62,056 nt of DNA from Rhodothermaceae bacterium (lineage in GTDB: Bacteria; Bacteroidota; Rhodothermia; Rhodothermales; Bin80). Position numbers and translations under genes: made by a program. The stretch's first letter is position 1, and each line of letters opens with the position of its first letter. Positions 1 to 62,056 of this stretch are shown in pieces. The notes under the pieces were generated by a model. That model searched no databases. It was not told where the DNA came from and saw only the letters and a program-made list of their open reading frames with translations. Where the stretch lies: positions 1-62,056 of the forward strand of contig VXLY01000010.1 of the NCBI GenBank assembly GCA_009841335.1, in the 5' to 3' direction.

Positions 1-21
1 CACTAGGAGGATAACGCCTAG

Positions 22-738
22 CTGCCGAACCTGCCCACGCTATTATATCTTGCTGAATTATCCCTGGAGGACTTATCTCTAGAAGCTAACCCGGGTGCCC
101 CGTTCAGCCCGGTCGTAAATGCAGGTGCAGATCTTTCGGTGCTGCCGGGGGCTGCGGCTTCGATTTCAGGCAGTGTCACTGGGCCATGGGGGGATTTTGT
201 TCGGTGGGACTGGATTCAGGTAGACGGCCCTACCTCAGATGTACCCGTTGCAGGGGCGTTGCACTTGACGGGCGGCGACACGGCGACGCCTAGCTTTACG
301 GCGCCCACGGCGGAAGGAGAACTATACTTTAAGTTAGTGGCAGCCCCTGGGCATGAAGGAAGGCCCACCGAGTACAAGGGACATGTGTACTCAGCGCCCG
401 ATTGGGTTACAGTAACGGTTTCAATTACGCCTACCAACACATCGGAGACGCCTTCGGTGGTCGACTTCAATCTGCTTGGAAATTATCCCAACCCGTTCAA
501 TCCGTCTACAACCATTTTACTGGATTTACCGCAAGTGGCGGCTGTCACTGTGGATGTCTTCAACGTGCTCGGCCAGCGGGTTCACCAGGAGGAGTTTCCG
601 GCCGTGGCGGCAGGGGCTTCAGAGCCACTACCCTTGGATGTGTCCCACTTGTCCTCCGGGGCGTACGTCTATCAGGTCACGGCGCGAATGGGGAAGGAGA
701 TTCATCGTGCTGGTGGACGCATGATGCGCATCAAATAG
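22..738 (+). CDS. C-terminal part of a secreted protein with sorting domain
   Basis: This is the 3' end of a secreted or surface protein; the beginning lies outside the window or is broken. The reading frame is open from base 22, and in-frame TAG codons sit at 4-6 and 19-21. The first codons (22-90) are leucine-rich and LRR-like. From about 117 to 390 the protein resembles a PKD/K319L-type immunoglobulin-like domain (NAGADLSVLPG start). From about 470 it carries the motif NYPNPFNPST followed by a short beta-sandwich ending in basic residues, the C-terminal sorting domain common on secreted proteins of Bacteroidota and Rhodothermota. The same ending occurs on the subtilisin-LRR protein at 41169-45206. 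A start at GTG 139 is possible but would cut the PKD-like domain. Function unknown; it is probably a structural or adhesive module. Confidence 0.7.
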   Translation: MPNLPTLLYLAELSLEDLSLEANPGAPFSPVVNAGADLSVLPGAAASISGSVTGPWGDFVRWDWIQVDGPTSDVPVAGALHLTGGDTATPSFTAPTAEGELYFKLVAAPGHEGRPTEYKGHVYSAPDWVTVTVSITPTNTSETPSVVDFNLLGNYPNPFNPSTTILLDLPQVAAVTVDVFNVLGQRVHQEEFPAVAAGASEPLPLDVSHLSSGAYVYQVTARMGKEIHRAGGRMMRIK

Positions 739-1277
739 AGCCAATTGAGTGCTTGACAGAAAAAGACTTTGGTGATGGTTTTATGCGATGAATTCGGATA
801 TTTGCGGGAGTAGGCTGAATCGTTGTTGGTGGGTTATGCCAAGATTTAGTGCATATTGGGGCTATCATGTGATTAGGAGCAATTAGACTAGGAGATGTAG
901 TGAGTTTGCGAATTTGGCAGCAATTGGAGGCAAAGGGTTTGCTATGGATAATGTGTCGGTCGCCTTCGGTAAACCTCTTGCATGAGACCAGCAACCTTTC
1001 AGCATGATGAGTCAGACTCGAGGAAAGCATGATGAAGATATGCCGGTGGGTGATCTCGAGTGCTGGTCGCCCTACTATTCATTTGTACGAAAACACCAGA
1101 TTATCGGAGGGATCTTTATGAGCAACGGACTACCTTGTAACAACGCGCTATCGCAGTTGTAGATACCCAACCATTCTACGGCTCGAAATTTCAATCCAGT
1201 GAGCTATTCTGGAGCATATTGGTCGTTCTCCAAACTGACCAGGGCTTCCTCTAACATCTACGTGAGTCGGCGATCCA
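739..1277. other. Intergenic stretch without a recognisable gene
   Basis: About 540 bases between two convergent genes. Both strands have frequent stops, and the short open frames resemble nothing I know. No hairpin with a T-run and no tRNA-like fold was seen. Confidence 0.5.
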
Positions 1278-2360
1278 TTACTCGCCCGACGGGGGGACGA
1301 ATCGGTAGCTGATGATCGTTGGGTTGAGGACTTCTTCAACGGATTCATCTTCCAGATCACCCACGAAATACAATCTACCGTTCCCTATGGCCTCTGGAGT
1401 CTCCTCAAACCGCGTGCTGACAGCTGGAAAACGATCACTGTGGTTGGCAATGATTGCCCCTGTATGCAGTCCCTCATTGCTAGGATCAATGGAATTGTAC
1501 ACGATCATACGTGTCTCGTTATCAAGTGTAAATATGCCCATCACTCTTGATGCCTCGGCCTCAGCTTTAACAACCATCTCAGTAAAGCTGAGCTGCCCCA
1601 CTGATCCAAACTCCGGATAATCCCGAGTCCGCTCCACAAAAAAGTCCGGCATAAAACGGGTCCGTCCTACACGGGAAAGTCGCGGAGTGGCATCAAAGCT
1701 TTCTGAATAAACCCACCAAACATCGTCATCAAAACATCCCACAGCAAATCCCGGGTTCGTCAGCATAACGGAAGCCCGTCTTTGGAACTTGGGCGCAGGG
1801 AGTGGAAACTGGTCAACCATTGTAAAATCCGAACTATAGGCTCGAATGAAAGTGCTATCCTGGAAATAGCGCGGCATGGCAAATATGGTATCCTGGAACG
1901 AGCAGAGCCCCCACGTATTGGTTGCCAAATCTGTATCAGTGATGGTCTGGACGCACTCCCCATACTGTCCTAGAATGATCGCCCCCTTGTTCATCAAAAC
2001 GGCAACACGAGAATCGTCCAGGAATGAGGCTTGTGCGCCAAAACTGAAGTTTGCTTCAGGATTACAGTCGGTGATTGCCATTGTCCAAACCAATTTTCCG
2101 TCTGGTGAAAACAGGTGTACGCCCTGACTATGGGTATCAAGTACCAGGAGTTCACCTTTAGGATTAACAACCAGATTCCATATAGAACCGAGCAGCACCG
2201 CATTATCGAGCCGGGTTATGTTCTCCCCCACGAATAGGCCTCCGAAATCCCTGTGAGTCGGAGTCAGAACCTGATCAACTGCGGACCTGGTGGTGCAGCC
2301 AACGACTAGGCAAACCAGCAGTCCGGCAACAATAGTTGAGTACAGTGTGGGGATTTTCAT
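1278..2360 (-). CDS. 6-bladed beta-propeller lipoprotein
   Basis: A 360-residue predicted lipoprotein. The N-terminus has a hydrophobic signal and the lipobox LVVGC with the lipidated cysteine at residue 22. The body has repeated propeller-like blades (for example LLVLDTHSQGVHLFSPDGK near residue 70), typical of the NHL-like 6-bladed beta-propeller lipoproteins that are abundant in Rhodothermota-type genomes. Such proteins sit in the periplasm or on the outer membrane; their ligands are mostly unknown. It stands alone on the minus strand, and four paralogues of the same general fold occur in the window (18-20 kb and 32-35 kb). No catalytic motif was seen. Confidence 0.75.
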   Translation of the reverse strand: MKIPTLYSTIVAGLLVCLVVGCTTRSAVDQVLTPTHRDFGGLFVGENITRLDNAVLLGSIWNLVVNPKGELLVLDTHSQGVHLFSPDGKLVWTMAITDCNPEANFSFGAQASFLDDSRVAVLMNKGAIILGQYGECVQTITDTDLATNTWGLCSFQDTIFAMPRYFQDSTFIRAYSSDFTMVDQFPLPAPKFQRRASVMLTNPGFAVGCFDDDVWWVYSESFDATPRLSRVGRTRFMPDFFVERTRDYPEFGSVGQLSFTEMVVKAEAEASRVMGIFTLDNETRMIVYNSIDPSNEGLHTGAIIANHSDRFPAVSTRFEETPEAIGNGRLYFVGDLEDESVEEVLNPTIISYRFVPPSGE

Positions 2361-2535
2361 AAGACGAGTACGGAGGTTTTGGCTTATAGCTTATCATGGA
2401 GCGGCTGTAATGACCATGTACGCGTACGGTAACAGCACTCGCAATTGGTAACGTATCAGGGTGAACTACTATTGTTTATGGTTCACAGGAACGAAAGAAA
2501 TCGAATATGTCTCGAAATTGTGCATGCAGACCTTA

Positions 2536-3702
2536 CTAGTCCAGGACCTCAAACTTATTATTCTGCACTCGGGCGATGACCGGGCTGGTAACAGCGTCCC
2601 CATTCTCATCGAAGGAAAATGGTCCGAAAATGGAGGGGAAATCTCTTATTTCGGCCAAGGCATCCCTGATCGAAGTCGCATCATACGCTGAAGCCCGGTT
2701 CAACGCCTCTCCCAGAATGGTTACGGCAGCGTAGCCGCGGGCAGCAAAGTCTCCCGGCTCCTCGCCGAATTTACTGCGGTAGTTATCTACAAACTCTCGA
2801 CTTTCCGCGACTACAGAATTTGGCAACCACACCTGAAATGTGATGGTACCCTCAGCGGCACCGGGTTCCGCTTCATTCACGGCATGAATGGCTTCTATCG
2901 AAATAAAGTTGACGATGAATGGTATGCGAAGTCCCAGCCGGTGAGCGGCAATGAGTGTGCCGATTCTTCCTTCCGGCAACGCAGATAGAAAGATGGCATC
3001 AGGTGTGGGGACAGCATTCTGAATCGCTGTCAGTTGAGCCGTAATATCTCCAAAACTCTGTCCCTGAGGAAGCCGGTACGAAGCCGCATGAACTATGGTC
3101 ACATCACTGTGCGTCCCCAGCTCCTGTGTTATGAAATCATTGCTGCTGTTGGAAAATGCATCCACCTTATTGACAAGCGTCGCGACACTCTTGTAGCCCA
3201 GATGTTTTTTCGAGATACGCACACCTTCGGGTACCGTACGGCCGACGGAGAGCGACGAGAGAAACAGGAATTCACTCTGAGTGCCCAGGCCGCTGCGGGC
3301 TGCAGTCGCGCTGAGGGTAGCTATTTTCTTATTGTTGATTAGCGGGATCGCACGTTCTGTCTCGGTTGAAGATGCAGGTCCAATAATAGCTGTTACCTTG
3401 TGCTGGTCCGCAAGTCTAGTGTATGCGGCCAAGGCGCTATCAACGTTACTCTTTCCGTCCTCCACAATGAAACGAAGACGAAATGACTCCCTGGCATTGA
3501 TCTCTTCCAGCGCCAGATCCATGCCATTCATGACACTCTGCGCGAGCGGGCCCAGCGTGCCCGAGAGTGGCAGGATCACTCCTACGGGTATTTCCGTGGG
3601 TTCCATTACCGGGTCACAGGCTGAGGTATTGAGAACCAAGCCTGCGATCATCAGCGCAGTGACTGTATTCCGTCCGATTGAATAATTGCTTCTGGACATC
3701 AT
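2536..3702 (-). CDS. Branched-chain amino acid-type ABC substrate-binding lipoprotein
   Basis: A periplasmic binding protein of the Leu/Ile/Val (Peripla_BP_6, LivK-like) family, about 388 residues from the chosen start. After the signal peptide and a probable lipobox ending NTSAC, the first domain starts with IPVGVILPLSGTLGPLAQ and continues with the family-typical helix MNGMDLALEEINA. The segment VTAIIGPASSTETERAIPLI is the classic ligand-loop region. The frame extends 20 codons further upstream to 3762, but the signal peptide fits the tandem ATG codons at 3702/3699. No LivHMGF permease or ATPase genes are adjacent, so it is either an orphan receptor or works with a transporter encoded elsewhere. 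Ligand specificity cannot be read from the sequence. Confidence 0.85.
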   Translation of the reverse strand: MMSRSNYSIGRNTVTALMIAGLVLNTSACDPVMEPTEIPVGVILPLSGTLGPLAQSVMNGMDLALEEINARESFRLRFIVEDGKSNVDSALAAYTRLADQHKVTAIIGPASSTETERAIPLINNKKIATLSATAARSGLGTQSEFLFLSSLSVGRTVPEGVRISKKHLGYKSVATLVNKVDAFSNSSNDFITQELGTHSDVTIVHAASYRLPQGQSFGDITAQLTAIQNAVPTPDAIFLSALPEGRIGTLIAAHRLGLRIPFIVNFISIEAIHAVNEAEPGAAEGTITFQVWLPNSVVAESREFVDNYRSKFGEEPGDFAARGYAAVTILGEALNRASAYDATSIRDALAEIRDFPSIFGPFSFDENGDAVTSPVIARVQNNKFEVLD

Positions 3703-4208
3703 CGTAGGGTTTTCGGGTGCAACAGCATTAAGAGGCCAGGAATTGTACTCTCGAATCCTCATGCAGCTTTTTCATATTGATATGGGATTATTGTTCTTCA
3801 TCTTTCAGCGGGGCACCCGCTTCGGGAAACCTCCGGGCAAAGATCAAGCCCTCTAGGATGGAATAAACGACATTCACGAACTGCTGTTTGTTGCCGAATT
3901 CCCAGCAGCGGATTTTGCCCGTCTTTTTATGTGGCTGCGGGGTAATGCTTACCTTCAGAAAGAATAGATTGACGACCGATAAGTACTTTCAACGGTTATT
4001 GGTGGCCGCCAGTGGCTTGAGGTAATCTTCCATATTCCAGAGTAGCCAGCTTTGCCAATCCTTGCATGTCCTTGTTGGGCAAGCTGGATCTCGGAGTTGT
4101 GTGCGGAGAGGCTGACGGAGTTATACAGGTCGGATCCATGAACAGAAAAACAGTCGTAACTTTATATCCCATGTGCAAACAGCAAAGCATCAATTATCGG
4201 TGGTTTAG
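3703..4208. other. Upstream region of the inositol cluster, with a possible gene relic
   Basis: About 500 bases between divergent genes, so promoters for both should lie here, though none is clear. On the minus strand a frame is open for 66 codons (3988 down to the stop at 3788-3790) with protein-like composition (FGNKQQFVNVVYSILEG), but it has no ATG and no family I recognise. It may be the tail of a decayed gene. Confidence 0.3.
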
Positions 4209-6092
4209 ATGAGGACAATCCGTTGTACGATGGCACAAGCGGTCGTAGCATATTTGAAGAATCAGTTTGTGACGCGTGACGACTTTGAGCAGCGTTTTTT
4301 TGCCGGTTGTTCGGGGATCTTCGGTCATGGAAACGTCAATGGGATCGGTCAGGCTCTTCAGGAGAACAAAGACTTTAGATACTACCAGTCCAGGAACGAA
4401 CAGGCGATGGTGCATACGGCGGCAGCATTTGCCAAAATGAAAAACCGTCTGCAAACATTTGCCTGCACCACGTCGATTGGTCCAGGGGCAACGAACATGG
4501 TCACGGGAGCGGCTGTAGCTACTGTGAACCGTTTGCCAGTTCTGCTTTTGCCGGGTGATATCTTTGCCCGTCGTAATGTGGCTCCCGTCCTGCAGCAACT
4601 TGAGAGCGAGCATTCACAGGATATTAGCGTGAATGACTGCTTTAAGCCGGTCAGTCGTTACTGGGATCGCATAAATCGTCCAGATCAACTCATTACTGCG
4701 TTGCCGGAGGCAATGCGTGTCCTCACTAATCCGTCCGAAACCGGGGCAGTGACCCTTGCACTGCCGCAGGATGTTCAGACCGAGGCTTACGATTATCCTG
4801 AGGAGCTATTCAGGAAGCGCACTTGGAAGGTCCATCGCAATCGTCCCGACCGGGAGGCCCTGGCTCAGGCAACAGAATGGATCAGGGGGAGTCAGCGGCC
4901 GCTCATTATAGCGGGGGGAGGAGTTCTTTACAGTGAAGCAGAAGAGTTACTGCGAAGCTTTTCTGAGCATACAGGAATCCCTGTGTGTGAAACTCACGCA
5001 GGCAAGGGTAGTGTCCTGCATGGTGATCCATTCAACCTTGGAGCAGTCGGGGTCACAGGCACGCTTGCCGCCAATCGTATCGCTAAGAGTACTGATTTAG
5101 TTATCGGTATTGGTACGCGCTACAGCGATTTCACAACTGCAAGTAAAACGCTGTTTGAGCATGAATATGTACGTTTCATAAACATAAATGTAGCAGAGTT
5201 TGACGCCTTCAAGCATGGCGCACTACCGCTGACAGGGGATGCAAAGGCGACACTGGAGGAGTTGAACGATGCGCTTTCAGGCTGGACGACCTCACGCGAG
5301 TACCAGTCTGAGTGCAAAGCACTTGTGGAGGCCTGGTCTGCGGAAGTTGACCGGATCTATGCGATCCGTAACAAGCCATTACCTAGTCAGGGTGAGATTA
5401 TCGGAGTCATTAATGAGACAGGTGATCCAGATGCAGTTATGGTGTGTGCTGCAGGAAGTCTCCCAGGCGATCTGCATAAGCTTTGGCGGGCCAGACATCC
5501 GAAGCAGTACCATATGGAGTATGGTTTCAGTACGATGGGCTACGAAATAGCGGGCGGCTTGGGTATAAAAATGGCCGCACCGGATCGGCCGGTGTACGTA
5601 CTCGTCGGAGATGGCAGTTACTTGATGCTGTCCAGTGATCTTGTAACAGCAATCCAGGAAGGCTACGATCTGACGATTGTGTTATTCGATAATGATGGGT
5701 TTAAGAGCATTGGTGGGCTTAGCCGTTCATTGGGACAGGAGGGCTTCGGAACCAGGTACGTATTTCCCGAAAACGGTATCTTGCCAGGAGATTCTGATGA
5801 AGATGTCAGAACACTGCCGGTTGACCTTGCCGCAAATGCAGCTTCCCTTGGCGCTCATGTCATCAAGTGCGAGGAGATTGGTGATGTTGATAGTGCGCTC
5901 AAGGAAGCAAGGAAAAAGAAGGGAACCACCGTCATTTATGTTCGAAATGATCGCTACGTAGATGTACCTGGATACGAGGCTTGGTGGGATGTACCGCCCG
6001 CGGAAGTCAGCACAATGCCGGCTGTCCAGGAGGCCAGGGTGAACTGGGAGCCCATGCGTGTAAAGGAACGCCATCACTTTTCTAGGGACTAA
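4209..6092 (+). CDS. iolD: 3D-(3,5/4)-trihydroxycyclohexane-1,2-dione hydrolase
   Basis: A thiamine-diphosphate enzyme that opens the ring of the trione intermediate of myo-inositol catabolism to give 5-deoxy-glucuronate. Its 627 residues match the usual IolD length. Visible signatures are the catalytic glutamate E64 in RNEQAMVH, the segment SIGPGATNMVTGAA, the central domain LIIAGGGVLY, and the ThDP/Mg motif starting GDGSYLMLSSDL at G467 and ending at N495 (LFDNDG). It heads a plus-strand cluster with a sugar ABC importer, mmsA/iolA, iolG and an aldolase, which supports inositol over acetolactate as substrate. The following binding-protein gene starts 5 bases after its stop. The ATG at 4209 leaves a few residues before the conserved MAQAVVAYL, so a start at the internal ATG 4230 is possible. 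Confidence 0.92.
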   Translation: MRTIRCTMAQAVVAYLKNQFVTRDDFEQRFFAGCSGIFGHGNVNGIGQALQENKDFRYYQSRNEQAMVHTAAAFAKMKNRLQTFACTTSIGPGATNMVTGAAVATVNRLPVLLLPGDIFARRNVAPVLQQLESEHSQDISVNDCFKPVSRYWDRINRPDQLITALPEAMRVLTNPSETGAVTLALPQDVQTEAYDYPEELFRKRTWKVHRNRPDREALAQATEWIRGSQRPLIIAGGGVLYSEAEELLRSFSEHTGIPVCETHAGKGSVLHGDPFNLGAVGVTGTLAANRIAKSTDLVIGIGTRYSDFTTASKTLFEHEYVRFININVAEFDAFKHGALPLTGDAKATLEELNDALSGWTTSREYQSECKALVEAWSAEVDRIYAIRNKPLPSQGEIIGVINETGDPDAVMVCAAGSLPGDLHKLWRARHPKQYHMEYGFSTMGYEIAGGLGIKMAAPDRPVYVLVGDGSYLMLSSDLVTAIQEGYDLTIVLFDNDGFKSIGGLSRSLGQEGFGTRYVFPENGILPGDSDEDVRTLPVDLAANAASLGAHVIKCEEIGDVDSALKEARKKKGTTVIYVRNDRYVDVPGYEAWWDVPPAEVSTMPAVQEARVNWEPMRVKERHHFSRD

Positions 6093-6097
6093 TCCAA

Positions 6098-7057
6098 ATG
6101 CGCTGGTTATTGATTTGTTGGTTGATCGTGTTGGGGGTTATAGGTGGCGGATGCGCGTCCGATGACGCTGGTACCGATACACCGACCCTGCGATTTGTGT
6201 TTGTAACACACGGGCAGGCTTCAGATCCTTTCTGGAGTGTGGTTCAGAGGGGAGCACTGGATGCTGCGCAACATACCGGAACAAGGGTGCTGTACCAAGC
6301 TCCTGAATCATTTGACTTGGTGACGATGTCCCAGCTAATTGATGCCGCACTAGCCTCTCAGCCCAACGGGCTTGTGGTTAGCATCCCCGATGCGGACGCA
6401 TTGGAGGCGGGGCTGACATCAGCCCGTGAGGCGGGTATTCCGGTTGTGAGCATTAATTCTGGCGGTGAGCATTCTTCGCGGCTGGGAAGTCTGCTGCACG
6501 TAGGCCAGTCTGAATATGAGGCAGGATATCAGGGTGGGCTGAGATTGGCTGCGGAAGGCATTACGAATGCGTTGTGCATTAATCAGGAGGTGGGCAATCT
6601 CTCACTTGACGAACGTTGCCGAGGATTTTCTGAAGCACTAGAAAGCCAGGGGAGCAGCGTACAAATGCTGGCAGTAGAGTTGGGAGATCCTACAGAGTCC
6701 ATGCAGCGGATACTTGCAGCACTCCGCAGTGACCCTTCCATTGATGCGCTAATGACCCTGGGGCCGACCGGTGCGCTGCCATGCCTGCGTGCGCTGGAAG
6801 AAATTGATAACCCGGAAATCATTTTCGTAACCTTTGACACCTCCCCCGAAATACTCGACGCGATTGAGTCTGGCACGATCCTGTTTGCTATTGATCAGCA
6901 ACAGTATATGCAGGGTTATCTGCCCGTCGTACTCCTGGCCCTCTACCACCGTAACGAAAACCTGTTGGCCCACGAATACCTGCAGACAGGACCAGGTTTC
7001 ATCACGAAGAACAATGTGGGTCGATTAAAAGAATTGACCGCACGGGGTACACGCTGA
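6098..7057 (+). CDS. Sugar/inositol ABC transporter substrate-binding lipoprotein
   Basis: A periplasmic binding lipoprotein of the Peripla_BP_4 (ribose/inositol) family, 319 residues. The lipobox GGGC places the acylated cysteine at residue 19. The mature part begins with [19 protein letters not shown], the family's first strand and ligand loop, followed by [16 protein letters not shown] and [11 protein letters not shown]. It lies 5 bases after iolD and 2 bases before the permease gene, so it is the receptor of the importer encoded next. The context makes myo-inositol or a related cyclitol the likely ligand (inference). Confidence 0.88.
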
Positions 7058-7059
7058 GC

Positions 7060-8088
7060 ATGGCTTCCCGGGATGAGCGATTGCGCAAGGTACATCCGAT
7101 CCGTCGACTTCTTTCACGCCCGGAGGTAGGCGCGCTGGGGGGTGCGTTGGTTGTGTGGATGTTGTTTGCTTTGGTGGCTGGTGATCAGGGCTTTCTCTCA
7201 CTTAGAGGTACGGCAACCTATCTGGAGGTGGCAGCAGAGTTGGGCATCCTGGCATCAGTTGTAGCTCTGCTGATGATCGCTGGCGAGTTTGATCTCTCTG
7301 TCGGTTCGATGATTGGTGCCAGTGGAATGCTTCTTGTTGTGCTCAGTGTGCACTTGGGCTGGAATTTATGGCTTGCCGTAGTCGCAGTCTTCATATTTGC
7401 TGGACTGGCAGGCTTTTTTAATGGGGTACTTGTGGTACGGACCGGGTTACCGTCCTTTATTGTGACATTGGCAACACTTTTCGCCTTCAGGGGCGCGACA
7501 ATTGCATTGACGCGACTTATTACAGGTCGAACTCAATTGGGTGGGCTCCAGGAAGCGAACGGATTTAATTCGGCAGAGGCATTATTCGCGAGTGAATTGA
7601 CGCTTGGAGGGGCCGACTGGCCGATATCAATTCTCTGGTGGATACTGATTACCGCGGTCGCCACTTGGGTACTCCTTAAAACGCGGTTTGGTAATTGGAT
7701 ATTTGGCACCGGGGGAGATGCTAAATCTGCGGGCAGTGTAGGTGTTCCAGTGCGGCGTGTAAAGGTTACAATGTTCATAATGACAGCACTGGCGGCCTCC
7801 TTGGTGGGCATTATTCAGGCCGTAACTTTCAGTGGGGCAGATGTCCTTCGCGGTGAACTGCGGGAGTTTTTTGCGATTATTGTCGTTGTGATTGGGGGTA
7901 CATTACTAACCGGGGGGTATGGATCAGCCATTGGAGCTGCGATAGGGGCGTTGATCTTTGGGATGGTACGGCAGGGGATTGTCTTTGCGGGTGTGGATGC
8001 CGATTGGTTCCAGGTGTTTCTTGGTGTAATGTTGCTCATCGCCGTATTAGTTAATCATTGGATTCGCCGAAAGGCGTTGCAGGAATGA
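7060..8088 (+). CDS. Sugar/inositol ABC transporter permease
   Basis: An inner-membrane permease of the RbsC/FrcC family (BPD_transp_2), 342 residues with about eight to ten hydrophobic segments. The family hallmark [19 protein letters not shown] is at about residues 75-92, and [20 protein letters not shown] is the usual cytoplasmic coupling loop. It begins 2 bases after the binding-protein stop, and its TGA overlaps the ATG of the ATPase gene (ATGA at 8085-8088), so translation is coupled. Together the three genes form a complete ribose-class importer that would feed the inositol enzymes. Confidence 0.9.
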
Positions 8089-8846
8089 GTGCTCCGCTCT
8101 TACAAACCCATCAACTTGGCAAAGTTTTTGGCCGGGTCATTGCGCTGCAGGATATTACGATGGAGTTGCGCGCAGGGGAAGTTCTGGGACTTCTGGGGGA
8201 CAATGGGGCAGGTAAGTCAACGCTGATTAAATGCCTCTCCGGTGTACATCGTCCCACTCAGGGGCGGATATTCATTGAGGGCAACGAGGTCTTGTTCGCT
8301 TCGCCGAGGGAGGCCCTGAAAATGGGTATTGCCACTGTGTATCAGGACCTTGCTATGGTCCCCCATCTAGGTATTAGCCGCAATTTTGTCCTAGGTAACG
8401 AGCCAACACGAGGTTGGGGGGTACTGCGAAGACTGGATATGGCCAAAGCGGACCGGATCACGCGTGCCGGCTGCAGCAGGCTTGGCATAGATCTGCGAAC
8501 AACAAGTCAACCGGTCGGAACGCTGAGTGGTGGTGAGCGCCAGAGCGTTGCAATCGCTCGGGCAATACACTTCGGTGCCCGGATTCTGATCCTTGACGAG
8601 CCGACTTCAGCACTTGGAGTAAAAGAATCGGCAAATGTACTGCGGGATGTGGCGGAGGCACGCGATCGCGGGGTAGGCGTGATTCTCATTACGCATAATG
8701 TATATCATGCATTTGAAATTGCTGATCGATACACGATATTGCACCGCGGACGCAGTTATGGTAATTTTAAGCGGGATGAGGTCACTCGAGACGAGGTGAT
8801 CAATATGATGTCGGGTCGGATGACAAACACTGCTGAACAACAATGA
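8085..8846 (+). CDS. Sugar/inositol ABC transporter ATP-binding protein (single-domain)
   Basis: A 253-residue ABC ATPase. Walker A is GDNGAGKST (38-46), the signature LSGGE is at 147-151 and Walker B is ILILDEP with D171/E172; the H-loop histidine is in LITHN. Most ribose-class importers use a fused two-domain ATPase (RbsA, IatA, about 500 residues); this one has a single domain like FrcA, so it should act as a homodimer. The frame extends to TTG 8058, but the ATG at 8085 overlaps the permease stop and has GCAGGA just upstream, so it is preferred. The last codons overlap the ATG of the dehydrogenase gene at 8843. Confidence 0.9.
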
Positions 8847-10321
8847 GTAACGTAATTGAATTAGATCACTATATAGGAGGAAAATGGAGTCCCTCCAAGT
8901 CTGGAGAGGTCCTGAAGGTCATTAATCCAGCCACCGGAGCCACCATGGCAAATGTCCCTATGGCTTCGTACACCGATGTTGGCGCAGCCGTGAGTGCAGG
9001 GCAGGCCGCATTCAGGCAATGGCGCGAGACGCCGGTTACCGACCGGATCCGTTATCTGTTCGCCTTCAGGGAAAAGCTTGAGTATTATTTCGAGGAGATT
9101 GCCCGTTCAATTACTGAGGAATGTGGCAAGACAATCAATGAGAGTAGGGGGGAGCTGCGACGTGGTATAGAGAACGTTGAAGTTGCATGTGGTGCTCCGA
9201 TCCTGATGCAGGGTTACAATAATGAGGACATTGCTAGTGGGATTGACGAACACATGATCCGCCAGCCGTTAGGCGTAGTGGTTGCGATCACACCCTTCAA
9301 TTTTCCGGGCATGATTCCTTTGTGGTTTTTGCCTTACGCCATTGCGACCGGCAACTGTTTCATCCTTAAGCCGAGCGAAAAAGTACCCCAGACGAGCGCC
9401 TGGCTGGTACGCCTACTGGATGAAGTGGGTTTGCCAGCAGGTGTAGTGCAGTTGGTGCACGGAGGCAAAGAGGCGGTAGACGCATTAATTGAGCATCCAG
9501 ACACGCAGGCATTAAGTTTCGTGGGTTCCACGGCGGTGGCCCGCTATGTATACGCACAATCTGCTGTGAACGGTAAGCGGGCTCAGTGCCAGGGTGGGGC
9601 CAAGAACATAGCAGTTGTGCTTGAAGATGCCGTCATGGACATGACTTCCACGATTGTAGCGGATTCAGCCTTTGGCTGTGCGGGCCAGCGCTGTCTCGCG
9701 AACAGCCTTGCGGTGACGGTCGGCGGAGCAAAGGGCGTATTTACAGAAGCCATGATTGAAGCCGCCCGTACGCGCAGGGTTGGGTATGGATTGGATGAAG
9801 ATTCAGAAATGGGCCCGGTAATCACTCCGGAGAGTCAATCCTACATCGAAGGTCTGGTGGACGTAAGTGAGCGGGAGGGCGCGAATGTATTGGTGGATGG
9901 TCGCGGTAAAGTGGTAGATGGCTTCCGGAACGGCAATTGGATTTTCCCGACACTCATTGACAATGTGGATTCGGCCAGCACATTTGCCCAGATAGAGGTG
10001 TTCGGGCCGGTATTTGGACTAATGCACACGGATGACTTGGACGGTGCAATTGAGTTGATTAACTCCCAGAACTATGGCAATATGGCCTGCCTGTTCACCA
10101 GTAGTGGAGCGGCGGCGCGCCAATTCCGCTATGCGGCTAATGCCGGTAACATTGGGATCAACCTGGGCGTTGCTGCCCCGATGGCCTTTTATCCTTTCAG
10201 TGGTTGGAAGGACAGTTTTTTTGGATCGCTTCATGCCCAGGGCAGGCATGGGGTCGAATTCTATACACAGACTAAGGTAGTAGTGGAGCGATGGCCGAGT
10301 GGCTGGAGTAGAAAGTTCTAA
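8843..10321 (+). CDS. mmsA: Methylmalonate-semialdehyde dehydrogenase (acylating)
   Basis: A CoA-acylating aldehyde dehydrogenase (MmsA/IolA), 492 residues. It converts malonate semialdehyde plus CoA and NAD to acetyl-CoA and CO2 in inositol breakdown, and methylmalonate semialdehyde to propionyl-CoA in valine breakdown. Seen here: [14 protein letters not shown] in the NAD-binding part, [13 protein letters not shown], the QGGAKN segment where ordinary aldehyde dehydrogenases carry their general-base glutamate, and the nucleophile C284 in GQRCLANS. The start codon overlaps the ATPase stop (ATGA 8843-8846), tying it to the importer operon. This supports the inositol role as IolA. Confidence 0.93.
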
Positions 10322-10450
10322 TCTTGCCAGATACTATAAGTCCCACCTAGTAACGTGAAAGCACGGTCTTCAACGGATTTTCCGATGTTGGGCAATATTG
10401 TCTGACATAAACGTTCTCGGCTTTGCTGCTTAACAACCAGATAAGAAATA

Positions 10451-13400
10451 ATGATTAATAGATTCACAGTGACTCGGTTATTAGTGTTCGTTAGTATGTT
10501 CTTCTGTGCTGCGGCAGAGGCGCAGACTGGAGAGTTGCTCAAGGACTTGGAATTTCGCTACATAGGTCCATCACGCGGGGGACGCGTAACAACAGTCACT
10601 GGGCATAGGGCGGATCCCGGCACGTTTTATATGGGGGCAACTGGCGGTGGAGTCTGGAAGACAACAGATTATGGCGTGAGTTGGGAAAATATTTCTGACG
10701 GGTACTTTGAGACAGGTTCCATAGGATCTATTGATGTAGCGGACGCCGATCCTAACATTGTATATGTAGGGACGGGGTCAGACGGTATTCGCAGCAATGT
10801 GATTATTGGTCGGGGCATGTATAGGTCGACCGATGCAGGCGAGTCCTGGCAGCATATTGGACTTCGGGAGGCCGGCCAGATTGGTTCCGTGGTCGTGCAC
10901 CCAACCAATCCACAGGTGGTGTATGTGGCGGCACTTGGCAATCCATTTGGGCCTAATCCACAACGCGGTGTGTTCAAGTCAGTTGACGGGGGTGAGAGCT
11001 GGGAGCATGTACTGTATGTATCAGAGAATACGGGGGCGGTAGATATTGAGCTTGCACCGGGTAATCCAGCGGTCGTGTACGCTGCGCTCTGGCGTGCCGA
11101 GCGCAAACCGTGGACGATTATAAGTGGGGATGATGGAAGCGAGAATGGAGTGTATGTTTCGCGCGATGCAGGTCAGACCTGGTCCAAGAGTACAGAGGGC
11201 TTGCCGCAAGGCCTCATTGGTAAAATTGATTTCGCAGTAAGTCCGGCAGATCCAAGTCGGGTGTACGCACTGGTAGAAGCCGTCCCGGAAGAAGAAGGCC
11301 TCTACAGATCTAATGACAATGGGGCTACCTGGCATGTGGTAAGTACGGAGGGCTACCTCATGACACGTCCATTCTATTACACCAACGTGGATGCAGATCC
11401 GTCAGATGCCGATATAGTATGGGTAAACAACCTCGCACTTTGGCGCTCCGTCAGTGGTGGGAAAGAATGGTCACGCGTCGGCACCCCGCATGGTGATAAC
11501 CATGATATGTGGATCAACCCAGACGATTCACGAATTATTGTACAGTCAAATGATGGCGGGGCGAATGTCACGAGAGACGGTGGACGAACGTGGTCAACCC
11601 AGCACAATCAGCCCACGGCGGAGCTTTATCAGGTTGACGTAGATGAGCGGTTTCCTTACTGGGCTTATGCAGGTCAGCAGGACAACACTACGGTTGCTGT
11701 TCCAAGTCTGCCTCCAGACTCACGTCCGGGTGGTCCGACGGCATACTGGGAAGCCATTGGAGGCTGCGAGACCGGTCCCTCTGTCCCAAGTCCAATAGAT
11801 GCCACAATTGTTTACAGTAATTGCAAGGGCAGATTCAGTCGGTACAATCGTGCAACAGGCCAGGAGCAGTCCTACTATGTTGGTGGGATCAACATGTATG
11901 GTGTCAATCCACGCGAGTTACCGTATCGATTCCAGCGTGTTGTTCCTATTGAAATTTCCCCGCATGATGCTAACGTGATATACCATGGATCGCAATTCGT
12001 CCACCGCACCACAGATGAGGGACGCACATGGGAGACGATCAGTGGCGATCTAACCGCTTTTATGCCCGAGCGCCAAGTAGTCAGTGGAGGTCCTATCACC
12101 CGGGACATTACCGGCGAGGAGCACTACAGTACGCTGTATGTGATTGAGGTGTCTCCTGTGGAAGCAAACGTAATCTGGACGGGAGCAAATGATGGTCTAG
12201 TACATGTGTCGCAGGATGGAGGAGAGACGTGGATGGAGGTTACCCCGCCCGGAATGCCCCCTGAGGGCCGTATACAAACGATTGATCCTTCACCGCACGC
12301 GGCTGGCAAGGCCTACGTAGCGGGATATCGGTATTTACTCGGGGATTTTCGACCGTACATTTATCGAACGACGGATTTTGGAGCAACTTGGACCCTTTTG
12401 ACAGATGGTTATAATGGAATTCCCGAGGATTTTCCGACACGCGTGATTCGTGAAGACCCTGCCAGAGAAGGATTGCTTTATGCGGGAACAGAGTTTGGAC
12501 TATTCGTGTCCCTTAATGACGGTTTAACTTGGGAAGGATTTCAGCAGGGTTTGCCTGTAACTCCGGTCACCGACCTTAAAGTTCACCGCGAGGACCTGGT
12601 TGTTTCGACCATGGGACGTGGGTTCTGGATTTTGGACAACATCACCGTATTGCACCACATGGTCCCTGAAATCACCAACTCTGAGGTCCACCTCTTTCCG
12701 ATACGTGATGCATACAGGATGAGATATGGTTGGGGTGGCGGTATTGCTGCACCTACATATCCCAGACCAGGGATGACCATTGACTATTACTTCAAGGAAG
12801 AACAAGTTGGCGAGGTCTCCCTGGAGATTGTAAATGAAGAAGGTACGGTGGTTCGAAAAATTGAAGCAGAAGAGTTACAATCCGAATCGGCGGCTCTTCA
12901 GGGAATGCGTAGACCGGTTTTGCAGCGTCCTTCTGGGGCGGTCTTAGTGCGTGGACCAGGAATGCATAGATACACGTGGAATCTGCGTCATAGTGGTTTC
13001 GAAATGCCTAGTGGAGGCAGTTTGCCCGGCCCAGTGCTTCCCCCGGGAATGTATACTTTGCGCCTGAATATAGATGGAGACACATCCTCTCAGGAAGCCA
13101 GGCTTTTGATGGATCCGCGTGTAGCTGCCGACAATGTTAGCGTGAGCGACCTCGAGGCACAATTCGATTTTGGCTTGGAGCTGACACAGGTTCGGGTTGA
13201 TGCGGCGGAAGCAGCTCAGCGTATTGAATCGCTGATGGAATCCTCGGATAGTCAAGCGCACACGGAGACACTCAAAGGATTGCACGCATTGCTCGTAACG
13301 GAGACGGGGGACAGTTATCCTCAGCCTATGCTGATAAATCAACTCGGGTATCTGTCTAGTTTTGTTTCTCGCGGAGATTATCGTCCTGGTCGGGATGCTT

Positions 13401-13465
13401 ATGATCGACTTGCGCAACTGCGGGAGGAGCTTTCCGCGATCGTCAAAAAGCTTGACGCGTTTTAA
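10451..13465 (+). CDS. Secreted VPS10/BNR-repeat protein (sortilin-like propeller)
   Basis: A 1004-residue exported protein with a signal peptide ending near AEAQ (residue 25). It is built from many Asp-box/BNR propeller blades such as GVWKTTDYGVSWENI, GMYRSTDAGESWQHI, GVFKSVDGGESWEHV and LYRSNDNGATWHVV. This is the VPS10/sortilin-like, xyloglucanase-like propeller family common in Bacteroidota, often annotated as glycosyl hydrolase without proof. The C-terminal third (about 750-1004) is a beta-rich module followed by a helical tail. It lies between mmsA and iolG on the same strand with gaps of 129 and 156 bases, so it could be cotranscribed, but no inositol role is known. No catalytic residues could be assigned. 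Confidence 0.82.
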   Translation: MINRFTVTRLLVFVSMFFCAAAEAQTGELLKDLEFRYIGPSRGGRVTTVTGHRADPGTFYMGATGGGVWKTTDYGVSWENISDGYFETGSIGSIDVADADPNIVYVGTGSDGIRSNVIIGRGMYRSTDAGESWQHIGLREAGQIGSVVVHPTNPQVVYVAALGNPFGPNPQRGVFKSVDGGESWEHVLYVSENTGAVDIELAPGNPAVVYAALWRAERKPWTIISGDDGSENGVYVSRDAGQTWSKSTEGLPQGLIGKIDFAVSPADPSRVYALVEAVPEEEGLYRSNDNGATWHVVSTEGYLMTRPFYYTNVDADPSDADIVWVNNLALWRSVSGGKEWSRVGTPHGDNHDMWINPDDSRIIVQSNDGGANVTRDGGRTWSTQHNQPTAELYQVDVDERFPYWAYAGQQDNTTVAVPSLPPDSRPGGPTAYWEAIGGCETGPSVPSPIDATIVYSNCKGRFSRYNRATGQEQSYYVGGINMYGVNPRELPYRFQRVVPIEISPHDANVIYHGSQFVHRTTDEGRTWETISGDLTAFMPERQVVSGGPITRDITGEEHYSTLYVIEVSPVEANVIWTGANDGLVHVSQDGGETWMEVTPPGMPPEGRIQTIDPSPHAAGKAYVAGYRYLLGDFRPYIYRTTDFGATWTLLTDGYNGIPEDFPTRVIREDPAREGLLYAGTEFGLFVSLNDGLTWEGFQQGLPVTPVTDLKVHREDLVVSTMGRGFWILDNITVLHHMVPEITNSEVHLFPIRDAYRMRYGWGGGIAAPTYPRPGMTIDYYFKEEQVGEVSLEIVNEEGTVVRKIEAEELQSESAALQGMRRPVLQRPSGAVLVRGPGMHRYTWNLRHSGFEMPSGGSLPGPVLPPGMYTLRLNIDGDTSSQEARLLMDPRVAADNVSVSDLEAQFDFGLELTQVRVDAAEAAQRIESLMESSDSQAHTETLKGLHALLVTETGDSYPQPMLINQLGYLSSFVSRGDYRPGRDAYDRLAQLREELSAIVKKLDAF

Positions 13466-13621
13466 TACTGCCTACGAGGTGTATAGTAGAACGGAACGGA
13501 ATTACAACGGAAGCTGTCGTATCGGTGAGCAGGAATCAATCCAATTGCATTCGTCCACAAAGTGTTCGATTTAAAAATGTTCGGGCGTTCTGAAACTAAT
13601 CAAATCTGGCTGTGAAATAAC

Positions 13622-14647
13622 ATGAAGGAACCTCTGCGAGTAGCCGTCCTTGGGGCAGGGCGTATAGGGAAGATGCACGCGGAGCACATTGTGCACCATG
13701 TGCCGCGTGCAAGGCTTGTGTCGGTAGTTGATCTACAAGAGGAACTGGCACAAGACTGCGCGGCGGAATGTGGAATTGACGATTATGGAGTATCCGTGTC
13801 AAGTATTCTGGATCGCAGTGATGTGGATGCAGTCGCAATCTGTACGTCTAGCACAACTCACACCGAGATCATCGAAGCTGCCGCTGGTGCTGGTAAGCAT
13901 ATTTTTTGTGAAAAGCCCATCGACTTAACACTGGAGCGAATAGATAGTGCTCTGGAGGCAGTGGAGTCAGCAGGTGTTCTACTCCAAGTAGGATTTCAGA
14001 AACGTTTTGATCCCAGTTATCAACGCATTCGCCGTGCAATAGATGACGGGGAGATCGGCACACCATATTCAGTGCATATAGCCAGTCGGGACCCCGCACC
14101 GCCACCGATAGAGTTTTTGCGTACTTCGGGTGGGCTATTCCTCGACATGACCATACATGATTTCGACATGTCCTGTTTTCTGATGGGGCATGATGTTTTG
14201 ACGGTTTATGCCGCCGCGGCGGTCAGGGTTGATCCAGCTATCGGTGCGATCGGAGATGTAGATACTGCGACCATTGTGTTGCAGTATGGGGATGGCACAT
14301 TGTTAACCATTGAGAATGGTCGGTCATCGGCATTTGGCTACGATCAGCGCGTAGAAGTTTTTGGGAGCAAGGGGAGTATCCGGGTCGATAACGCTTATCC
14401 GACCACCGCAACCCTGTCGACTGAAGAGAGCGTCCGCAGAGACGTACCGTATCACTTTTTCCTTGACAGATATAAGGGGGCGTACATAGAGGAATTACGG
14501 GCTTTTACCGAGGCTGTACTGGATGGCAAACCGTCTCCGCTTTCGGGAAAAGAGGCCAGGATGCCAGTCGTTATTGGGTTAGCAGCCAAGCTTTCCCTAA
14601 AAGCCGGACGACCCGTTGAGATTGCGGAGATCGCTTCCACAACTTGA
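13622..14647 (+). CDS. iolG: myo-Inositol 2-dehydrogenase
   Basis: A Gfo/Idh/MocA family NAD-dependent oxidoreductase, 341 residues, that oxidises myo-inositol to scyllo-inosose. The N-terminal Rossmann fold has GAGRIGKMHAEH (11-22). The catalytic residues K98 (in CEKP), D175 and H179 (in DMTIHDFDM) fall almost exactly where Bacillus IolG carries Lys97, Asp172 and His176. This agreement plus the neighbouring iolD and mmsA favour inositol dehydrogenase over other members of this broad family. The next gene starts 1 base after its stop. A scyllo-inositol or other sugar dehydrogenase cannot be excluded. Confidence 0.88.
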   Translation: MKEPLRVAVLGAGRIGKMHAEHIVHHVPRARLVSVVDLQEELAQDCAAECGIDDYGVSVSSILDRSDVDAVAICTSSTTHTEIIEAAAGAGKHIFCEKPIDLTLERIDSALEAVESAGVLLQVGFQKRFDPSYQRIRRAIDDGEIGTPYSVHIASRDPAPPPIEFLRTSGGLFLDMTIHDFDMSCFLMGHDVLTVYAAAAVRVDPAIGAIGDVDTATIVLQYGDGTLLTIENGRSSAFGYDQRVEVFGSKGSIRVDNAYPTTATLSTEESVRRDVPYHFFLDRYKGAYIEELRAFTEAVLDGKPSPLSGKEARMPVVIGLAAKLSLKAGRPVEIAEIASTT

Positions 14648-14648
14648 A

Positions 14649-15704
14649 ATGACGGACATTGCGGCAGTACTTGGGGCTGAGGCAGATAGTTTGCTCCAGC
14701 ATCGTTGCGCGCATGTGCCTGAATCGCTCGTCAAAGTTTCTGGTTTGCAGCGATTGAAGTCCAATTCAAACAACTCGGATCGGTCTCCCCGGGTGCTGGC
14801 TGCACTGCAGACGCTATTCGGTGCAGGTCGACTGGGAGGTACCGGATACCTGAGCCTGCTTCCCGTAGACCATGGGGTTGCTCACACGGCCGGTATGGTC
14901 TTCGCTCCGAATCCGATTTATTTGGATCCGGCTGCCATCCTTCAATTGGCGGAGCAGGGGGGCAGCAGCGGTCTTGTCAGTACATATGGGGTCCTTGGAG
15001 CAATAGCCAGAATGCCTCGGCGCAAGGTCCCGCTAGTGCTTAAGCTGAATCACGACAATCAGTTTACTTGGCCCGCACGCTACGAAAACATTCTCTTTGC
15101 CCGTGTGCGTGAAGCTGAACAGATGGGCTGCGTAGCTGTCGCAGCCACGGCGTATTTCGGAGGGCCGGGAGCTCGTCGTGAGTTGCAATCGGTGTCCTCT
15201 CTGTTCGCTGAGGCCCATAGCTTGGGCATGGCAACCATTTTGTTCAGCTACTTACATCCAAAGGCTCTTCAGGAGGGGGGAAAGGACATGATATTTTCGG
15301 CAGACCTGACTGCCGAAGCCAATCATCAGGCGGCTACTGTGCAGGCTGATTTGGTTAAGCAGAAGCAGCCATTGTGGACCGGTGGGGCGAAGGCTTTGGG
15401 AGCAGATTATGGGCGCATGGACGAGCGGGTTTACAGTCAATTGTCATCATCGCATCCGATTGATCTCACGAGGTACCAGGTTTTGGCCAGCTATGCTGGA
15501 CGTGTGGGTTTAATCCATTCGGGGGGTGAAAAGGGGAAGAATGATATAGCTCAAGCTGTTCGTGCGGCTGTGATCAATAAGCGGGGTGGCGGCACTGGGC
15601 TCATTGCAGGCCGCAAGGCTTTCCAAGTACCGTTGGTTGAGGGGTGTCAACTCCTGAATGCAATCCAGGATGTTTACTTGGACCCGAAGATTACAGTTGC
15701 TTGA
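14649..15704 (+). CDS. fbaB: Class I fructose-bisphosphate aldolase (FbaB type)
   Basis: A DhnA/FbaB-type class I (Schiff-base) aldolase of 351 residues, the same length as E. coli FbaB. The C-terminal part (AAVINKRGGGTGLIAGRKAF, then AIQDVYLDPKIT) is close to the E. coli enzyme, and the DLVKQKQ segment corresponds to the lysine region of that family. The chosen ATG lies 1 base after the iolG stop; the frame runs back to 14616 but would overlap iolG. In inositol catabolism an aldolase splits 5-dehydro-2-deoxy-6-phosphogluconate into DHAP and malonate semialdehyde. IolJ is a class II enzyme, so this class I aldolase is probably its non-homologous replacement (inference from position). Confidence 0.9.
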   Translation: MTDIAAVLGAEADSLLQHRCAHVPESLVKVSGLQRLKSNSNNSDRSPRVLAALQTLFGAGRLGGTGYLSLLPVDHGVAHTAGMVFAPNPIYLDPAAILQLAEQGGSSGLVSTYGVLGAIARMPRRKVPLVLKLNHDNQFTWPARYENILFARVREAEQMGCVAVAATAYFGGPGARRELQSVSSLFAEAHSLGMATILFSYLHPKALQEGGKDMIFSADLTAEANHQAATVQADLVKQKQPLWTGGAKALGADYGRMDERVYSQLSSSHPIDLTRYQVLASYAGRVGLIHSGGEKGKNDIAQAVRAAVINKRGGGTGLIAGRKAFQVPLVEGCQLLNAIQDVYLDPKITVA

Positions 15705-15837
15705 GTGCAGGGCTCTTGTCGATCGTTGTGGGAGTTGCATATTCTGTTGAATAGCTTCCTCGGTACGGCTTCAACGTGCTCGTCTTTTTACCAACTTGAC
15801 TAATCAGCACCGCCACGAACCTCGTAGATAAGCTACC

Positions 15838-16214
15838 TTACGGGTTGACCCGGGACGACATCAAGCTGCACCGTAATACGAAGGTGATATAACTGCAAAG
15901 ACGCGCAATTCGCACACTTCCCGCACTGCGAACCCTGGTCAGCCGGATCATTGAATCGTTCTGAAACCCGTCGCCGCATCCTTGGAGGTCTCCCGACGAA
16001 TCATTCAGATATTCTAAGGCTAGAAAAACAACATGCCGCGCTGTTCGGACCGGACCCAAAACAAGTGTCAGGGCACTCACTCCGCGTGCGGTTTGTTACG
16101 ATTGTAGCCGTTCACCACGCACGTCTTAGCGAAATAAAGGAAATTACAAGACACTCAAATCCTTCTGCGATGAGGATCGTCGTTCTTGCAGACGGAGGCC
16201 CCTTTAGTCGTTGA
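15838..16214 (+). pseudogene. Relic of a tyrosine recombinase (integrase)
   Basis: A degraded phage-type integrase. Frame 2 from 15842 reads GLTRDDIKLHRNTKVI and then hits a stop. Frame 3 from 15951 to 16214 contains KQHAALFGPDPKQVSGHSL followed by RVRFVT, which matches the conserved box with catalytic H-x-L-R of tyrosine recombinases. It continues with EIKEITRHSN and ends ADGGPFSR, resembling the second histidine region and the C-terminus of the family. The N-terminal domain is missing and the parts are in different frames, so it cannot be functional. It marks an old insertion downstream of the inositol cluster. The remaining sequence of the 15705-16436 gap shows no gene. Confidence 0.5.
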
Positions 16215-16436
16215 TGACCATTCGTTCGGATAAGATTCTATTATCTTGTACACTATATCGGAAGCTTCATTTTTATTGGTTAGCAAACATGTTCACTGAC
16301 AAAACTTTCGATTCCTGCAACTGTAAGAGGATTCGTCGCTGGACACGAAGGAATAGAGAGAGATAAACCTTCTCGGGCCAATCCTGAATAGGCGGTTTTG
16401 GGTGCTTCATTCGCTGTTCAAGCCATATTTCTACCC

Positions 16437-17699
16437 ATGATGTCGATCCGGTTTTTACTCTTCCTGATTGCCGGAGTGCTCGTTGTAAGCAATGGCTGCA
16501 CGCCTTCCGAAAGTACACAGCATAACCAAGACACAGCAACGGGTACGCCGATCTCGTTTCAGGGCATCGACTCGCCCGCTGGTCCTGGAAGTGCTACGCC
16601 CTCATTGCATACTACCAACGAAGGGGTCGTGATGCTGAGTTGGGTGGAGCCTCATGCAGAAGGAGGGCATGTCCTGCGTTTCTCACGACTGGAACACGAC
16701 GCATGGTCAACGCCGAAAACCATCGCTCAAGGAGAGGACTGGTTCGTTAATTGGGCCGACTTTCCTTCGCTGATTTCGCTTGATGACGGTACGCTTGCAG
16801 CTCACTATCTGGTTAAAAGTGGAGAAGCAACGTATGCGTACGATGTTCATGTGACCCAATCCCTCGATGGCGGCCAGACGTGGAGTCCGTCTGTAATTCC
16901 TCATTCGGATGGCACACAGACCGAACACGGCTTCGTGTCAATGGTGCCCTCGAGTGATGGCCAGCTCTTTGCTGCTTGGCTCGACGGACGTAACACTGAG
17001 GTAGATCATAACGGTCACGGATCGTGGGGAGCGATGACACTGCGCGCTGCTACACTCGATCGTGCTGGCACGCTTCATGACGAAGCCCTACTTGATGAAC
17101 GCATTTGTGATTGTTGCCAAACCTCGGCTGCCCGTACTACCAACGGGCTTGTTGTGGCTTACAGAGATCGGTCAGACGAAGAAATACGTGACATTGCGGT
17201 TGTCAGGTGGCAGAACGGCACTTGGTCGGCACCACAGACAGTGCACGAAGATCGATGGCACATTCTGGGATGCCCGGTTAACGGCCCGTCCGTAGCAGCG
17301 ACCGGCGCGCGGGTTGTCGTTGCCTGGTTTACAGCCGCCGAGAACACACCCCGCATCAAGCTCAGCTTTTCCACCGACGAAGGACAGTCCTTCGGCGCTC
17401 CCGTTCAGATCGACGATGGCTTCCCCGTCGGGCGCCTCGACACTATCCTAATGCAGGACGGTTCAGCTCTGGTCAGTTGGATTGAGAATACTGATGCCGG
17501 AGCCGAGATCCGCGTTCGCCGTGTTTACCCTGATGGCGCGCCCGATGCATCTTTTGTGGTGGCTGCTACCTCGGCGTCACGGGCTAGCGGCGTTCCTCGT
17601 ATAGCCCGGAACGGCAATGCCGTTTATATCGCCTGGACCGAAGCCGGAACCCCTTCGTTCATCCGCACGGCCGTCTCAACGCTTTCGGGGGGTGTGTAG
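16437..17699 (+). CDS. BNR/sialidase-fold lipoprotein
   Basis: A predicted lipoprotein of about 420 residues with a sialidase-superfamily propeller. The signal peptide ends in a lipobox VSNGC (cysteine 21 counted from ATG 16437; a second ATG lies at 16440). Asp-box-like blades include SLDGGQTWSPS and STDEGQSFGAP. The segment DERICDCCQTS, with four closely spaced cysteines, recurs in related Bacteroidota proteins. I see no YRIP-type arginine motif, so true sialidase activity is doubtful, in contrast to the protein at 51025-52119. The frame extends to 16398, but the signal peptide is coherent only from 16437. Substrate unknown. Confidence 0.75.
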   Translation: MMSIRFLLFLIAGVLVVSNGCTPSESTQHNQDTATGTPISFQGIDSPAGPGSATPSLHTTNEGVVMLSWVEPHAEGGHVLRFSRLEHDAWSTPKTIAQGEDWFVNWADFPSLISLDDGTLAAHYLVKSGEATYAYDVHVTQSLDGGQTWSPSVIPHSDGTQTEHGFVSMVPSSDGQLFAAWLDGRNTEVDHNGHGSWGAMTLRAATLDRAGTLHDEALLDERICDCCQTSAARTTNGLVVAYRDRSDEEIRDIAVVRWQNGTWSAPQTVHEDRWHILGCPVNGPSVAATGARVVVAWFTAAENTPRIKLSFSTDEGQSFGAPVQIDDGFPVGRLDTILMQDGSALVSWIENTDAGAEIRVRRVYPDGAPDASFVVAATSASRASGVPRIARNGNAVYIAWTEAGTPSFIRTAVSTLSGGV

Positions 17700-17947
17700 C
17701 TGTGAAGCTGCGAGGTATGCAGGATCTATCGTGACTTGGGACGACAGAGCGGGAAAACCACCATCATTCAAGGGGGAATTCTAGTCCAGATTCGAGCCAG
17801 GGGCAAAGCTGGCCGCCTGATCCCTGTAGGATATCCCGAATTAGGCCTGCAAATCCCTTGACTGGACAATAATACATAAGTGGCGTGCCTGCAACCCACA
17901 CACCCAGATTGTTCGGAAGTGTATCAGCCGTCATCATACGGCACAGG

Positions 17948-19165
17948 TCAGGAGGGCGGCTTGAGCTCATGCATGCGAACAGTAGGGGTTCCTTCTTCGG
18001 GTTCCAGGAGCACATAGTCCTCCCCAAACTCCCAAACGTAGCTGGGCATTGCGGCCAGGTGACAGACAAACCCGCCATCAGCTCCAAACGCAAGCCAACC
18101 GCGTTCTTCGCCAGGCAAGTTGGACCTTTTCACCCAGATCCGTCCATCACGCCCTATCTTGACAGTAGATATGTAGGGAAACATATCCGCCACAGGACGG
18201 TCCGGGCTGATTGCAGCATCATCATACTCGTCCCATGCATCACCCCGGCGCTCCCTTCGATTGTCCCGCCACGCGCGTACATGCGCATCCGTAACGTTTT
18301 GGCCCGGATCATCGTATCGCAAAATCATCTTCACATTGAGTTTTTGGTCCAGGAGTACGACTTCCGGCTTACTGCCATGCACAAGTGCGATTGTTGAACC
18401 CAGCGCGTCAATATTCGGCCTTGATCCGAAGAGTTCACTGGTCCTAAGAGTCGATGGACCTCCACGGATGGTGCCTTGTCTTGGCCCTAGCATTTTGAAA
18501 GGCCCATCGGTAAGGTTGCCATTGGAATCGTGGACTTCCACGAAAAAGGACAGCCGCTCAGAAAAATCTGACTTGCGCCCCAAATTCTGTCTTGCGTTGA
18601 TGGTGAATCCATTATCCAGTACGCCTCCGCCGCGCGAAGAATTCAGGTATACAGGCTTTAGATTCACCTGTCGCACTAATTCACCTTCTGCAGTGAAGAC
18701 GTTGTATCTCCACGGGCGGAAGTCCCCTGCCCACACGGTATCACCTGCCGTAACCCATACGCCCAATGGTTGCCGAAATTCACCAGGCCCTTCACCTGAT
18801 CGCCCCATAGACCGCAGATGCCGCCCTTGACGGTCATAAATGCGTACTTCGGCTGCGCTGTGGTCGGCAACCACGATGGATTCGTCAGAGAGTCGCGCGA
18901 TGCCCCGAATCACGGAAAACCATTGATTGTCATCGTATTCATTGTCGCCGATAACCAGCGTTGGTTCTTCGCTGATGGTGCACGTGGCGTCCGAATTCAG
19001 GGGGGCGCTCGTGACAACCTCAGCCCCAGTGGTATCTAAGGTGACGGATTCCTCATGGGGCAGGTCTGTGGCGACGCGTTCACCGGGCTGCTGACCGCCA
19101 CAGGCAGCGGTGAGGACCACCAGTGTAACGAGCAAGACGTGTGAGCAGCAATTCAGGGCAGTCAT
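17948..19165 (-). CDS. 6-bladed beta-propeller lipoprotein, tandem copy 1
   Basis: A 405-residue predicted lipoprotein with lipobox LTAAC (cysteine 22). The body is a 6-bladed beta-propeller: IYDRQGRHLRSMGRSGEGPG is the typical blade-to-blade repeat of this family, followed by EFRQPLGVWVTAGDTVWAGD. It is a tandem paralogue of the gene at 19330-20547: the same length, the same signal and lipobox position, and most residues identical by eye. The frame extends to 19228, but the start at 19165 is the one shared with the paralogue. The similarity continues upstream of the start and around the stop, so a whole unit with its promoter region was duplicated. Function unknown; probably periplasmic or surface. 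Confidence 0.82.
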   Translation of the reverse strand: MTALNCCSHVLLVTLVVLTAACGGQQPGERVATDLPHEESVTLDTTGAEVVTSAPLNSDATCTISEEPTLVIGDNEYDDNQWFSVIRGIARLSDESIVVADHSAAEVRIYDRQGRHLRSMGRSGEGPGEFRQPLGVWVTAGDTVWAGDFRPWRYNVFTAEGELVRQVNLKPVYLNSSRGGGVLDNGFTINARQNLGRKSDFSERLSFFVEVHDSNGNLTDGPFKMLGPRQGTIRGGPSTLRTSELFGSRPNIDALGSTIALVHGSKPEVVLLDQKLNVKMILRYDDPGQNVTDAHVRAWRDNRRERRGDAWDEYDDAAISPDRPVADMFPYISTVKIGRDGRIWVKRSNLPGEERGWLAFGADGGFVCHLAAMPSYVWEFGEDYVLLEPEEGTPTVRMHELKPPS

Positions 19166-19329
19166 ATTCAGTTCGGGTAGGGAATGACAGTGTGTATCTG
19201 TAAGAATGTGCCGTGCAACAAAATACATAAGATCTATGATATCTAATGAATGATTGAGTATTCCGAGGGAAATGGCCCACTTCGATCGGAATACTCACGA
19301 TGTGCGCGAGACGCTAATTGGGCGATAGG

Positions 19330-20547
19330 TCAGGAGGGCAGCTTTAGCTCATGCATGCGAACAGTCGGAGCTCCTTCTTCTAATTCCAAGAGCACATAGT
19401 CCGCCCCGAACTCCCTTGTGATACCCGGCATTTCGGCCAGGTGACAGACAAACCTGCCTTCGGCTTCATACGCAAGCCAACCGCGTTCTTCGCCAGGCAA
19501 GTCGTACCGGTTAATCCAGATCCGTCCATCACGCCCGATCTTGACATATGAGGTGTACGGAAACATATCCGCCACAGGACGATCGGGGCTGACTTCAGCA
19601 TCATCATACTCGTTCCATCCACGCCCCCGGCGCTCCCTTAGATTGTTGCGCCACGCGCGTACATGCGCACGTGTAACGTTTTGACCCGGATCATCATATC
19701 GTATAATCATCTTCACACCGAGCTTTTGGTCCAGAAGTAGGACTTCCGGCCTGCTGCCGTGCACAAGTGCGATGGTTGAACCTAGCGCGTCAATATCCGG
19801 GCTTGATCCGAAGAGCTCTGGGGTCACAAGATCTGACGGGCCTCCACGGATAATGCCTTGTCTTTCCCCCAGCATTTTGAGAGGACCATCCGTACGGTAG
19901 CCACGGGGATCGTGGACTCCCACGAAAAAGGACCGCCGCTCAGAAAAATCTGGTTTTCGCCCCCATATCTCTCTCGCGTTGATGGTGAACCCATTATCCA
20001 GCACGCCTCCGCCGCGCGAAAGGTTCGGGTATCCAGGCTTGAGATTCACCTGTCGCACGAATTCACCCTCAGCAGTGAAGACGTTGTATCTCCACGGACG
20101 GTAGTCCCCTGCCCACAAGGTATCACCTGACGTTACCCACACGCCAAATGGATTCCGAAATTCACCAGGCCCTTCACCTGATCGCCCCATAGACCGCAGA
20201 TGCCGCCCTTCACGGTCATAAATGCGTATTTCGGCTGCCCGGCGGTCGGCCACCACGATGGATCCGTCAGAGAGTCGCCCAGCGCCCCGAATCACGGAAA
20301 ACCACTGATTGTCATCGTGCTCATTGTCGCCGATAACGAGCGTAGGTTCTTCGCTGATGGTGCACGTGGCGTCTGAACTCAAGGGGGCGCTCGTGACAAC
20401 TACGGCCCCAGTAGTATCTAAGGTGACGATTTCTTCACCGGGCAATTCCGTGACGACAGGTTCAGGGGGCGGCTGACCGCCACAGGCAGCACTAAGGATC
20501 ACCAGTGCGAGGAGCAGGACTCGTGAGCAGCGATTCAGGGCAGTCAT
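19330..20547 (-). CDS. 6-bladed beta-propeller lipoprotein, tandem copy 2
   Basis: A 405-residue lipoprotein with lipobox LSAAC (cysteine 22), a near twin of the gene at 17948-19165. The propeller blade GRHLRSMGRSGEGPGEF is identical in both. Differences are spread along the protein, and both frames are intact, suggesting that both copies are kept under selection. The frame runs back to 20685, but that extension is not conserved in copy 1, so ATG 20547 is preferred. The stops of both copies lie in nearly identical sequence (AGGTCAGGAGGGC at about 17944 and 19327). Function unknown. Confidence 0.82.
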   Translation of the reverse strand: MTALNRCSRVLLLALVILSAACGGQPPPEPVVTELPGEEIVTLDTTGAVVVTSAPLSSDATCTISEEPTLVIGDNEHDDNQWFSVIRGAGRLSDGSIVVADRRAAEIRIYDREGRHLRSMGRSGEGPGEFRNPFGVWVTSGDTLWAGDYRPWRYNVFTAEGEFVRQVNLKPGYPNLSRGGGVLDNGFTINAREIWGRKPDFSERRSFFVGVHDPRGYRTDGPLKMLGERQGIIRGGPSDLVTPELFGSSPDIDALGSTIALVHGSRPEVLLLDQKLGVKMIIRYDDPGQNVTRAHVRAWRNNLRERRGRGWNEYDDAEVSPDRPVADMFPYTSYVKIGRDGRIWINRYDLPGEERGWLAYEAEGRFVCHLAEMPGITREFGADYVLLELEEGAPTVRMHELKLPS

Positions 20548-20881
20548 ATTCAGTTTGGGTATGGACAGACAGAATGTATCTGTACAATAAGTCCTGCGCA
20601 GCATATAATGCATAAGATCTGATGAATGAGTCAGCGCCAGGCGGAGGATAGCCCCCGGCTTTTTTATTAAACCTTTGTCATTCAAACCACTAAGCTTGAG
20701 CTTGTGGAGGAGTTAAGGTTCCTTGCAGGTTACGACTGTATCAAGCAAGAAGATTCAGGATGTTATTGATATGCTCGACCGCCTGATGGATTTGTTTATC
20801 CCGATTTGTCTTGAAAACGTCGGCACGATATTTGCAAAAAAGGAAATCACACTCTCACCTAAATCTTATCACTCCATACAA
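20548..20881. other. Divergent intergenic region
   Basis: About 330 bases between the propeller gene and the beta-barrel gene; both promoters should be here. A plus-strand frame (20723 onward) is open through it into the barrel gene but reads as an unlikely N-terminal extension. Nothing else was recognised. Confidence 0.4.
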
Positions 20882-21616
20882 ATGAGGATAGAACCTCTTT
20901 TCAAGCTTCCCGTTCTTCTAGTGCTTGTGTTCTCCGGCAGTCTGATTGGGGCCACATTTGCATTGGGGCAGGCCACCATTTCCGTTCAGACCGGCGGGAG
21001 CTTCACTACTTGGGGCGGGGATGACGTTAAAGAGCTGGAAGACGCTGGCTTTGACATTGGCTATCGGACCGGCGTGGCCGTTCGGGCATCGGTCGTTTCG
21101 CCGCTTACGGACCTCTTGGGACTGCAGATTGGTGCGGCCTATGTGCAAAAGGGCGCGTCTGGGGAGGTGGACGAAGATGATTTCTACCTCGAATTTACCA
21201 CCGATATGGACTATCTCGAATTTCCCCTGCTGCTGAGATTCAGTCCCCAACTGGGGGGGCCGCTGTCGCCCCACGTCGCTGCGGGTCCGGCATTTTCATT
21301 TGTGCTCAATTGCAGGGTTAGTAATCGGTTTAGGGCCTCCTATATCGACCCGTTTACCGATGAGAAAGTAATGGTCGACGATAATGAGTCGGAAGAATGC
21401 GAAGACGACGTATTTAAGACGTTTGACTTTGGCGTAATGGCCGGTGCGGGCTTGGCCTTCGAGGTGTCTCCGTCCTGGTCGCTAACGCTGGATTTTGTAT
21501 ATAACCGCGGCCTGTCGTCAATAATAAAGGTGGACGACGATTTGTTGGAGTTGTCGGACGACACAGGAAACCGGACGTACGCGATCATGGCTGGCGTAGC
21601 CTTTCGATTACGGTAG
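20882..21616 (+). CDS. Outer-membrane beta-barrel protein (PorT/OMP_b-brl family)
   Basis: A 244-residue predicted outer-membrane barrel. The signal peptide is residues 1-30 (hydrophobic VLLVLVFSGSLIGATFALG). The mature part has alternating amphipathic strands with aromatic ends: GLQIGAAYVQKG, DYLEFPLLLRFSPQ, SPHVAAGPAFSFVLNC, FDFGVMAGAGLAFEVSPSWS and the final strand NRTYAIMAGVAFRLR ending in arginine. This is the porin-like PorT/outer-membrane protein beta-barrel family of Bacteroidota. The ATG 20882 is chosen because the signal peptide starts there; the frame opens at 20723. Asp/Glu-rich loops (residues about 140-165) may bind cations. Function unknown. Confidence 0.78.
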   Translation: MRIEPLFKLPVLLVLVFSGSLIGATFALGQATISVQTGGSFTTWGGDDVKELEDAGFDIGYRTGVAVRASVVSPLTDLLGLQIGAAYVQKGASGEVDEDDFYLEFTTDMDYLEFPLLLRFSPQLGGPLSPHVAAGPAFSFVLNCRVSNRFRASYIDPFTDEKVMVDDNESEECEDDVFKTFDFGVMAGAGLAFEVSPSWSLTLDFVYNRGLSSIIKVDDDLLELSDDTGNRTYAIMAGVAFRLR

Positions 21617-22047
21617 CCCCGGGGATACCGCTGGCTGTAGCGCCTCACGCGGCCAACAAGCTAGGCTGATCCGTTCGAGGACGGTCGGTAGGGGACGCTG
21701 CAGGGAGGAGCAACGAGTATACGAGGGCAACACGTAGTCATTGGGATACGACCAGGGATCCACACATTAGTGGCTACTATTGTGGAGTTTACCGCGTAGC
21801 GTAGCGAAGGGGTGCGTGTCAGCATAGACCTGACGATAGAATTTAACTTTCTGGTCTAGGTAAAAATAACCGGGACTGATTGGTTTTTATGCTTATCTTC
21901 GTTCGCGTGAATCGACAAAGGACATAGCATTAAGGTATCCCCAGAGAATGACCCGAGAGCTGAAGCCAATTTCACAATTTGAGTTACTTCTCATTTTCCC
22001 GGCAACGCAGCTGACACCCTGTAGTAAATTTGGCAGTTGACGAAGTT
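21617..22047. other. Upstream region of the seven-gene lipid operon
   Basis: About 430 bases with no recognisable gene on either strand. The promoter of the operon that follows should lie here, but no clear -35/-10 pair or Bacteroidota-type TTTG/TAnnTTTG pair was found by eye. Confidence 0.4.
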
Positions 22048-22182
22048 ATGAAGTCCCTCGTCACAGTCGAATGTGCTGAAGATCTGGCGTTATTGCAGGA
22101 AGGTTTAGTGGAGCCGTTACAAACTCAAGCTTAGCAGCTCACTAATCCATCTTGCCACTTAGCGTTACACGACACGGCAGGC

Positions 22183-23037
22183 GTGCTGGTCGCCCGTTGT
22201 TCACTGTGGGAGAGAAATGATCCTGGCGGTGCGCAAGTCTTGGACGGTCTTGTCGGTCACTACGCGGCTGCCAATGCCGATGTAGGCAAAGAATTGTTAG
22301 AATACGCCTCAGATCGACATCGGGCAAAAGGTCACGAGCGGGTAATTGGTCCAATGGACAAGTCCACATGGCACCGCTACAGGCTCCTGACAGATCGTGG
22401 GACTGAACCGACATTCTTTTTGGAGCCCGACAATCCCGATGAGTGGCCAAGCCATTTCACCGAGGCAGGGTTCAGGCCTCTAGCGACTTACACCTCTTCG
22501 CTCAATGCCGATCTCAGTCAAGTTGACCCACGCTCTGACGGACGTCGGGCCGAATTTGAGCGCAATGGTATTACTATGCGGAAATTCGACATGGCACGCT
22601 TCCAAGATGAACTGACAGCCATCCATGAACTGTCGCTAGTGGCATTCGCCGGGAATTTCCTGTACAGCCCAATTAGACTCGAGGAATTTCTGACATCTTA
22701 CGCGCCAATCCGTGCACATTTAATCCCTGAATTAGTCCTTCTCATAGAGCATGATAAGCGTCTCGTAGGCTTCATATTTGCGATTCCAGACCGGTTGGAA
22801 CCGGCAAGGGGTGCGCCTATGCGCACGGTCATCGTTAAGTCTATGGCGGTGCATCCGGAGTACGGTGGGAGTGGGCTTGGTGGGGTTTTGATGGATGAGG
22901 TTCAGCGAGCGGCACGAAGTCTCGGGTTTGAGCGCGCCATTCACGCACTCATGCAGGAGACTAATCTGTCCCGACGCATATCAAGTCACTACGGCACTAC
23001 CATCCGTCGCTATACGCTCTACGAGAAGGTGTTGTAA
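22183..23037 (+). CDS. GNAT-family acyltransferase, first gene of the lipid operon
   Basis: A 284-residue protein (GTG start) resembling two-domain GNAT N-acyltransferases. HRAKGHERVIGPMDKSTWHRY is typical of the first half, and the second half has the acetyl-CoA region SMAVHPEYGGSGLGGVLMDE (the R/Q-x-x-G-x-G/A loop). The same frame is open upstream to ATG 22048 except for a TAG at 22132-22134. The upstream codons read as a normal GNAT beginning (MKSLVTVECAEDLALLQEGL), and after the TAG the sequence continues HLALHDTAGVLVARCSLW. The gene may therefore be a 330-codon frame broken by one amber codon, or translation may restart at 22183 without the first strand and helix. The ligase gene starts 4 bases after its stop. 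Acceptor substrate unknown. Confidence 0.7.
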   Translation: MLVARCSLWERNDPGGAQVLDGLVGHYAAANADVGKELLEYASDRHRAKGHERVIGPMDKSTWHRYRLLTDRGTEPTFFLEPDNPDEWPSHFTEAGFRPLATYTSSLNADLSQVDPRSDGRRAEFERNGITMRKFDMARFQDELTAIHELSLVAFAGNFLYSPIRLEEFLTSYAPIRAHLIPELVLLIEHDKRLVGFIFAIPDRLEPARGAPMRTVIVKSMAVHPEYGGSGLGGVLMDEVQRAARSLGFERAIHALMQETNLSRRISSHYGTTIRRYTLYEKVL

Positions 23038-23041
23038 GAGG

Positions 23042-24649
23042 ATGAACATCTGCCACATACTGACTGAGCAGGCTGCTGAACGACCAAATCAGCCTGCCAT
23101 TATTGAGGGGGCTGGTAAGCGTACCCGCTCGGTGACATTTGCTCAACTTGCCGAGCGGTCAGCCAAAGCGGCGGCATTGCTCCGCTTGTCGGGGTTGACC
23201 CAGGGGGATAGAATCCTTCTCTTCCAGCCGATCTCGATTGAGCTTTATGTGGCGCTACTCAGCATATTCCGTCTTGGTTTGGTGGCTACCGTACTGGATC
23301 CATCGGCCGGACGCAGGCACATTGAGCAGTGTTGTGAAATTGCCCGTCCCAAGGCTTTTCTGGGCCCGGCGCGGGCGCATCTCTTGCGATTCCTCTGTCG
23401 GAGTGTGCGCCGAATTGAGTGTCACCTAGTGACTACGGCATGGGCTCCCTCTGCAATTCGCTGGTCCAAACTTGACCGGCTTAACCCTTTAGACTCCATC
23501 GCAACCTGCTTGTCATCCCATGATGCTCTGCTTACATTTACCAGCGGGAGCACCGGAATTCCCAAGGCAGCGGTCCGAAGCCATGGTTTTCTGCGAGCAC
23601 AACATGAGGTCTTGGCGGCTTCAATTGATCTGGAGCCCCAAGAAGTTGACCTACCTACCCTGCCGATTTTCGTGCTGGCCAATCTGGCCTCGGGTGTGAC
23701 CTTTGTCATCCCTCAGTGTGATCTTCGGAAACCCGGCTTTATTGAACCTGGTCCGGTGCTCGCGCAGCTTCAGCATCACCAGGTTACCCGGACTGTGGGT
23801 TCGCCGGCGCTATACAACAGGCTACTTGAGGGGGTTCGTTCAATAGCTGGAAACGAAAACGAGCGCCAAGAGGTACGTCTTGGCCCACTTCGGAAACTCT
23901 ATACCGGCGGTGCTCCCGTCTTTCCCCGCCTCCTGCAGGAACTTCGTGCGGCCATGCCCAAGGGTCATGTGATCGTGGTCTACGGTTCTACCGAAGCCGA
24001 ACCCATCTCGCACCTTAACTGGGACGAGGCAAGTGACCGCGACCGGGTCGGCATGTATGCCGGGAAGGGGCTTCTGGTAGGAAAGCCGGTGAATCAGATC
24101 AGGCTTCGCATTGTGGATAACCGATGGGGCGAACCCCTGCCAGACATGAACGCAAATGAGTTTGTTAAGCTTGAACTTCCTCCTATGCGCAGGGGTGAAA
24201 TCGTTGTGAATGGCCCTCACGTCCTCACCGGATATCTGAACGGAGTCGGCGACGAGGAGACCAAATTCCGGGTTGACGATGAGATCTGGCACCGCACCGG
24301 TGACGCAGGCTATCTTGATAAGGAAGGCCGACTCTGGCTTCTAGGGCGTGCGGGTGCTGTTATTCGGGACGAACGGGGCACAATCTACCCCTTCGCCGTT
24401 GAATGCGCGGCGAGCCAACTGAATTGGATTGAGCGGAGTGCGCTTGCAAGCCTCAATGGAGAGCGCCTGCTTGCTGTACAGATGAAACCTGGAATTCCCG
24501 CGGCAGCGGAACACAAAACACTTACAACACTTTCCTGGGCTCGCCTGGACAGGGTCGTAAGCATTCCCCGTATCCCGGTTGATCGCCGTCACAATGCAAA
24601 AGTAGACTATACTTCACTAATAAAACAACTTAAACGCCATGTCAGCTGA
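23042..24649 (+). CDS. AMP-forming acyl-CoA ligase-like enzyme
   Basis: A 535-residue member of the ANL (adenylate-forming) superfamily. It has the P-loop LTFTSGSTGIPKAAV (about 168-182), YGSTEAEPISH (A5 region), GDAGYLDKEGRLWLLGR (A7/A8), and a C-terminal lysine in HNAKVDY where the adenylation lysine (A10) sits. It would activate a carboxylic acid as acyl-AMP and then form a thioester, or a beta-lactone as in OleC, which it resembles in general layout. The ATG 23042 lies 4 bases after the GNAT stop; the frame opens further upstream inside the GNAT gene. Its end overlaps the reductase start by 11 bases. The substrate is unknown; the operon suggests a lipid or isoprenoid acid. Confidence 0.82.
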   Translation: MNICHILTEQAAERPNQPAIIEGAGKRTRSVTFAQLAERSAKAAALLRLSGLTQGDRILLFQPISIELYVALLSIFRLGLVATVLDPSAGRRHIEQCCEIARPKAFLGPARAHLLRFLCRSVRRIECHLVTTAWAPSAIRWSKLDRLNPLDSIATCLSSHDALLTFTSGSTGIPKAAVRSHGFLRAQHEVLAASIDLEPQEVDLPTLPIFVLANLASGVTFVIPQCDLRKPGFIEPGPVLAQLQHHQVTRTVGSPALYNRLLEGVRSIAGNENERQEVRLGPLRKLYTGGAPVFPRLLQELRAAMPKGHVIVVYGSTEAEPISHLNWDEASDRDRVGMYAGKGLLVGKPVNQIRLRIVDNRWGEPLPDMNANEFVKLELPPMRRGEIVVNGPHVLTGYLNGVGDEETKFRVDDEIWHRTGDAGYLDKEGRLWLLGRAGAVIRDERGTIYPFAVECAASQLNWIERSALASLNGERLLAVQMKPGIPAAAEHKTLTTLSWARLDRVVSIPRIPVDRRHNAKVDYTSLIKQLKRHVS

Positions 24650-25931
24650 TCTTCGCGGTGTTCGGGGGTTCTTCCAACGCCTGTTCGCCGAACGCACTCA
24701 ACAGGAAATAGAGCAGGGTCTGACACCCTCGCTGAAGGACATTCCGCCAAGCGTCCCCCGGGGAGATACACCCGGGACGATTTCTTCAGAAGAAGTAGAT
24801 CGACGCTGGGACGTCCTTGATGTGGACGCGTCCATCAGGCATCAATTGCTTGATGCCATGACACGTGAACAAATGAATTCGTACAGTAAGAATATCGAAA
24901 ACTTTATCGGCACCGTGAAACTCCCTATTGGATCAGCCGGACCGCTGCGGGTACGCGGACTGTTTGCAAACGGAGATTATTATGTGCCACTCGCTACGTC
25001 AGAAGCTGCACTGGTAGCGTCTTACGGCCGGGGAGCGCAGGCCATCACGAAGGCTGGCGGCTGTACCGCGGCGACGATATGGGAGGGCGTGACCCGTGCT
25101 CCCGTCTTTGTCTTTAATAGCTTAGTTGAGATCGGCAAGTTTATGGCATGGGCAAGTGAGCACGCGGACATGTTCAAGGACATCGCTGCATCCACTACGC
25201 GACATGGTCGGCTTATCCGGACTTGTTTCAACGTAGAAGGCAATCATATCTACCTAATTTTTGAATTCGTCACCGGTGATGCTTCTGGGCAAAACATGGT
25301 CACGATTGCAACCGATGCCGTGTGCCGTTTTATCCTTGACCAGACCCCGGTTCAGCCCGCGTACTGGTTTGTGGAGGGTAATCACTCAGGAGATAAGAAG
25401 GCGTCGTATATGTCCTTCCAGAATGTGCGTGGAAAGAGGGTCACAGCCGAGGTGACGCTCACACCCGAAATTCTCAAAGGTTACCTGAAAACAAGCGCCA
25501 GCCGGATGGTTGATTTATATCAGGTCGGGGTCGTCGGCGGAGTCATGAGCGGCAACATCGGACTGCAGGGACATTATGCCAATGCAATGGCGGCGCTATT
25601 CATCGCCTGCGGTCAGGATGCCGCGTGCGTAGCTGAATCCGCTGTAGGTGTGACTCGAATGGAGCGCACGGACGGCGATTGCCTGTACGCATCTGTAACA
25701 CTTCCCAACCTCATCGTGGGTACGGTTGGAGGGGGAACGGGTCTGCCGAGCCAGAGTGCCTGCCTCGACATTCTCAAACTTTCTGGGCCGGGCAACGCCT
25801 CTGCGCTTGCCGAGGTATGCGCTGCACTCGTTCTGGCGGGTGAGCTATCGATCTCCGCTGCAATGTCATCGCATGGTTTCACTAGTGCACATCAGTCGCT
25901 GGCGCGGGGACCGGTGAAGAAAAAGTCATGA
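24639..25931 (+). CDS. Hydroxymethylglutaryl-CoA reductase (class I-like)
   Basis: A 430-residue HMG-CoA reductase. All four catalytic residues are recognisable: E122 (LATSEAALVAS), K253 (GDKKAS), D327 (IACGQDAA) and H418 (TSAHQSLARG). The substrate segment ENFIGTVKLPIGSAGPL and the NADPH motif GDASGQNM are also present. The family makes mevalonate from HMG-CoA with two NADPH, a four-electron reduction of a thioester to an alcohol. No other mevalonate-pathway gene is in the window. Its neighbours are lipid-type enzymes, so it may supply mevalonate or act on another acyl thioester made by the adjacent ligase (inference). It overlaps the ligase by 11 bases and UbiA by 4 (ATGA). Confidence 0.9.
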   Translation: MSADLRGVRGFFQRLFAERTQQEIEQGLTPSLKDIPPSVPRGDTPGTISSEEVDRRWDVLDVDASIRHQLLDAMTREQMNSYSKNIENFIGTVKLPIGSAGPLRVRGLFANGDYYVPLATSEAALVASYGRGAQAITKAGGCTAATIWEGVTRAPVFVFNSLVEIGKFMAWASEHADMFKDIAASTTRHGRLIRTCFNVEGNHIYLIFEFVTGDASGQNMVTIATDAVCRFILDQTPVQPAYWFVEGNHSGDKKASYMSFQNVRGKRVTAEVTLTPEILKGYLKTSASRMVDLYQVGVVGGVMSGNIGLQGHYANAMAALFIACGQDAACVAESAVGVTRMERTDGDCLYASVTLPNLIVGTVGGGTGLPSQSACLDILKLSGPGNASALAEVCAALVLAGELSISAAMSSHGFTSAHQSLARGPVKKKS

Positions 25932-26860
25932 ACCCCGACCGTGATCGAGGAATTTGGCGCTGGTGGGTGTATCAAAAAGAGCGTTTCCCGCTCGTGCAGC
26001 ACGGGCCACTGATTTTCGCCTTCAGTTTCAGTGCGGTTGCCTTCGTATGGATGCTGCGCTCATCTGCCGGATGGCCCAACCTTTTGTCTGTGGTGGTTGC
26101 ATTCGGCTCTTGTCTGATCTTTTTTCTTCAGCTGCGCATCGCGGACGAATTCAAAGACAATGACGAGGACACACGTTATCGCCCCTATCGTCCTGTCCCG
26201 CGAGGTCTGGTGACCTTGCGCGACTTGGCCGGACTCTTCGTACTGGGTGCCATAGTGCAGGTGGGTCTGGCACTGTGGCTCGATGCGCGACTTCTTATTC
26301 TGCTGCTGATTACCTGGACTTACCAGGCATTGATGGGCAAGGAGTTCTTTTTGGGAGAATGGCTGCGTGGCAAACATCTCACGTACATGGTCACCCATAT
26401 GGCCATTATGCCGCTTGTGGACCTCTATGCTACGAGTACCGACTGGCTTGCCTTTCAGGGTCATCCTCCGGCCGGACTTTTCTGGTTTCTCTTGGCCAGC
26501 CTCTTCAATGGCATGGTGATCGAAATTGGCCGTAAGATTCGCAGTCCGGAGGATGAGGAGGAGGGGGTCCCTACCTATTCGGTTGTATGGGGACGCCGGA
26601 GGGCATTGGGTACATGGTGGCTGGTCATGGGACTCACACTAGTTTACGCCTGTATTGCTGTGCGTCGAATTGATTTTTTCGTGCCATTGGTAATCATTCT
26701 CGGCCTATTCCTTGGCGGAGCAGTATTTGTCGGAACCCATTTTATGCGTCGTCAGACCAAAGGAGCGGGCAAATGGATTGAGAATTGGTCTGGGGTCTGG
26801 ACACTGGTGCTCTATTTGAGCCTTGGGCCAGTTCCGCTGTTCTTGAGGGAATTGGGATGA
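25928..26860 (+). CDS. UbiA-family prenyltransferase
   Basis: A 310-residue membrane protein with about eight hydrophobic helices. The first aspartate-rich motif of the UbiA superfamily is RIADEFKDNDED (70-81), followed by RPYRPVPRGLV. The second acidic motif lies in GRKIRSPEDEEEG (about 199-211). The family transfers a prenyl chain from a diphosphate to an acceptor within the membrane (quinone rings, heme, chlorophyllide, or glycerol lipids as in archaeal DGGGP synthase). Nothing visible fixes the acceptor. It starts by ATGA overlap with the reductase gene, and its own TGA overlaps the next ATG. Its place beside a BtaA-like enzyme and a phytol-kinase-like protein points to a lipid rather than a quinone product (inference). 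Confidence 0.86.
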   Translation: MNPDRDRGIWRWWVYQKERFPLVQHGPLIFAFSFSAVAFVWMLRSSAGWPNLLSVVVAFGSCLIFFLQLRIADEFKDNDEDTRYRPYRPVPRGLVTLRDLAGLFVLGAIVQVGLALWLDARLLILLLITWTYQALMGKEFFLGEWLRGKHLTYMVTHMAIMPLVDLYATSTDWLAFQGHPPAGLFWFLLASLFNGMVIEIGRKIRSPEDEEEGVPTYSVVWGRRRALGTWWLVMGLTLVYACIAVRRIDFFVPLVIILGLFLGGAVFVGTHFMRRQTKGAGKWIENWSGVWTLVLYLSLGPVPLFLRELG

Positions 26861-29595
26861 ACTACGTGCTCTCGCATCTGGATGGGGTTGATCTCAGCCA
26901 AATGGGCGGCAAGGCTGCAGCGCTGGCTACGCTGGCCGGCACAGGACTGAAGATCCCGACATGGTTTGTAATTGTTCCGGATGCCTTTGAAGCCAGCCTC
27001 TCACTGGAGCAGCGACAGACTCTGCTTCAGGCCGTAGACCAGAACGAGGTCCAGACTCTTTTTGATGAGGTCCTGCCGACGCCTGACCTCATGAAGGAGG
27101 TGACGGAGCAGTTTGCGGCACTGGATGAAGAGCCCCGCTATGTCGCCGTACGTTCGTCAGGAGTACAGGAGGACGGTGTGGAGCACTCCTTTGCCGGCCA
27201 GTTCGACAGCTTTCTATTTGTCACTCGCGAGAATTTGCCAGGCCGGATTGTAGACGTATGGAGATCCGGCTTCAACGAACGTCTGTTGGCCTACAGGAGC
27301 GAGAATAAGCTTCAAGGGTTACCACAGGCACCTGCGGTATTGGTGCAGACGATGGTAGACAGTGAGGTCTCAGGGGTTGCATTCAGTGCAGACCCGGTCA
27401 CTGGACGCCGCTCTGTGGCCGTCGTGTCTGGGCTGCGCGGCCTTGGGACAGCATTGGTCGGCGGGGATGCCGATGCTGATACCTGGCGTGTTCAATTCGA
27501 CGGAACGATCCATGATCGGAATATCGTGGCCAAAACGCTTGAACATCGGCCGGCTCCCAATACTCATGAGGGCGTTGTGGCGCGAGACATTGTTGAGCCT
27601 GCGGCTTCTGAACCGGCACTTACCGACAAGCAGGTTGCGCAGGTAGCTGAGCTGGCGCGTTGCTCAGAGCGGCATTTCGGCCGGCCCCAGGACATCGAAT
27701 GGTCAATGCGCGGCGACGAATTCTTCCTGCTTCAGTCGCGGCCAATCACCTCTCTTGCAGCCATCTCGGATCCAGACGGAATACATGCTATCTGGGACAA
27801 TTCGAATATTGTAGAGAGTTATAGCGGAATTACAACTCCACTCACGTTTAGCTTTGCGCTGCACGCCTATGAGGGGGTGTATCGTGAGTTCTGTCGCCTT
27901 TTGGGCGTGCCTAAGGCTAGCATTGAGGCCAACGATCTTACATTTCGGCGCATGCTCGGTCTGATCCGCGGCAGAATTTACTATAACCTCCTGAACTGGT
28001 ACCGCGTTATCGCGTTGCTCCCGGGCTACATGTTCAACCGCCGCTTCATGGAGCAGATGATGGGTGTCCGGGAGAGTCTTCCTGAAGAAGTCACCAAAGC
28101 GACATCCAATGCAACTCGGACGGCGCGCCTTGTTGACCTGTTTCGACTGATCCGCACCATGGCAGGAATGGTTGTCAACCAAATGCGTCTACCCCGCATG
28201 ATTGAGCGATTCCACAACCGCCTCGACGCAGCGCTCCTTCCACCGGATCCACCACTTGAGGTCAGGCGGCTTGACCAGTTGATCGCTGATTATCGTGAGC
28301 TTGAGCTATCCCTCCTGACGCGTTGGGATGCGCCGCTGATCAATGACTTCTTTGCAATGATTTTCTTTGGGGTCCTTGGTCGCCTTACGTCTAAATGGTG
28401 CTCTGAGGAGGAGGACGACCAAAGCTCACTGCAAAACAATCTGGTTTGTAATCAGGGAGGAATGATCAGCGCTGAGCCTGCAAAGCGCATCGTTGAGATG
28501 GCTACGTTGGTAGCTCGCCATGAAGATTTGATTGATACCCTTTGTCATAGCACGACGGCAGTGGCTGTTCAAGCATTGCATGGTCATGAAGAGTTGGCAC
28601 GGCTCTACGACGATTACCTTGACATCTTCGGTGATCGATGTCTTGATGAGCTCAAGCTCGAATCAACTACGCTATTTGATGATCCTGAGCCCCTGGTTCG
28701 CTCCATCGGGCATGCTGCTGCCAGGCTCGCACGCGGCCAACTGTTTGAAGCCGGCATCTCGTCGGATGTGCGGGAGAATGCGGAGCAGAGGGTACGTCAG
28801 GCCTTAGGGCGGAATATTCTACGACGCTCCGTTTTCGCCTGGGTACTCCGTAACGCGCGCAACCGTGTACGTGATCGTGAAAATCTGAGGTTCGAGCGTA
28901 CCCGCCTCTTTGGTCGTATACGGCGAATCTTCCTTGAGGCCGGGCAGAGATTCTTTGCTGAGGGGATCCTTGATGATCCGCGTGACATCTTTTATCTCGA
29001 GCTCGAGGAAATCGTGTCCTACACGGAAGGAGCTGCATCATGCCAGGATCTTCGTGGTTTGGCAGCGGTCCGCCGCTCCGCTTTCGAGCGTTATGCCACG
29101 CTTGATGTCCCGGCCGACCGCTTCGAGACTTTCGGTTCACCCTACATTGCCAACCGCTACGAACCACAGGTAGCAGGTCAGACTGGAGATGATGGAGTCT
29201 CCGATACCAGCGGGCTCCGGGGTATTGGCTGCTGCCCAGGCATCGTGAGGGGTCAGGTACGCGTAATCCGAGATCCGAGAGGGGCCAAGTTGCAACAGGG
29301 GGAGATCCTGGTCGCGGAGCGTACTGATCCGGGGTGGATCATGCTTTTTCCCGCCGCCGCTGGCATTTTGGTTGAGCGCGGTAGTCTCCTCTCACACTCG
29401 GCGATCGTGGCCCGTGAAATGGGGATCCCTGCGATAGTCTCGCTCGCCGGGATCACGACTCGGGTTGGGACTGGTGACTGGGTTGAAATGGACGGCGCAC
29501 GAGGTACTGTGCGCCTGGATCTTGCGTTGGACTCCGAACCTGATTCAGATTCCGGTGGGCGCATAGTCGAGCCGGTACACGGGACTGACACATGA
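26857..29595 (+). CDS. PEP-synthase-like dikinase, rifampin-phosphotransferase architecture
   Basis: A 912-residue protein in three parts. The N-terminal PPDK/PEP-synthase ATP-grasp domain (1-320) shows VGGKAAALATL-type start, VRSSGVQEDG, QTMVDSEVSGVAFSADPVTG and DIEWSMRGDEFFLLQSRPIT. A long central domain (330-790) is not recognised. The C-terminal swivelling phosphohistidine domain has H847 in GSLLSHSAIVAREMG. The PEP/pyruvate TIM barrel of true PEP synthase is absent, so the order matches rifampin phosphotransferase: ATP phosphorylates the histidine, which passes the phosphate to a hydroxyl on a substrate bound by the middle domain. In this operon the substrate may be an isoprenoid or lipid alcohol (inference). 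It starts at ATG 26857 overlapping the UbiA stop; the frame opens at 26785. Confidence 0.85.
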   Translation: MNYVLSHLDGVDLSQMGGKAAALATLAGTGLKIPTWFVIVPDAFEASLSLEQRQTLLQAVDQNEVQTLFDEVLPTPDLMKEVTEQFAALDEEPRYVAVRSSGVQEDGVEHSFAGQFDSFLFVTRENLPGRIVDVWRSGFNERLLAYRSENKLQGLPQAPAVLVQTMVDSEVSGVAFSADPVTGRRSVAVVSGLRGLGTALVGGDADADTWRVQFDGTIHDRNIVAKTLEHRPAPNTHEGVVARDIVEPAASEPALTDKQVAQVAELARCSERHFGRPQDIEWSMRGDEFFLLQSRPITSLAAISDPDGIHAIWDNSNIVESYSGITTPLTFSFALHAYEGVYREFCRLLGVPKASIEANDLTFRRMLGLIRGRIYYNLLNWYRVIALLPGYMFNRRFMEQMMGVRESLPEEVTKATSNATRTARLVDLFRLIRTMAGMVVNQMRLPRMIERFHNRLDAALLPPDPPLEVRRLDQLIADYRELELSLLTRWDAPLINDFFAMIFFGVLGRLTSKWCSEEEDDQSSLQNNLVCNQGGMISAEPAKRIVEMATLVARHEDLIDTLCHSTTAVAVQALHGHEELARLYDDYLDIFGDRCLDELKLESTTLFDDPEPLVRSIGHAAARLARGQLFEAGISSDVRENAEQRVRQALGRNILRRSVFAWVLRNARNRVRDRENLRFERTRLFGRIRRIFLEAGQRFFAEGILDDPRDIFYLELEEIVSYTEGAASCQDLRGLAAVRRSAFERYATLDVPADRFETFGSPYIANRYEPQVAGQTGDDGVSDTSGLRGIGCCPGIVRGQVRVIRDPRGAKLQQGEILVAERTDPGWIMLFPAAAGILVERGSLLSHSAIVAREMGIPAIVSLAGITTRVGTGDWVEMDGARGTVRLDLALDSEPDSDSGGRIVEPVHGTDT

Positions 29596-30734
29596 GTACC
29601 GAAGCCGCGGCCCGTGCCGATTTTTCATTTGTTCGCTATGCGCAGTGCTGGGAGGATGCCGACATCCTTCTGGAGGCGCTTGACGTTGCCGAAGGAGATG
29701 TTTGCCTTTCAATCGCCTCGGCGGGAGAAAACTCGCTCTCGCTCCTTTCCTGCAAGCCTGCGCGTGTCATTGCCGTAGATATGAATCCGGCCCAGCTGGC
29801 CTGTCTTGCGCTGCGCGTTGCAGCCTATCGGGTACTCAGCCACGAGGAGCTTCTTCAACTGATCGGTTCTCGTGAGTGCGGCGATCGGGAAGCCCTTTAC
29901 CGAAGGTGCCGTGGCGTCCTTGAAGGTGGAGCGCGGGATTTCTGGGATGCCCGCCCGCAATTAGTCCAGGCCGGGATTGGTAACGCTGGCAAATTTGAGG
30001 ACTACTTCGCGGTGTTTCGCAGGAAAGTATTACCCTGGATTCATCCTCGGCACCGGGTTGAGCAACTCCTTGCAGGAGGTGCCGCAGACGAACGCCGCCA
30101 CTTTTACACTCGCCATTGGGCCAACCGGCGCTGGGAACTCCTCTTTCGACTCTTCTTTTCCCGCTTTGTGATGGGTCGGATGGGGCGAGACCCGGAGTTT
30201 TTCCGGTATGTAGAGGGATCAGTCTCCGAACGCATCCTCGCGCGCGCAAGACACGCCCTGACCGAGCTTGACCCTGCCGCCAACCCCTATCTTCAGTGGA
30301 TTCTCACTGGACGTCACACCACAGCTCTCCCACACGCCCTCAGAAGAGAAAATTTTGACATCATCAGAGAGAATCTGGACCGGCTTGAATGGCACTGCCT
30401 GTCAATTGAGGAATTACTCGACGCCGAACCTGAATTGCTTGTCGATTGCCATAATCTGAGCGACATATTCGAGTACATGTCCGACGACTATTTCCACGAG
30501 TTACTCTCGAAACTGACAGCGCATTCTCGGGATGGAGCCCGACTCGCATACTGGAATATGCTTGTGCCCCGCAGCCGACCACCGGAATTGGCCAGCAAGC
30601 TCATTCCAAACCACGAGCTTGCTGAGCGACTCCATCTTCAGGACAAGGCGTTTTTTTACAGCCGTTTCGTTGTTGAGACCGTGGCAGGTGGGGCTGGCTG
30701 CCTTGCGTCTCCTGATGGGGAGGCCTCGCACTGA
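29592..30734 (+). CDS. BtaA-like 3-amino-3-carboxypropyl transferase (DUF3419)
   Basis: A 380-residue DUF3419/BtaA family protein. Visible signatures are FVRYAQCWEDADILLEAL near the N-terminus, the SAM-binding strand CLSIASAGENSLSLLS, IAVDMNPAQLACLALRVAA, and the later NLSDIFEYMSDD and YWNMLVPRSRP segments typical of the family. BtaA moves the 3-amino-3-carboxypropyl group of S-adenosylmethionine to the free hydroxyl of diacylglycerol, the first step of betaine-lipid (DGTS) synthesis. The N-methyltransferase BtaB is not present here, so the product may keep a free amine, be acylated by the GNAT, or the acceptor may differ from diacylglycerol. It overlaps its neighbours on both sides (ATGA at 29592 and TGATG at 30732). 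Confidence 0.83.
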   Translation: MSTEAAARADFSFVRYAQCWEDADILLEALDVAEGDVCLSIASAGENSLSLLSCKPARVIAVDMNPAQLACLALRVAAYRVLSHEELLQLIGSRECGDREALYRRCRGVLEGGARDFWDARPQLVQAGIGNAGKFEDYFAVFRRKVLPWIHPRHRVEQLLAGGAADERRHFYTRHWANRRWELLFRLFFSRFVMGRMGRDPEFFRYVEGSVSERILARARHALTELDPAANPYLQWILTGRHTTALPHALRRENFDIIRENLDRLEWHCLSIEELLDAEPELLVDCHNLSDIFEYMSDDYFHELLSKLTAHSRDGARLAYWNMLVPRSRPPELASKLIPNHELAERLHLQDKAFFYSRFVVETVAGGAGCLASPDGEASH

Positions 30735-32107
30735 TGACACACGCGTCCAATTTCATTTCCATTGCGGTCATACTCGGTGCTCTTGCCGTGCTCTTGGTTG
30801 GTCTCAAAGCAGTGGAAAAGAAAAAGCGTTTTCACCCCGAGATCCTTCGCAAAGGGGTCCATGTCGGCATGGGGCTGGTTGTATTACCGTTACCGTGGAT
30901 GCTAGAGGATGCCTGGCCGATGATCGTTCTGGGAGGGCTCGCGTGTACCGCCTTGGTCGCTACCCGACTGATTCCTAGTCTGCGCGGAGGCATTGGAACC
31001 GTCTTGGGCGGAGTAGATCGGGAGGGTCTGGGCGAGATTTACTTTGCAATTTCGGTCACGATCCTTTTCCTGATCAGCCAAGGAGAGTGGTTGCTCTATG
31101 TGGTTCCAATCTTGACGTTGGCCTTGGCGGATGCTGCCGCGGCCGTGATAGGTCTCCGCTACGGGCAAACGCAGTACCAGACTTCGGAGGGCATCAAGAG
31201 TGTTGAGGGGTCTTTGGCGTTTTTCCTCGTGGCATTCTTCAGCGCTCATCTGCCCCTCCTGCTTCTGACGGACACGGGGCGCGTCGAGGTCGTTCTCATT
31301 GCAACGATCCTCGCGATCCTTGTGATGATGCTGGAACTCGTGTCATGGCGGGGGCTGGACAACCTGTTCATCCCTCTTGGTACATATGCTTTTCTGCGCC
31401 TCTATCTTGATGAGGATCCCCAAGCACTCCTCATTCGTGTGCTGGTTGCCGTTGCCTTTACCACGTTCGCACTGGCTTGGCGTCGTCGAAGTAAACTTGA
31501 TGACAGCGCATTGGTCGGTTGCGCGCTCTTCGGCTATGGTGCCTATTTGTTGGGCGGTTGGCAGTGGCTGATCGCCCCCTTCGGATTTTTTGCCATCCAT
31601 ACACTGGTGTGGCCGCGTTCTAGCAAGCGCCGATCACACACTGTGTACACTATGCTCTCAATTGCCGGTGGCGCATTGCTCTGGCTGTTTGTCCACGCTG
31701 TTGCCGGACACGAGTGGTTCGTGATTCCCTTCGCCACAACTTTTGCTGCTCAGCTCACATTGTATGGTATCTCGCGAGTGACTCTTCAGCCCGAGCGTGG
31801 AAACCGGTTGATCCGCCGACTGGGCGCGGTCGGGCTCGGCTGGATTCTAGTCTATGTTCCTACACTGATGATAGTCTTCGGCCGTGGCATAGATCTGGGA
31901 AACTTGATGGTACCTGGTTCCGAAGCGATGAGACTCTTGGCTGACCTCGGTTTTGGACTGTTGGCTATTGGTGTCGTGGCAGCAGTATTCCTTCTATTGA
32001 CTCCACGAATCTATGGTCCTCCACTCCGAGCCAACCTGATCAATCCGATCTTCGCAATCCTCGGGCTCTTCGCATCGCTTGTCGCCAGTTTGCGTTGGCT
32101 GACATAG
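30734..32107 (+). CDS. Phytol/dolichol-kinase-like membrane protein with C-terminal extension
   Basis: A 457-residue membrane protein with about 13 hydrophobic helices. The first half (1-220) resembles the CTP-dependent phytol/dolichol kinase and CDP-diglyceride synthetase-like family: HPEILRKGVHVGMGLVVL (33-50), DAAAAVIGLRYG (about 136-147) and GIKSVEGSLAFF. The second half (about 240-457) is a further helical bundle that I cannot assign; in outline it may resemble the DUF92/TMEM19 family, which includes phytyl-phosphate kinase, and would then make a two-step prenol kinase fusion (speculation). The usual length of phytol kinase is about 200-300 residues, so the extension is unusual. It is the last gene of the operon and shares one base with the BtaA-like gene. 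Confidence 0.75.
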   Translation: MTHASNFISIAVILGALAVLLVGLKAVEKKKRFHPEILRKGVHVGMGLVVLPLPWMLEDAWPMIVLGGLACTALVATRLIPSLRGGIGTVLGGVDREGLGEIYFAISVTILFLISQGEWLLYVVPILTLALADAAAAVIGLRYGQTQYQTSEGIKSVEGSLAFFLVAFFSAHLPLLLLTDTGRVEVVLIATILAILVMMLELVSWRGLDNLFIPLGTYAFLRLYLDEDPQALLIRVLVAVAFTTFALAWRRRSKLDDSALVGCALFGYGAYLLGGWQWLIAPFGFFAIHTLVWPRSSKRRSHTVYTMLSIAGGALLWLFVHAVAGHEWFVIPFATTFAAQLTLYGISRVTLQPERGNRLIRRLGAVGLGWILVYVPTLMIVFGRGIDLGNLMVPGSEAMRLLADLGFGLLAIGVVAAVFLLLTPRIYGPPLRANLINPIFAILGLFASLVASLRWLT

Positions 32108-32446
32108 ACGCACGAGATGTTATCCGTTCAAATTGACCCAGATAATACTGATGGTCTGGAGATCGTTTTCAAGATACGACACCCCATGCTTGTGGTCTCT
32201 GCCTCATTGAATTCCAGATTGCTGCACGGAAAGGAGCCGTGTGGGTTGCGAGTTCCACGACGATTCTACGAAAGCCCGAAAGAGAACCTTCCTGTGGTGC
32301 CTGAGTTGGTACAACTCCCGGTCGCTCCAGTCAGTAAAAGACTTGGCGGATTGGGACGTGAGCGACTAGCATACCAAGGTGACTCATCAGGAGATTGGGT
32401 CCGGCATGTGTGCAGATTTACATACTCTTAAACGCAACGGACGAAG
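32108..32446. other. Intergenic stretch after the lipid operon
   Basis: About 340 bases. A 104-codon plus-strand frame (32117-32431) fills most of it but resembles no family and has no evident ribosome binding site. No hairpin terminator is obvious. Confidence 0.35.
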
Positions 32447-33703
32447 ATGATTTTTCTGGCTTTATTTGAGAAAACCTCCCTCATCAAGAATGTACGCACG
32501 ACTGCCATCGTAATTTGTGCCCTTGCTTTGACCTTCACGTTGCTTGGCACCGGCTGCAGTTCAACTGGCACTGAACTTGGTGGAGGCTGGCCCGGCACGA
32601 TTGATACGCTTGCTTCCGGAGAGATCATAGTTCAAAATACCGACGAACCGCTCTGGTCATCGGCAGGGACTTGGCGGGTAGTGGAGGAAATGAGGATCGG
32701 AAGTGACGCGGGTGACGACGCAATTCTATTCGGCAATATTAGCTCCTTTGATGTGGATTCACAGGGGCGCGTTTTCGTACTTGATGCCCAATCGCAAGAG
32801 ATCCATGTCTTCGACTCGGACGGCGCCCACATACGCACAGTAGGGGGCAGGGGAACTGGGCCGGGGGAATTTGAAAATGCCAGCGCGGTTGACTTGAGCC
32901 GTGATGGAGAAATCTGGGTCATGGAAATGGGAAAGGGTCAGCTTTCCATACTGGACGCGTACGGGGGCTACCTTAGAAAAGAATCGATCGGTGGCGTTGG
33001 CTGGAGCCAATGGCCATATCCGGGTGGTTTCGATCTGTTAGGCCGGTACAACGCTTTAATCAGATCCGTCCACGATGAGGGTACGACGGAGTCATTCGCA
33101 CGGTTTGATCAGTCTCTAACTCCACTGGATACGATCCCGGTCCCGGAAAAACCTGACGCTGAATACTTCAGCAATGAGACCGGATCCATGCAAGTGGCTG
33201 TTCCCTACCAAGGTAGCATTGATTGGTGCTTTGCTCCAAACGGTAATCTATGGACGCTCCAAACCGATCAATACGAGCTTGCCGAAATCACTGGCCACGG
33301 TGAAACGCTTCGCAGGGTCACCAAGGAATATGAACCGATTCGGGTAACCGCTGAAGTCAGGACGGAGTTGGGCCAGAGCATGGAGTGGTTCACTGACCAA
33401 GGAGGGAAGATCGACTGGTCAAAGATTCCCAATACTCGGCCGGTGGTGAGGACCCTCTTTTGCGACGACAAAGCTAATCTTTGGGTGAGGCGAGTCACCA
33501 TAAAGTCAGATGATGACGAGGAGAGTGAAGGGCCGCTTTATGATCTGTTTGATCCTGAGGGACGTTATCTGGGAATGCTTAAATTCCCGTTCAATTTGCG
33601 TTCATATCCGATCGTGCGGAACGAGATTATATATGGCCACACGCGGGATGAGCTTGGTGCCGACATTATCGTGAGGGCGCGGATTGAAAAGCCCACTGCC
33701 TGA
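32447..33703 (+). CDS. 6-bladed beta-propeller lipoprotein
   Basis: A 418-residue propeller lipoprotein. The N-terminus is long, with a basic segment before the hydrophobic signal and the lipobox LGTGC at cysteine 37. The family repeat IHVFDSDGAHIRTVGGRGTG, then PGEFENASAVDLS, is nearly the same blade as in the lipoproteins at 18-20 kb. No sequencing-type break was seen. It is followed after about 400 bases by another, more distant member. Function unknown; probably outer-membrane or periplasmic. Confidence 0.8.
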   Translation: MIFLALFEKTSLIKNVRTTAIVICALALTFTLLGTGCSSTGTELGGGWPGTIDTLASGEIIVQNTDEPLWSSAGTWRVVEEMRIGSDAGDDAILFGNISSFDVDSQGRVFVLDAQSQEIHVFDSDGAHIRTVGGRGTGPGEFENASAVDLSRDGEIWVMEMGKGQLSILDAYGGYLRKESIGGVGWSQWPYPGGFDLLGRYNALIRSVHDEGTTESFARFDQSLTPLDTIPVPEKPDAEYFSNETGSMQVAVPYQGSIDWCFAPNGNLWTLQTDQYELAEITGHGETLRRVTKEYEPIRVTAEVRTELGQSMEWFTDQGGKIDWSKIPNTRPVVRTLFCDDKANLWVRRVTIKSDDDEESEGPLYDLFDPEGRYLGMLKFPFNLRSYPIVRNEIIYGHTRDELGADIIVRARIEKPTA

Positions 33704-34111
33704 CTCACGGGCGTTATACAGCCAGCTTGAGTGACGGAATTTGAGCCGTAATGACTCTATTCTCTAACGCGACGTGCTTGCAGCAGCGGCTAGCAAGTAA
33801 GCGGACTCTGTGCATTGCTCCGCCGTCCCGACCGAAGTGATTTGGGCAGGCCCCGCTATAAGCGAAAAGGCACCGGTGTTCCGGTTTGGCACGCGTGGCT
33901 CTGTCCCAGTTGCATCGGAGTGAGAAAATATTTTCCGGTAGCCGTTCAGCAAACCGAAAGGCACACAATTCCCCCCGAAACTCCGCCAACGACACCGCAA
34001 TTATGTGTCCAGGTGATTATGAGCATAGCAAGAATTACAAAAAATGCCTATTCTCTATCAAGCACTACTCGATGCTTGTTTTCCTCACTCGGCTAGACAG
34101 TCCATATCCGA
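33704..34111. other. Intergenic stretch between propeller genes
   Basis: About 400 bases with only short overlapping open frames and no recognised gene or terminator. It presumably carries the promoter of the next gene. Confidence 0.4.
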
Positions 34112-35254
34112 ATGCAGTTCAATAATCGACCTCTCACCTGCGTGCTCCTTATCGCACTCCTTGCTGTATGTTCGGATCAGGAATCCTCAGGCCAGCCCTC
34201 CGAGGTGGGCCAAGTTGATGTCTCGGAAGTGCTGCGGCTGGGGGATGAAGCAGCTGGTGATACAGTGCTCTTCTCGCAGATTACGCATCTTGCGGTCAAC
34301 AATCGAGGGGATATCATTGTGGAGGAATCACGTCGGCCGTCAATAAGGGCATTTAACAGCGAGGGCGCATACGTGAACGATATCGGGGGTGTTGGCCAAG
34401 GCCCGGGTGAGTACAGATACACCTGGGGAGTGGTTGCAGGGCCGGCGGATTCGGTGTATGTATGGGAGGTCTACACTGATCGAGTAATGGTATATGATCC
34501 CCACGATTTTTCTTTTGTCCGCCACGTCACTGTGGAAGATGACGGTATTAAGGGGGCAGTGGGTATCATAGGGATTGGTGAGGCCGGGTGGATCATGCCA
34601 ATACAAGCAAGGCCTTTCCAGCCGGGGGACGATGGGAAAATGACCGTTCACGAGGATACTGATTTTGAAATCCGCAGGGTTGATCTGGACGGAAACTATG
34701 GGCAGGAGATTATGGCAACGGTACGGGATAATGAGATGATTTATCACGTTTTTGAGGAGAGCGGTGGTTTTACGATACACGGTGTACCGTATGCTCGAAA
34801 TGCGGCTTGGGCGATTGGTCCCAATGACATGCTTTACTATGGATGGGGCGACGCAATCCAGATCTCGGTGGCTGATGTTGATGGTTCAATCCAGACGCGT
34901 ATTCACCATGAACATGATCCCGTTTTCATCACGGATGCAGAAGCAGAAGCTGCGGCGCAGGAAATGGTGAATGAGGAGCATGAGAGATTACTTGCCGCGC
35001 GAGGGCTCCACAAGACCAAGCCAGCATTCGAAACCTTTGTAGTGGACGAGGCCGGTAACATATGGGTCAAATTGAGTTCTATCGAAAACGCCACCACTGC
35101 AGACTGGCTGATCCTGGATATGGAGAGTGAGGTGGTTGGCGTCGCTGCGCTTCCGATTAACGTGACCCTCAAAGTGATTCGTAATGGCCGCGCTTATGGT
35201 ACTGAGCAACTGGATGGTGAAGATATCATGGTCGTGGTCTACGAAGTAGAATAA
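34112..35254 (+). CDS. 6-bladed beta-propeller lipoprotein (divergent member)
   Basis: A 380-residue predicted lipoprotein with a short signal ending in LLAVC (cysteine 20; valine before the cysteine is not the usual residue, so lipidation is probable rather than certain). The propeller signature is AFNSEGAYVNDIGGVGQGPG, followed by EYRYTWGVVAGPADSVYVWE. It shares the fold and the GxGQGPGE blade with the other propeller lipoproteins here but differs in most other positions. It is in the same direction as the gene at 32447, 408 bases apart. Function unknown. Confidence 0.78.
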   Translation: MQFNNRPLTCVLLIALLAVCSDQESSGQPSEVGQVDVSEVLRLGDEAAGDTVLFSQITHLAVNNRGDIIVEESRRPSIRAFNSEGAYVNDIGGVGQGPGEYRYTWGVVAGPADSVYVWEVYTDRVMVYDPHDFSFVRHVTVEDDGIKGAVGIIGIGEAGWIMPIQARPFQPGDDGKMTVHEDTDFEIRRVDLDGNYGQEIMATVRDNEMIYHVFEESGGFTIHGVPYARNAAWAIGPNDMLYYGWGDAIQISVADVDGSIQTRIHHEHDPVFITDAEAEAAAQEMVNEEHERLLAARGLHKTKPAFETFVVDEAGNIWVKLSSIENATTADWLILDMESEVVGVAALPINVTLKVIRNGRAYGTEQLDGEDIMVVVYEVE

Positions 35255-35379
35255 CCTTGTCTGTTCCCCCGGGTTCTGAACAGCCCCCAATTCTAGCAGT
35301 GTATCCGAAGGGTATCATCCCCGAGTGCCCTATACTCGTTCGTTTGTCGTGATTTTTCCACTAGCGTTACAAGTTTATG

Positions 35380-35441
35380 TGATTTCTGGGTTGATATGTT
35401 AAACATATATAATAATTTAATGTATATATTTCATAAATGAT
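35380..35441. promoter_or_regulatory. AT-rich island before the two-component genes
   Basis: About 60 bases of almost pure A+T (runs such as AACATATATAATAATTTAAT) in an otherwise balanced sequence, directly before the ATG at 35442. It is a likely promoter or a foreign-DNA boundary. I could not fit a standard -35/-10 pair with correct spacing. Confidence 0.35.
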
Positions 35442-35717
35442 ATGTATAGAACATGTTTTTATGTGTCTCGGCCTATAACACGGATAGAAGGAGTTACTGC
35501 GGCCTTCTGTATCGGTCTCATTTTCTGGTACGCAGGGGGCCAGGTTTATTACATCAACCGAATCCTGGCTATCTGGACCGGACAGACCGAATGACAGGTT
35601 TCGGAAGCGTGTGGTACCGATCGCCGGCTAGCGACAACCCCATCTGCTCTGTTGCAAGCACCGCATACAGCGGCACTGGTTTTTATCTGGGATACAAAGC
35701 TGATCTATAAAAGGCTC

Positions 35718-36365
35718 ATGACCAATTTTCCTCTTGCCAGTTTATCCCACGACATGAAAACCCCACTCAGTGCTATTGCACTTTACAACGACCGATTGCG
35801 TGATATGCGACCAGATGACCCTGAGCGTGATGCTTGCCATACCGTCATTACTGAGCAGGTCGACCGGCTCGTGCAAATGATCCGCAGTGTGTTGGAGAAT
35901 TTCAAGCCATCGGTGCAGTATCAGGAAATAGACATCGGGGCAATGCTTCGAGATACTGTTGAAATATACAGGCGGCTGCATCCAGACTACACGTTTGTTC
36001 TCCTTGCAAGAAAAGAGTTGCCTCCGGTCTGGGGCGATGGGCCCGCACTTGGGCGCGTACTCACGAATCTGCTCGACAATGCAGTTGCGTATAGTCAGCC
36101 CACCGAGATTGTGATTGCTGCCGACTTGCAATCTGACGGCATACAGCTCCGGGTGCGCGACCGGGGGGCTGGTATTGCGCCGGAGCATTTGCCAAGCATT
36201 TTTAAGCCGCGCTTCCGAGCCAGTGATACAGTACCCGGCAGTGGTATGGGGCTCGCGATAGCACAGGAAATTGTCCATGCCCACGGTGGGCGTATCGAGG
36301 TGGCCAGTACGGTCGGCGTAGGAACTGTGATGCGTGTGATTCTACCACAAAAAACAATCATTTAA
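35718..36365 (+). CDS. Sensor histidine kinase, truncated or interrupted
   Basis: The catalytic half of a two-component sensor kinase, about 215 residues from ATG 35718 (AAAGG lies just upstream). H-box: SLSHDMKTPLSAI with the phospho-accepting histidine at 35748-35750. N-box: LTNLLDNAVAYS. G1: DRGAGI. F-box: IFKPRF. G2: GSGMGLAIAQEIV. No sensor domain precedes it. The same frame is open upstream to ATG 35442 except for one TGA at 35592-35594; that upstream part encodes a membrane-helix segment (VTAAFCIGLIFWYAGGQVYY). The original gene was probably a 307-codon membrane kinase, now split by a stop codon, or expressed as a soluble kinase from 35718. The response regulator follows 4 bases after its stop. 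Confidence 0.8.
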   Translation: MTNFPLASLSHDMKTPLSAIALYNDRLRDMRPDDPERDACHTVITEQVDRLVQMIRSVLENFKPSVQYQEIDIGAMLRDTVEIYRRLHPDYTFVLLARKELPPVWGDGPALGRVLTNLLDNAVAYSQPTEIVIAADLQSDGIQLRVRDRGAGIAPEHLPSIFKPRFRASDTVPGSGMGLAIAQEIVHAHGGRIEVASTVGVGTVMRVILPQKTII

Positions 36366-36369
36366 TACG

Positions 36370-37095
36370 ATGCCCTATACAGCAGACTCGGGAACGATCA
36401 ACAATGTACTTGTCGCCGAGGATGATAGCGTGGTCGCGAGGGGACTTAAGCATGTCTTCAAGCAGCGGGGTGCACGGGTGACTGTCATCTCTAACGGCTA
36501 CGATGCAATCAATTTCATCCAGTCTGAAGATTTTCTGGATCTCGCCATTGTAGATATCACGATGCCGGGTCTAAACGGACTGGAAGTCATACGGCGAATA
36601 CGGGAGTTCGGTTGTGAGACTCCGGTCATTATAGTTTCCGGCAAGGACACCATAGGTGACCGTGTACGGGGTCTAGAAGCGGGTGCAGATGATTATATGG
36701 GCAAACCTTTCAATACTCACGAACTGGTGACGCGTGCTAAGGCCGTCTGTCGACGTGTGCAGCACGGAGGCAGACGACCCCGCGTCATACAGGTGGGCGA
36801 TACCCGGTGTGACTTTGAGTCACATGTGGCCCTCAAAAATGGTCAGCCGGTACATTTCACACCAATGGAATGGAATGTACTGCACTACATGGCTGCTCGA
36901 AAGGGGCATGCAGTTTCGAGGCCGGAGTTCAATGTTAAAGTATTAAAGATCCCGCACGATGTGAAAACAAGAACTACCGACCGTCACGCATACGCGCTGC
37001 GATGCAAACTGGATAAAGATTCTTTGAATCCGAGACATATCCTTAAGGTGCAAGGCGTTGGGTATCGATTGGCCGATTTTGAGGTCATTGCGTAG
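36370..37095 (+). CDS. OmpR-family response regulator
   Basis: A 241-residue regulator with an N-terminal receiver domain and a C-terminal winged-helix DNA-binding domain. Receiver residues are the acidic pair D18/D19 (VAEDDSV), the phospho-acceptor D62 (LAIVDITMPG), S90 and K112 (GKPFN). The effector domain ends with the family-typical HILKVQGVGYRL. It follows the kinase gene by 4 bases, so the two are a pair and probably cotranscribed. The two conjugation-type genes start 10 bases downstream, which makes them possible members of the same transcript. Target genes are unknown. Confidence 0.9.
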   Translation: MPYTADSGTINNVLVAEDDSVVARGLKHVFKQRGARVTVISNGYDAINFIQSEDFLDLAIVDITMPGLNGLEVIRRIREFGCETPVIIVSGKDTIGDRVRGLEAGADDYMGKPFNTHELVTRAKAVCRRVQHGGRRPRVIQVGDTRCDFESHVALKNGQPVHFTPMEWNVLHYMAARKGHAVSRPEFNVKVLKIPHDVKTRTTDRHAYALRCKLDKDSLNPRHILKVQGVGYRLADFEVIA

Positions 37096-37105
37096 CAGCG
37101 ACTGA

Positions 37106-37672
37106 ATGCGTTGCCATTCACCATCCCGACTCCAGATTGTCAGCATCCTGATTGTCGGCGGTTTGGTAGTCACTGCGGCGGTTATTCAATCCGCTCCCGC
37201 GGGCCGTGTGAGCTGGCCTCTTTTTGTTAATACATCAGACTCGCTGCCACTTGGGTTTTATCGTGTAACAAAAGTGTTTGATCTCCAACGCGGACATGTG
37301 CTCCGCACATGCCTTCCTGCCGAGATTGGGCGGGCCGCGGTCCAACGGGGCTATGTTCGACGGGGAACCTGTCCTAACGGTTCAGCACGAATTGGAAAAC
37401 CCATCATCGCCCTGCAGGGAGATACGGTAGTGGTCTCTGACGGAAGAGTCCAGGTTCAGGGACGGGGTAATCACGAAGCCCCTGTATACGCGCATGATCG
37501 AAGGGGTAGAAGTCTGGCCAACGCCGTAGGCACGCACATCATGCAACCTGGTGAATGTTTTTTATTGAGCACACATAGCCCATTCAGCTATGACAGCAGA
37601 TACTATGGTCCTATTTCCTGTGGGGAAGCGCCGTACTTTATCCTAGTAGTAAATGGATTCCAAGCGCCTTAG
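37106..37672 (+). CDS. traF: TraF-like conjugal signal peptidase (S26)
   Basis: A 188-residue membrane-anchored serine peptidase of the S26C/TraF family, which in IncP-type conjugation processes and cyclises the TrbC pilin. One N-terminal hydrophobic helix (11-29) is followed by NTSDSLPLGFYR (42-53, probable nucleophile S46) and GKPIIALQGD (97-106, catalytic lysine K98); STHSPFSYDSRYYGPI is the conserved C-terminal box. It overlaps trbB by 20 bases. No trbC pilin gene is present in the window, so its native substrate is missing here. Confidence 0.82.
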   Translation: MRCHSPSRLQIVSILIVGGLVVTAAVIQSAPAGRVSWPLFVNTSDSLPLGFYRVTKVFDLQRGHVLRTCLPAEIGRAAVQRGYVRRGTCPNGSARIGKPIIALQGDTVVVSDGRVQVQGRGNHEAPVYAHDRRGRSLANAVGTHIMQPGECFLLSTHSPFSYDSRYYGPISCGEAPYFILVVNGFQAP

Positions 37673-38609
37673 TGCTTTAATTCGGCAATACCTAGGTGAT
37701 CAGATTCTTACGCTGATTCGGAGCCCCGAAATCGAAGAGGTTTATGTGAACCCTGACCTTTGTGTACGTGCAATTACCACGGCTGGAAGCAGGATACTCG
37801 TGCCTGCCGATTTATCTCCGCAAGGCGCCGAAGCGTTTCTTCGTGCTATTGCGTCCATCACCTCCAATCGTTTAGATCGCGATTGTCCCTCACTGGCAGC
37901 TGCTGTTTTGCAACGGGATCTCGGGAAATGCCGGATACAGGGATTTATACCGCCTTTGACTTCAGGGCCTGCCTTTAATATTCGCAAACCGTGTCGACAA
38001 GTCCCTTCACTGGAAGACTATGTGGAGGATTCAATGCTGACGCAAGATGGATATTCTACACTGAGATCAGCCATTGAATCACGCCAGAATATCCTGGTTG
38101 CTGGACCCACCGGCAGCGGTAAGACAACTCTCTGTAATGCCCTATTGAAGTCCATTATCGATATTTTTCCCGAGGAGCGCCTAGTGATCCTGGAGGATAC
38201 TACGGAGCTCAATGTTCGGGCAGCCGACACGCTCCAACTCCAGACTACCGCCCGGATCAGTATGCGTGAGCTCGTCAAATTCAGTCTGCGCGCAACTCCC
38301 AATCGGATTATTGTAGGCGAGGTACGTGATGCTTCGGCCAAGTCTCTATTGGATGCATGGATTACGGGTCATCCTGGTGGATGTGCCACGATTCACGGCG
38401 AGGACGCCGACAAGGCACTTGAGCGCCTGAGTGATCTTGCCCGCGAAGGTGCACGCGGCATTGACCAGCGGCATCTCGTGCTTCGTGCAGTGCATATTGT
38501 GGTATTGATCACGGGATTCGGGAGAGCTCGCCGCGTATGCCAGATTGTACGTGTTACCGGATGTACACCTACGGGCTTTACGGTTGAAACTTTGTGCCCA
38601 TTGGAATGA
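37653..38609 (+). CDS. trbB: TrbB-like conjugative transfer ATPase
   Basis: A 318-residue VirB11/TrbB-type secretion ATPase. Walker A is AGPTGSGKTT (K157). LVILEDTTEL is the Walker B/Asp-box region, PNRIIVGEVRDASAKSLLDA is the family-typical stretch and HPGGCATIH holds the conserved histidine. It powers pilus assembly and DNA transfer in IncP-like systems. It overlaps traF by 20 bases, the order found in some integrative elements, but trbC-trbL, relaxase and coupling protein are absent. It may be a stranded remnant of an integrative conjugative element, yet the frame is intact. A truncated second copy lies at 40690-40950. Confidence 0.88.
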   Translation: MDSKRLSALIRQYLGDQILTLIRSPEIEEVYVNPDLCVRAITTAGSRILVPADLSPQGAEAFLRAIASITSNRLDRDCPSLAAAVLQRDLGKCRIQGFIPPLTSGPAFNIRKPCRQVPSLEDYVEDSMLTQDGYSTLRSAIESRQNILVAGPTGSGKTTLCNALLKSIIDIFPEERLVILEDTTELNVRAADTLQLQTTARISMRELVKFSLRATPNRIIVGEVRDASAKSLLDAWITGHPGGCATIHGEDADKALERLSDLAREGARGIDQRHLVLRAVHIVVLITGFGRARRVCQIVRVTGCTPTGFTVETLCPLE

Positions 38610-38693
38610 GCCGATCCGCTTACAGGCAATGTACTAGAAGGGTACCGGTAATTAACTGCGTGTTTATATGCTGATCAGACAATGGGAATGGGA

Positions 38694-39257
38694 CTAGCGG
38701 TCCAAGTAATGGCTGGCCCGCCGCCGGGCCCACCGGAGCGCCACGCTTGCAACGATCGCCATCACCGCTGCTATTACGTTGAACAACATGTCCACCGGGT
38801 CCATAACGCGGCTGGGCAAAAACCACTGGATGCCCTCGTCGATGACGCCGATCACCGTTGTGATCGCGATTGCAAGCAGACCAGGTACGGGAACACGCCT
38901 TCCCTGGCTGGCCCGCTCCAAAAGCGCCTCGTGGACGAAGACGGCCACCACTCCGTACTCGACCAAATGGGAGCGCTCGGTTGGCACCGCCATCCGAACG
39001 ATGATCAGGAGGTAGGCAGCGATAATGCCAAGAGCGACGCCTATCTCCGCGCCGCCTGGTCGAACTTTAAGGCCTTGCGTGATCACAGTTGCAAGTACAA
39101 GAATGCAGCCGAGGAGAAAGAGCCAGACCGACAAGAAGTCGCTCCCCAACTCGTCGACCAGGGTTCGTGCCAACCCCAGAGTGGAGTAGATAGCCACCAC
39201 GACCGACAGCGTACAGAACCAGAGGCGTTTCTCTCTAGCCGATGTGAAAACAGGCAT
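38694..39257 (-). CDS. VanZ-like membrane protein, tandem copy 1
   Basis: A 187-residue integral membrane protein with about five or six helices. The VanZ-family core is present: SHLVEYGVVAVFVHEAL, then VIDEGIQWFLPSRVMDPVDM (about 138-157) with the conserved E-x-x-Q and the P-x-R-x-x-x-x-D pattern. VanZ-like proteins are small membrane proteins of unclear function, some linked to glycopeptide resistance. A close paralogue lies immediately upstream at 39329-39898, with flanking sequence also alike. The plus-strand open frame across the gene is a shadow. Confidence 0.8.
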   Translation of the reverse strand: MPVFTSAREKRLWFCTLSVVVAIYSTLGLARTLVDELGSDFLSVWLFLLGCILVLATVITQGLKVRPGGAEIGVALGIIAAYLLIIVRMAVPTERSHLVEYGVVAVFVHEALLERASQGRRVPVPGLLAIAITTVIGVIDEGIQWFLPSRVMDPVDMLFNVIAAVMAIVASVALRWARRRASHYLDR

Positions 39258-39328
39258 AACGGTAATCTAATTGCGCGCAATCCCAATACGAAGTAGGGTC
39301 ACACGCTGATCAAACAAAGGGAATGTGA

Positions 39329-39898
39329 TTAGTGGCCCATGAGGTGGCTGACCCGCCGCCGGGTCCACCGGAGTGACACGCTTGCTATGATTGCCATCAC
39401 CACCACTAGTACACTGAACAACATGTCTGTCGGATCCATAACGTGGCTGGGCAACAACCATTGGATGCCCCCGTCAATGACAGCGATTACCGATGCGGTT
39501 GCAATTGCAAGCAGACTCGGGATGGGAACATGCCGTCCCCGCCGGGTCCGTTCCAAAAGTGCTTCGTGGACGAAGACGGCCACCACCCCATACTCGATCA
39601 AATCGGAGCGTTCTGTTGGCATCGCCATCCGAACTATGATCAGGAGGTACGCGGCGACGACGCCAAGAGCGATACCGATCTCTTTGCCACCCGGTCGAAA
39701 CTCAAAGCCTTGCATGATCACGGTAGCGAGCACCAGAATGCAGCCGAGGACATAGAGCCAGACCCAGACCGAAAAGAGGTAGCTCCCCAACTCGTCGTCC
39801 AAGGTTCGCGCTAACCCCAGGGTAGAGTAGATGGCCACCACGATGGCAAGCGTATAGCCCCAGAGGCGTTTCTCTCTCACCGATGTAAAAACAGTCAT
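39329..39898 (-). CDS. VanZ-like membrane protein, tandem copy 2
   Basis: A 189-residue paralogue of the protein at 38694-39257, starting with the same MxVFTS-REKRLW segment and aligning to the end. The key motif reads VIDGGIQWLLPSHVMDPTDM: the conserved glutamate of the VanZ core (IDEGIQ in copy 1) is glycine here, and the following arginine is histidine (PSH instead of PSR). Copy 2 may therefore have lost or changed function although the frame is open. It has a 2-residue insertion (WVWLYVLG) in a helix. Confidence 0.75.
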   Translation of the reverse strand: MTVFTSVREKRLWGYTLAIVVAIYSTLGLARTLDDELGSYLFSVWVWLYVLGCILVLATVIMQGFEFRPGGKEIGIALGVVAAYLLIIVRMAMPTERSDLIEYGVVAVFVHEALLERTRRGRHVPIPSLLAIATASVIAVIDGGIQWLLPSHVMDPTDMLFSVLVVVMAIIASVSLRWTRRRVSHLMGH

Positions 39899-40200
39899 GA
39901 CAGACTCTTAGGTACGCGCCAAATTCACACGACGTAGGGTCACGTCGGTTCCCAGTAAACCGGGGGTGTCAGCCTTGGTGGAACACCGAGGTGTTGCTTC
40001 CTTGACTATTGACTGGCACCGTTTAAAGGCTGAAATCGAACCAGCGGGCGGATGCTTCATTTGATGTGAACAATGTCCCGGATTCAAAAGCACTTCCATA
40101 TAGAAACGCGGATTTGGAATTCCACAGTTCTGCCTATCGACAACACGCCTTATCTTTCGACCTGAACAATTTGCTTCCAAATAAGATGGTCGGGAAAAAA
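39899..40200. other. Intergenic stretch
   Basis: About 300 bases upstream of the VanZ-like pair. No gene was recognised on either strand. Confidence 0.4.
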
Positions 40201-40506
40201 TCACATTATAGTTTTGATGTTGCGGATTATCTCAGTGGCAATCTTCCCGTTGCGTTCATCTACTCTACTCGGTGTGAGAAATATTTCAATCAACCACCAT
40301 ATACCTAGTCCTCCACCAGTAAAGAAGAATGCAAACCACAGACTTACCTTACCAAGAAGGATTAATTGAATTGGAAAGAGTACAGCTAAGATAACCATCG
40401 CCACCTCTGACCTCCTTCTCTGATAATATTCGGTCTTGAATACCAGCTACTCCTCTTCGCTCATTTTAACAATCGCAGACTGAACAACAGGCGGGAAATA
40501 AGCCAT
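40201..40506 (-). pseudogene. TM2-domain membrane protein interrupted by a TAG codon
   Basis: A small TM2-type protein. The second part (40404 down to 40201, 67 residues) has two membrane helices: AVLFPIQLILLGKVSLWFAF, then FTGGGLGIWWLIEIFLTP, the hallmark of the family. The same frame continues upstream to ATG 40506 with a good ribosome binding site (GAGGT, 7 bases before). It reads MAYFPPVVQSAIVKMSEEE, then TAG (minus strand, 40447-40449), then LVFKTEYYQRRR into the domain. The family usually has such a cytoplasmic lead-in, so one amber codon seems to have broken a 101-residue gene; TAG differs from CAG (Gln) by one base. An AAGGAGGT lies before GTG 40404, but it coincides with the arginine codons, so restart there is possible but unproven. 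Confidence 0.6.
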
Positions 40507-40689
40507 ATTGTTTACCTCATTTGGTGAAAGAGAACTTTGAACAACTCAATAGCTTCGTATCCGCATATCCAACCAAGTGAACCACCAATTCCGGGTCGGG
40601 CGAAGTGGGCCACTAATTCCACATGGATACGAAACTCCATCAAGTTAATGTGTTTCGTGACTAGATTGCGGCACGCTTGTGGTCTCCGA

Positions 40690-40950
40690 TTCGCGAAAGT
40701 CCCCAACTGGCAACTGCTGTTTTGCAACGGGATCTCGGGAAATGCCGGATACAGGGATTTATACCACCATTGACATCGGGGTCTCCCTTTAATATTCGTA
40801 AGCCTGGTCCTAAAATCCCTGCACTGAACGACTATGTGAAGGATTTAATGCTGACGCATGATGGATACTCCATACTGAGATCAGCCATTGAATCCCGGCA
40901 GAATATCCTGATTGCTGGATCCACTGGCAGCGGAAGGGCAACCCAAGGTC
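40690..40950 (+). pseudogene. Truncated second copy of trbB
   Basis: Bases 40700-40945 repeat part of trbB (37886-38130) at high nucleotide identity, for example GTTTTGCAACGGGATCTCGG in both. The translated piece covers trbB residues about 79-157, with the P-loop changed from GPTGSGKTT to GSTGSGRAT, so the catalytic lysine is lost. The N-terminal part is missing, and after 40950 the similarity fades (a weak HADS-like trace near 41070). It is in frame with the downstream subtilisin-LRR gene, producing one continuous open frame from 40677, but this is most likely accidental. Nothing else was recognised between 40507 and 41168. Confidence 0.75.
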
Positions 40951-41168
40951 TTTTGCGTATGCCGAGAGCCGGGGCCGCTAGAAGCGTGGAAAATATTACT
41001 AGGGTTCTACCCTGCAGGTTGTGGACAGAATCACAAATGACATTGCAGGGTAGTATGTCAGGTATTACGTGTCATGCTGATTCCCAGAATGCAATTCACT
41101 TCATTCTCACCAGCCTTTATGATACGCGCAAGTTTGTTGAACATGCGGACATCATTCATTGCATGACT

Positions 41169-44100
41169 ATGAAGATCCGTCCATCATTCTCTCTAGTGGC
41201 GTTAGGACTCGTCTCTCTTCTACTCTTCTGCACCGTTAAGGTGTTGGCTCAAGGCGTCCCGGAGGTCGTCCCGCGTGTCGTGGTGGTTCAATTCGAAGCC
41301 GGAGTCTCTCTTCCCGGCAAAACATCCAAAACTGGATTACAGGTCTTTGATCGTAGAGCGGCCGCTTACGGGGTGCACGCCATTGAGCGCATGTACCCAT
41401 TTCTGGATTATGTGAACCCGACCCCCAAGACGCGTCGCAACCTTCTGGCGCTGCGCCGCACGTTCTACGTGCGCTATAACGCCGATGTGATCCCTGAACG
41501 AGTATCCAGAGACCTGTCCTTAGCCCCCGGCATCGTCTACGCAGAACCAGTGCCAGTGAATCGTATCCAGGGACCGGTCCGCTGGGAGCGCATTGATCCA
41601 AATGATCCCAGATTCAATGACCAGCCGGAACTTGAACTGATGCGGCTGCCGGATGCATGGGATGAGGTGAAAGGCTCAGACGGTAATCCGAAAGTGGTAA
41701 TCGCGACCGTGGACGGAGGAGGCGAATGGCGGCATGAAGATCTTCGAGCAAATGTATGGACGAATGAGGATGAAATTCAAAACAACGGGATTGATGACGA
41801 CAAGAATGGATTCATTGATGATGTGCATGGCGTGAACTTTGCCAACGGCGACGACACGGACAACGACCCGACGGGGCTGCCGGAGACACCTGACAATGCC
41901 CTTCACGGCACAGCGACTGCTGGTTCGGCCAGTGCGGTGACCAACAACAATGTGGGCGTGGCAGGGGCAGCCTGGAACGCAGAGATTATGCACATCAACT
42001 CGGGGTGTGGTGATCGCGATAATGACCTTTGCTTTAGCTACGCAGGCATCCTTTACGCGGCCATTAACGGGGCAGACATTATCAATGCGAGTTGGAGTAG
42101 TGTGGTGACATACGACCCACAAGTGAGGCATATTGATCAAACGCTTGACCTGGCTACCGACATGGGCGCGCTTGTCGTGACATCGGCAGGCAATGCCAGT
42201 CGCAGCAACGACCTGTTCCGGTTCTATCCAGCCCGCCATCCGCGCGTGCTGTCGGTGGGTGCGACTGAGAAAGACAGTCGCAGACTGGCGGGCCTTTCGA
42301 ACTACGGGAGGCTAGTGAACGTATTTGCTCCAGGCGTGGACATTCTGACGACCGGGTCCGGCAATGGCTATATTCTCATGAGCGGGACCTCGATTTCAGC
42401 GCCGCTTGCAGCTGGGGTCGCGGCACTGGTGAAGACACGGTTTCCCACGATGGATCCTGATGCGCTGCGCGAGCACATTCGCCTTACGAGCGATAACATG
42501 GATACGGAGAATCCAGGCTTAGTGGGGGAGCTGGGGCGCGGATTTGTCAATGCGCGGGCCGCCGTGCAGGAGCCGTCCTTGCCCGCGGTGCGCCTGAAGC
42601 GCTGGAGCTGGGCCGACGATGACGGCGACCGCCAGATCGCATCGGGCGATGCGGTGACCATAACGGCGACGGTAGTGAATTACCTTTCGGACGCCCGCGG
42701 GATAAGGGTTGGGCTTGCGGGAGCCGCGTCGTATCCGTTCCTCGACATGACGGCAGCGGAGGCTAATGTCGGATTCCTGGCCAGTGGCGACTCGGTTGAG
42801 ATTCGACTGGAGTTCAGGGTGGCGACGAATGCACCGGCCAATCAGCGGGTGCGCCTCTTCACGCGTGTTCGGGGTGGGGCGTTTGAGGACAGTGCAGACA
42901 TGCTATCGTTTCGTGTCAACTACTCACTCGAGGTGGTGCACCGGAGCCTGAGTGCGTTTTACACGGCGACCGGCGGAGACAACTGGAGGCGCAATGACAA
43001 TTGGGACATCACACGGATTCCAACCGAGAGAGAACTGAATACGTGGGTCGGTGTCGATCTCTACGAAGGATGGCTGGTCGGGTTGCGTCTGGATCAGAAT
43101 AATCTCACTGGCGCGATCCCGCCCGAGGTCGGCAATCTCTCGCAGTTATCCAGGCTGAGACTACCCGCTAATAAACTGACCGGAGAAATCCCGCCCGAAC
43201 TCGCCAACCTTAAGCAGTTGAAGTGGCTAACGCTGTTCCACAATGACCTAACGGGGCCGATCCCGCCCGAACTCGGGAGCCTTGAACAACTGCAGGATCT
43301 GTTGTTGCAGTGGAATTCCCTTTCCGGATCAATTCCGCCCGAATTCGGGAACCTTGAACAACTGCGGAGGCTGTACCTGCACAACAATTCCCTTTCCGGG
43401 CCGATCCCGCCCGAACTCGGGAACCTTGCGCAACTGAAGGATGTGTTGTTGGACAGTAATTCCCTTTCCGGATCAATTCCGCCTGAACTCGGGAACCTTG
43501 AACAACTTCGGAGGCTGTCGTTGTATGAGAATTCCCTTTCCGGGTCGATCCCGCCTGAACTCGAGAACCTTGAACAAATGGTGGAGCTGTGGTTGGACGA
43601 GAATTCCCTTTCCGGGCCAATCCCGCCTGAACTTGGGAACCTTGAACAACTGCAGGAGCTGCGGCTGAATGGGAATTTCCTTTCCGGGTCGATCCCACCG
43701 GAACTCGGTAACCTTGCGCAACTGCAGGAGATGTGGCTGTATAGCAATTCCCTTTCCGGTTCGATCCCACCCGAACTCGGGAGCCTCGGGCAACTGCAGA
43801 AGCTGAATCTGTTTAACAATTCCCTGTCTGGATCGATCCCACCGGAACTCGGCAACCTTGACCAGCTGCGGCAGCTGTGGCTGCATGTCAATTCACTTTC
43901 CGGTTCGATCCCGTCCGAACTCGGGAGCCTTGAACAACTGCAGCAGCTGACTCTGTCTAGCAATTCCCTTGCTGGTTCGATCCCGCCAGAACTCGGGAGC
44001 CTCCAGAAACTGCAGTTCCTGAACCTGGATAGCAATTCCCTTTCCGGGTCAATCCCGTCCGAACTTGGAAACCTTGAACAATTGCGGGGCTTGGACTTGC

Positions 44101-45206
44101 ATGTCAATTCCCTTTCCGGGTCGATCCCGCCGGAATTAGGGAACGTTACACAACTGCAGTGGCTAGTGCTGTCTAACAATTCCCTTTCCGGGTCAATCCC
44201 GCCCGAACTCGGGAACCTTGAACAACTGCAGAGCCTGTGGCTGTTTGACAATTCCCTTTCCGGGTCAATCCCGCCCGAACTCGGGAACCTCGAACAACTG
44301 CAGGAACTTGGCCTGTTTGACAATTCCCTTTCCGGTTCAATCCCGCCCGAACTTGGGAACCTTGAACGGCTACGGTGGCTGCACCTGAATGGCAATTCCC
44401 TTTCCGGGTCGATCCCGCCTGAACTTGGTAAACTTTCTCGGCTGAAGGCGCTAGACCTAAGCGAGAATGCCTTCACGGGACGGCTTCCAAGGAATTTGAT
44501 GCAATTGGATAGTCTTGACGCATTCGACTTCGGTGGCCAAAGCCTTTGTGCTCCTGCCGACGATGAGTTTCAGATGTGGCTGAACAGCATCCCGTATCAG
44601 TCGGGACCAACATGTACAGCAACAGCATTGCACTTTGCCAGTGAAATCCCGGATCAATCGTTCCCACTTGAGGTGCCGATTACTCCTCTGATCCTGCCAG
44701 AAGCCCAAGGAGGTATTTCACCGGTTGCTTACTCGCTGACCCCCACGCTCCTCGCGGCGCTAGTATACGACCCATCGACGCGCACGATCAGCGGAACGCC
44801 AGTGAAGGTGACTTCAAGTCCGATTCCTTATACCTTCAAGGCGACCGATTCTACGGGGGAAACGGATAGCGTGGTGTTCAGTATTGAAGTCTTCGGCCTC
44901 GTCGCTTCGGAGCAGGAGGAGCTGCCCGAATCGTTCATGGTCCATGGAAACTATCCCAACCCTTTCCGGGAATCCACGCGCCTGGTGGTCGACCTCCCCT
45001 GGTCCGCCACCCTGAATGTGGAGGTATTTGACGTAGTGGGACGGCGCGTACTTTCTCCGCCTCCGATGGATCTGCCCGCCGGATGGGGCCGGAGCATCCG
45101 TCTTGAGGGCGCGACATTGCCTTCGGGCCTGTATTTGTATCGGATTCGGGCAACCTCACCGGTGGGAATTCAAAGACAAGTTGGCTACTTCCTGCGTGTG
45201 CGGTGA
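41169..45206 (+). CDS. Secreted subtilisin-like protease with 20 leucine-rich repeats and sorting domain
   Basis: A 1345-residue exported protein. The signal peptide is residues 1-28 (SLVALGLVSLLLFCTVKVLAQ). A propeptide-like region (35-130) precedes a peptidase S8 domain with an intact triad: D182 (ATVDGGG), H246 (LHGTATAG) and S408 (SGTSISAPLAAG), plus the oxyanion asparagine in TSAGN. A beta-rich CARDB-like region follows (475-600). Residues 636-1115 hold 20 consecutive 24-residue LRRs of plant-like type (NSLSGSIPPELGNLEQL). Next come a putative immunoglobulin-like domain (about 1165-1250) and a C-terminal sorting domain beginning NYPNPFRES. It is likely cell-surface anchored or released, cleaving proteins bound by the LRR part (inference). 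The start ATG 41169 is chosen for the signal peptide; ATG 41163 is an alternative. Confidence 0.88.
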   Translation: MKIRPSFSLVALGLVSLLLFCTVKVLAQGVPEVVPRVVVVQFEAGVSLPGKTSKTGLQVFDRRAAAYGVHAIERMYPFLDYVNPTPKTRRNLLALRRTFYVRYNADVIPERVSRDLSLAPGIVYAEPVPVNRIQGPVRWERIDPNDPRFNDQPELELMRLPDAWDEVKGSDGNPKVVIATVDGGGEWRHEDLRANVWTNEDEIQNNGIDDDKNGFIDDVHGVNFANGDDTDNDPTGLPETPDNALHGTATAGSASAVTNNNVGVAGAAWNAEIMHINSGCGDRDNDLCFSYAGILYAAINGADIINASWSSVVTYDPQVRHIDQTLDLATDMGALVVTSAGNASRSNDLFRFYPARHPRVLSVGATEKDSRRLAGLSNYGRLVNVFAPGVDILTTGSGNGYILMSGTSISAPLAAGVAALVKTRFPTMDPDALREHIRLTSDNMDTENPGLVGELGRGFVNARAAVQEPSLPAVRLKRWSWADDDGDRQIASGDAVTITATVVNYLSDARGIRVGLAGAASYPFLDMTAAEANVGFLASGDSVEIRLEFRVATNAPANQRVRLFTRVRGGAFEDSADMLSFRVNYSLEVVHRSLSAFYTATGGDNWRRNDNWDITRIPTERELNTWVGVDLYEGWLVGLRLDQNNLTGAIPPEVGNLSQLSRLRLPANKLTGEIPPELANLKQLKWLTLFHNDLTGPIPPELGSLEQLQDLLLQWNSLSGSIPPEFGNLEQLRRLYLHNNSLSGPIPPELGNLAQLKDVLLDSNSLSGSIPPELGNLEQLRRLSLYENSLSGSIPPELENLEQMVELWLDENSLSGPIPPELGNLEQLQELRLNGNFLSGSIPPELGNLAQLQEMWLYSNSLSGSIPPELGSLGQLQKLNLFNNSLSGSIPPELGNLDQLRQLWLHVNSLSGSIPSELGSLEQLQQLTLSSNSLAGSIPPELGSLQKLQFLNLDSNSLSGSIPSELGNLEQLRGLDLHVNSLSGSIPPELGNVTQLQWLVLSNNSLSGSIPPELGNLEQLQSLWLFDNSLSGSIPPELGNLEQLQELGLFDNSLSGSIPPELGNLERLRWLHLNGNSLSGSIPPELGKLSRLKALDLSENAFTGRLPRNLMQLDSLDAFDFGGQSLCAPADDEFQMWLNSIPYQSGPTCTATALHFASEIPDQSFPLEVPITPLILPEAQGGISPVAYSLTPTLLAALVYDPSTRTISGTPVKVTSSPIPYTFKATDSTGETDSVVFSIEVFGLVASEQEELPESFMVHGNYPNPFRESTRLVVDLPWSATLNVEVFDVVGRRVLSPPPMDLPAGWGRSIRLEGATLPSGLYLYRIRATSPVGIQRQVGYFLRVR
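43074..44513 (+). repeat. Twenty tandem 72-bp leucine-rich repeats
   Basis: In-frame DNA repeats of exactly 72 bases (24 codons), inside the subtilisin-LRR gene. The inner units (about 43290-44430) share long identical stretches such as AATTCCCTTTCCGG, while the first three and the last are more divergent. Such identity suggests recent expansion or gene conversion and makes length variation likely. Confidence 0.92.
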
Positions 45207-45638
45207 TGAATGTACAGGTGCGGATACTGCTTCAGAAGAGTCCAGCAGGATGCATACAGGGAATACATAGCCGACTAGTGACCCCTTAATCTCATGGGTC
45301 TTCGCATATCCGGTATCTCGCCGAATCGTTGCGACAGAAACGCCTTTGCTTCTGGCCAAACGCATGTTGAGAAAGGTGTTTTGTAATGGCATCTAATCCA
45401 CGGTTCTCTTGGCCAGTATTTCCCGCGTTTGCGTGGAGTACGTGATGGCCTGCCGTTCTCGATGAAGCGTAGCGCGCGACCTGTCGAACCCGTGCATACA
45501 GACCTGTCTAATCGTATCTGGAGTGATCCGTTGTAATTGGCACACAATCTGCTGGTTTTAGCCAATACCAGACTTCTAATTGCATACTAGCGTTTAGGCC
45601 ACAAACGACGGGACTGGAGCCTCCAAATTGAATGGCCG
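45207..45638. other. Intergenic stretch between the LRR gene and the transposase relic
   Basis: About 430 bases. The minus strand has two overlapping open frames (45275-45565 and 45156-45392) without recognised family, possibly another decayed gene. No terminal inverted repeat of an insertion sequence was identified by eye. Confidence 0.35.
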
Positions 45639-46056
45639 TGCTATGCACTGTTGAAGAACGAAGAGAATCGCACCAAAAGCAAGACTAGATCTTCAAAGTC
45701 GTTAAGTGGATGAACTTGGAAGCCAGTGTCACTTGGCGGTTACGGGAGGAGTTCAAGGGGTTCTTTGAATATAAATCCTCCGTCGAAGCGAAGACCTATT
45801 TTGAATTCTGCTCGCAAGTATGCACGGATCGATAGCGAAGGAAGTGATCAAGATTGCAGAGATCTTTAGGAAACACTTTGATAGGTTTTGCAATGCCCTT
45901 TGCTACAAACAATCCAACGCCAAGGCCAAGCGAATCAACGGAATAATTCAAGTGATTAAAACCATTTGTAGAGGATACAGGACGTTTCAATACTTCAGAG
46001 TTACCATTCTTTTCTTATGCGGAGGTCTGGATCTTTGTCCCCGACATTTGGGATAG
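45639..46056 (+). pseudogene. Relic of an ISL3-family transposase
   Basis: The C-terminal third of an ISL3-type DDE transposase, broken into three frames. Frame 3 from 45642 reads YALLKNEENRTKSK. Frame 2 from 45689 reads IFKVVKWMNLEASVTWRLRE and continues EFKGFF. Frame 1 from 45820 reads IFRKHFDRFCNALCY, then SNAKAKRINGIIQVIK, RGYRTFQYFRVTILF and GGLDL, the conserved end of this family. Several frameshifts and no N-terminal part mean it is inactive. It borders the accessory region with trbB fragments and VanZ duplications. Confidence 0.7.
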
Positions 46057-46140
46057 TATCGTTATTTGGCAATGAGCAGACTCCGTATTTCGTTAAGGCT
46101 CAACGATTAGATTGGAGGCGTCAGGCTCGCTCAGACGTAT

Positions 46141-47595
46141 TTACGCCAGCAGATCGTGTACGACGTTTCCGAACACATCCGTCAGTCGATACCGCCGGCC
46201 CTGATGCCGAAACGTCAGACGTTCATGGTCGACACCCAAGAGGTGAAGAATGGTCGCTTGAAAGTCGTGTACATGCACGGGATTGTGAGCAATATTGTAC
46301 CCAAGCTCGTCGGTCTCTCCGTATGAAAACCCCTTCTTTATACCTCCGCCGGTCATCCACAATGTAAAGCATCGTGGATGATGATCCCGTCCAAACCCTT
46401 CCTGAGTCAGGCGTCCCTGTGAGTAGTTGGTTCTTCCAAATTCACCACCCCAAATCACAAGCGTGTCATCCAGTAGGCCACGTTGCTTAAGGTCTAGGAC
46501 CAGCGCCGCAGAGGCTTGGTCGGTTTCCCTCGCTTGAGTTTGAATGGCACCATAAAGTCCTCCATGGTGATCCCAGCCTTGGTGGTAGAGCTGAATGAAC
46601 CGTACACCACGCTCGGCGAGACGGCGTGCCAACAGACAGTTGGCCGCGAATGTGCCCGCTACTCTTGCGTCCTCCCCATAGAGATCAAAGGTTGATTCAG
46701 GTTCTTCTTCCAGGGAAGTAACTTCCGGCACAGAGGTTTGCATCCGGAAGGCCATTTCGTATTGGGCGATCTTTGCTTCAATCTCTGGGTCCTGCAGGTT
46801 CTGCAACTGGATCTCCTGGAGTTCCCGCAGTGCGCGAACATGTCTTTCGCGGTCCGCGTGTGTAATTCCTGAAGGGTTGCTCAAATAAAGAACAGGGTCC
46901 TTGCCTGCCCTGAACTGCACTCCCTGGTGTCGTGACGGCAGGAAGCCATTTCCCCAAAGCCGGGAATACAGGGGTTGCCCCATTTTGTCCTTAGTCACCA
47001 GGACAACGAAGGAAGGGAGGTTAGCATTCTCGCTACCTAAACCATAGCTCAGCCATGATCCCATGGAAGGGCGACCAGGTTGTTGAGAGCCACTTTGCAA
47101 AAATGTGATCGCAGGATCGTGATTGATCGCATCTGTATACATGGAACGAACAAAACAGAGTTCGTCGGCAATCTGAGATGTATAGGGCATCAGATCGCTG
47201 ATCCATGCACCGCTTGCTCCATGCTGTGCAAAGGAGAACGGGGACTGCACCATCGGGAAGGTCTTTTGGCCCGCGGTCATGCCAGTAAGGCGTTGCATGC
47301 CGCGTACCGATGGCGGAAGCTCCTCACCGTGATGCGCTTCTAGGGCAGGCTTATAGTCAAAAAGGTCCAACTGAGACGGGGCTCCGCTCTGAAGCAAATA
47401 AATAATGCGCTTGACTTTTGCGGGAAAGTGCGTGGTCCCCAGAATTCCGGGCACAGGATCCCCGCTGATGTGCTTTCCATTAGCAGAGACCGGATTCAGC
47501 AGCGAAGCCAGCGTGGCAGCACCAAGCCCAAGCGTCGTTCGCGTTAAAAAATCCCGTCGCGTGTATTGTTGATCATAATTGTGGCATTCGTGCAT
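46141..47595 (-). CDS. Tat-exported DUF1501 protein
   Basis: A 484-residue DUF1501 protein (alkaline-phosphatase/sulfatase-like fold). The N-terminal twin-arginine signal is RRDFLTRTTLGLGAATLA (13-30), so it is exported folded. Family motifs include LLQSGAPSQLDLFDYKP, INHDPAITFLQSG, the metal-site-like HQGWDHHGG, VIWGGEFGRTNYS and GRDHHPRCFTLWMTGGG. DUF1501 proteins almost always accompany PSD1/DUF1549-DUF1553 cytochrome proteins, as here: the partner gene lies 9 bases upstream on the same strand. Their joint function is unproven, with roles proposed in polysaccharide or organic matter use. Confidence 0.88.
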   Translation of the reverse strand: MHECHNYDQQYTRRDFLTRTTLGLGAATLASLLNPVSANGKHISGDPVPGILGTTHFPAKVKRIIYLLQSGAPSQLDLFDYKPALEAHHGEELPPSVRGMQRLTGMTAGQKTFPMVQSPFSFAQHGASGAWISDLMPYTSQIADELCFVRSMYTDAINHDPAITFLQSGSQQPGRPSMGSWLSYGLGSENANLPSFVVLVTKDKMGQPLYSRLWGNGFLPSRHQGVQFRAGKDPVLYLSNPSGITHADRERHVRALRELQEIQLQNLQDPEIEAKIAQYEMAFRMQTSVPEVTSLEEEPESTFDLYGEDARVAGTFAANCLLARRLAERGVRFIQLYHQGWDHHGGLYGAIQTQARETDQASAALVLDLKQRGLLDDTLVIWGGEFGRTNYSQGRLTQEGFGRDHHPRCFTLWMTGGGIKKGFSYGETDELGYNIAHNPVHVHDFQATILHLLGVDHERLTFRHQGRRYRLTDVFGNVVHDLLA

Positions 47596-47604
47596 GATCT
47601 GTCC

Positions 47605-50600
47605 TCAGCGCTTGGTGTAGGCTTCGTCGTGGTTAAGTATGAGTTGTGTGACCATAGTGAGTGCGGCGGTGTTGGTGCGGTCCAGCGATGCATCCGCAAC
47701 CAGTTCTCCCACAGAGAAGAGCGAGTCAATATCCGCAGGTCGTGCTGCGAAGCGTTCTTTTTCTTGCGTGTACAGATTTTCCATAAGTGACACTTCCTGG
47801 TCACTGGGAGTACGACCTGTAGCAAGCCGGAAACCTCGTTGAATCTGTGCAGTCACACTCTCGGGGGCTTCACGCTGGATACGCTCTGCCAGCGCCCGCG
47901 ATGCTTCGACAAATTGCGGGTCGTTCAAGAGTACTAACGCCTGGAGTGGGGTATTGGTATTCTGGCGTTGAACGAAACATGTAGATCGATCGGGAGCATC
48001 AAAGACCAGCATTGTCGGCGGTGGCGATGTTCGACGGATGAAGGTGTATAGGCTTCGACGATAGAGAGCATCGCCTTCATCCTGTTTGTAGTGTAGCAAG
48101 AATTGCGAAAAATTACCCTTTTCAATCCATAACCCTGGAGGCTGGTACGGCTTGACACTCGGACCACCTACCTGATTTACCAGGAGACCGCCGGCTGCAA
48201 GTGCGTTATCCCGGACCATTTCTGCGGTCAGGCGATGTTTTGGTCCCCGAGCCAGAAGTACGTTGGCAGGGTCGAATTCTAGCAAAGCCGGAGACGCGAC
48301 GCTAGACTGGCGATAAGATGCACTCGTCACAATAGATTTGATGAACGCTTTAACGTCATAGCCGGACTCCATAAAAGTGACTGCCAGATAATCCAGCAAC
48401 GCCGGATGCGAGGGCAGGGCGCCCTGACTCCCAAAATCCTCCGGTGTGACGACCAACCCCTGCCCGAAAAACATCAACCAGTACCGGTTCACCGCCACAC
48501 GTGCAGTCAGCGGCTGTTCAGAACTGAAAAGCCACTGCGCCAAACCCAGACGGGTAGGGGGTAGACTGTCTGGTAATAATCCAAGCACCTCGGGGGTTTC
48601 GGGGTGCACTTGATTTCGTGGCTGATCGTAGAGACCGCGCTCAAGAATGTGTGTCGGGCGCGGTTCGGTCATCTCTTCCATAACCATAACCTCCATCACT
48701 TCATTGACGGCCGTATTTTCCTCCACTCGAGCCTCTTTGAGCTCCCGAAGTAGCCGTCCATAACGCGCATCGTGATAGTGAAGGTAGGCCGCCAACTCAT
48801 CCTCTTCCCGGGCCGGCACACCAGCCAGTGTGGTGATATCGGAAGTGGTCAGCGTTCGCGCATATAGCCTGAGTTCGTCCATATCGCCCAGGAATATACC
48901 GTCGTCTCCCCCAAATGCACGATAGCTTCGACCAATGCGCATCGGCCGGCTTGTGAGGCGGTAGAGCCCATCTACAGGGAGAATGCTCTTGTAGAGTTTA
49001 TCGTATTCAATCACAACGGGAACGCGTAGTCCCTTCACATGAAGATGAACCCCGTCTGCACGGCTGGAGCCGTCATAGGTTACCGCGATATGCGTCCAAT
49101 CTTTCGCGGCTATGGGGTCCGTGGACCGCACATGCAGGTAGTTGTGTGGAAGAGCATGGATTAGACGAACCGAAAGGTGATTGAGGCTGTCCAGATATAC
49201 CTCCCATCCGCGCCAGTACGTGTTTTTATGGAATGCATTGCCGACAATCCGCGTATAGGCTCCAGACGTATCTGGTCGAAGCCATACGGTGACGGAAAAA
49301 GGATCACTACGCTCAAAATTACCAGCTTCGGCGACCTGCAGAAAGTCGTAATCACTGTCAAAATTTATTGCCTTTCCCGATGGCCCCTCTACCAGCGTCA
49401 GTGTGCCGCCACCAGTCTTACCCTCCTTGCCGTCAGGCACGCTGTTTGGCGTCGAGTCACCTGTGGTCTGATCAAACGGAAAGTAGCTGACTAGGTCCAG
49501 GCCAAGTCCATCTTCCGGTACTTGGGCCTCCATGTAAGTCCCCACACGTTTGACATCCTCTTCATGAGCGATCAGTGCAGCTTCCAATTCTTCAATTCGA
49601 TCACGCTTTTTTTCAAGCTCAGCTTCTTCTTCCGGTGTAGGCAGCATGAGTAGAGGGCCGGCATTGCCATCATCGCCGGTCATCCCCAGTTCATTTACAT
49701 TGTTGAAGAATGCAGAGAGCTGGAAATACTCCGCCTGGGAAACAGGGTCAAACTTGTGATCATGGCATCGCGCGCATTCCATTGTTAGTCCCAGAAAGGC
49801 CCGCGAAGTTGTATTTGTGCGGTCGGCTACGTACTCGAGACGGTATTCTTCGTCAATCACTCCACCCTCCGCAGTCATGGGGTGGTTGCGATGAAATCCC
49901 GTAGCCAGTACCTGCTCCCGGCTAGCATTTGGGAGCAAATCACCGGCGAACTGCCAGGTCACGAACTGATCGTAAGGCATGTTCTCATTGAAGGCCTTGA
50001 TCACCCAGTCCCGCCAGGGCCACATCGTTCGGATACCATCCGCATGATACCCATGACTGTCTGCGTACCTGGATAAGTCCATCCACTCGGTTGCCATGCG
50101 TTCCCCGTAGTTTTCAGAGGCCAACAGGCGATCAACCACGCGTTCGTATGCACCGGGTCTGATATCTGTCAGGAAATCATCGATTTGTTCAAGCGTTGGG
50201 GGTAACCCGGTAAGATCCAGTGTGACGCGACGCAGCAGACGTTCGCGATCTGCTTCCTCGGCGGGAGTCAATCCTTCTCGCTCAAGGCGTGCAAGGATAA
50301 AGTGGTCAATGTTGTTTTGCGGCCAGTCCTCGTTTTCCACAGCGGGGACTGGAGGCAGGAGCGGGGGTATGAAGGCCCAATGGGGTTTCCATTCGGCACC
50401 CTGTTTGATCCAGCGCTCTATCAGGGCAATTTCATAGTCAGAGAGCGTCAGGTTGGATTCGGGAGGCGGCATGACCGTTTCTGCATCCTTGGAGGTGATA
50501 CGGTGCATCACCTTGCTGCGTCCAGGCCGCTTGGGGACAATGGCATGTCCACCGGACTCCAACTTTGTTAAGAGTGCTCCCTCCTTTGTATAAAGCCGCA

Positions 50601-50784
50601 GATCCCCTTGGCGTGCATTGTCGTCAGGTCCGTGGCATGCATAGCAACGATCGGATAAAAGTGGCTTAATGTGGAAGTTGTAATCGACGCGTTCCGGCAG
50701 GCGGGCAAGCATGTCGGAATCCAGTTCAGTACCGGATGAACAGGCTCCCACTAGAAGTATGAGCACAAGCGAAAAGAAACGCAT
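47605..50784 (-). CDS. PSD1-type cytochrome lipoprotein (PSCyt1-DUF1549-LamG-DUF1553)
   Basis: A 1059-residue predicted lipoprotein (lipobox LVGAC, cysteine 15). Order: a planctomycete-type cytochrome domain with heme site CYACH (C47, C50, H51) and a likely methionine ligand in MPPP (M105); DUF1549 (about 155-360) with a second CARCH motif (C337, C340, H341); a coiled acidic segment (385-420); a LamG/concanavalin-like carbohydrate-binding domain (about 430-640); and DUF1553 (about 760-1030). The LamG insertion suggests binding of a polysaccharide. The gene is the first of a two-gene operon with the Tat-exported DUF1501 protein. The exact reaction of these proteins is not known. Confidence 0.88.
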   Translation of the reverse strand: MRFFSLVLILLVGACSSGTELDSDMLARLPERVDYNFHIKPLLSDRCYACHGPDDNARQGDLRLYTKEGALLTKLESGGHAIVPKRPGRSKVMHRITSKDAETVMPPPESNLTLSDYEIALIERWIKQGAEWKPHWAFIPPLLPPVPAVENEDWPQNNIDHFILARLEREGLTPAEEADRERLLRRVTLDLTGLPPTLEQIDDFLTDIRPGAYERVVDRLLASENYGERMATEWMDLSRYADSHGYHADGIRTMWPWRDWVIKAFNENMPYDQFVTWQFAGDLLPNASREQVLATGFHRNHPMTAEGGVIDEEYRLEYVADRTNTTSRAFLGLTMECARCHDHKFDPVSQAEYFQLSAFFNNVNELGMTGDDGNAGPLLMLPTPEEEAELEKKRDRIEELEAALIAHEEDVKRVGTYMEAQVPEDGLGLDLVSYFPFDQTTGDSTPNSVPDGKEGKTGGGTLTLVEGPSGKAINFDSDYDFLQVAEAGNFERSDPFSVTVWLRPDTSGAYTRIVGNAFHKNTYWRGWEVYLDSLNHLSVRLIHALPHNYLHVRSTDPIAAKDWTHIAVTYDGSSRADGVHLHVKGLRVPVVIEYDKLYKSILPVDGLYRLTSRPMRIGRSYRAFGGDDGIFLGDMDELRLYARTLTTSDITTLAGVPAREEDELAAYLHYHDARYGRLLRELKEARVEENTAVNEVMEVMVMEEMTEPRPTHILERGLYDQPRNQVHPETPEVLGLLPDSLPPTRLGLAQWLFSSEQPLTARVAVNRYWLMFFGQGLVVTPEDFGSQGALPSHPALLDYLAVTFMESGYDVKAFIKSIVTSASYRQSSVASPALLEFDPANVLLARGPKHRLTAEMVRDNALAAGGLLVNQVGGPSVKPYQPPGLWIEKGNFSQFLLHYKQDEGDALYRRSLYTFIRRTSPPPTMLVFDAPDRSTCFVQRQNTNTPLQALVLLNDPQFVEASRALAERIQREAPESVTAQIQRGFRLATGRTPSDQEVSLMENLYTQEKERFAARPADIDSLFSVGELVADASLDRTNTAALTMVTQLILNHDEAYTKR

Positions 50785-51024
50785 TAAGAAAAATTCAACA
50801 TGACAACCCCCAATTTAATTATTTATTGCAAGAGGTACTTGCAAAATGCGTGTCGCAAGCACAGAAATCCAATTTTCGTTGAGCACCTTGGAAATGTTGA
50901 ACGAACGGTAGAAGGTCCGAGTTTTCGATGGATGATGGCGAACACGCATGCTACCTGGGAGGATTACCTCAATTCGCGACTCCGGATCACATGATTCGGG
51001 GACGGATAGTTCGCGAGCCCTTCA

Positions 51025-52119
51025 CTATTTCAACTCTTTAAGGGCAATGCGTGCAAAGGCAATTCCGTAGTAGCTGTTTTCGTGGTTGGGACCGGCTTCA
51101 TACAACAGCCCAATAGTGTCATCGGGTAGGCGCACAATATCTGAATAGGCACTCATACTTTCATGCACAACGAGTGAGGCGGGCCATGTGATTCCGTCAT
51201 CGAAACTTGCGCGGAGCGTCATGCGCTCGCGCCGCACCTGACTGGCTGGGTTGGAGAACAAGAGCACGTTCTGACCTTCTTCGGCGAAGGAGAAGCGCTG
51301 TAGACTGGCCTGGCATATGGGTTCAATCAGCGTGGAGTCCGCCACCAGATTGCTCCAGGTCATGCCACCGTCGCTGCTGTGAGCAATTTTACGGTAGCGT
51401 TCGCTTGGTGCATAGTTGCGCATGTTGAGTAGCAGGCGGCCATCGCTCAATTCGGCTACTTCAGATTCATTGACCTGGTGCTGTGGTGTAGTTCCACCGA
51501 GGTGCCATGTTTTGCCGTGATCGTCAGAATAGATGACGTGTGAGTAATAGTGTTTGGTCGACGCTTCTATGTGATCACAGGCCACCATCAACCTTCCTTT
51601 ATGTGGTCCGCGCGTGAGTTGTATTCCCGATCCTGGACCGGTGGCATACCAGGTCCAGTTTGGCTGCTTGACATTCTGTGTGATCTCCTTGGGTTCTGTC
51701 CATGTCTTTCCATTGTCCATGGATGAAAGCACAAACACGCGTCTCGTATCTGTTGAGGTCTGTGCAATGATCTCACGCTCATGATCGGTGCCCAGATTGT
51801 GGGTGACCAAGAGGAACAGCGTGCCCGTTTCGGTGTCGACGACGGGAGCGGGATTGCCGACAGTGTGTTTATCTTTATCCCAGACGAGTTCCAGCGTACT
51901 CCACGTGCGTCCTTGATCGGTTGAACGCTTGTATACAAGATCAATGTCACCCGTATCAGAGCAGCTGTTCTTGCGTCCCTCAGCAAAGGCCAGTACGTCA
52001 CCGTTGGGAACTACGATTACCGCGGGAATTCGGTAGCAGTTGTATCCTTCCAGTCCGCCCACAAATATGTAATCAGGAGAAGGAAAGAAGAGGGTACTTA
52101 AAAGTATCGGGATGAGCAT
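51025..52119 (-). CDS. Exo-sialidase (GH33 family)
   Basis: A 364-residue sialidase of the six-bladed propeller type. The arginine motif YRIP (residues about 29-32) and five Asp-boxes are seen: STDQGRTWS, SMDNGKTWT, SDDHGKTWH, SSDGGMTWS and SFDDGITWP. A likely catalytic glutamate lies in NESEVAELSDG, a second arginine in LNMRNY, and the tyrosine nucleophile region in SAYSDIVRL. The N-terminus is a short hydrophobic segment that may act as a signal peptide. The enzyme would release sialic or related nonulosonic acids from glycans outside the cell. It lies upstream of, and in the same direction as, the PSD1/DUF1501 pair. No sialic-acid uptake genes are in the window. Confidence 0.85.
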   Translation of the reverse strand: MLIPILLSTLFFPSPDYIFVGGLEGYNCYRIPAVIVVPNGDVLAFAEGRKNSCSDTGDIDLVYKRSTDQGRTWSTLELVWDKDKHTVGNPAPVVDTETGTLFLLVTHNLGTDHEREIIAQTSTDTRRVFVLSSMDNGKTWTEPKEITQNVKQPNWTWYATGPGSGIQLTRGPHKGRLMVACDHIEASTKHYYSHVIYSDDHGKTWHLGGTTPQHQVNESEVAELSDGRLLLNMRNYAPSERYRKIAHSSDGGMTWSNLVADSTLIEPICQASLQRFSFAEEGQNVLLFSNPASQVRRERMTLRASFDDGITWPASLVVHESMSAYSDIVRLPDDTIGLLYEAGPNHENSYYGIAFARIALKELK

Positions 52120-52580
52120 TAGGAATTAGTAACCTATCAAAAGAGAAATAGCTGAAGGTAGTTTACGGGATTGTGTATAAGCCCCTGTTATAGGGGTACA
52201 AACTGAATCCTTCCCGGACGAACATACGGACAAACTCGGAGAACAGCAAAAGATACGTTGATGTGAAAAATGGGGACGACCGGCCCGGTATATGATCGCC
52301 GAGGACATCTCTTTAAAGGACAAAAGAACGCCAATAAAGACCCTGTGCAAGCCTCACAGCACGCTTGCGTGTTAAGTCACGGGCCGTACGTGAGATACCG
52401 AAATCAGTCGGACTGATATCACGCTCAAAGTTCTTTTCGTGCATGCCGAAGTCCCAAATCTGCTGTTCTGCGAATGTAAGATAGCTTCAGCGTCTGCGGG
52501 TTATTGTTAGGTGCAAGTGTAGCAGTGTTATCTTTGATTTTCTCCGCAATTTATTCTGAACTCACCTTTTGAGGTTAATC
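52120..52580. other. Divergent intergenic region with a small possible gene remnant
   Basis: About 460 bases between the sialidase and SGNH genes. It should hold promoters for both. The only protein-like content is the short minus-strand frame listed separately at 52313-52444. Confidence 0.4.
52313..52444 (-). CDS. Unrecognised 43-residue open frame, possible gene tail
   Basis: The minus strand encodes a 43-residue peptide from ATG 52444 with natural-looking, Arg-rich composition: NFERDISPTDFGISRTARDL, then TRKRAVRLAQGLYWR. The frame is open upstream for 16 more codons (LTFAEQQIWDFG) to a stop. It could be the C-terminal end of a lost larger gene. I do not recognise the family, and expression is uncertain. 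Confidence 0.25.
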   Translation of the reverse strand: MHEKNFERDISPTDFGISRTARDLTRKRAVRLAQGLYWRSFVL

Positions 52581-53261
52581 ATGACACGGAGCACATTCTT
52601 GATGCTATTTCTTTTCCTCACCGTAACACAAACTTCTGCGGAGGCACAACACCGTATTGTTTTCCTGGGCGATTCCATAACGGAAGCGGGGGCAAATCCA
52701 GGAGGTTATGTTTCGCTAGTTGCCGATTCGCTGCAAAAGATCAGTGCAGACATAGTAGTGCAAGGAGCGGGAATCAGCGGTAACAAGGTCCCTGACCTCC
52801 TTGGGCGACTGGATGCAGACGTGTTGGCACATGAGCCGACCCATGTGGTGATCTACATTGGCATAAATGATGTCTGGCATCATTTTGAGTTTGATCAGGT
52901 CACGGGCACCGATCCAGAGACGTTTGAGAATGGGTTGGGAGAGTTGATTGATCGTATTGAGCAAGCAGATGCTGTGCCATTGCTATGCACGCCTAGCGTG
53001 ATTGGAGAAGACACAGATAGTGATTCTGAGGTCAATATTCGTCTTCAGGAATACGCACAAATCAGCCGCAGCGTAGCAGAGGACAAGGGTACGCACCTCT
53101 GTGACCTGCGGGTAGCCTTTGAAGAATATCTGACTGCAAATAATCCCGATAGGGCATACGAGGGCATACTTACTTCCGACGGCGTTCATCTAAATGCAGA
53201 CGGGAATCGCTTTGTAGCCAATTTTATGGTGCAGCAATTAAAGTCAGTGCTGGAGCCTTAG
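52581..53261 (+). CDS. Secreted SGNH/GDSL-type hydrolase
   Basis: A 226-residue esterase-type hydrolase. The signal peptide ends near SAEA (residue 22). Block I is FLGDSITEAG with nucleophile S32. G46/N-type oxyanion residues lie in GISGNK and YIGINDVW, and block V is SDGVHLN with D200 and H203. The ATG 52581 has GAGG 6 bases upstream; the frame opens 4 codons earlier at a TTG. The family removes acyl or acetyl groups from lipids or carbohydrates; next to a sialidase, glycan deacetylation is plausible (inference). It converges with larA, the two stop codons overlapping by 4 bases. Confidence 0.86.
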   Translation: MTRSTFLMLFLFLTVTQTSAEAQHRIVFLGDSITEAGANPGGYVSLVADSLQKISADIVVQGAGISGNKVPDLLGRLDADVLAHEPTHVVIYIGINDVWHHFEFDQVTGTDPETFENGLGELIDRIEQADAVPLLCTPSVIGEDTDSDSEVNIRLQEYAQISRSVAEDKGTHLCDLRVAFEEYLTANNPDRAYEGILTSDGVHLNADGNRFVANFMVQQLKSVLEP

Positions 53262-54538
53262 GCCACATACGGAATCGTAAGAGGTCCCTCAGGTACTATG
53301 GCTACAGGGGCAGCAGGGTTCCCCAGACACGCAAGCTCGGCATCAATCGCGCTCCGCACATCCACAACGGGAGTCAAGTGTGCGCGCTGAACGAGTGCAG
53401 GATCCAGCTCGCTGAACAAACCGACACGGCATGTCCGGACAATTTGAAGCAGTTTCTGTGTCTGCCACTGGTCAGGTTCACTAAAATCAGGGCTGCTGAT
53501 TGCCCGCCATGCTTCGTCCGGGCTTTCCCACCGAAGGACCTGATTCTTAAAGGCGCCATGCTCAGGGAAGCCGTCATTGCACCGGGCTGCGGTAATAATT
53601 AGACCGCCCGGTGCGGTAATTGAATGCGCAGCGGACATCCCTTTGACAGTCTGGTACAGATTGAGGTCCAGCGGATATCCACTGTTCGTAGTAACCACGA
53701 TCAGGAAGGGCTCTTCGACGCGGACCATAGCTGTATTTCTGGAAAACTCACATCCCGCCTTGTGAGCAGCATCTACATCACCACAGAAGTATCCCGTGAT
53801 CTGCCGATCAGTGTTGAGGGTTACGTTTACCAGAAAGTCTACAGGGAGCAGTTTGCCCGCTGCGCGCACATGGTTTTGTGTGGGATTCCCCTCAATCAGA
53901 CCCCATGTGCTCTTTGGATGAGCGATATTGGTGAATCCATGGTAGGTCTGGATGGCGTCCAGATTGGCTATTCCCGGGAAGACTGCTTTGTATCCGCCGC
54001 TGAACCCCGCCATAAAATGAGGTTCAATGAATCCCATCAGGATTCGACGATCTGCCTGTACATAGTCTGCACAATAGGCAACCTCATAGTCGTAGGGGCT
54101 TCGGCCTGCCGGCAGCAGCGAAGTGGTATCCCGCGCATCGTGATTAACTATGCGATAATTGGCTAGGATTTCCGGGCCAACCATTTGAAGCAGCTCAGCG
54201 TGTGTATTGCCGCGATGTGTGCCTGTACCAACGATTATGGTGACATCACCCGGATCAAGACCACGCACCTCCTCGAATAGCCAGGGCAAGAGGCGATCAC
54301 TAGGAAGCGCCCGTGTAATGTCCGGAATGGCAATGGCAAGCGTTTCTCCAGGAGCAATTAGCTCGCGAAGTGGGGCCGTCTCATAGGGGCGTCGAACGGA
54401 CTCAAGGAATCCGGCATGCTCGTCTTGCAGGCCCTCGAGATATCGCGGGCGGAGTACTGCGGCGTTGAGCCCAGTCAGGTCCAGCGGTAATCCCTCCGAG
54501 CCGTAGTCTAAACGCACTACGTTAGCATTCTCGTTCAT
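53258..54538 (-). CDS. larA: Nickel-dependent lactate racemase-type enzyme
   Basis: A 426-residue LarA family protein. The residues that hold the nickel-pincer cofactor and act in catalysis occur at the same numbers as in Lactiplantibacillus LarA: H108 (GTGTHRG), H174 (IEPHFMAG), K184 (GGYKAVFPG) and H200 (QTYHG). The enzyme inverts the configuration of lactate or another 2-hydroxy acid. The genes that build the cofactor (larB, larC, larE) are not in the window. The family includes enzymes for other 2-hydroxy acids, so the substrate is open. It is transcribed toward the SGNH hydrolase gene. Confidence 0.88.
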   Translation of the reverse strand: MNENANVVRLDYGSEGLPLDLTGLNAAVLRPRYLEGLQDEHAGFLESVRRPYETAPLRELIAPGETLAIAIPDITRALPSDRLLPWLFEEVRGLDPGDVTIIVGTGTHRGNTHAELLQMVGPEILANYRIVNHDARDTTSLLPAGRSPYDYEVAYCADYVQADRRILMGFIEPHFMAGFSGGYKAVFPGIANLDAIQTYHGFTNIAHPKSTWGLIEGNPTQNHVRAAGKLLPVDFLVNVTLNTDRQITGYFCGDVDAAHKAGCEFSRNTAMVRVEEPFLIVVTTNSGYPLDLNLYQTVKGMSAAHSITAPGGLIITAARCNDGFPEHGAFKNQVLRWESPDEAWRAISSPDFSEPDQWQTQKLLQIVRTCRVGLFSELDPALVQRAHLTPVVDVRSAIDAELACLGNPAAPVAIVPEGPLTIPYVA

Positions 54539-54930
54539 TGTAGCCGAAGTCTCACATGCAGAATTGATCCTTTTACACCAATCAAGGTACGCGGTCGCAT
54601 GTAGAATCGACCAAGCAATGATTGCTCAAACGATTTACATCGGTTGAAGGCACCAAAAACTGTGTTTGATGTACCAGACAGTGGGTATTCTTGCGAGATA
54701 TGTACGAGATGCCCGGTTTATTTTTCGCACGGAGAAACATTCTATTGCCGAAAGATAAACGGACAGAACGCTAATTGTATCTGATTCGCACGATAAAGGC
54801 TTCGGTTGCCCATTTTCATAGCTTACATTTCTCTTATTCGTTTGATGCATAGGATTGCGAGTGCGTACAACTGTCGGATATCTCTATGCGCTGTTCTCCA
54901 AGGCTCAAATCCACAACGAAGGTCAAAACA
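54539..54930. other. Divergent intergenic region
   Basis: About 390 bases between larA and the DUF2335 gene. It should contain both promoters; no operator or structured RNA was recognised. Confidence 0.4.
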
Positions 54931-55293
54931 ATGAGTGACTCTTTCAATCCGGTCAATGGCAAACCAGAAGGTTCTTCTCCGACGAGACAACGGCATGCAC
55001 AGGACTCGGATTACACTATGCAACTTCCTCCCGCTGAAGAACTCGCGAAATATGAAGAAATATCTCCCGGTATATCCGATCGGATCCTGGCCGTGATAGA
55101 GCAAGAGAGGGAGCTGGATGGCCTCAATATTTCTCTGCAGCGTAGACGCGCTATTATGACCACGGCGGTCTCGCTTGCCTTCGTCGCAGTTGCGGGCGTT
55201 GGGATCTGGCTTGAAGTATTTTGGCCTGTAGTATTGGTTCTTGGTCTTGGTGGGATTGTGCCATTTATCCTACGTGAGATTTCCAGACGATAG
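54931..55293 (+). CDS. DUF2335 small membrane protein
   Basis: A 120-residue protein from ATG 54931 (GAAGGT lies upstream). The N-terminal half has the DUF2335 signature LPPAEELAKYEEISPGISDR followed by ILAVIEQE. The C-terminal half has two membrane helices (TAVSLAFVAVAGVGIW and VFWPVVLVLGLGGIVPF) and ends in a basic tail. DUF2335 proteins are predicted inner-membrane proteins of unknown function. The frame opens at 54886, but the start at 54931 fits the family. It stands alone. Confidence 0.75.
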   Translation: MSDSFNPVNGKPEGSSPTRQRHAQDSDYTMQLPPAEELAKYEEISPGISDRILAVIEQERELDGLNISLQRRRAIMTTAVSLAFVAVAGVGIWLEVFWPVVLVLGLGGIVPFILREISRR

Positions 55294-55329
55294 CAATACC
55301 GGGGTAACAAGGTCAGAGTATCCAGGAGA

Positions 55330-55458
55330 TCATATAGATGGGTTTGGGCCGTTGTGCGGAGTACACAGGGATAGCTCCAAAAAGCGCTGGTCATTGGTTA
55401 CGAGAACTGAATCACATGGGTTAGTAGCAATTATCTGCTCTGCACCGAGACAGCGCCC
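55330..55458 (-). pseudogene. Possible C-terminal relic of a PIN-like toxin
   Basis: On the minus strand just past the SRPBCC stop, a different frame reads AEQIIATNPCDSVLVTNDQR, then FLELSL, and stops at 55330-55332. The VLVTNDQRFLEL piece resembles the last acidic motif of PIN or DUF5615-type nuclease toxins. No N-terminal part or antitoxin was seen. This is a weak identification. Confidence 0.3.
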
Positions 55459-55995
55459 CTACTCGAATTCCTGAATGTTTACGGATGGCGAGGCTTCAAT
55501 CAGATCCGCAAGATTATCTAGGGCCGCCATCTCGTCACGCTGCATCAGGGGGCGGATAACGGGCAACAGAGCGCGGTTAATGAATGACGATCCACGCATG
55601 ACGATGGTCTGTTGGATGCGTGAACCTTCCCCTAAAGTCTCAAACGTTACAGAACGGTAACCGGAATAGGTCGAAGTTTCGATATCTGCGTGGTATTCTT
55701 GTAGAGGGATGACGGAGGTAACTGTTTCCAATCGGGCGCTTCCATCTGTAAACTCCAGGCGGAAGGAGGCGCCCAATGACATGGGTTGACCATGGAGGGC
55801 TTCGACATTTTCCAGGTTCCTCTGCCAAAGATTTTGTCGATCTATGTCAATAAAGGTCACCCAGGATTCGGCAACCGGAGACTTGACACGTGCCGTGGCC
55901 GTATAGCTGACTTCCTTTACGAACAAGCCCATGATCACAAGCGCAAGCAAGGCCGCCGAAAGCAGTACAGAAGCCGTACGGAGCGTTTGTTTCAT
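55459..55995 (-). CDS. Membrane-anchored SRPBCC (polyketide cyclase-like) protein
   Basis: A 178-residue protein. One N-terminal hydrophobic helix (11-29) serves as anchor or signal, followed by a START/SRPBCC fold starting SYTATARVKSPVAESWVTF, with the typical pattern of long strands and a C-terminal helix (ALDNLADLIEAS). Such proteins bind hydrophobic ligands or act as cyclases and dehydratases; the ligand is unknown. It is divergent from the radical SAM gene (start codons 74 bases apart). No partner gene was seen. Confidence 0.75.
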   Translation of the reverse strand: MKQTLRTASVLLSAALLALVIMGLFVKEVSYTATARVKSPVAESWVTFIDIDRQNLWQRNLENVEALHGQPMSLGASFRLEFTDGSARLETVTSVIPLQEYHADIETSTYSGYRSVTFETLGEGSRIQQTIVMRGSSFINRALLPVIRPLMQRDEMAALDNLADLIEASPSVNIQEFE

Positions 55996-56069
55996 AGTGC
56001 GTGAGAAGAAGTTGACCAGCGTGTCGAGTTCAGCACAAGATTATACGCCATAGGTCCTACCTTTGTGTT

Positions 56070-57164
56070 ATGATACAAAAACAAACCTCCATGCCGGCTC
56101 CGCGAGGGCGGGCCACAGCAACAAACCCCGCTACTCGATTTGACCCAATCAGCGTGGAGTTAGATCCAAATGCTTTAGAGCCTGATGAGCAGCGACAGAC
56201 CAGCACCCAGTTCTTTGAGGATGCCTCCAGGTCGATTCTTGTCAGGAATGATTCTCCAGACGTTGGCTTTACCTGGGGCGTCAATCCATACCGCGGCTGC
56301 GAGCACGGTTGTATATACTGTTATGCGCGACCAAGTCACGAATACTTGGGCTGGAGTGCAGGTCTGGATTTCGAAACAAAGATCCTGGTCAAACGCAAGG
56401 CCCCTGAGCTTTTGAGCAGGGAACTAAGAAAAAAGTCATGGAAACCAGACGTCATTTCATTGTCCGGCAATACAGATCCATATCAACCCGCGGAACGCCG
56501 ATTCAAACTGACACGTGGCTGTTTGCAGACGCTCCGGGACCACCGCAATCCTGTGGGCATCATTACTAAGAATCATCTCGTTACACGGGATTTGGATATC
56601 CTGGCTCCGATGGCCAAACTTGGCCTGGCACACGTGTTTATTTCAATAACAACGCTTCGCAACAAAATAGCCAGTGCGATGGAACCGCGCACCAGTATCC
56701 CGTCACGTCGTCTGGACGCCATAGAAAAGCTAACCAAGGCGGGGATACCTGTGGGGGTAATGATAGCTCCAATAGTTCCGGGTTTGACGGATGAGGAGCT
56801 TCCTGCGATTGCGCAGGCCGCTGCCGAACGTGGTGCTGTTCGGGCTGGATACATAATGCTTCGGCTTCCCGGGCCGGTGGCCCCGCTCTTTCAGGATTGG
56901 CTGGATCGTGAGATACCTGAACGTAAGGATAGAATATTGAGTCGGGTCAGAGAGATGCGCTCGGGCAGACTGAACGATCCTCGCTTTCGTTATCGGATGA
57001 AGGGGGAGGGCATATGGGCGCAAACCCTGGCCAGGCTCTTTGAGGTGACCTGCAAGCGATACAACCTCAATCAGCCAATGCCACCACTTCGGACGGACCA
57101 GTTTATCCGAAATCCAAGTAACCAACTCAGCCTCTTTGATCAGGAACCCCAAGATTCGGCATAA
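56070..57164 (+). CDS. PA0069-family radical SAM protein
   Basis: A 364-residue radical SAM enzyme with the iron-sulfur motif C77-x3-C81-x2-C84 (GCEHGCIYCYAR) in a context typical of the PA0069/SplB-like family (GVNPYRGCEHG). Further boxes are SLSGNTDPYQPAERR, GIITKNHLVTRDLDIL and PRTSIPSRRLDAIEKL. The family's substrate is not established; distant relatives repair DNA lesions (spore photoproduct lyase). It is followed after 7 bases by an Lhr-type helicase involved in nucleic acid repair, which favours a DNA-repair link (inference). The product is probably cytoplasmic, and no signal peptide is present. Confidence 0.87.
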   Translation: MIQKQTSMPAPRGRATATNPATRFDPISVELDPNALEPDEQRQTSTQFFEDASRSILVRNDSPDVGFTWGVNPYRGCEHGCIYCYARPSHEYLGWSAGLDFETKILVKRKAPELLSRELRKKSWKPDVISLSGNTDPYQPAERRFKLTRGCLQTLRDHRNPVGIITKNHLVTRDLDILAPMAKLGLAHVFISITTLRNKIASAMEPRTSIPSRRLDAIEKLTKAGIPVGVMIAPIVPGLTDEELPAIAQAAAERGAVRAGYIMLRLPGPVAPLFQDWLDREIPERKDRILSRVREMRSGRLNDPRFRYRMKGEGIWAQTLARLFEVTCKRYNLNQPMPPLRTDQFIRNPSNQLSLFDQEPQDSA

Positions 57165-57171
57165 CAGGATT

Positions 57172-60100
57172 ATGGAAGCGTTTCATCCTATTGTGGCTTC
57201 CTGGTTCGGAGATGCATTCGAATCCCCAACCGAAGTGCAGGAGCAGGCATGGCCTTGCATCCAGCGTGGAGAGAATACGCTGATCGCTGCTCCAACAGGT
57301 GCAGGGAAAACTTTGGCAGCATTCTTGGTTGCGATTGACCGACTCCTGCAGAAAAGTCTTGAGGGTTCGCTGGCCAATGAGACCACGGTCGTATATGTTT
57401 CGCCACTGAAAGCGCTCAGCACGGATGTAAACGTAAACTTGTCTGTTCCACTTGAGGGTATGCAAGAACGGATTCGTGCACGCGGGTACTCAATGTCCCC
57501 CATCAGAACCGCCGTACGTACGGGAGATACCAGTGCGTCCAGGCGGGCGGCAATGCTTAGAAAGCCGCCACATATTCTGGTGACAACTCCTGAGTCCCTC
57601 TATCTCCTGGTCACAGCGAAGCGTAGCCGGGAAATGCTCCAGACCGTACAGACGATCATTGTTGACGAGATTCATGCCGTTCTTCCATCGCGCAGAGGGG
57701 CACATCTGGCATTGACACTGGAACGTCTGGCGCATGTATCCGGACATTCGATCCAGCGTATTGGGCTTTCGGCTACTCAAAGACCAGTCAACATCGTAGC
57801 TTCCTACTTGACTGGATGTGGGGGGAACTGTACGATTGTGGACCTTGGGCACAACCGCAAGATGGAGCTTGCGCTGGAACTTTCCCAATCGCCCCTAGAG
57901 GCAATAATGGCCCACGAAGTCTGGGCAGAAATCTATGATCGCCTCGCGGAGCTTGCAACTGACCATCGTACGACGCTAGTGTTCACCAGCACGCGGCATC
58001 TGGCCGAACGCATTGCGCGTCATTTGGGCGAGCGTCTAGGGAACGACAACGTATCAGCACATCACGGCAGTCTGGCACACGCACGCAGGCGTGACGCTGA
58101 AGACAGGCTTAAGCGGGGAGACCTCCGTGTACTTGTAGCCACAGCTTCTCTGGAATTGGGCATTGATATTGGATCCGTTGACCTGGTTTGTCAGATCGGA
58201 TCCCCAAGATCCATTTCGACGTTATTGCAGCGCGTCGGCAGAGCGGGGCATTACATTGGAGGCACGGCCAAGGGGCGACTGTTTCCGACCACACGTGATG
58301 ATTTACTTGAATGTGTAGCCTTGCTTGCTGCCGTTCAAGATGGGATGCTGGAGCGCGTGAAGCCCCAGGAAAACCCGATAGATGTACTGGCGCAGCAGAT
58401 TGTAGCAGAGGCATCAGCGGAAGATTGGCAAGCAGACGCATTGTATGAACTATTCAAGCGTGCCTGGCCGTATCGTAATCTCGGCCGGAAGGTTTTTGAT
58501 ACGACGGTGGCAATGACCGCACAGGGGTTTGACACTGCTCGCGGTCGACGCAAGGGGCTTCTGTACCATGATGCCATAAACGGACGCATCAGTGGCAGAC
58601 CGGCTGCGCGTTTGGTTGCGCTCACATCCGGGGGTGCAATCCCCGACTCAGCAGAGTACAGAGTAGTTATGGAGCCAACCGGAACGCCGGTTGGGAAGGT
58701 TCATGAAGATTTTGCAGTTGAAAGTTTTGCAGGAGATATTTTTCAGTTGGGTAGCAATTCGTGGCGCTTTCTAAAAGTGGATTCGGGTGTTGTGCGAGTA
58801 GAGGACGCCCACGGTGAACCTCCTACATTCCCGTTTTGGTTAGGGGAGTCCAATGCGCGTAGCGACGAGCTTTCCAGAGCACTCTCAAAGCTCCGGGCGA
58901 CGATCAACCCACATCTGGACAGTCGCACAAACGCAGCGAACTGGCTAGAGAATAATAAAGGGCTCCCCAGTCCGGCTGCTGCGCAGATTGCCGAGTACCT
59001 AGTTGCCGCCAAGGAGTCTCTCGATGCAATTCCGTTGCAGGAAGAGTTGGTTGCCGAGCGTTTTTTCGACGATTCCGGTGGGACCCAATTAGTGATTCAC
59101 ACCCCTTATGGGATGCGTGTTAATCGCGCTTGGGGTTTGGCACTACGCAAACGTCTCTGCCAGATATATAACTATGAATTGCAGGCGGCAGCCACCGAGA
59201 ACAGTATCCTTCTTTCATTCGGACCACAGCACTCTTTTCCCACAGAGGATGTATTCAAGCTCCTCGAGTCAAGGACGGTGAAGGATATTCTAGTGCAGGC
59301 GGTTCTGGATGCCCCAATGTTTCAGATGCGCTGGCGCTGGGCAATGAATATTGCGTTGGCGGTGCCGCGGGCACGTGGAGGAAAGAAGGTGGCGCCGCAG
59401 TTGCAGCGAATGCAGGCCGAAGATATCCTGCTTTCGATATTTCCAGATGCCGGGGCACATTTGGAGAATGTTTCCGGTGAGCGTACGCCGCCTAGGCATC
59501 CGCTGATAGACCAAGTGCTTGAAGACTGCCTGCAGGAGGCAATGGACTGTAAACACCTCCAAAGATTGTTAGAGCAGATTCAGTCAGGAGCCATTCAAGT
59601 TCATGCGGTGAATACACCAGAACCTTCTCCCTTGGCGCAGGAAGTGTTGGCAGCAAGCCCGTATGCCTTTCTTGACGATGCGCCACTGCAAGAGCGACGC
59701 GCTCAGGCGGTGTACCATCGTCGAGCTTTTGAACCTTCCCAAAATACGGATATAGGTTATCTGGATGAGGGGATTCTGCAGGAAGTACTGGAGGAGGCGC
59801 AGCCACGGGTAAGAAGCGCTGATGAATTGCATGATCTTCTACTGACCGCCGGTTGCCTTAAAGCTAGGCAGGACAGCCCGTACACGGACTGGTTCGAGGA
59901 ACTTATCGGAGATGGTCGGGTCGCCCTCCTGCGCCTTGCAGAAGGACAGGAGGTGTGGGTTGCAACGGAAAGATTATATGAAGCCTTGGTGCTCTGGAAA
60001 AAGGCGGTTGTAATCCCATCGGTGAAAGCATTGGACACAGACGCGGACGCGTCCGAAGCCGTGCAGAATTTTGTGCTTGGGCTTATGGAAGTGCATGCAC

Positions 60101-61368
60101 CGATGACGGCTGAAGAAGTCGCATCACATCTGTATATAACACTTGCTGATGCTGAACCTGCCCTCATAGCACTGGAGGGCCGCGGAGCATTGCTTAGAGG
60201 CAGTTTTACTCAATGCACCAGCGGATCCAAACAGTGGTGCCATCGCGGGATCCTCGCAAGAGTCTACAGAAAAACCGTAAATCATCTTCGGGCTGAAATC
60301 AGTCCGGTTACACAGGCGGACTATTTACGGTTCTTATTCGCCTGGCAAAAAGCAGCCCCTGCTTATCAGGTTGCCGGACAGGATGGATTGCTGGCTGTTT
60401 TAAAGCAGTTAAGCGGATTTGCGTTGCAAGCTGCCGCCTGGGAGTCAGATGTTCTACCGGTCCGTGTCAAGGATTACAGTCCAGCAATGCTGGATTTACT
60501 GTGCATGACCGGACAGGTGCAGTGGTTTCGGGCAGTGGGCAGCAAGTCTGCACCGATGCGCTCAACCTCCATTATCCTTTGTATTCGGGAGCATTGCGAC
60601 CTGTTCAGCAATGGAGGCCACCAGGAAGGGTTATCTGCGGTTGCCGAGGAAGTTCTCGAAGTGCTTACAACGAGAGGGGCCTCGTTCCTGCATGAACTGG
60701 AGAATTCCTGCAATCTCCTGCCCACACAGATTGAGTCGGGCCTGCAGGAGCTGGTCTCGCTAGGGATCGTGACCAGCGACGGGTTTGCGGGTTTGCGATT
60801 CCTGCTGACTCCCGTAGATAAGCGACGAAAGCATCGTGGGACGGAGGCACATTTGAATGCGATCGGCCGATGGAGTACTCTTACACGAGGACAGGTGCAC
60901 GACGATGAGGCAAACATAAAATTGGCGAAGCTCTTGTTGTCACGTTACGGAGTTATTTGTCGTCGGGTGCTGGTACGGGAGCCCAATTTGCCACCATGGC
61001 GTGACCTTGTGCGCATTTATTGGGATATGGAGCTTCGCGGAGAAGTTCGAGGAGGGCGTTTTATTGCAGGGGTTCCCGGTGAGCAGTTTGGATTACCTGA
61101 GGCGGTGGGGTTGTTACGGCGTATCAGGCGGGACAAAACGCTCTGTGCTGAACCAGTGGGGCTTAGCGCTGCCGATCCTTTGAATCTGGCAGGTATTGTT
61201 GGAGCGGGTGCTAGACTACCAGCACTCGCATCAAACCGGATGGTCTACCAGTCAGGTGAAGTTGTGGCGAAACTGTCTGGAAGGGACGAAAAGGGTGAAT
61301 CAGTAGCTCCTGGCCTTCGGAAGATGTTACGCACGCAGCAAGTTCATTTCAGGACGCGGCCTCAGTAG
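57172..61368 (+). CDS. lhr: Lhr-type DEAD/DEAH helicase
   Basis: A 1398-residue superfamily 2 helicase of the large-helicase-related group. Motif I is APTGAGKT (40-47), motif Ia VYVSPLKALS, motif II VDEIHAV (D165, E166, I167, H168), motif III LSATQRP, motif V LRVLVATASLELGID and motif VI QRVGRAG. A long C-terminal part with winged-helix and Lhr-core domains (from about 400) includes the Lhr-CTD extension, giving near E. coli Lhr size (about 1538). Lhr unwinds DNA and RNA-DNA hybrids during repair. The chosen ATG 57172 lies 7 bases after the radical SAM stop with AGGA upstream; the frame opens at 57136 inside that gene. The 3' end overlaps the converging DUF1801 gene by 20 bases. Confidence 0.92.
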   Translation: MEAFHPIVASWFGDAFESPTEVQEQAWPCIQRGENTLIAAPTGAGKTLAAFLVAIDRLLQKSLEGSLANETTVVYVSPLKALSTDVNVNLSVPLEGMQERIRARGYSMSPIRTAVRTGDTSASRRAAMLRKPPHILVTTPESLYLLVTAKRSREMLQTVQTIIVDEIHAVLPSRRGAHLALTLERLAHVSGHSIQRIGLSATQRPVNIVASYLTGCGGNCTIVDLGHNRKMELALELSQSPLEAIMAHEVWAEIYDRLAELATDHRTTLVFTSTRHLAERIARHLGERLGNDNVSAHHGSLAHARRRDAEDRLKRGDLRVLVATASLELGIDIGSVDLVCQIGSPRSISTLLQRVGRAGHYIGGTAKGRLFPTTRDDLLECVALLAAVQDGMLERVKPQENPIDVLAQQIVAEASAEDWQADALYELFKRAWPYRNLGRKVFDTTVAMTAQGFDTARGRRKGLLYHDAINGRISGRPAARLVALTSGGAIPDSAEYRVVMEPTGTPVGKVHEDFAVESFAGDIFQLGSNSWRFLKVDSGVVRVEDAHGEPPTFPFWLGESNARSDELSRALSKLRATINPHLDSRTNAANWLENNKGLPSPAAAQIAEYLVAAKESLDAIPLQEELVAERFFDDSGGTQLVIHTPYGMRVNRAWGLALRKRLCQIYNYELQAAATENSILLSFGPQHSFPTEDVFKLLESRTVKDILVQAVLDAPMFQMRWRWAMNIALAVPRARGGKKVAPQLQRMQAEDILLSIFPDAGAHLENVSGERTPPRHPLIDQVLEDCLQEAMDCKHLQRLLEQIQSGAIQVHAVNTPEPSPLAQEVLAASPYAFLDDAPLQERRAQAVYHRRAFEPSQNTDIGYLDEGILQEVLEEAQPRVRSADELHDLLLTAGCLKARQDSPYTDWFEELIGDGRVALLRLAEGQEVWVATERLYEALVLWKKAVVIPSVKALDTDADASEAVQNFVLGLMEVHAPMTAEEVASHLYITLADAEPALIALEGRGALLRGSFTQCTSGSKQWCHRGILARVYRKTVNHLRAEISPVTQADYLRFLFAWQKAAPAYQVAGQDGLLAVLKQLSGFALQAAAWESDVLPVRVKDYSPAMLDLLCMTGQVQWFRAVGSKSAPMRSTSIILCIREHCDLFSNGGHQEGLSAVAEEVLEVLTTRGASFLHELENSCNLLPTQIESGLQELVSLGIVTSDGFAGLRFLLTPVDKRRKHRGTEAHLNAIGRWSTLTRGQVHDDEANIKLAKLLLSRYGVICRRVLVREPNLPPWRDLVRIYWDMELRGEVRGGRFIAGVPGEQFGLPEAVGLLRRIRRDKTLCAEPVGLSAADPLNLAGIVGAGARLPALASNRMVYQSGEVVAKLSGRDEKGESVAPGLRKMLRTQQVHFRTRPQ

Positions 61369-61780
61369 CACATAGGCCAGTTGCCACTGAGCATGCTTTC
61401 TGAATCATTTTTTCCAGAACTTCCAAGTTCACATCATCCAATCTTTTGATGTAAAGGCAACTCTTGCCGCGTGTATGTCTGCCGAGTTTTGTCAAAGCTT
61501 CTTTGTGGTGATCTAATCCACCGGCCAAGTACAGGCTGAAGGCCTTTTTTCGGGGTGAGAACCCCACCTTGAACCATTCACCGGTGCGCCCCGACGCATA
61601 ACGGTAGTGGAATTGACCAAACCCAATGATGGTGGGCCCCCACATCGTCGGTGAATCACCCGTGGCTTCCCCCATCATGCGAAGGAGAATAGTGCTGTCA
61701 GCCTGCTGTTCTGGGCGCCCCAATTCGTCCAGAAATTTCTGTACGTCTACTTCTGTTGGTCGGGTTTTTGGACTGGACAT
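61349..61780 (-). CDS. DUF1801 domain protein
   Basis: A 143-residue protein of the DUF1801 (YdhG/YjhX-like) family. It has the typical GDSPTMWGPTIIGFGQFHYRY block (about 41-61), the segment GEWFKVGFSPRKKAFSLYL and the C-terminal KSCLYIKRLDDVNLEVLEKM. These are small cytoplasmic proteins of unknown function, sometimes linked to iron-frataxin-like folds. It converges on the Lhr gene with a 20-base overlap at the 3' ends. No partner gene was identified. Confidence 0.85.
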   Translation of the reverse strand: MSSPKTRPTEVDVQKFLDELGRPEQQADSTILLRMMGEATGDSPTMWGPTIIGFGQFHYRYASGRTGEWFKVGFSPRKKAFSLYLAGGLDHHKEALTKLGRHTRGKSCLYIKRLDDVNLEVLEKMIQKACSVATGLCATEAAS

Positions 61781-61914
61781 TGTCAGTGAAATCGTGTCTC
61801 GAATAAGTTAAATATGCTGGGGTTCAATATAAGTTTGAACCCAAGTTAGTTGGACTAGTACTTCGATGCGCGAATCAAGTGCGAGGGCTCGAACTGCGTC
61901 AAAACATACTAGAT

Positions 61915-62056
61915 ATGACATTACATGCATTTCTAGATACGGAATATGGACGCTTTGGCGATTTACGTTTGCGGAGCATCGTGCGAAAGCATGCAGATCT
62001 TGAGATGCGCAGGGGCCCTGCAGCGGAGACACCGCTACATGTTGCGGTTCGTCGCT
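61915..62056 (+). CDS. Start of an ankyrin-type protein (cut by window end)
   Basis: The frame from ATG 61915 to the window end reads MTLHAFLDTEYGRFGDLRL, then VRKHADLEMRRGPAAETPLH and VAVRR. The last part matches the start of an ankyrin repeat (ETPLHVAVRR), and DLEMRRGP before it fits the turn of the preceding unit. The frame is also open upstream (GTG 61879 is an alternative start). Ankyrin proteins mediate protein-protein contacts; bacterial ones are frequent in host-associated lineages. Only the beginning is visible. Confidence 0.5.
   Translation, partial: MTLHAFLDTEYGRFGDLRLRSIVRKHADLEMRRGPAAETPLHVAVRR

Follow-up and report, generated by a model that had tools for sequence, protein, structure and literature searches.

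A conserved seven-gene bacterial block that may encode a fatty-alcohol-based aminolipid pathway

A run of seven plus-strand genes in a Rhodothermaceae bacterium raises the question of whether an apparent HMG-CoA reductase, a UbiA-family transferase, a dikinase, a BtaA homologue and three further proteins belong to one pathway, and what that pathway might make. The run lies in a 62,056-nucleotide stretch of contig VXLY01000010.1, which is the window analysed here. RefSeq labels for the parts read hypothetical protein or, if the pathway proposed below is right, are misleading (mevalonate enzyme, prenyltransferase, PEP synthase). Searches of the open-access literature, which leaves out most subscription journals, turned up no account of these seven genes together. 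The features are as follows.

22048-32107, plus strand: the whole run, seven genes in a single compact stretch
22048-23037, plus strand: GNAT, a tandem-GNAT N-acyltransferase (PF00583), with a stop at codon 29 and an open frame at 22183-23037
22132-22134, plus strand: in-frame TAG within the GNAT gene, a Tyr codon in the nearest relative
23042-24649, plus strand: LIG, an AMP-forming acyl-CoA ligase (fatty acid CoA ligase / OleC-like; PF00501, E 3.7e-53)
24639-25931, plus strand: HMGR-like reductase with the FcrA (fatty acyl-CoA reductase) signature (HMG-CoA_red PF00368, E 4.5e-111)
25928-26860, plus strand: UbiA-family membrane transferase (PF01040, E 2.7e-14), with motif DExKDxxxD, then RK
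26857-29595, plus strand: DIK, a rifampin-phosphotransferase-like dikinase (PPDK_N PF01326 and PEP-utilizers PF00391)
29592-30734, plus strand: BtaA homologue of the SAM-dependent 3-amino-3-carboxypropyl transferase family (DUF3419/BtaA PF11899, E 1.4e-70)
30734-32107, plus strand: PK, a polytopic membrane protein and putative CTP-dependent lipid-alcohol kinase, with no Pfam match

The start codons that define the gene junctions were picked by comparison with relatives, which place the start of LIG at 23042 (mechanical ORF start 22895); for DIK the ATG at 26857 was chosen (mechanical start 26785). With these starts, the GNAT stop at 23037 is followed by the LIG ATG at 23042, LIG ends at 24649 with the reductase beginning at 24639, and the remaining junctions are 25931/25928 (reductase and UbiA), 26860/26857 (UbiA and DIK), 29595/29592 (DIK and BtaA) and 30734/30734 (BtaA and PK). 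This confirms the compact plus-strand run described by the sequence-only reading, and Pfam returns the families named there for all but the seventh gene. A promoter and terminator scan gave no excess over shuffled sequences, and so speaks neither for nor against internal promoters. The GNAT start at 22048 holds in that relatives begin there, but the window's own frame is broken by the TAG, and its longest open frame runs from a GTG at 22183. The closest relative, L026, whose GNAT is 96% identical, carries a tyrosine codon at that site, and the TAG may be a base error in the metagenome-assembled genome or a real null allele.

To see whether the genes belong together, loci were fetched by the dikinase alone, without regard to neighbours and with at least 5.5 kb on each flank (n = 50). 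All seven families were present on one strand in 31 of these loci, which in a sample picked blind to neighbours is far beyond chance. The usual order, HMGR-UbiA-dikinase-BtaA-kinase-GNAT-ligase, was found in 27 loci, and the order in the window corresponds to it after circular permutation. In this dikinase-selected sample UbiA directly precedes DIK in 41 loci, DIK precedes BtaA in 39, GNAT precedes LIG in 35 and BtaA precedes PK in 34, which makes UbiA and DIK the most constant neighbours. No eighth conserved gene was found: no other family is common to more than 10 of 87 loci. Conserved synteny was the check that the sequence-only reading had set beforehand for its single-pathway idea, and the result went in favour of that idea, with order kept across phyla. 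It is near certain that the seven genes form one conserved pathway.

Carriers come from about a dozen bacterial phyla, and named isolates are among them, with cultured members of Dyadobacter, Rhabdobacter, Paracoccus, Roseovarius, Harenicola, Rubritalea, Microcoleus and Roseinatronobacter. A complete block with overlapping genes sits on the Roseinatronobacter plasmid NZ_CP121116.1, and within one genus carriage is patchy (5 of the 10 genomes sampled). The seven proteins have correlated pairwise distances (rho 0.51-0.87), as shared species ancestry would also produce. The unit is probably both inherited and transferred en bloc. Actinobacterial relatives of DIK from Lentzea and Streptomyces (L110-L112, L116, L117, L119) have other gene neighbourhoods and were rejected as members of this cluster.

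FcrA, an HMGR-derived fatty acyl-CoA reductase, has been shown not to use HMG-CoA, and its signature keeps the catalytic residues while Ser684 becomes Glu, a lysine becomes generally small and Leu862 becomes bulky (PMC11948995). That paper prints the lysine as Lys795, taken here as Lys735 by its salt-bridge role. All 45 cluster reductases keep catalytic Glu559, Lys691, Asp767 and His866 (human numbering), and in all 45 the HMG-binding Ser684 is Glu, Leu862 is Phe and the HMG-binding Lys735 is lost to Ser, Ala, Gly, Cys or Phe (small in 44, Phe in one). The window's copy has E559, K691, D767 and H866 in place, with S684 to E, K735 to G and L862 to F. Judged by these residues, the cluster "HMG-CoA reductase" is likely an FcrA-type fatty acyl-CoA reductase that provides a fatty-alcohol step, and the earlier proposal that ligase and reductase supply an activated acid and an alcohol gains support. 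LIG scores 381 bits against NF006754, under the cut-off of 478.

The reductase is absent from about a third of loci, where the core partners are often still present, which suggests that another reductase serves or that the alcohol step is not essential. Some variant loci look like functional replacements, in keeping with a lipid pathway based on a fatty alcohol. In L033 the reductase is fused to an EcKL/APH kinase and no PK match lies within its 15 kb, L102 has a similar HMGR/EcKL gene, and in L101 genes resembling an acyl reductase and DAGK_cat adjoin a BtaA-family gene. Other genes are occasional extras: P450 (10 loci), sulfotransferase, MMPL, AurF-like and CDP-alcohol genes. Some of them point to a lipid context: MMPL genes occur in L033 and L074, genes related to the L033 copy occur in L054, L086 and L109, and inserted genes include a CDP-alcohol phosphatidyltransferase (L081) and a CdsA-like gene (L107).

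The UbiA homologue has kept the first of the family's Asp-rich motifs and lost the second. UbiA-family prenyltransferases use the second Asp-rich motif for the prenyl diphosphate, and normally require an allylic diphosphate; a saturated alkyl chain offers none, a point against the scheme set out below. In the cluster proteins the first Asp-rich motif is intact (E/D74, D77 and D81 in 48 of 48 sequences), and the second is replaced by R202-K203, again in all 48. The nearest solved relative is the archaeal DGGGP synthase 6m31 (E 1.4e-8), an ether-forming enzyme which has K-D at that position, within KDFED; its setting is isoprenoid, whereas that of the cluster is fatty. NCBIfam UbiA models match below their cut-offs. 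We tentatively suggest, as a possibility we would not bet on, that the UbiA homologue is an ether synthase using a non-allylic, phospho-activated alkyl donor through its Arg-Lys site, in a pathway to an undescribed alkyl-ether, N-acylated homoserine aminolipid. We know of no such reaction in the UbiA superfamily.

DIK has an ATP-grasp domain, a middle region and a swivelling His domain, the same plan as rifampin phosphotransferase and the prodigiosin ligases PigC and RedH. Its best PDB matches are 5fbs and 5hv1 (top match 209 bits over 936 residues), and catalytic His871 is present in 72 of 73 members, the remaining one having a gap. A Pfam search did not find the PEP/pyruvate-binding C-terminal barrel (PEP-utilizers_C), for which reason a PEP synthase was rejected. 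DIK is distant from the enzymes it resembles, with NCBIfam models for PigC, RedH and Rph scoring far below cut-off, and it has other partners and presumably another substrate.

For PK, an AlphaFold2 model (pLDDT 91) gave no significant Foldseek match, and its top VIA matches were CdsA structures 4q2e and 4q2g over residues 45-227 (Z 8.3 and 8.2, of which 8.3 is borderline for helical proteins according to the tool). Residues K155, G159, D133, D209, N210 and P214 are invariant, and we take the motifs to resemble those of phytol and dolichol kinases and DGK1, which are CTP-dependent lipid-alcohol kinases. Matches of the C-terminal half to DUF92 (phytyl-phosphate kinase-like; E 0.038 and 5.6) are too weak to use. 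The modelled N-terminal half resembles the CdsA/dolichol-kinase superfamily, and PK is a putative CTP-dependent lipid-alcohol kinase; the motifs and model lend weak support to the earlier idea of a kinase for a lipid-like alcohol.

In 13 of 14 carrier genomes DUF3419 occurs only once, as the BtaA homologue of the cluster. Cluster copies score 181-256 bits against DUF3419 in Pfam, versus 332-353 bits for non-cluster proteins (family f14) of order relatives. A partial BtaA tree has several very long branches and carries no weight here. The AlphaFold2 model of a GNAT relative (L040, pLDDT 95) matched tandem GNATs best in Foldseek, MshD and N-myristoyltransferase ranking further down, and is equally close to acetyl- and acyl-transferases. 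An aminocarboxypropyl donor step and GNAT acylation as a plausible end, both part of the earlier proposal, are borne out to this extent.

Taken as a whole, these genes lead us to lean slightly towards a fatty-alcohol-based aminolipid pathway. LIG would convert a long-chain fatty acid to its CoA ester, the FcrA-type reductase would reduce this to a fatty alcohol and PK would phosphorylate it. DIK would add a further phospho-activation, of either the alkyl phosphate or the acceptor, and the UbiA-like enzyme would attach the chain, with an ether the simplest linkage, as with DGGGP synthase. The BtaA homologue would use SAM to attach a homoserine-type (3-amino-3-carboxypropyl) head, whose amine the tandem GNAT would N-acylate from an acyl-CoA. 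This would yield a homoserine-type aminolipid with an N-acyl group and an alkyl chain (probably ether-linked); in some lineages an MMPL exporter lies alongside. Against this scheme, the known ether-lipid genes (PlsC-like, AGPS) are not recurrent.

Several known systems share parts of this scheme. The betaine-lipid (DGTS) route of BtaA and BtaB has the DUF3419 aminocarboxypropyl transferase and homoserine-type head, but five or six further cluster enzymes have no use in DGTS synthesis, and a betaine-lipid operon was rejected because no BtaB-like second methyltransferase family recurs in the clusters (family sharing over 87 loci). The FcrA wax-ester route of Natronomonas pharaonis and Ca. Promineifilum breve likewise places the reductase beside a fatty-acid CoA ligase (PMC11948995). 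It differs at position 862, which is Trp in N. pharaonis FcrA and Phe in the cluster copies, and in that the clusters hold extra transferases; wax esters were rejected, as no wax synthase (WS/DGAT) family recurs among the clusters.

The same enzymes could be ordered differently. Because the BtaA family transfers to alcohols, the BtaA homologue could act directly on the alcohol from the FcrA-type reductase to give O-alkyl-homoserine, which the GNAT, with its tandem N-acyltransferase fold, would turn into N-acyl-O-alkyl-homoserine; UbiA, DIK and PK would then modify or dimerise the two-chain lipid, and no glycerol-type ether would form. In keeping with this order, the clusters share no recurrent gene for handling glycerol. 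We regard it as rather unlikely, as it leaves UbiA and DIK, the most constant neighbours, without a clear core role.

Similarly improbable, in our judgement, is that the same chemistry yields a secreted signal or natural product instead of a structural membrane lipid. The patchy and plasmid carriage, the P450 and sulfotransferase genes found next to some clusters (L057, L088) and the occasional MMPL exporters would suit such a product, but no NRPS/PKS or dedicated regulator recurs, and the short, uniform conserved set is more like a lipid pathway.

The sequence-only reading had proposed a prenylated product. Here the reductase would make mevalonate, PK and DIK a prenyl diphosphate and UbiA the prenylated lipid, with BtaA and GNAT finishing the head. 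The kept UbiA fold and first Asp motif, the resemblance of PK motifs to prenol and dolichol kinases, and chlorophyll synthase and DGGGP synthase as the solved UbiA relatives all point that way. However, HMG-CoA synthase (PF08540) is absent from all 14 carrier genomes searched, though found in 4 controls, and IspH is present in all 14. On these grounds, and on the loss of the HMG-binding residues in all 45 cluster reductases, mevalonate supply was rejected: the cluster enzyme shares the fold and four catalytic residues of class-I HMG-CoA reductase, but not its substrate-carboxylate residues. With the invariant RK in place of the second UbiA motif as well, "prenylated" is the weak word in that proposal, and we consider an isoprenoid lipid very unlikely.

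That these are chance neighbours from separate pathways, for which only the variety of enzyme families speaks, is refuted by the recurrence of all seven families, their overlapping genes and their conserved order.

Spirosomaceae have "unidentified aminolipids" on record (PMC11356934), and as a suggestion only, some of these may be the product of the cluster. If the proposed pathway is right, about a dozen bacterial phyla would hold the same uncharacterised lipid pathway, and many bacterial HMGR homologues in genomes without a mevalonate pathway would gain a function. The role of DUF3419 would extend beyond betaine lipids, and the UbiA family would include an enzyme with a new donor. Because cultured carriers exist, the pathway can be tested now.

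All seven families named in the sequence-only reading are present in the window, on the plus strand at 22048-32107: a GNAT, an AMP-forming acyl-CoA ligase, an HMGR-like reductase, a UbiA homologue, a rifampin-phosphotransferase-like dikinase, a BtaA homologue (DUF3419) and PK, a putative CTP-dependent lipid-alcohol kinase. With start codons chosen by comparison with relatives, neighbouring genes share 1 to 11 bases; only GNAT and ligase are separate, with 4 bases between them. The GNAT gene has an in-frame TAG at codon 29 (22132-22134), which is Tyr in the closest relative and is absent from the five relatives compared. It may be either a base error in the 3.49 Mb genome bin or a true null allele. 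The window's nearest named relative is also a bin, Bacteroidetes bacterium isolate CAR3_bin_6 (locus L040, genome G005). Upstream, a plus-strand run at 4209-15704 encodes a TPP enzyme, a sugar-binding protein, an ABC permease with its ATPase, an aldehyde dehydrogenase, a BNR/sortilin protein, a GFO/IDH/MocA oxidoreductase and a DeoC-type aldolase, and resembles a catabolic operon for inositol or a sugar acid. Other genes around the cluster are:

17948-19228 and 19330-20685, minus strand: two 6-bladed beta-propeller (DUF5128-like) proteins, upstream flank, just under the Pfam cut-off
32447-33703 and 34112-35254: two further 6-bladed beta-propeller (DUF5128-like) proteins, downstream flank
37106-38609: S26-type peptidase, then T2SSE/VirB11-type ATPase, beside the cluster; perhaps left over from a conjugative element
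40677-45206: subtilase of 1509 aa that combines, unusually, a long stretch of leucine-rich repeats with a putative Ig domain

The seven genes occur in the same order in six genomes of the genus and family, the window's included; in other members of the window's genus the genes for UbiA and the reductase are missing. For a wider sample, loci from 84,980 species were picked by the dikinase alone. Neighbours played no part in the choice, although the query was built on cluster dikinases and the sample is the best 80 matches. Among the matches listed, 50 loci were flanked by 5.5 kb or more on each side, and their same-strand partners were UbiA (44/50), BtaA (40/50), GNAT (39/50), ligase (38/50), PK (35/50) and reductase (32/50). 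The synteny check proposed with the sequence-only reading came out in favour of a single pathway: 31 of these 50 loci hold all seven families, 27 of the 31 in the order reductase-UbiA-dikinase-BtaA-PK-GNAT-ligase, which the window shows in circularly permuted form. Any eighth family is present in 10 of 87 loci at most.

Complete or near-complete loci were found in Planctomycetota, Acidobacteriota, Cyanobacteriota, Verrucomicrobiota, Alpha- and Gammaproteobacteria, Desulfobulbus, Bacteroidota, a Trueperaceae bin (Deinococcota), Eremiobacterota, Elusimicrobiota and Melainabacteria. Carriers that are bins could be mis-binned. The full set is present in the isolates Rubritalea profundi, Paracoccus xiamenensis, Harenicola maris, Rhabdobacter roseus and Dyadobacter soli, and Microcoleus sp. 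FACHB-1515 has five of the seven genes. Roseinatronobacter sp. S2 carries all seven on a 137 kb plasmid, where the reductase runs across the record start and RefSeq labels PK and GNAT 'hypothetical protein'. Across 21 loci in which all seven proteins have a clean length, pairwise distances are correlated between cluster proteins (rho 0.51-0.87; p 0.001 by permutation in the two protein pairs tested), as expected of a block inherited together, with shared ancestry adding to the correlation. The unit is real, and it is nearly certain that the seven genes form a single pathway.

The reductase is where the evidence turns against the proposed isoprenoid route. Class-I HMG-CoA reductase catalytic residues are kept in 45/45 cluster reductases, and the HMG residues are changed in every one: Ser684 (human numbering) is Glu, and Lys735 is Ser (27), Ala (10), Gly (5), Cys (2) or Phe (1). 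Leu862 is Phe in all 45. HMG-CoA synthase was absent from the 14 carrier genomes searched, and IspH, which belongs to the alternative isoprenoid route, is present in all 14. Together with the signature of FcrA, an HMGR-derived fatty acyl-CoA reductase (PMC11948995), this makes it very likely that the cluster enzyme forms a fatty alcohol. Grossi et al. suggested that some FcrA feed ether-lipid synthesis (PMC11948995). Three non-cluster 'HMG-CoA reductases' of the window's order (L020, L021, L023) carry the signature with Trp at 862, so they are probably fatty acyl-CoA reductases too.

Of the two Asp-rich motifs, the UbiA homologue retains the first as DExKDxxxD (D for E at position 74 in 1/48), whereas in the second it has an invariant R-K in place of the K-D of archaeal DGGGP synthase. 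That ether-forming synthase is its best solved relative (E 1.4e-8, 34-sequence profile). The dikinase has the ATP-grasp and swivelling His domains, and no PEP barrel was found in it; its closest solved relatives are 5fbs/5hv1, known as rifampin phosphotransferases. Dikinase relatives 35-36% identical occur in Lentzea and Streptomyces (L110-L112, L116, L117, L119), in other, mostly unannotated neighbourhoods, and similar genes lie on Streptomyces clavuligerus plasmids. PK gave no match in a Pfam search; its confident model (pLDDT 91) has CTP-using CdsA as top structural neighbour (residues 45-227, Z 8.3, borderline per the tool). The GNAT is predicted to fold as a tandem GNAT (pLDDT 95), and the cluster DUF3419 is the sole copy in 13/14 carriers.

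In the proposed pathway, ligase and reductase would form the fatty alcohol, PK and dikinase would activate it with phosphate, and the UbiA homologue would join the activated alcohol, probably through an ether bond. An aminocarboxypropyl head would come from the BtaA homologue, and its amine would be acylated by the GNAT. This product class is a tentative assignment, and a somewhat doubtful one.

Natural variants fit the logic of alcohol then phosphate, which is suggestive, not proof. Locus L033 encodes a fusion of the reductase with an EcKL/APH-type kinase domain, and a search of its 15 kb gave no PK match; L102 has a similar reductase/EcKL gene. The Bacteriovorax locus (L101) has no reductase or PK match; divergent from its ligase-UbiA-dikinase genes is a run of a DAGK_cat kinase, an NAD_binding_4 (acyl-CoA reductase-type) gene, a gene that we read as acyl-ACP reductase-like and a BtaA-family protein. 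Inserted genes include a CDP-alcohol phosphatidyltransferase (L081) and a CdsA-like gene (L107), and MMPL exporters or their relatives occur at five loci (L033, L054, L074, L086, L109). Adjacent sulfotransferase and cytochrome P450 genes adjoin the cluster in Verrucomicrobia and Rhodobacteraceae (L057:1022-3506, L087, L088, L105 about 5.2-7.9 kb), possibly for tailoring of the lipid.

At most one or two of these steps occur in any pathway known to us. No description was found in the open-access full-text literature searched. Every enzyme belongs to a known family, and the pathway itself is new. Taken at face value, the motif change would make the donor chemistry of the UbiA homologue new as well.
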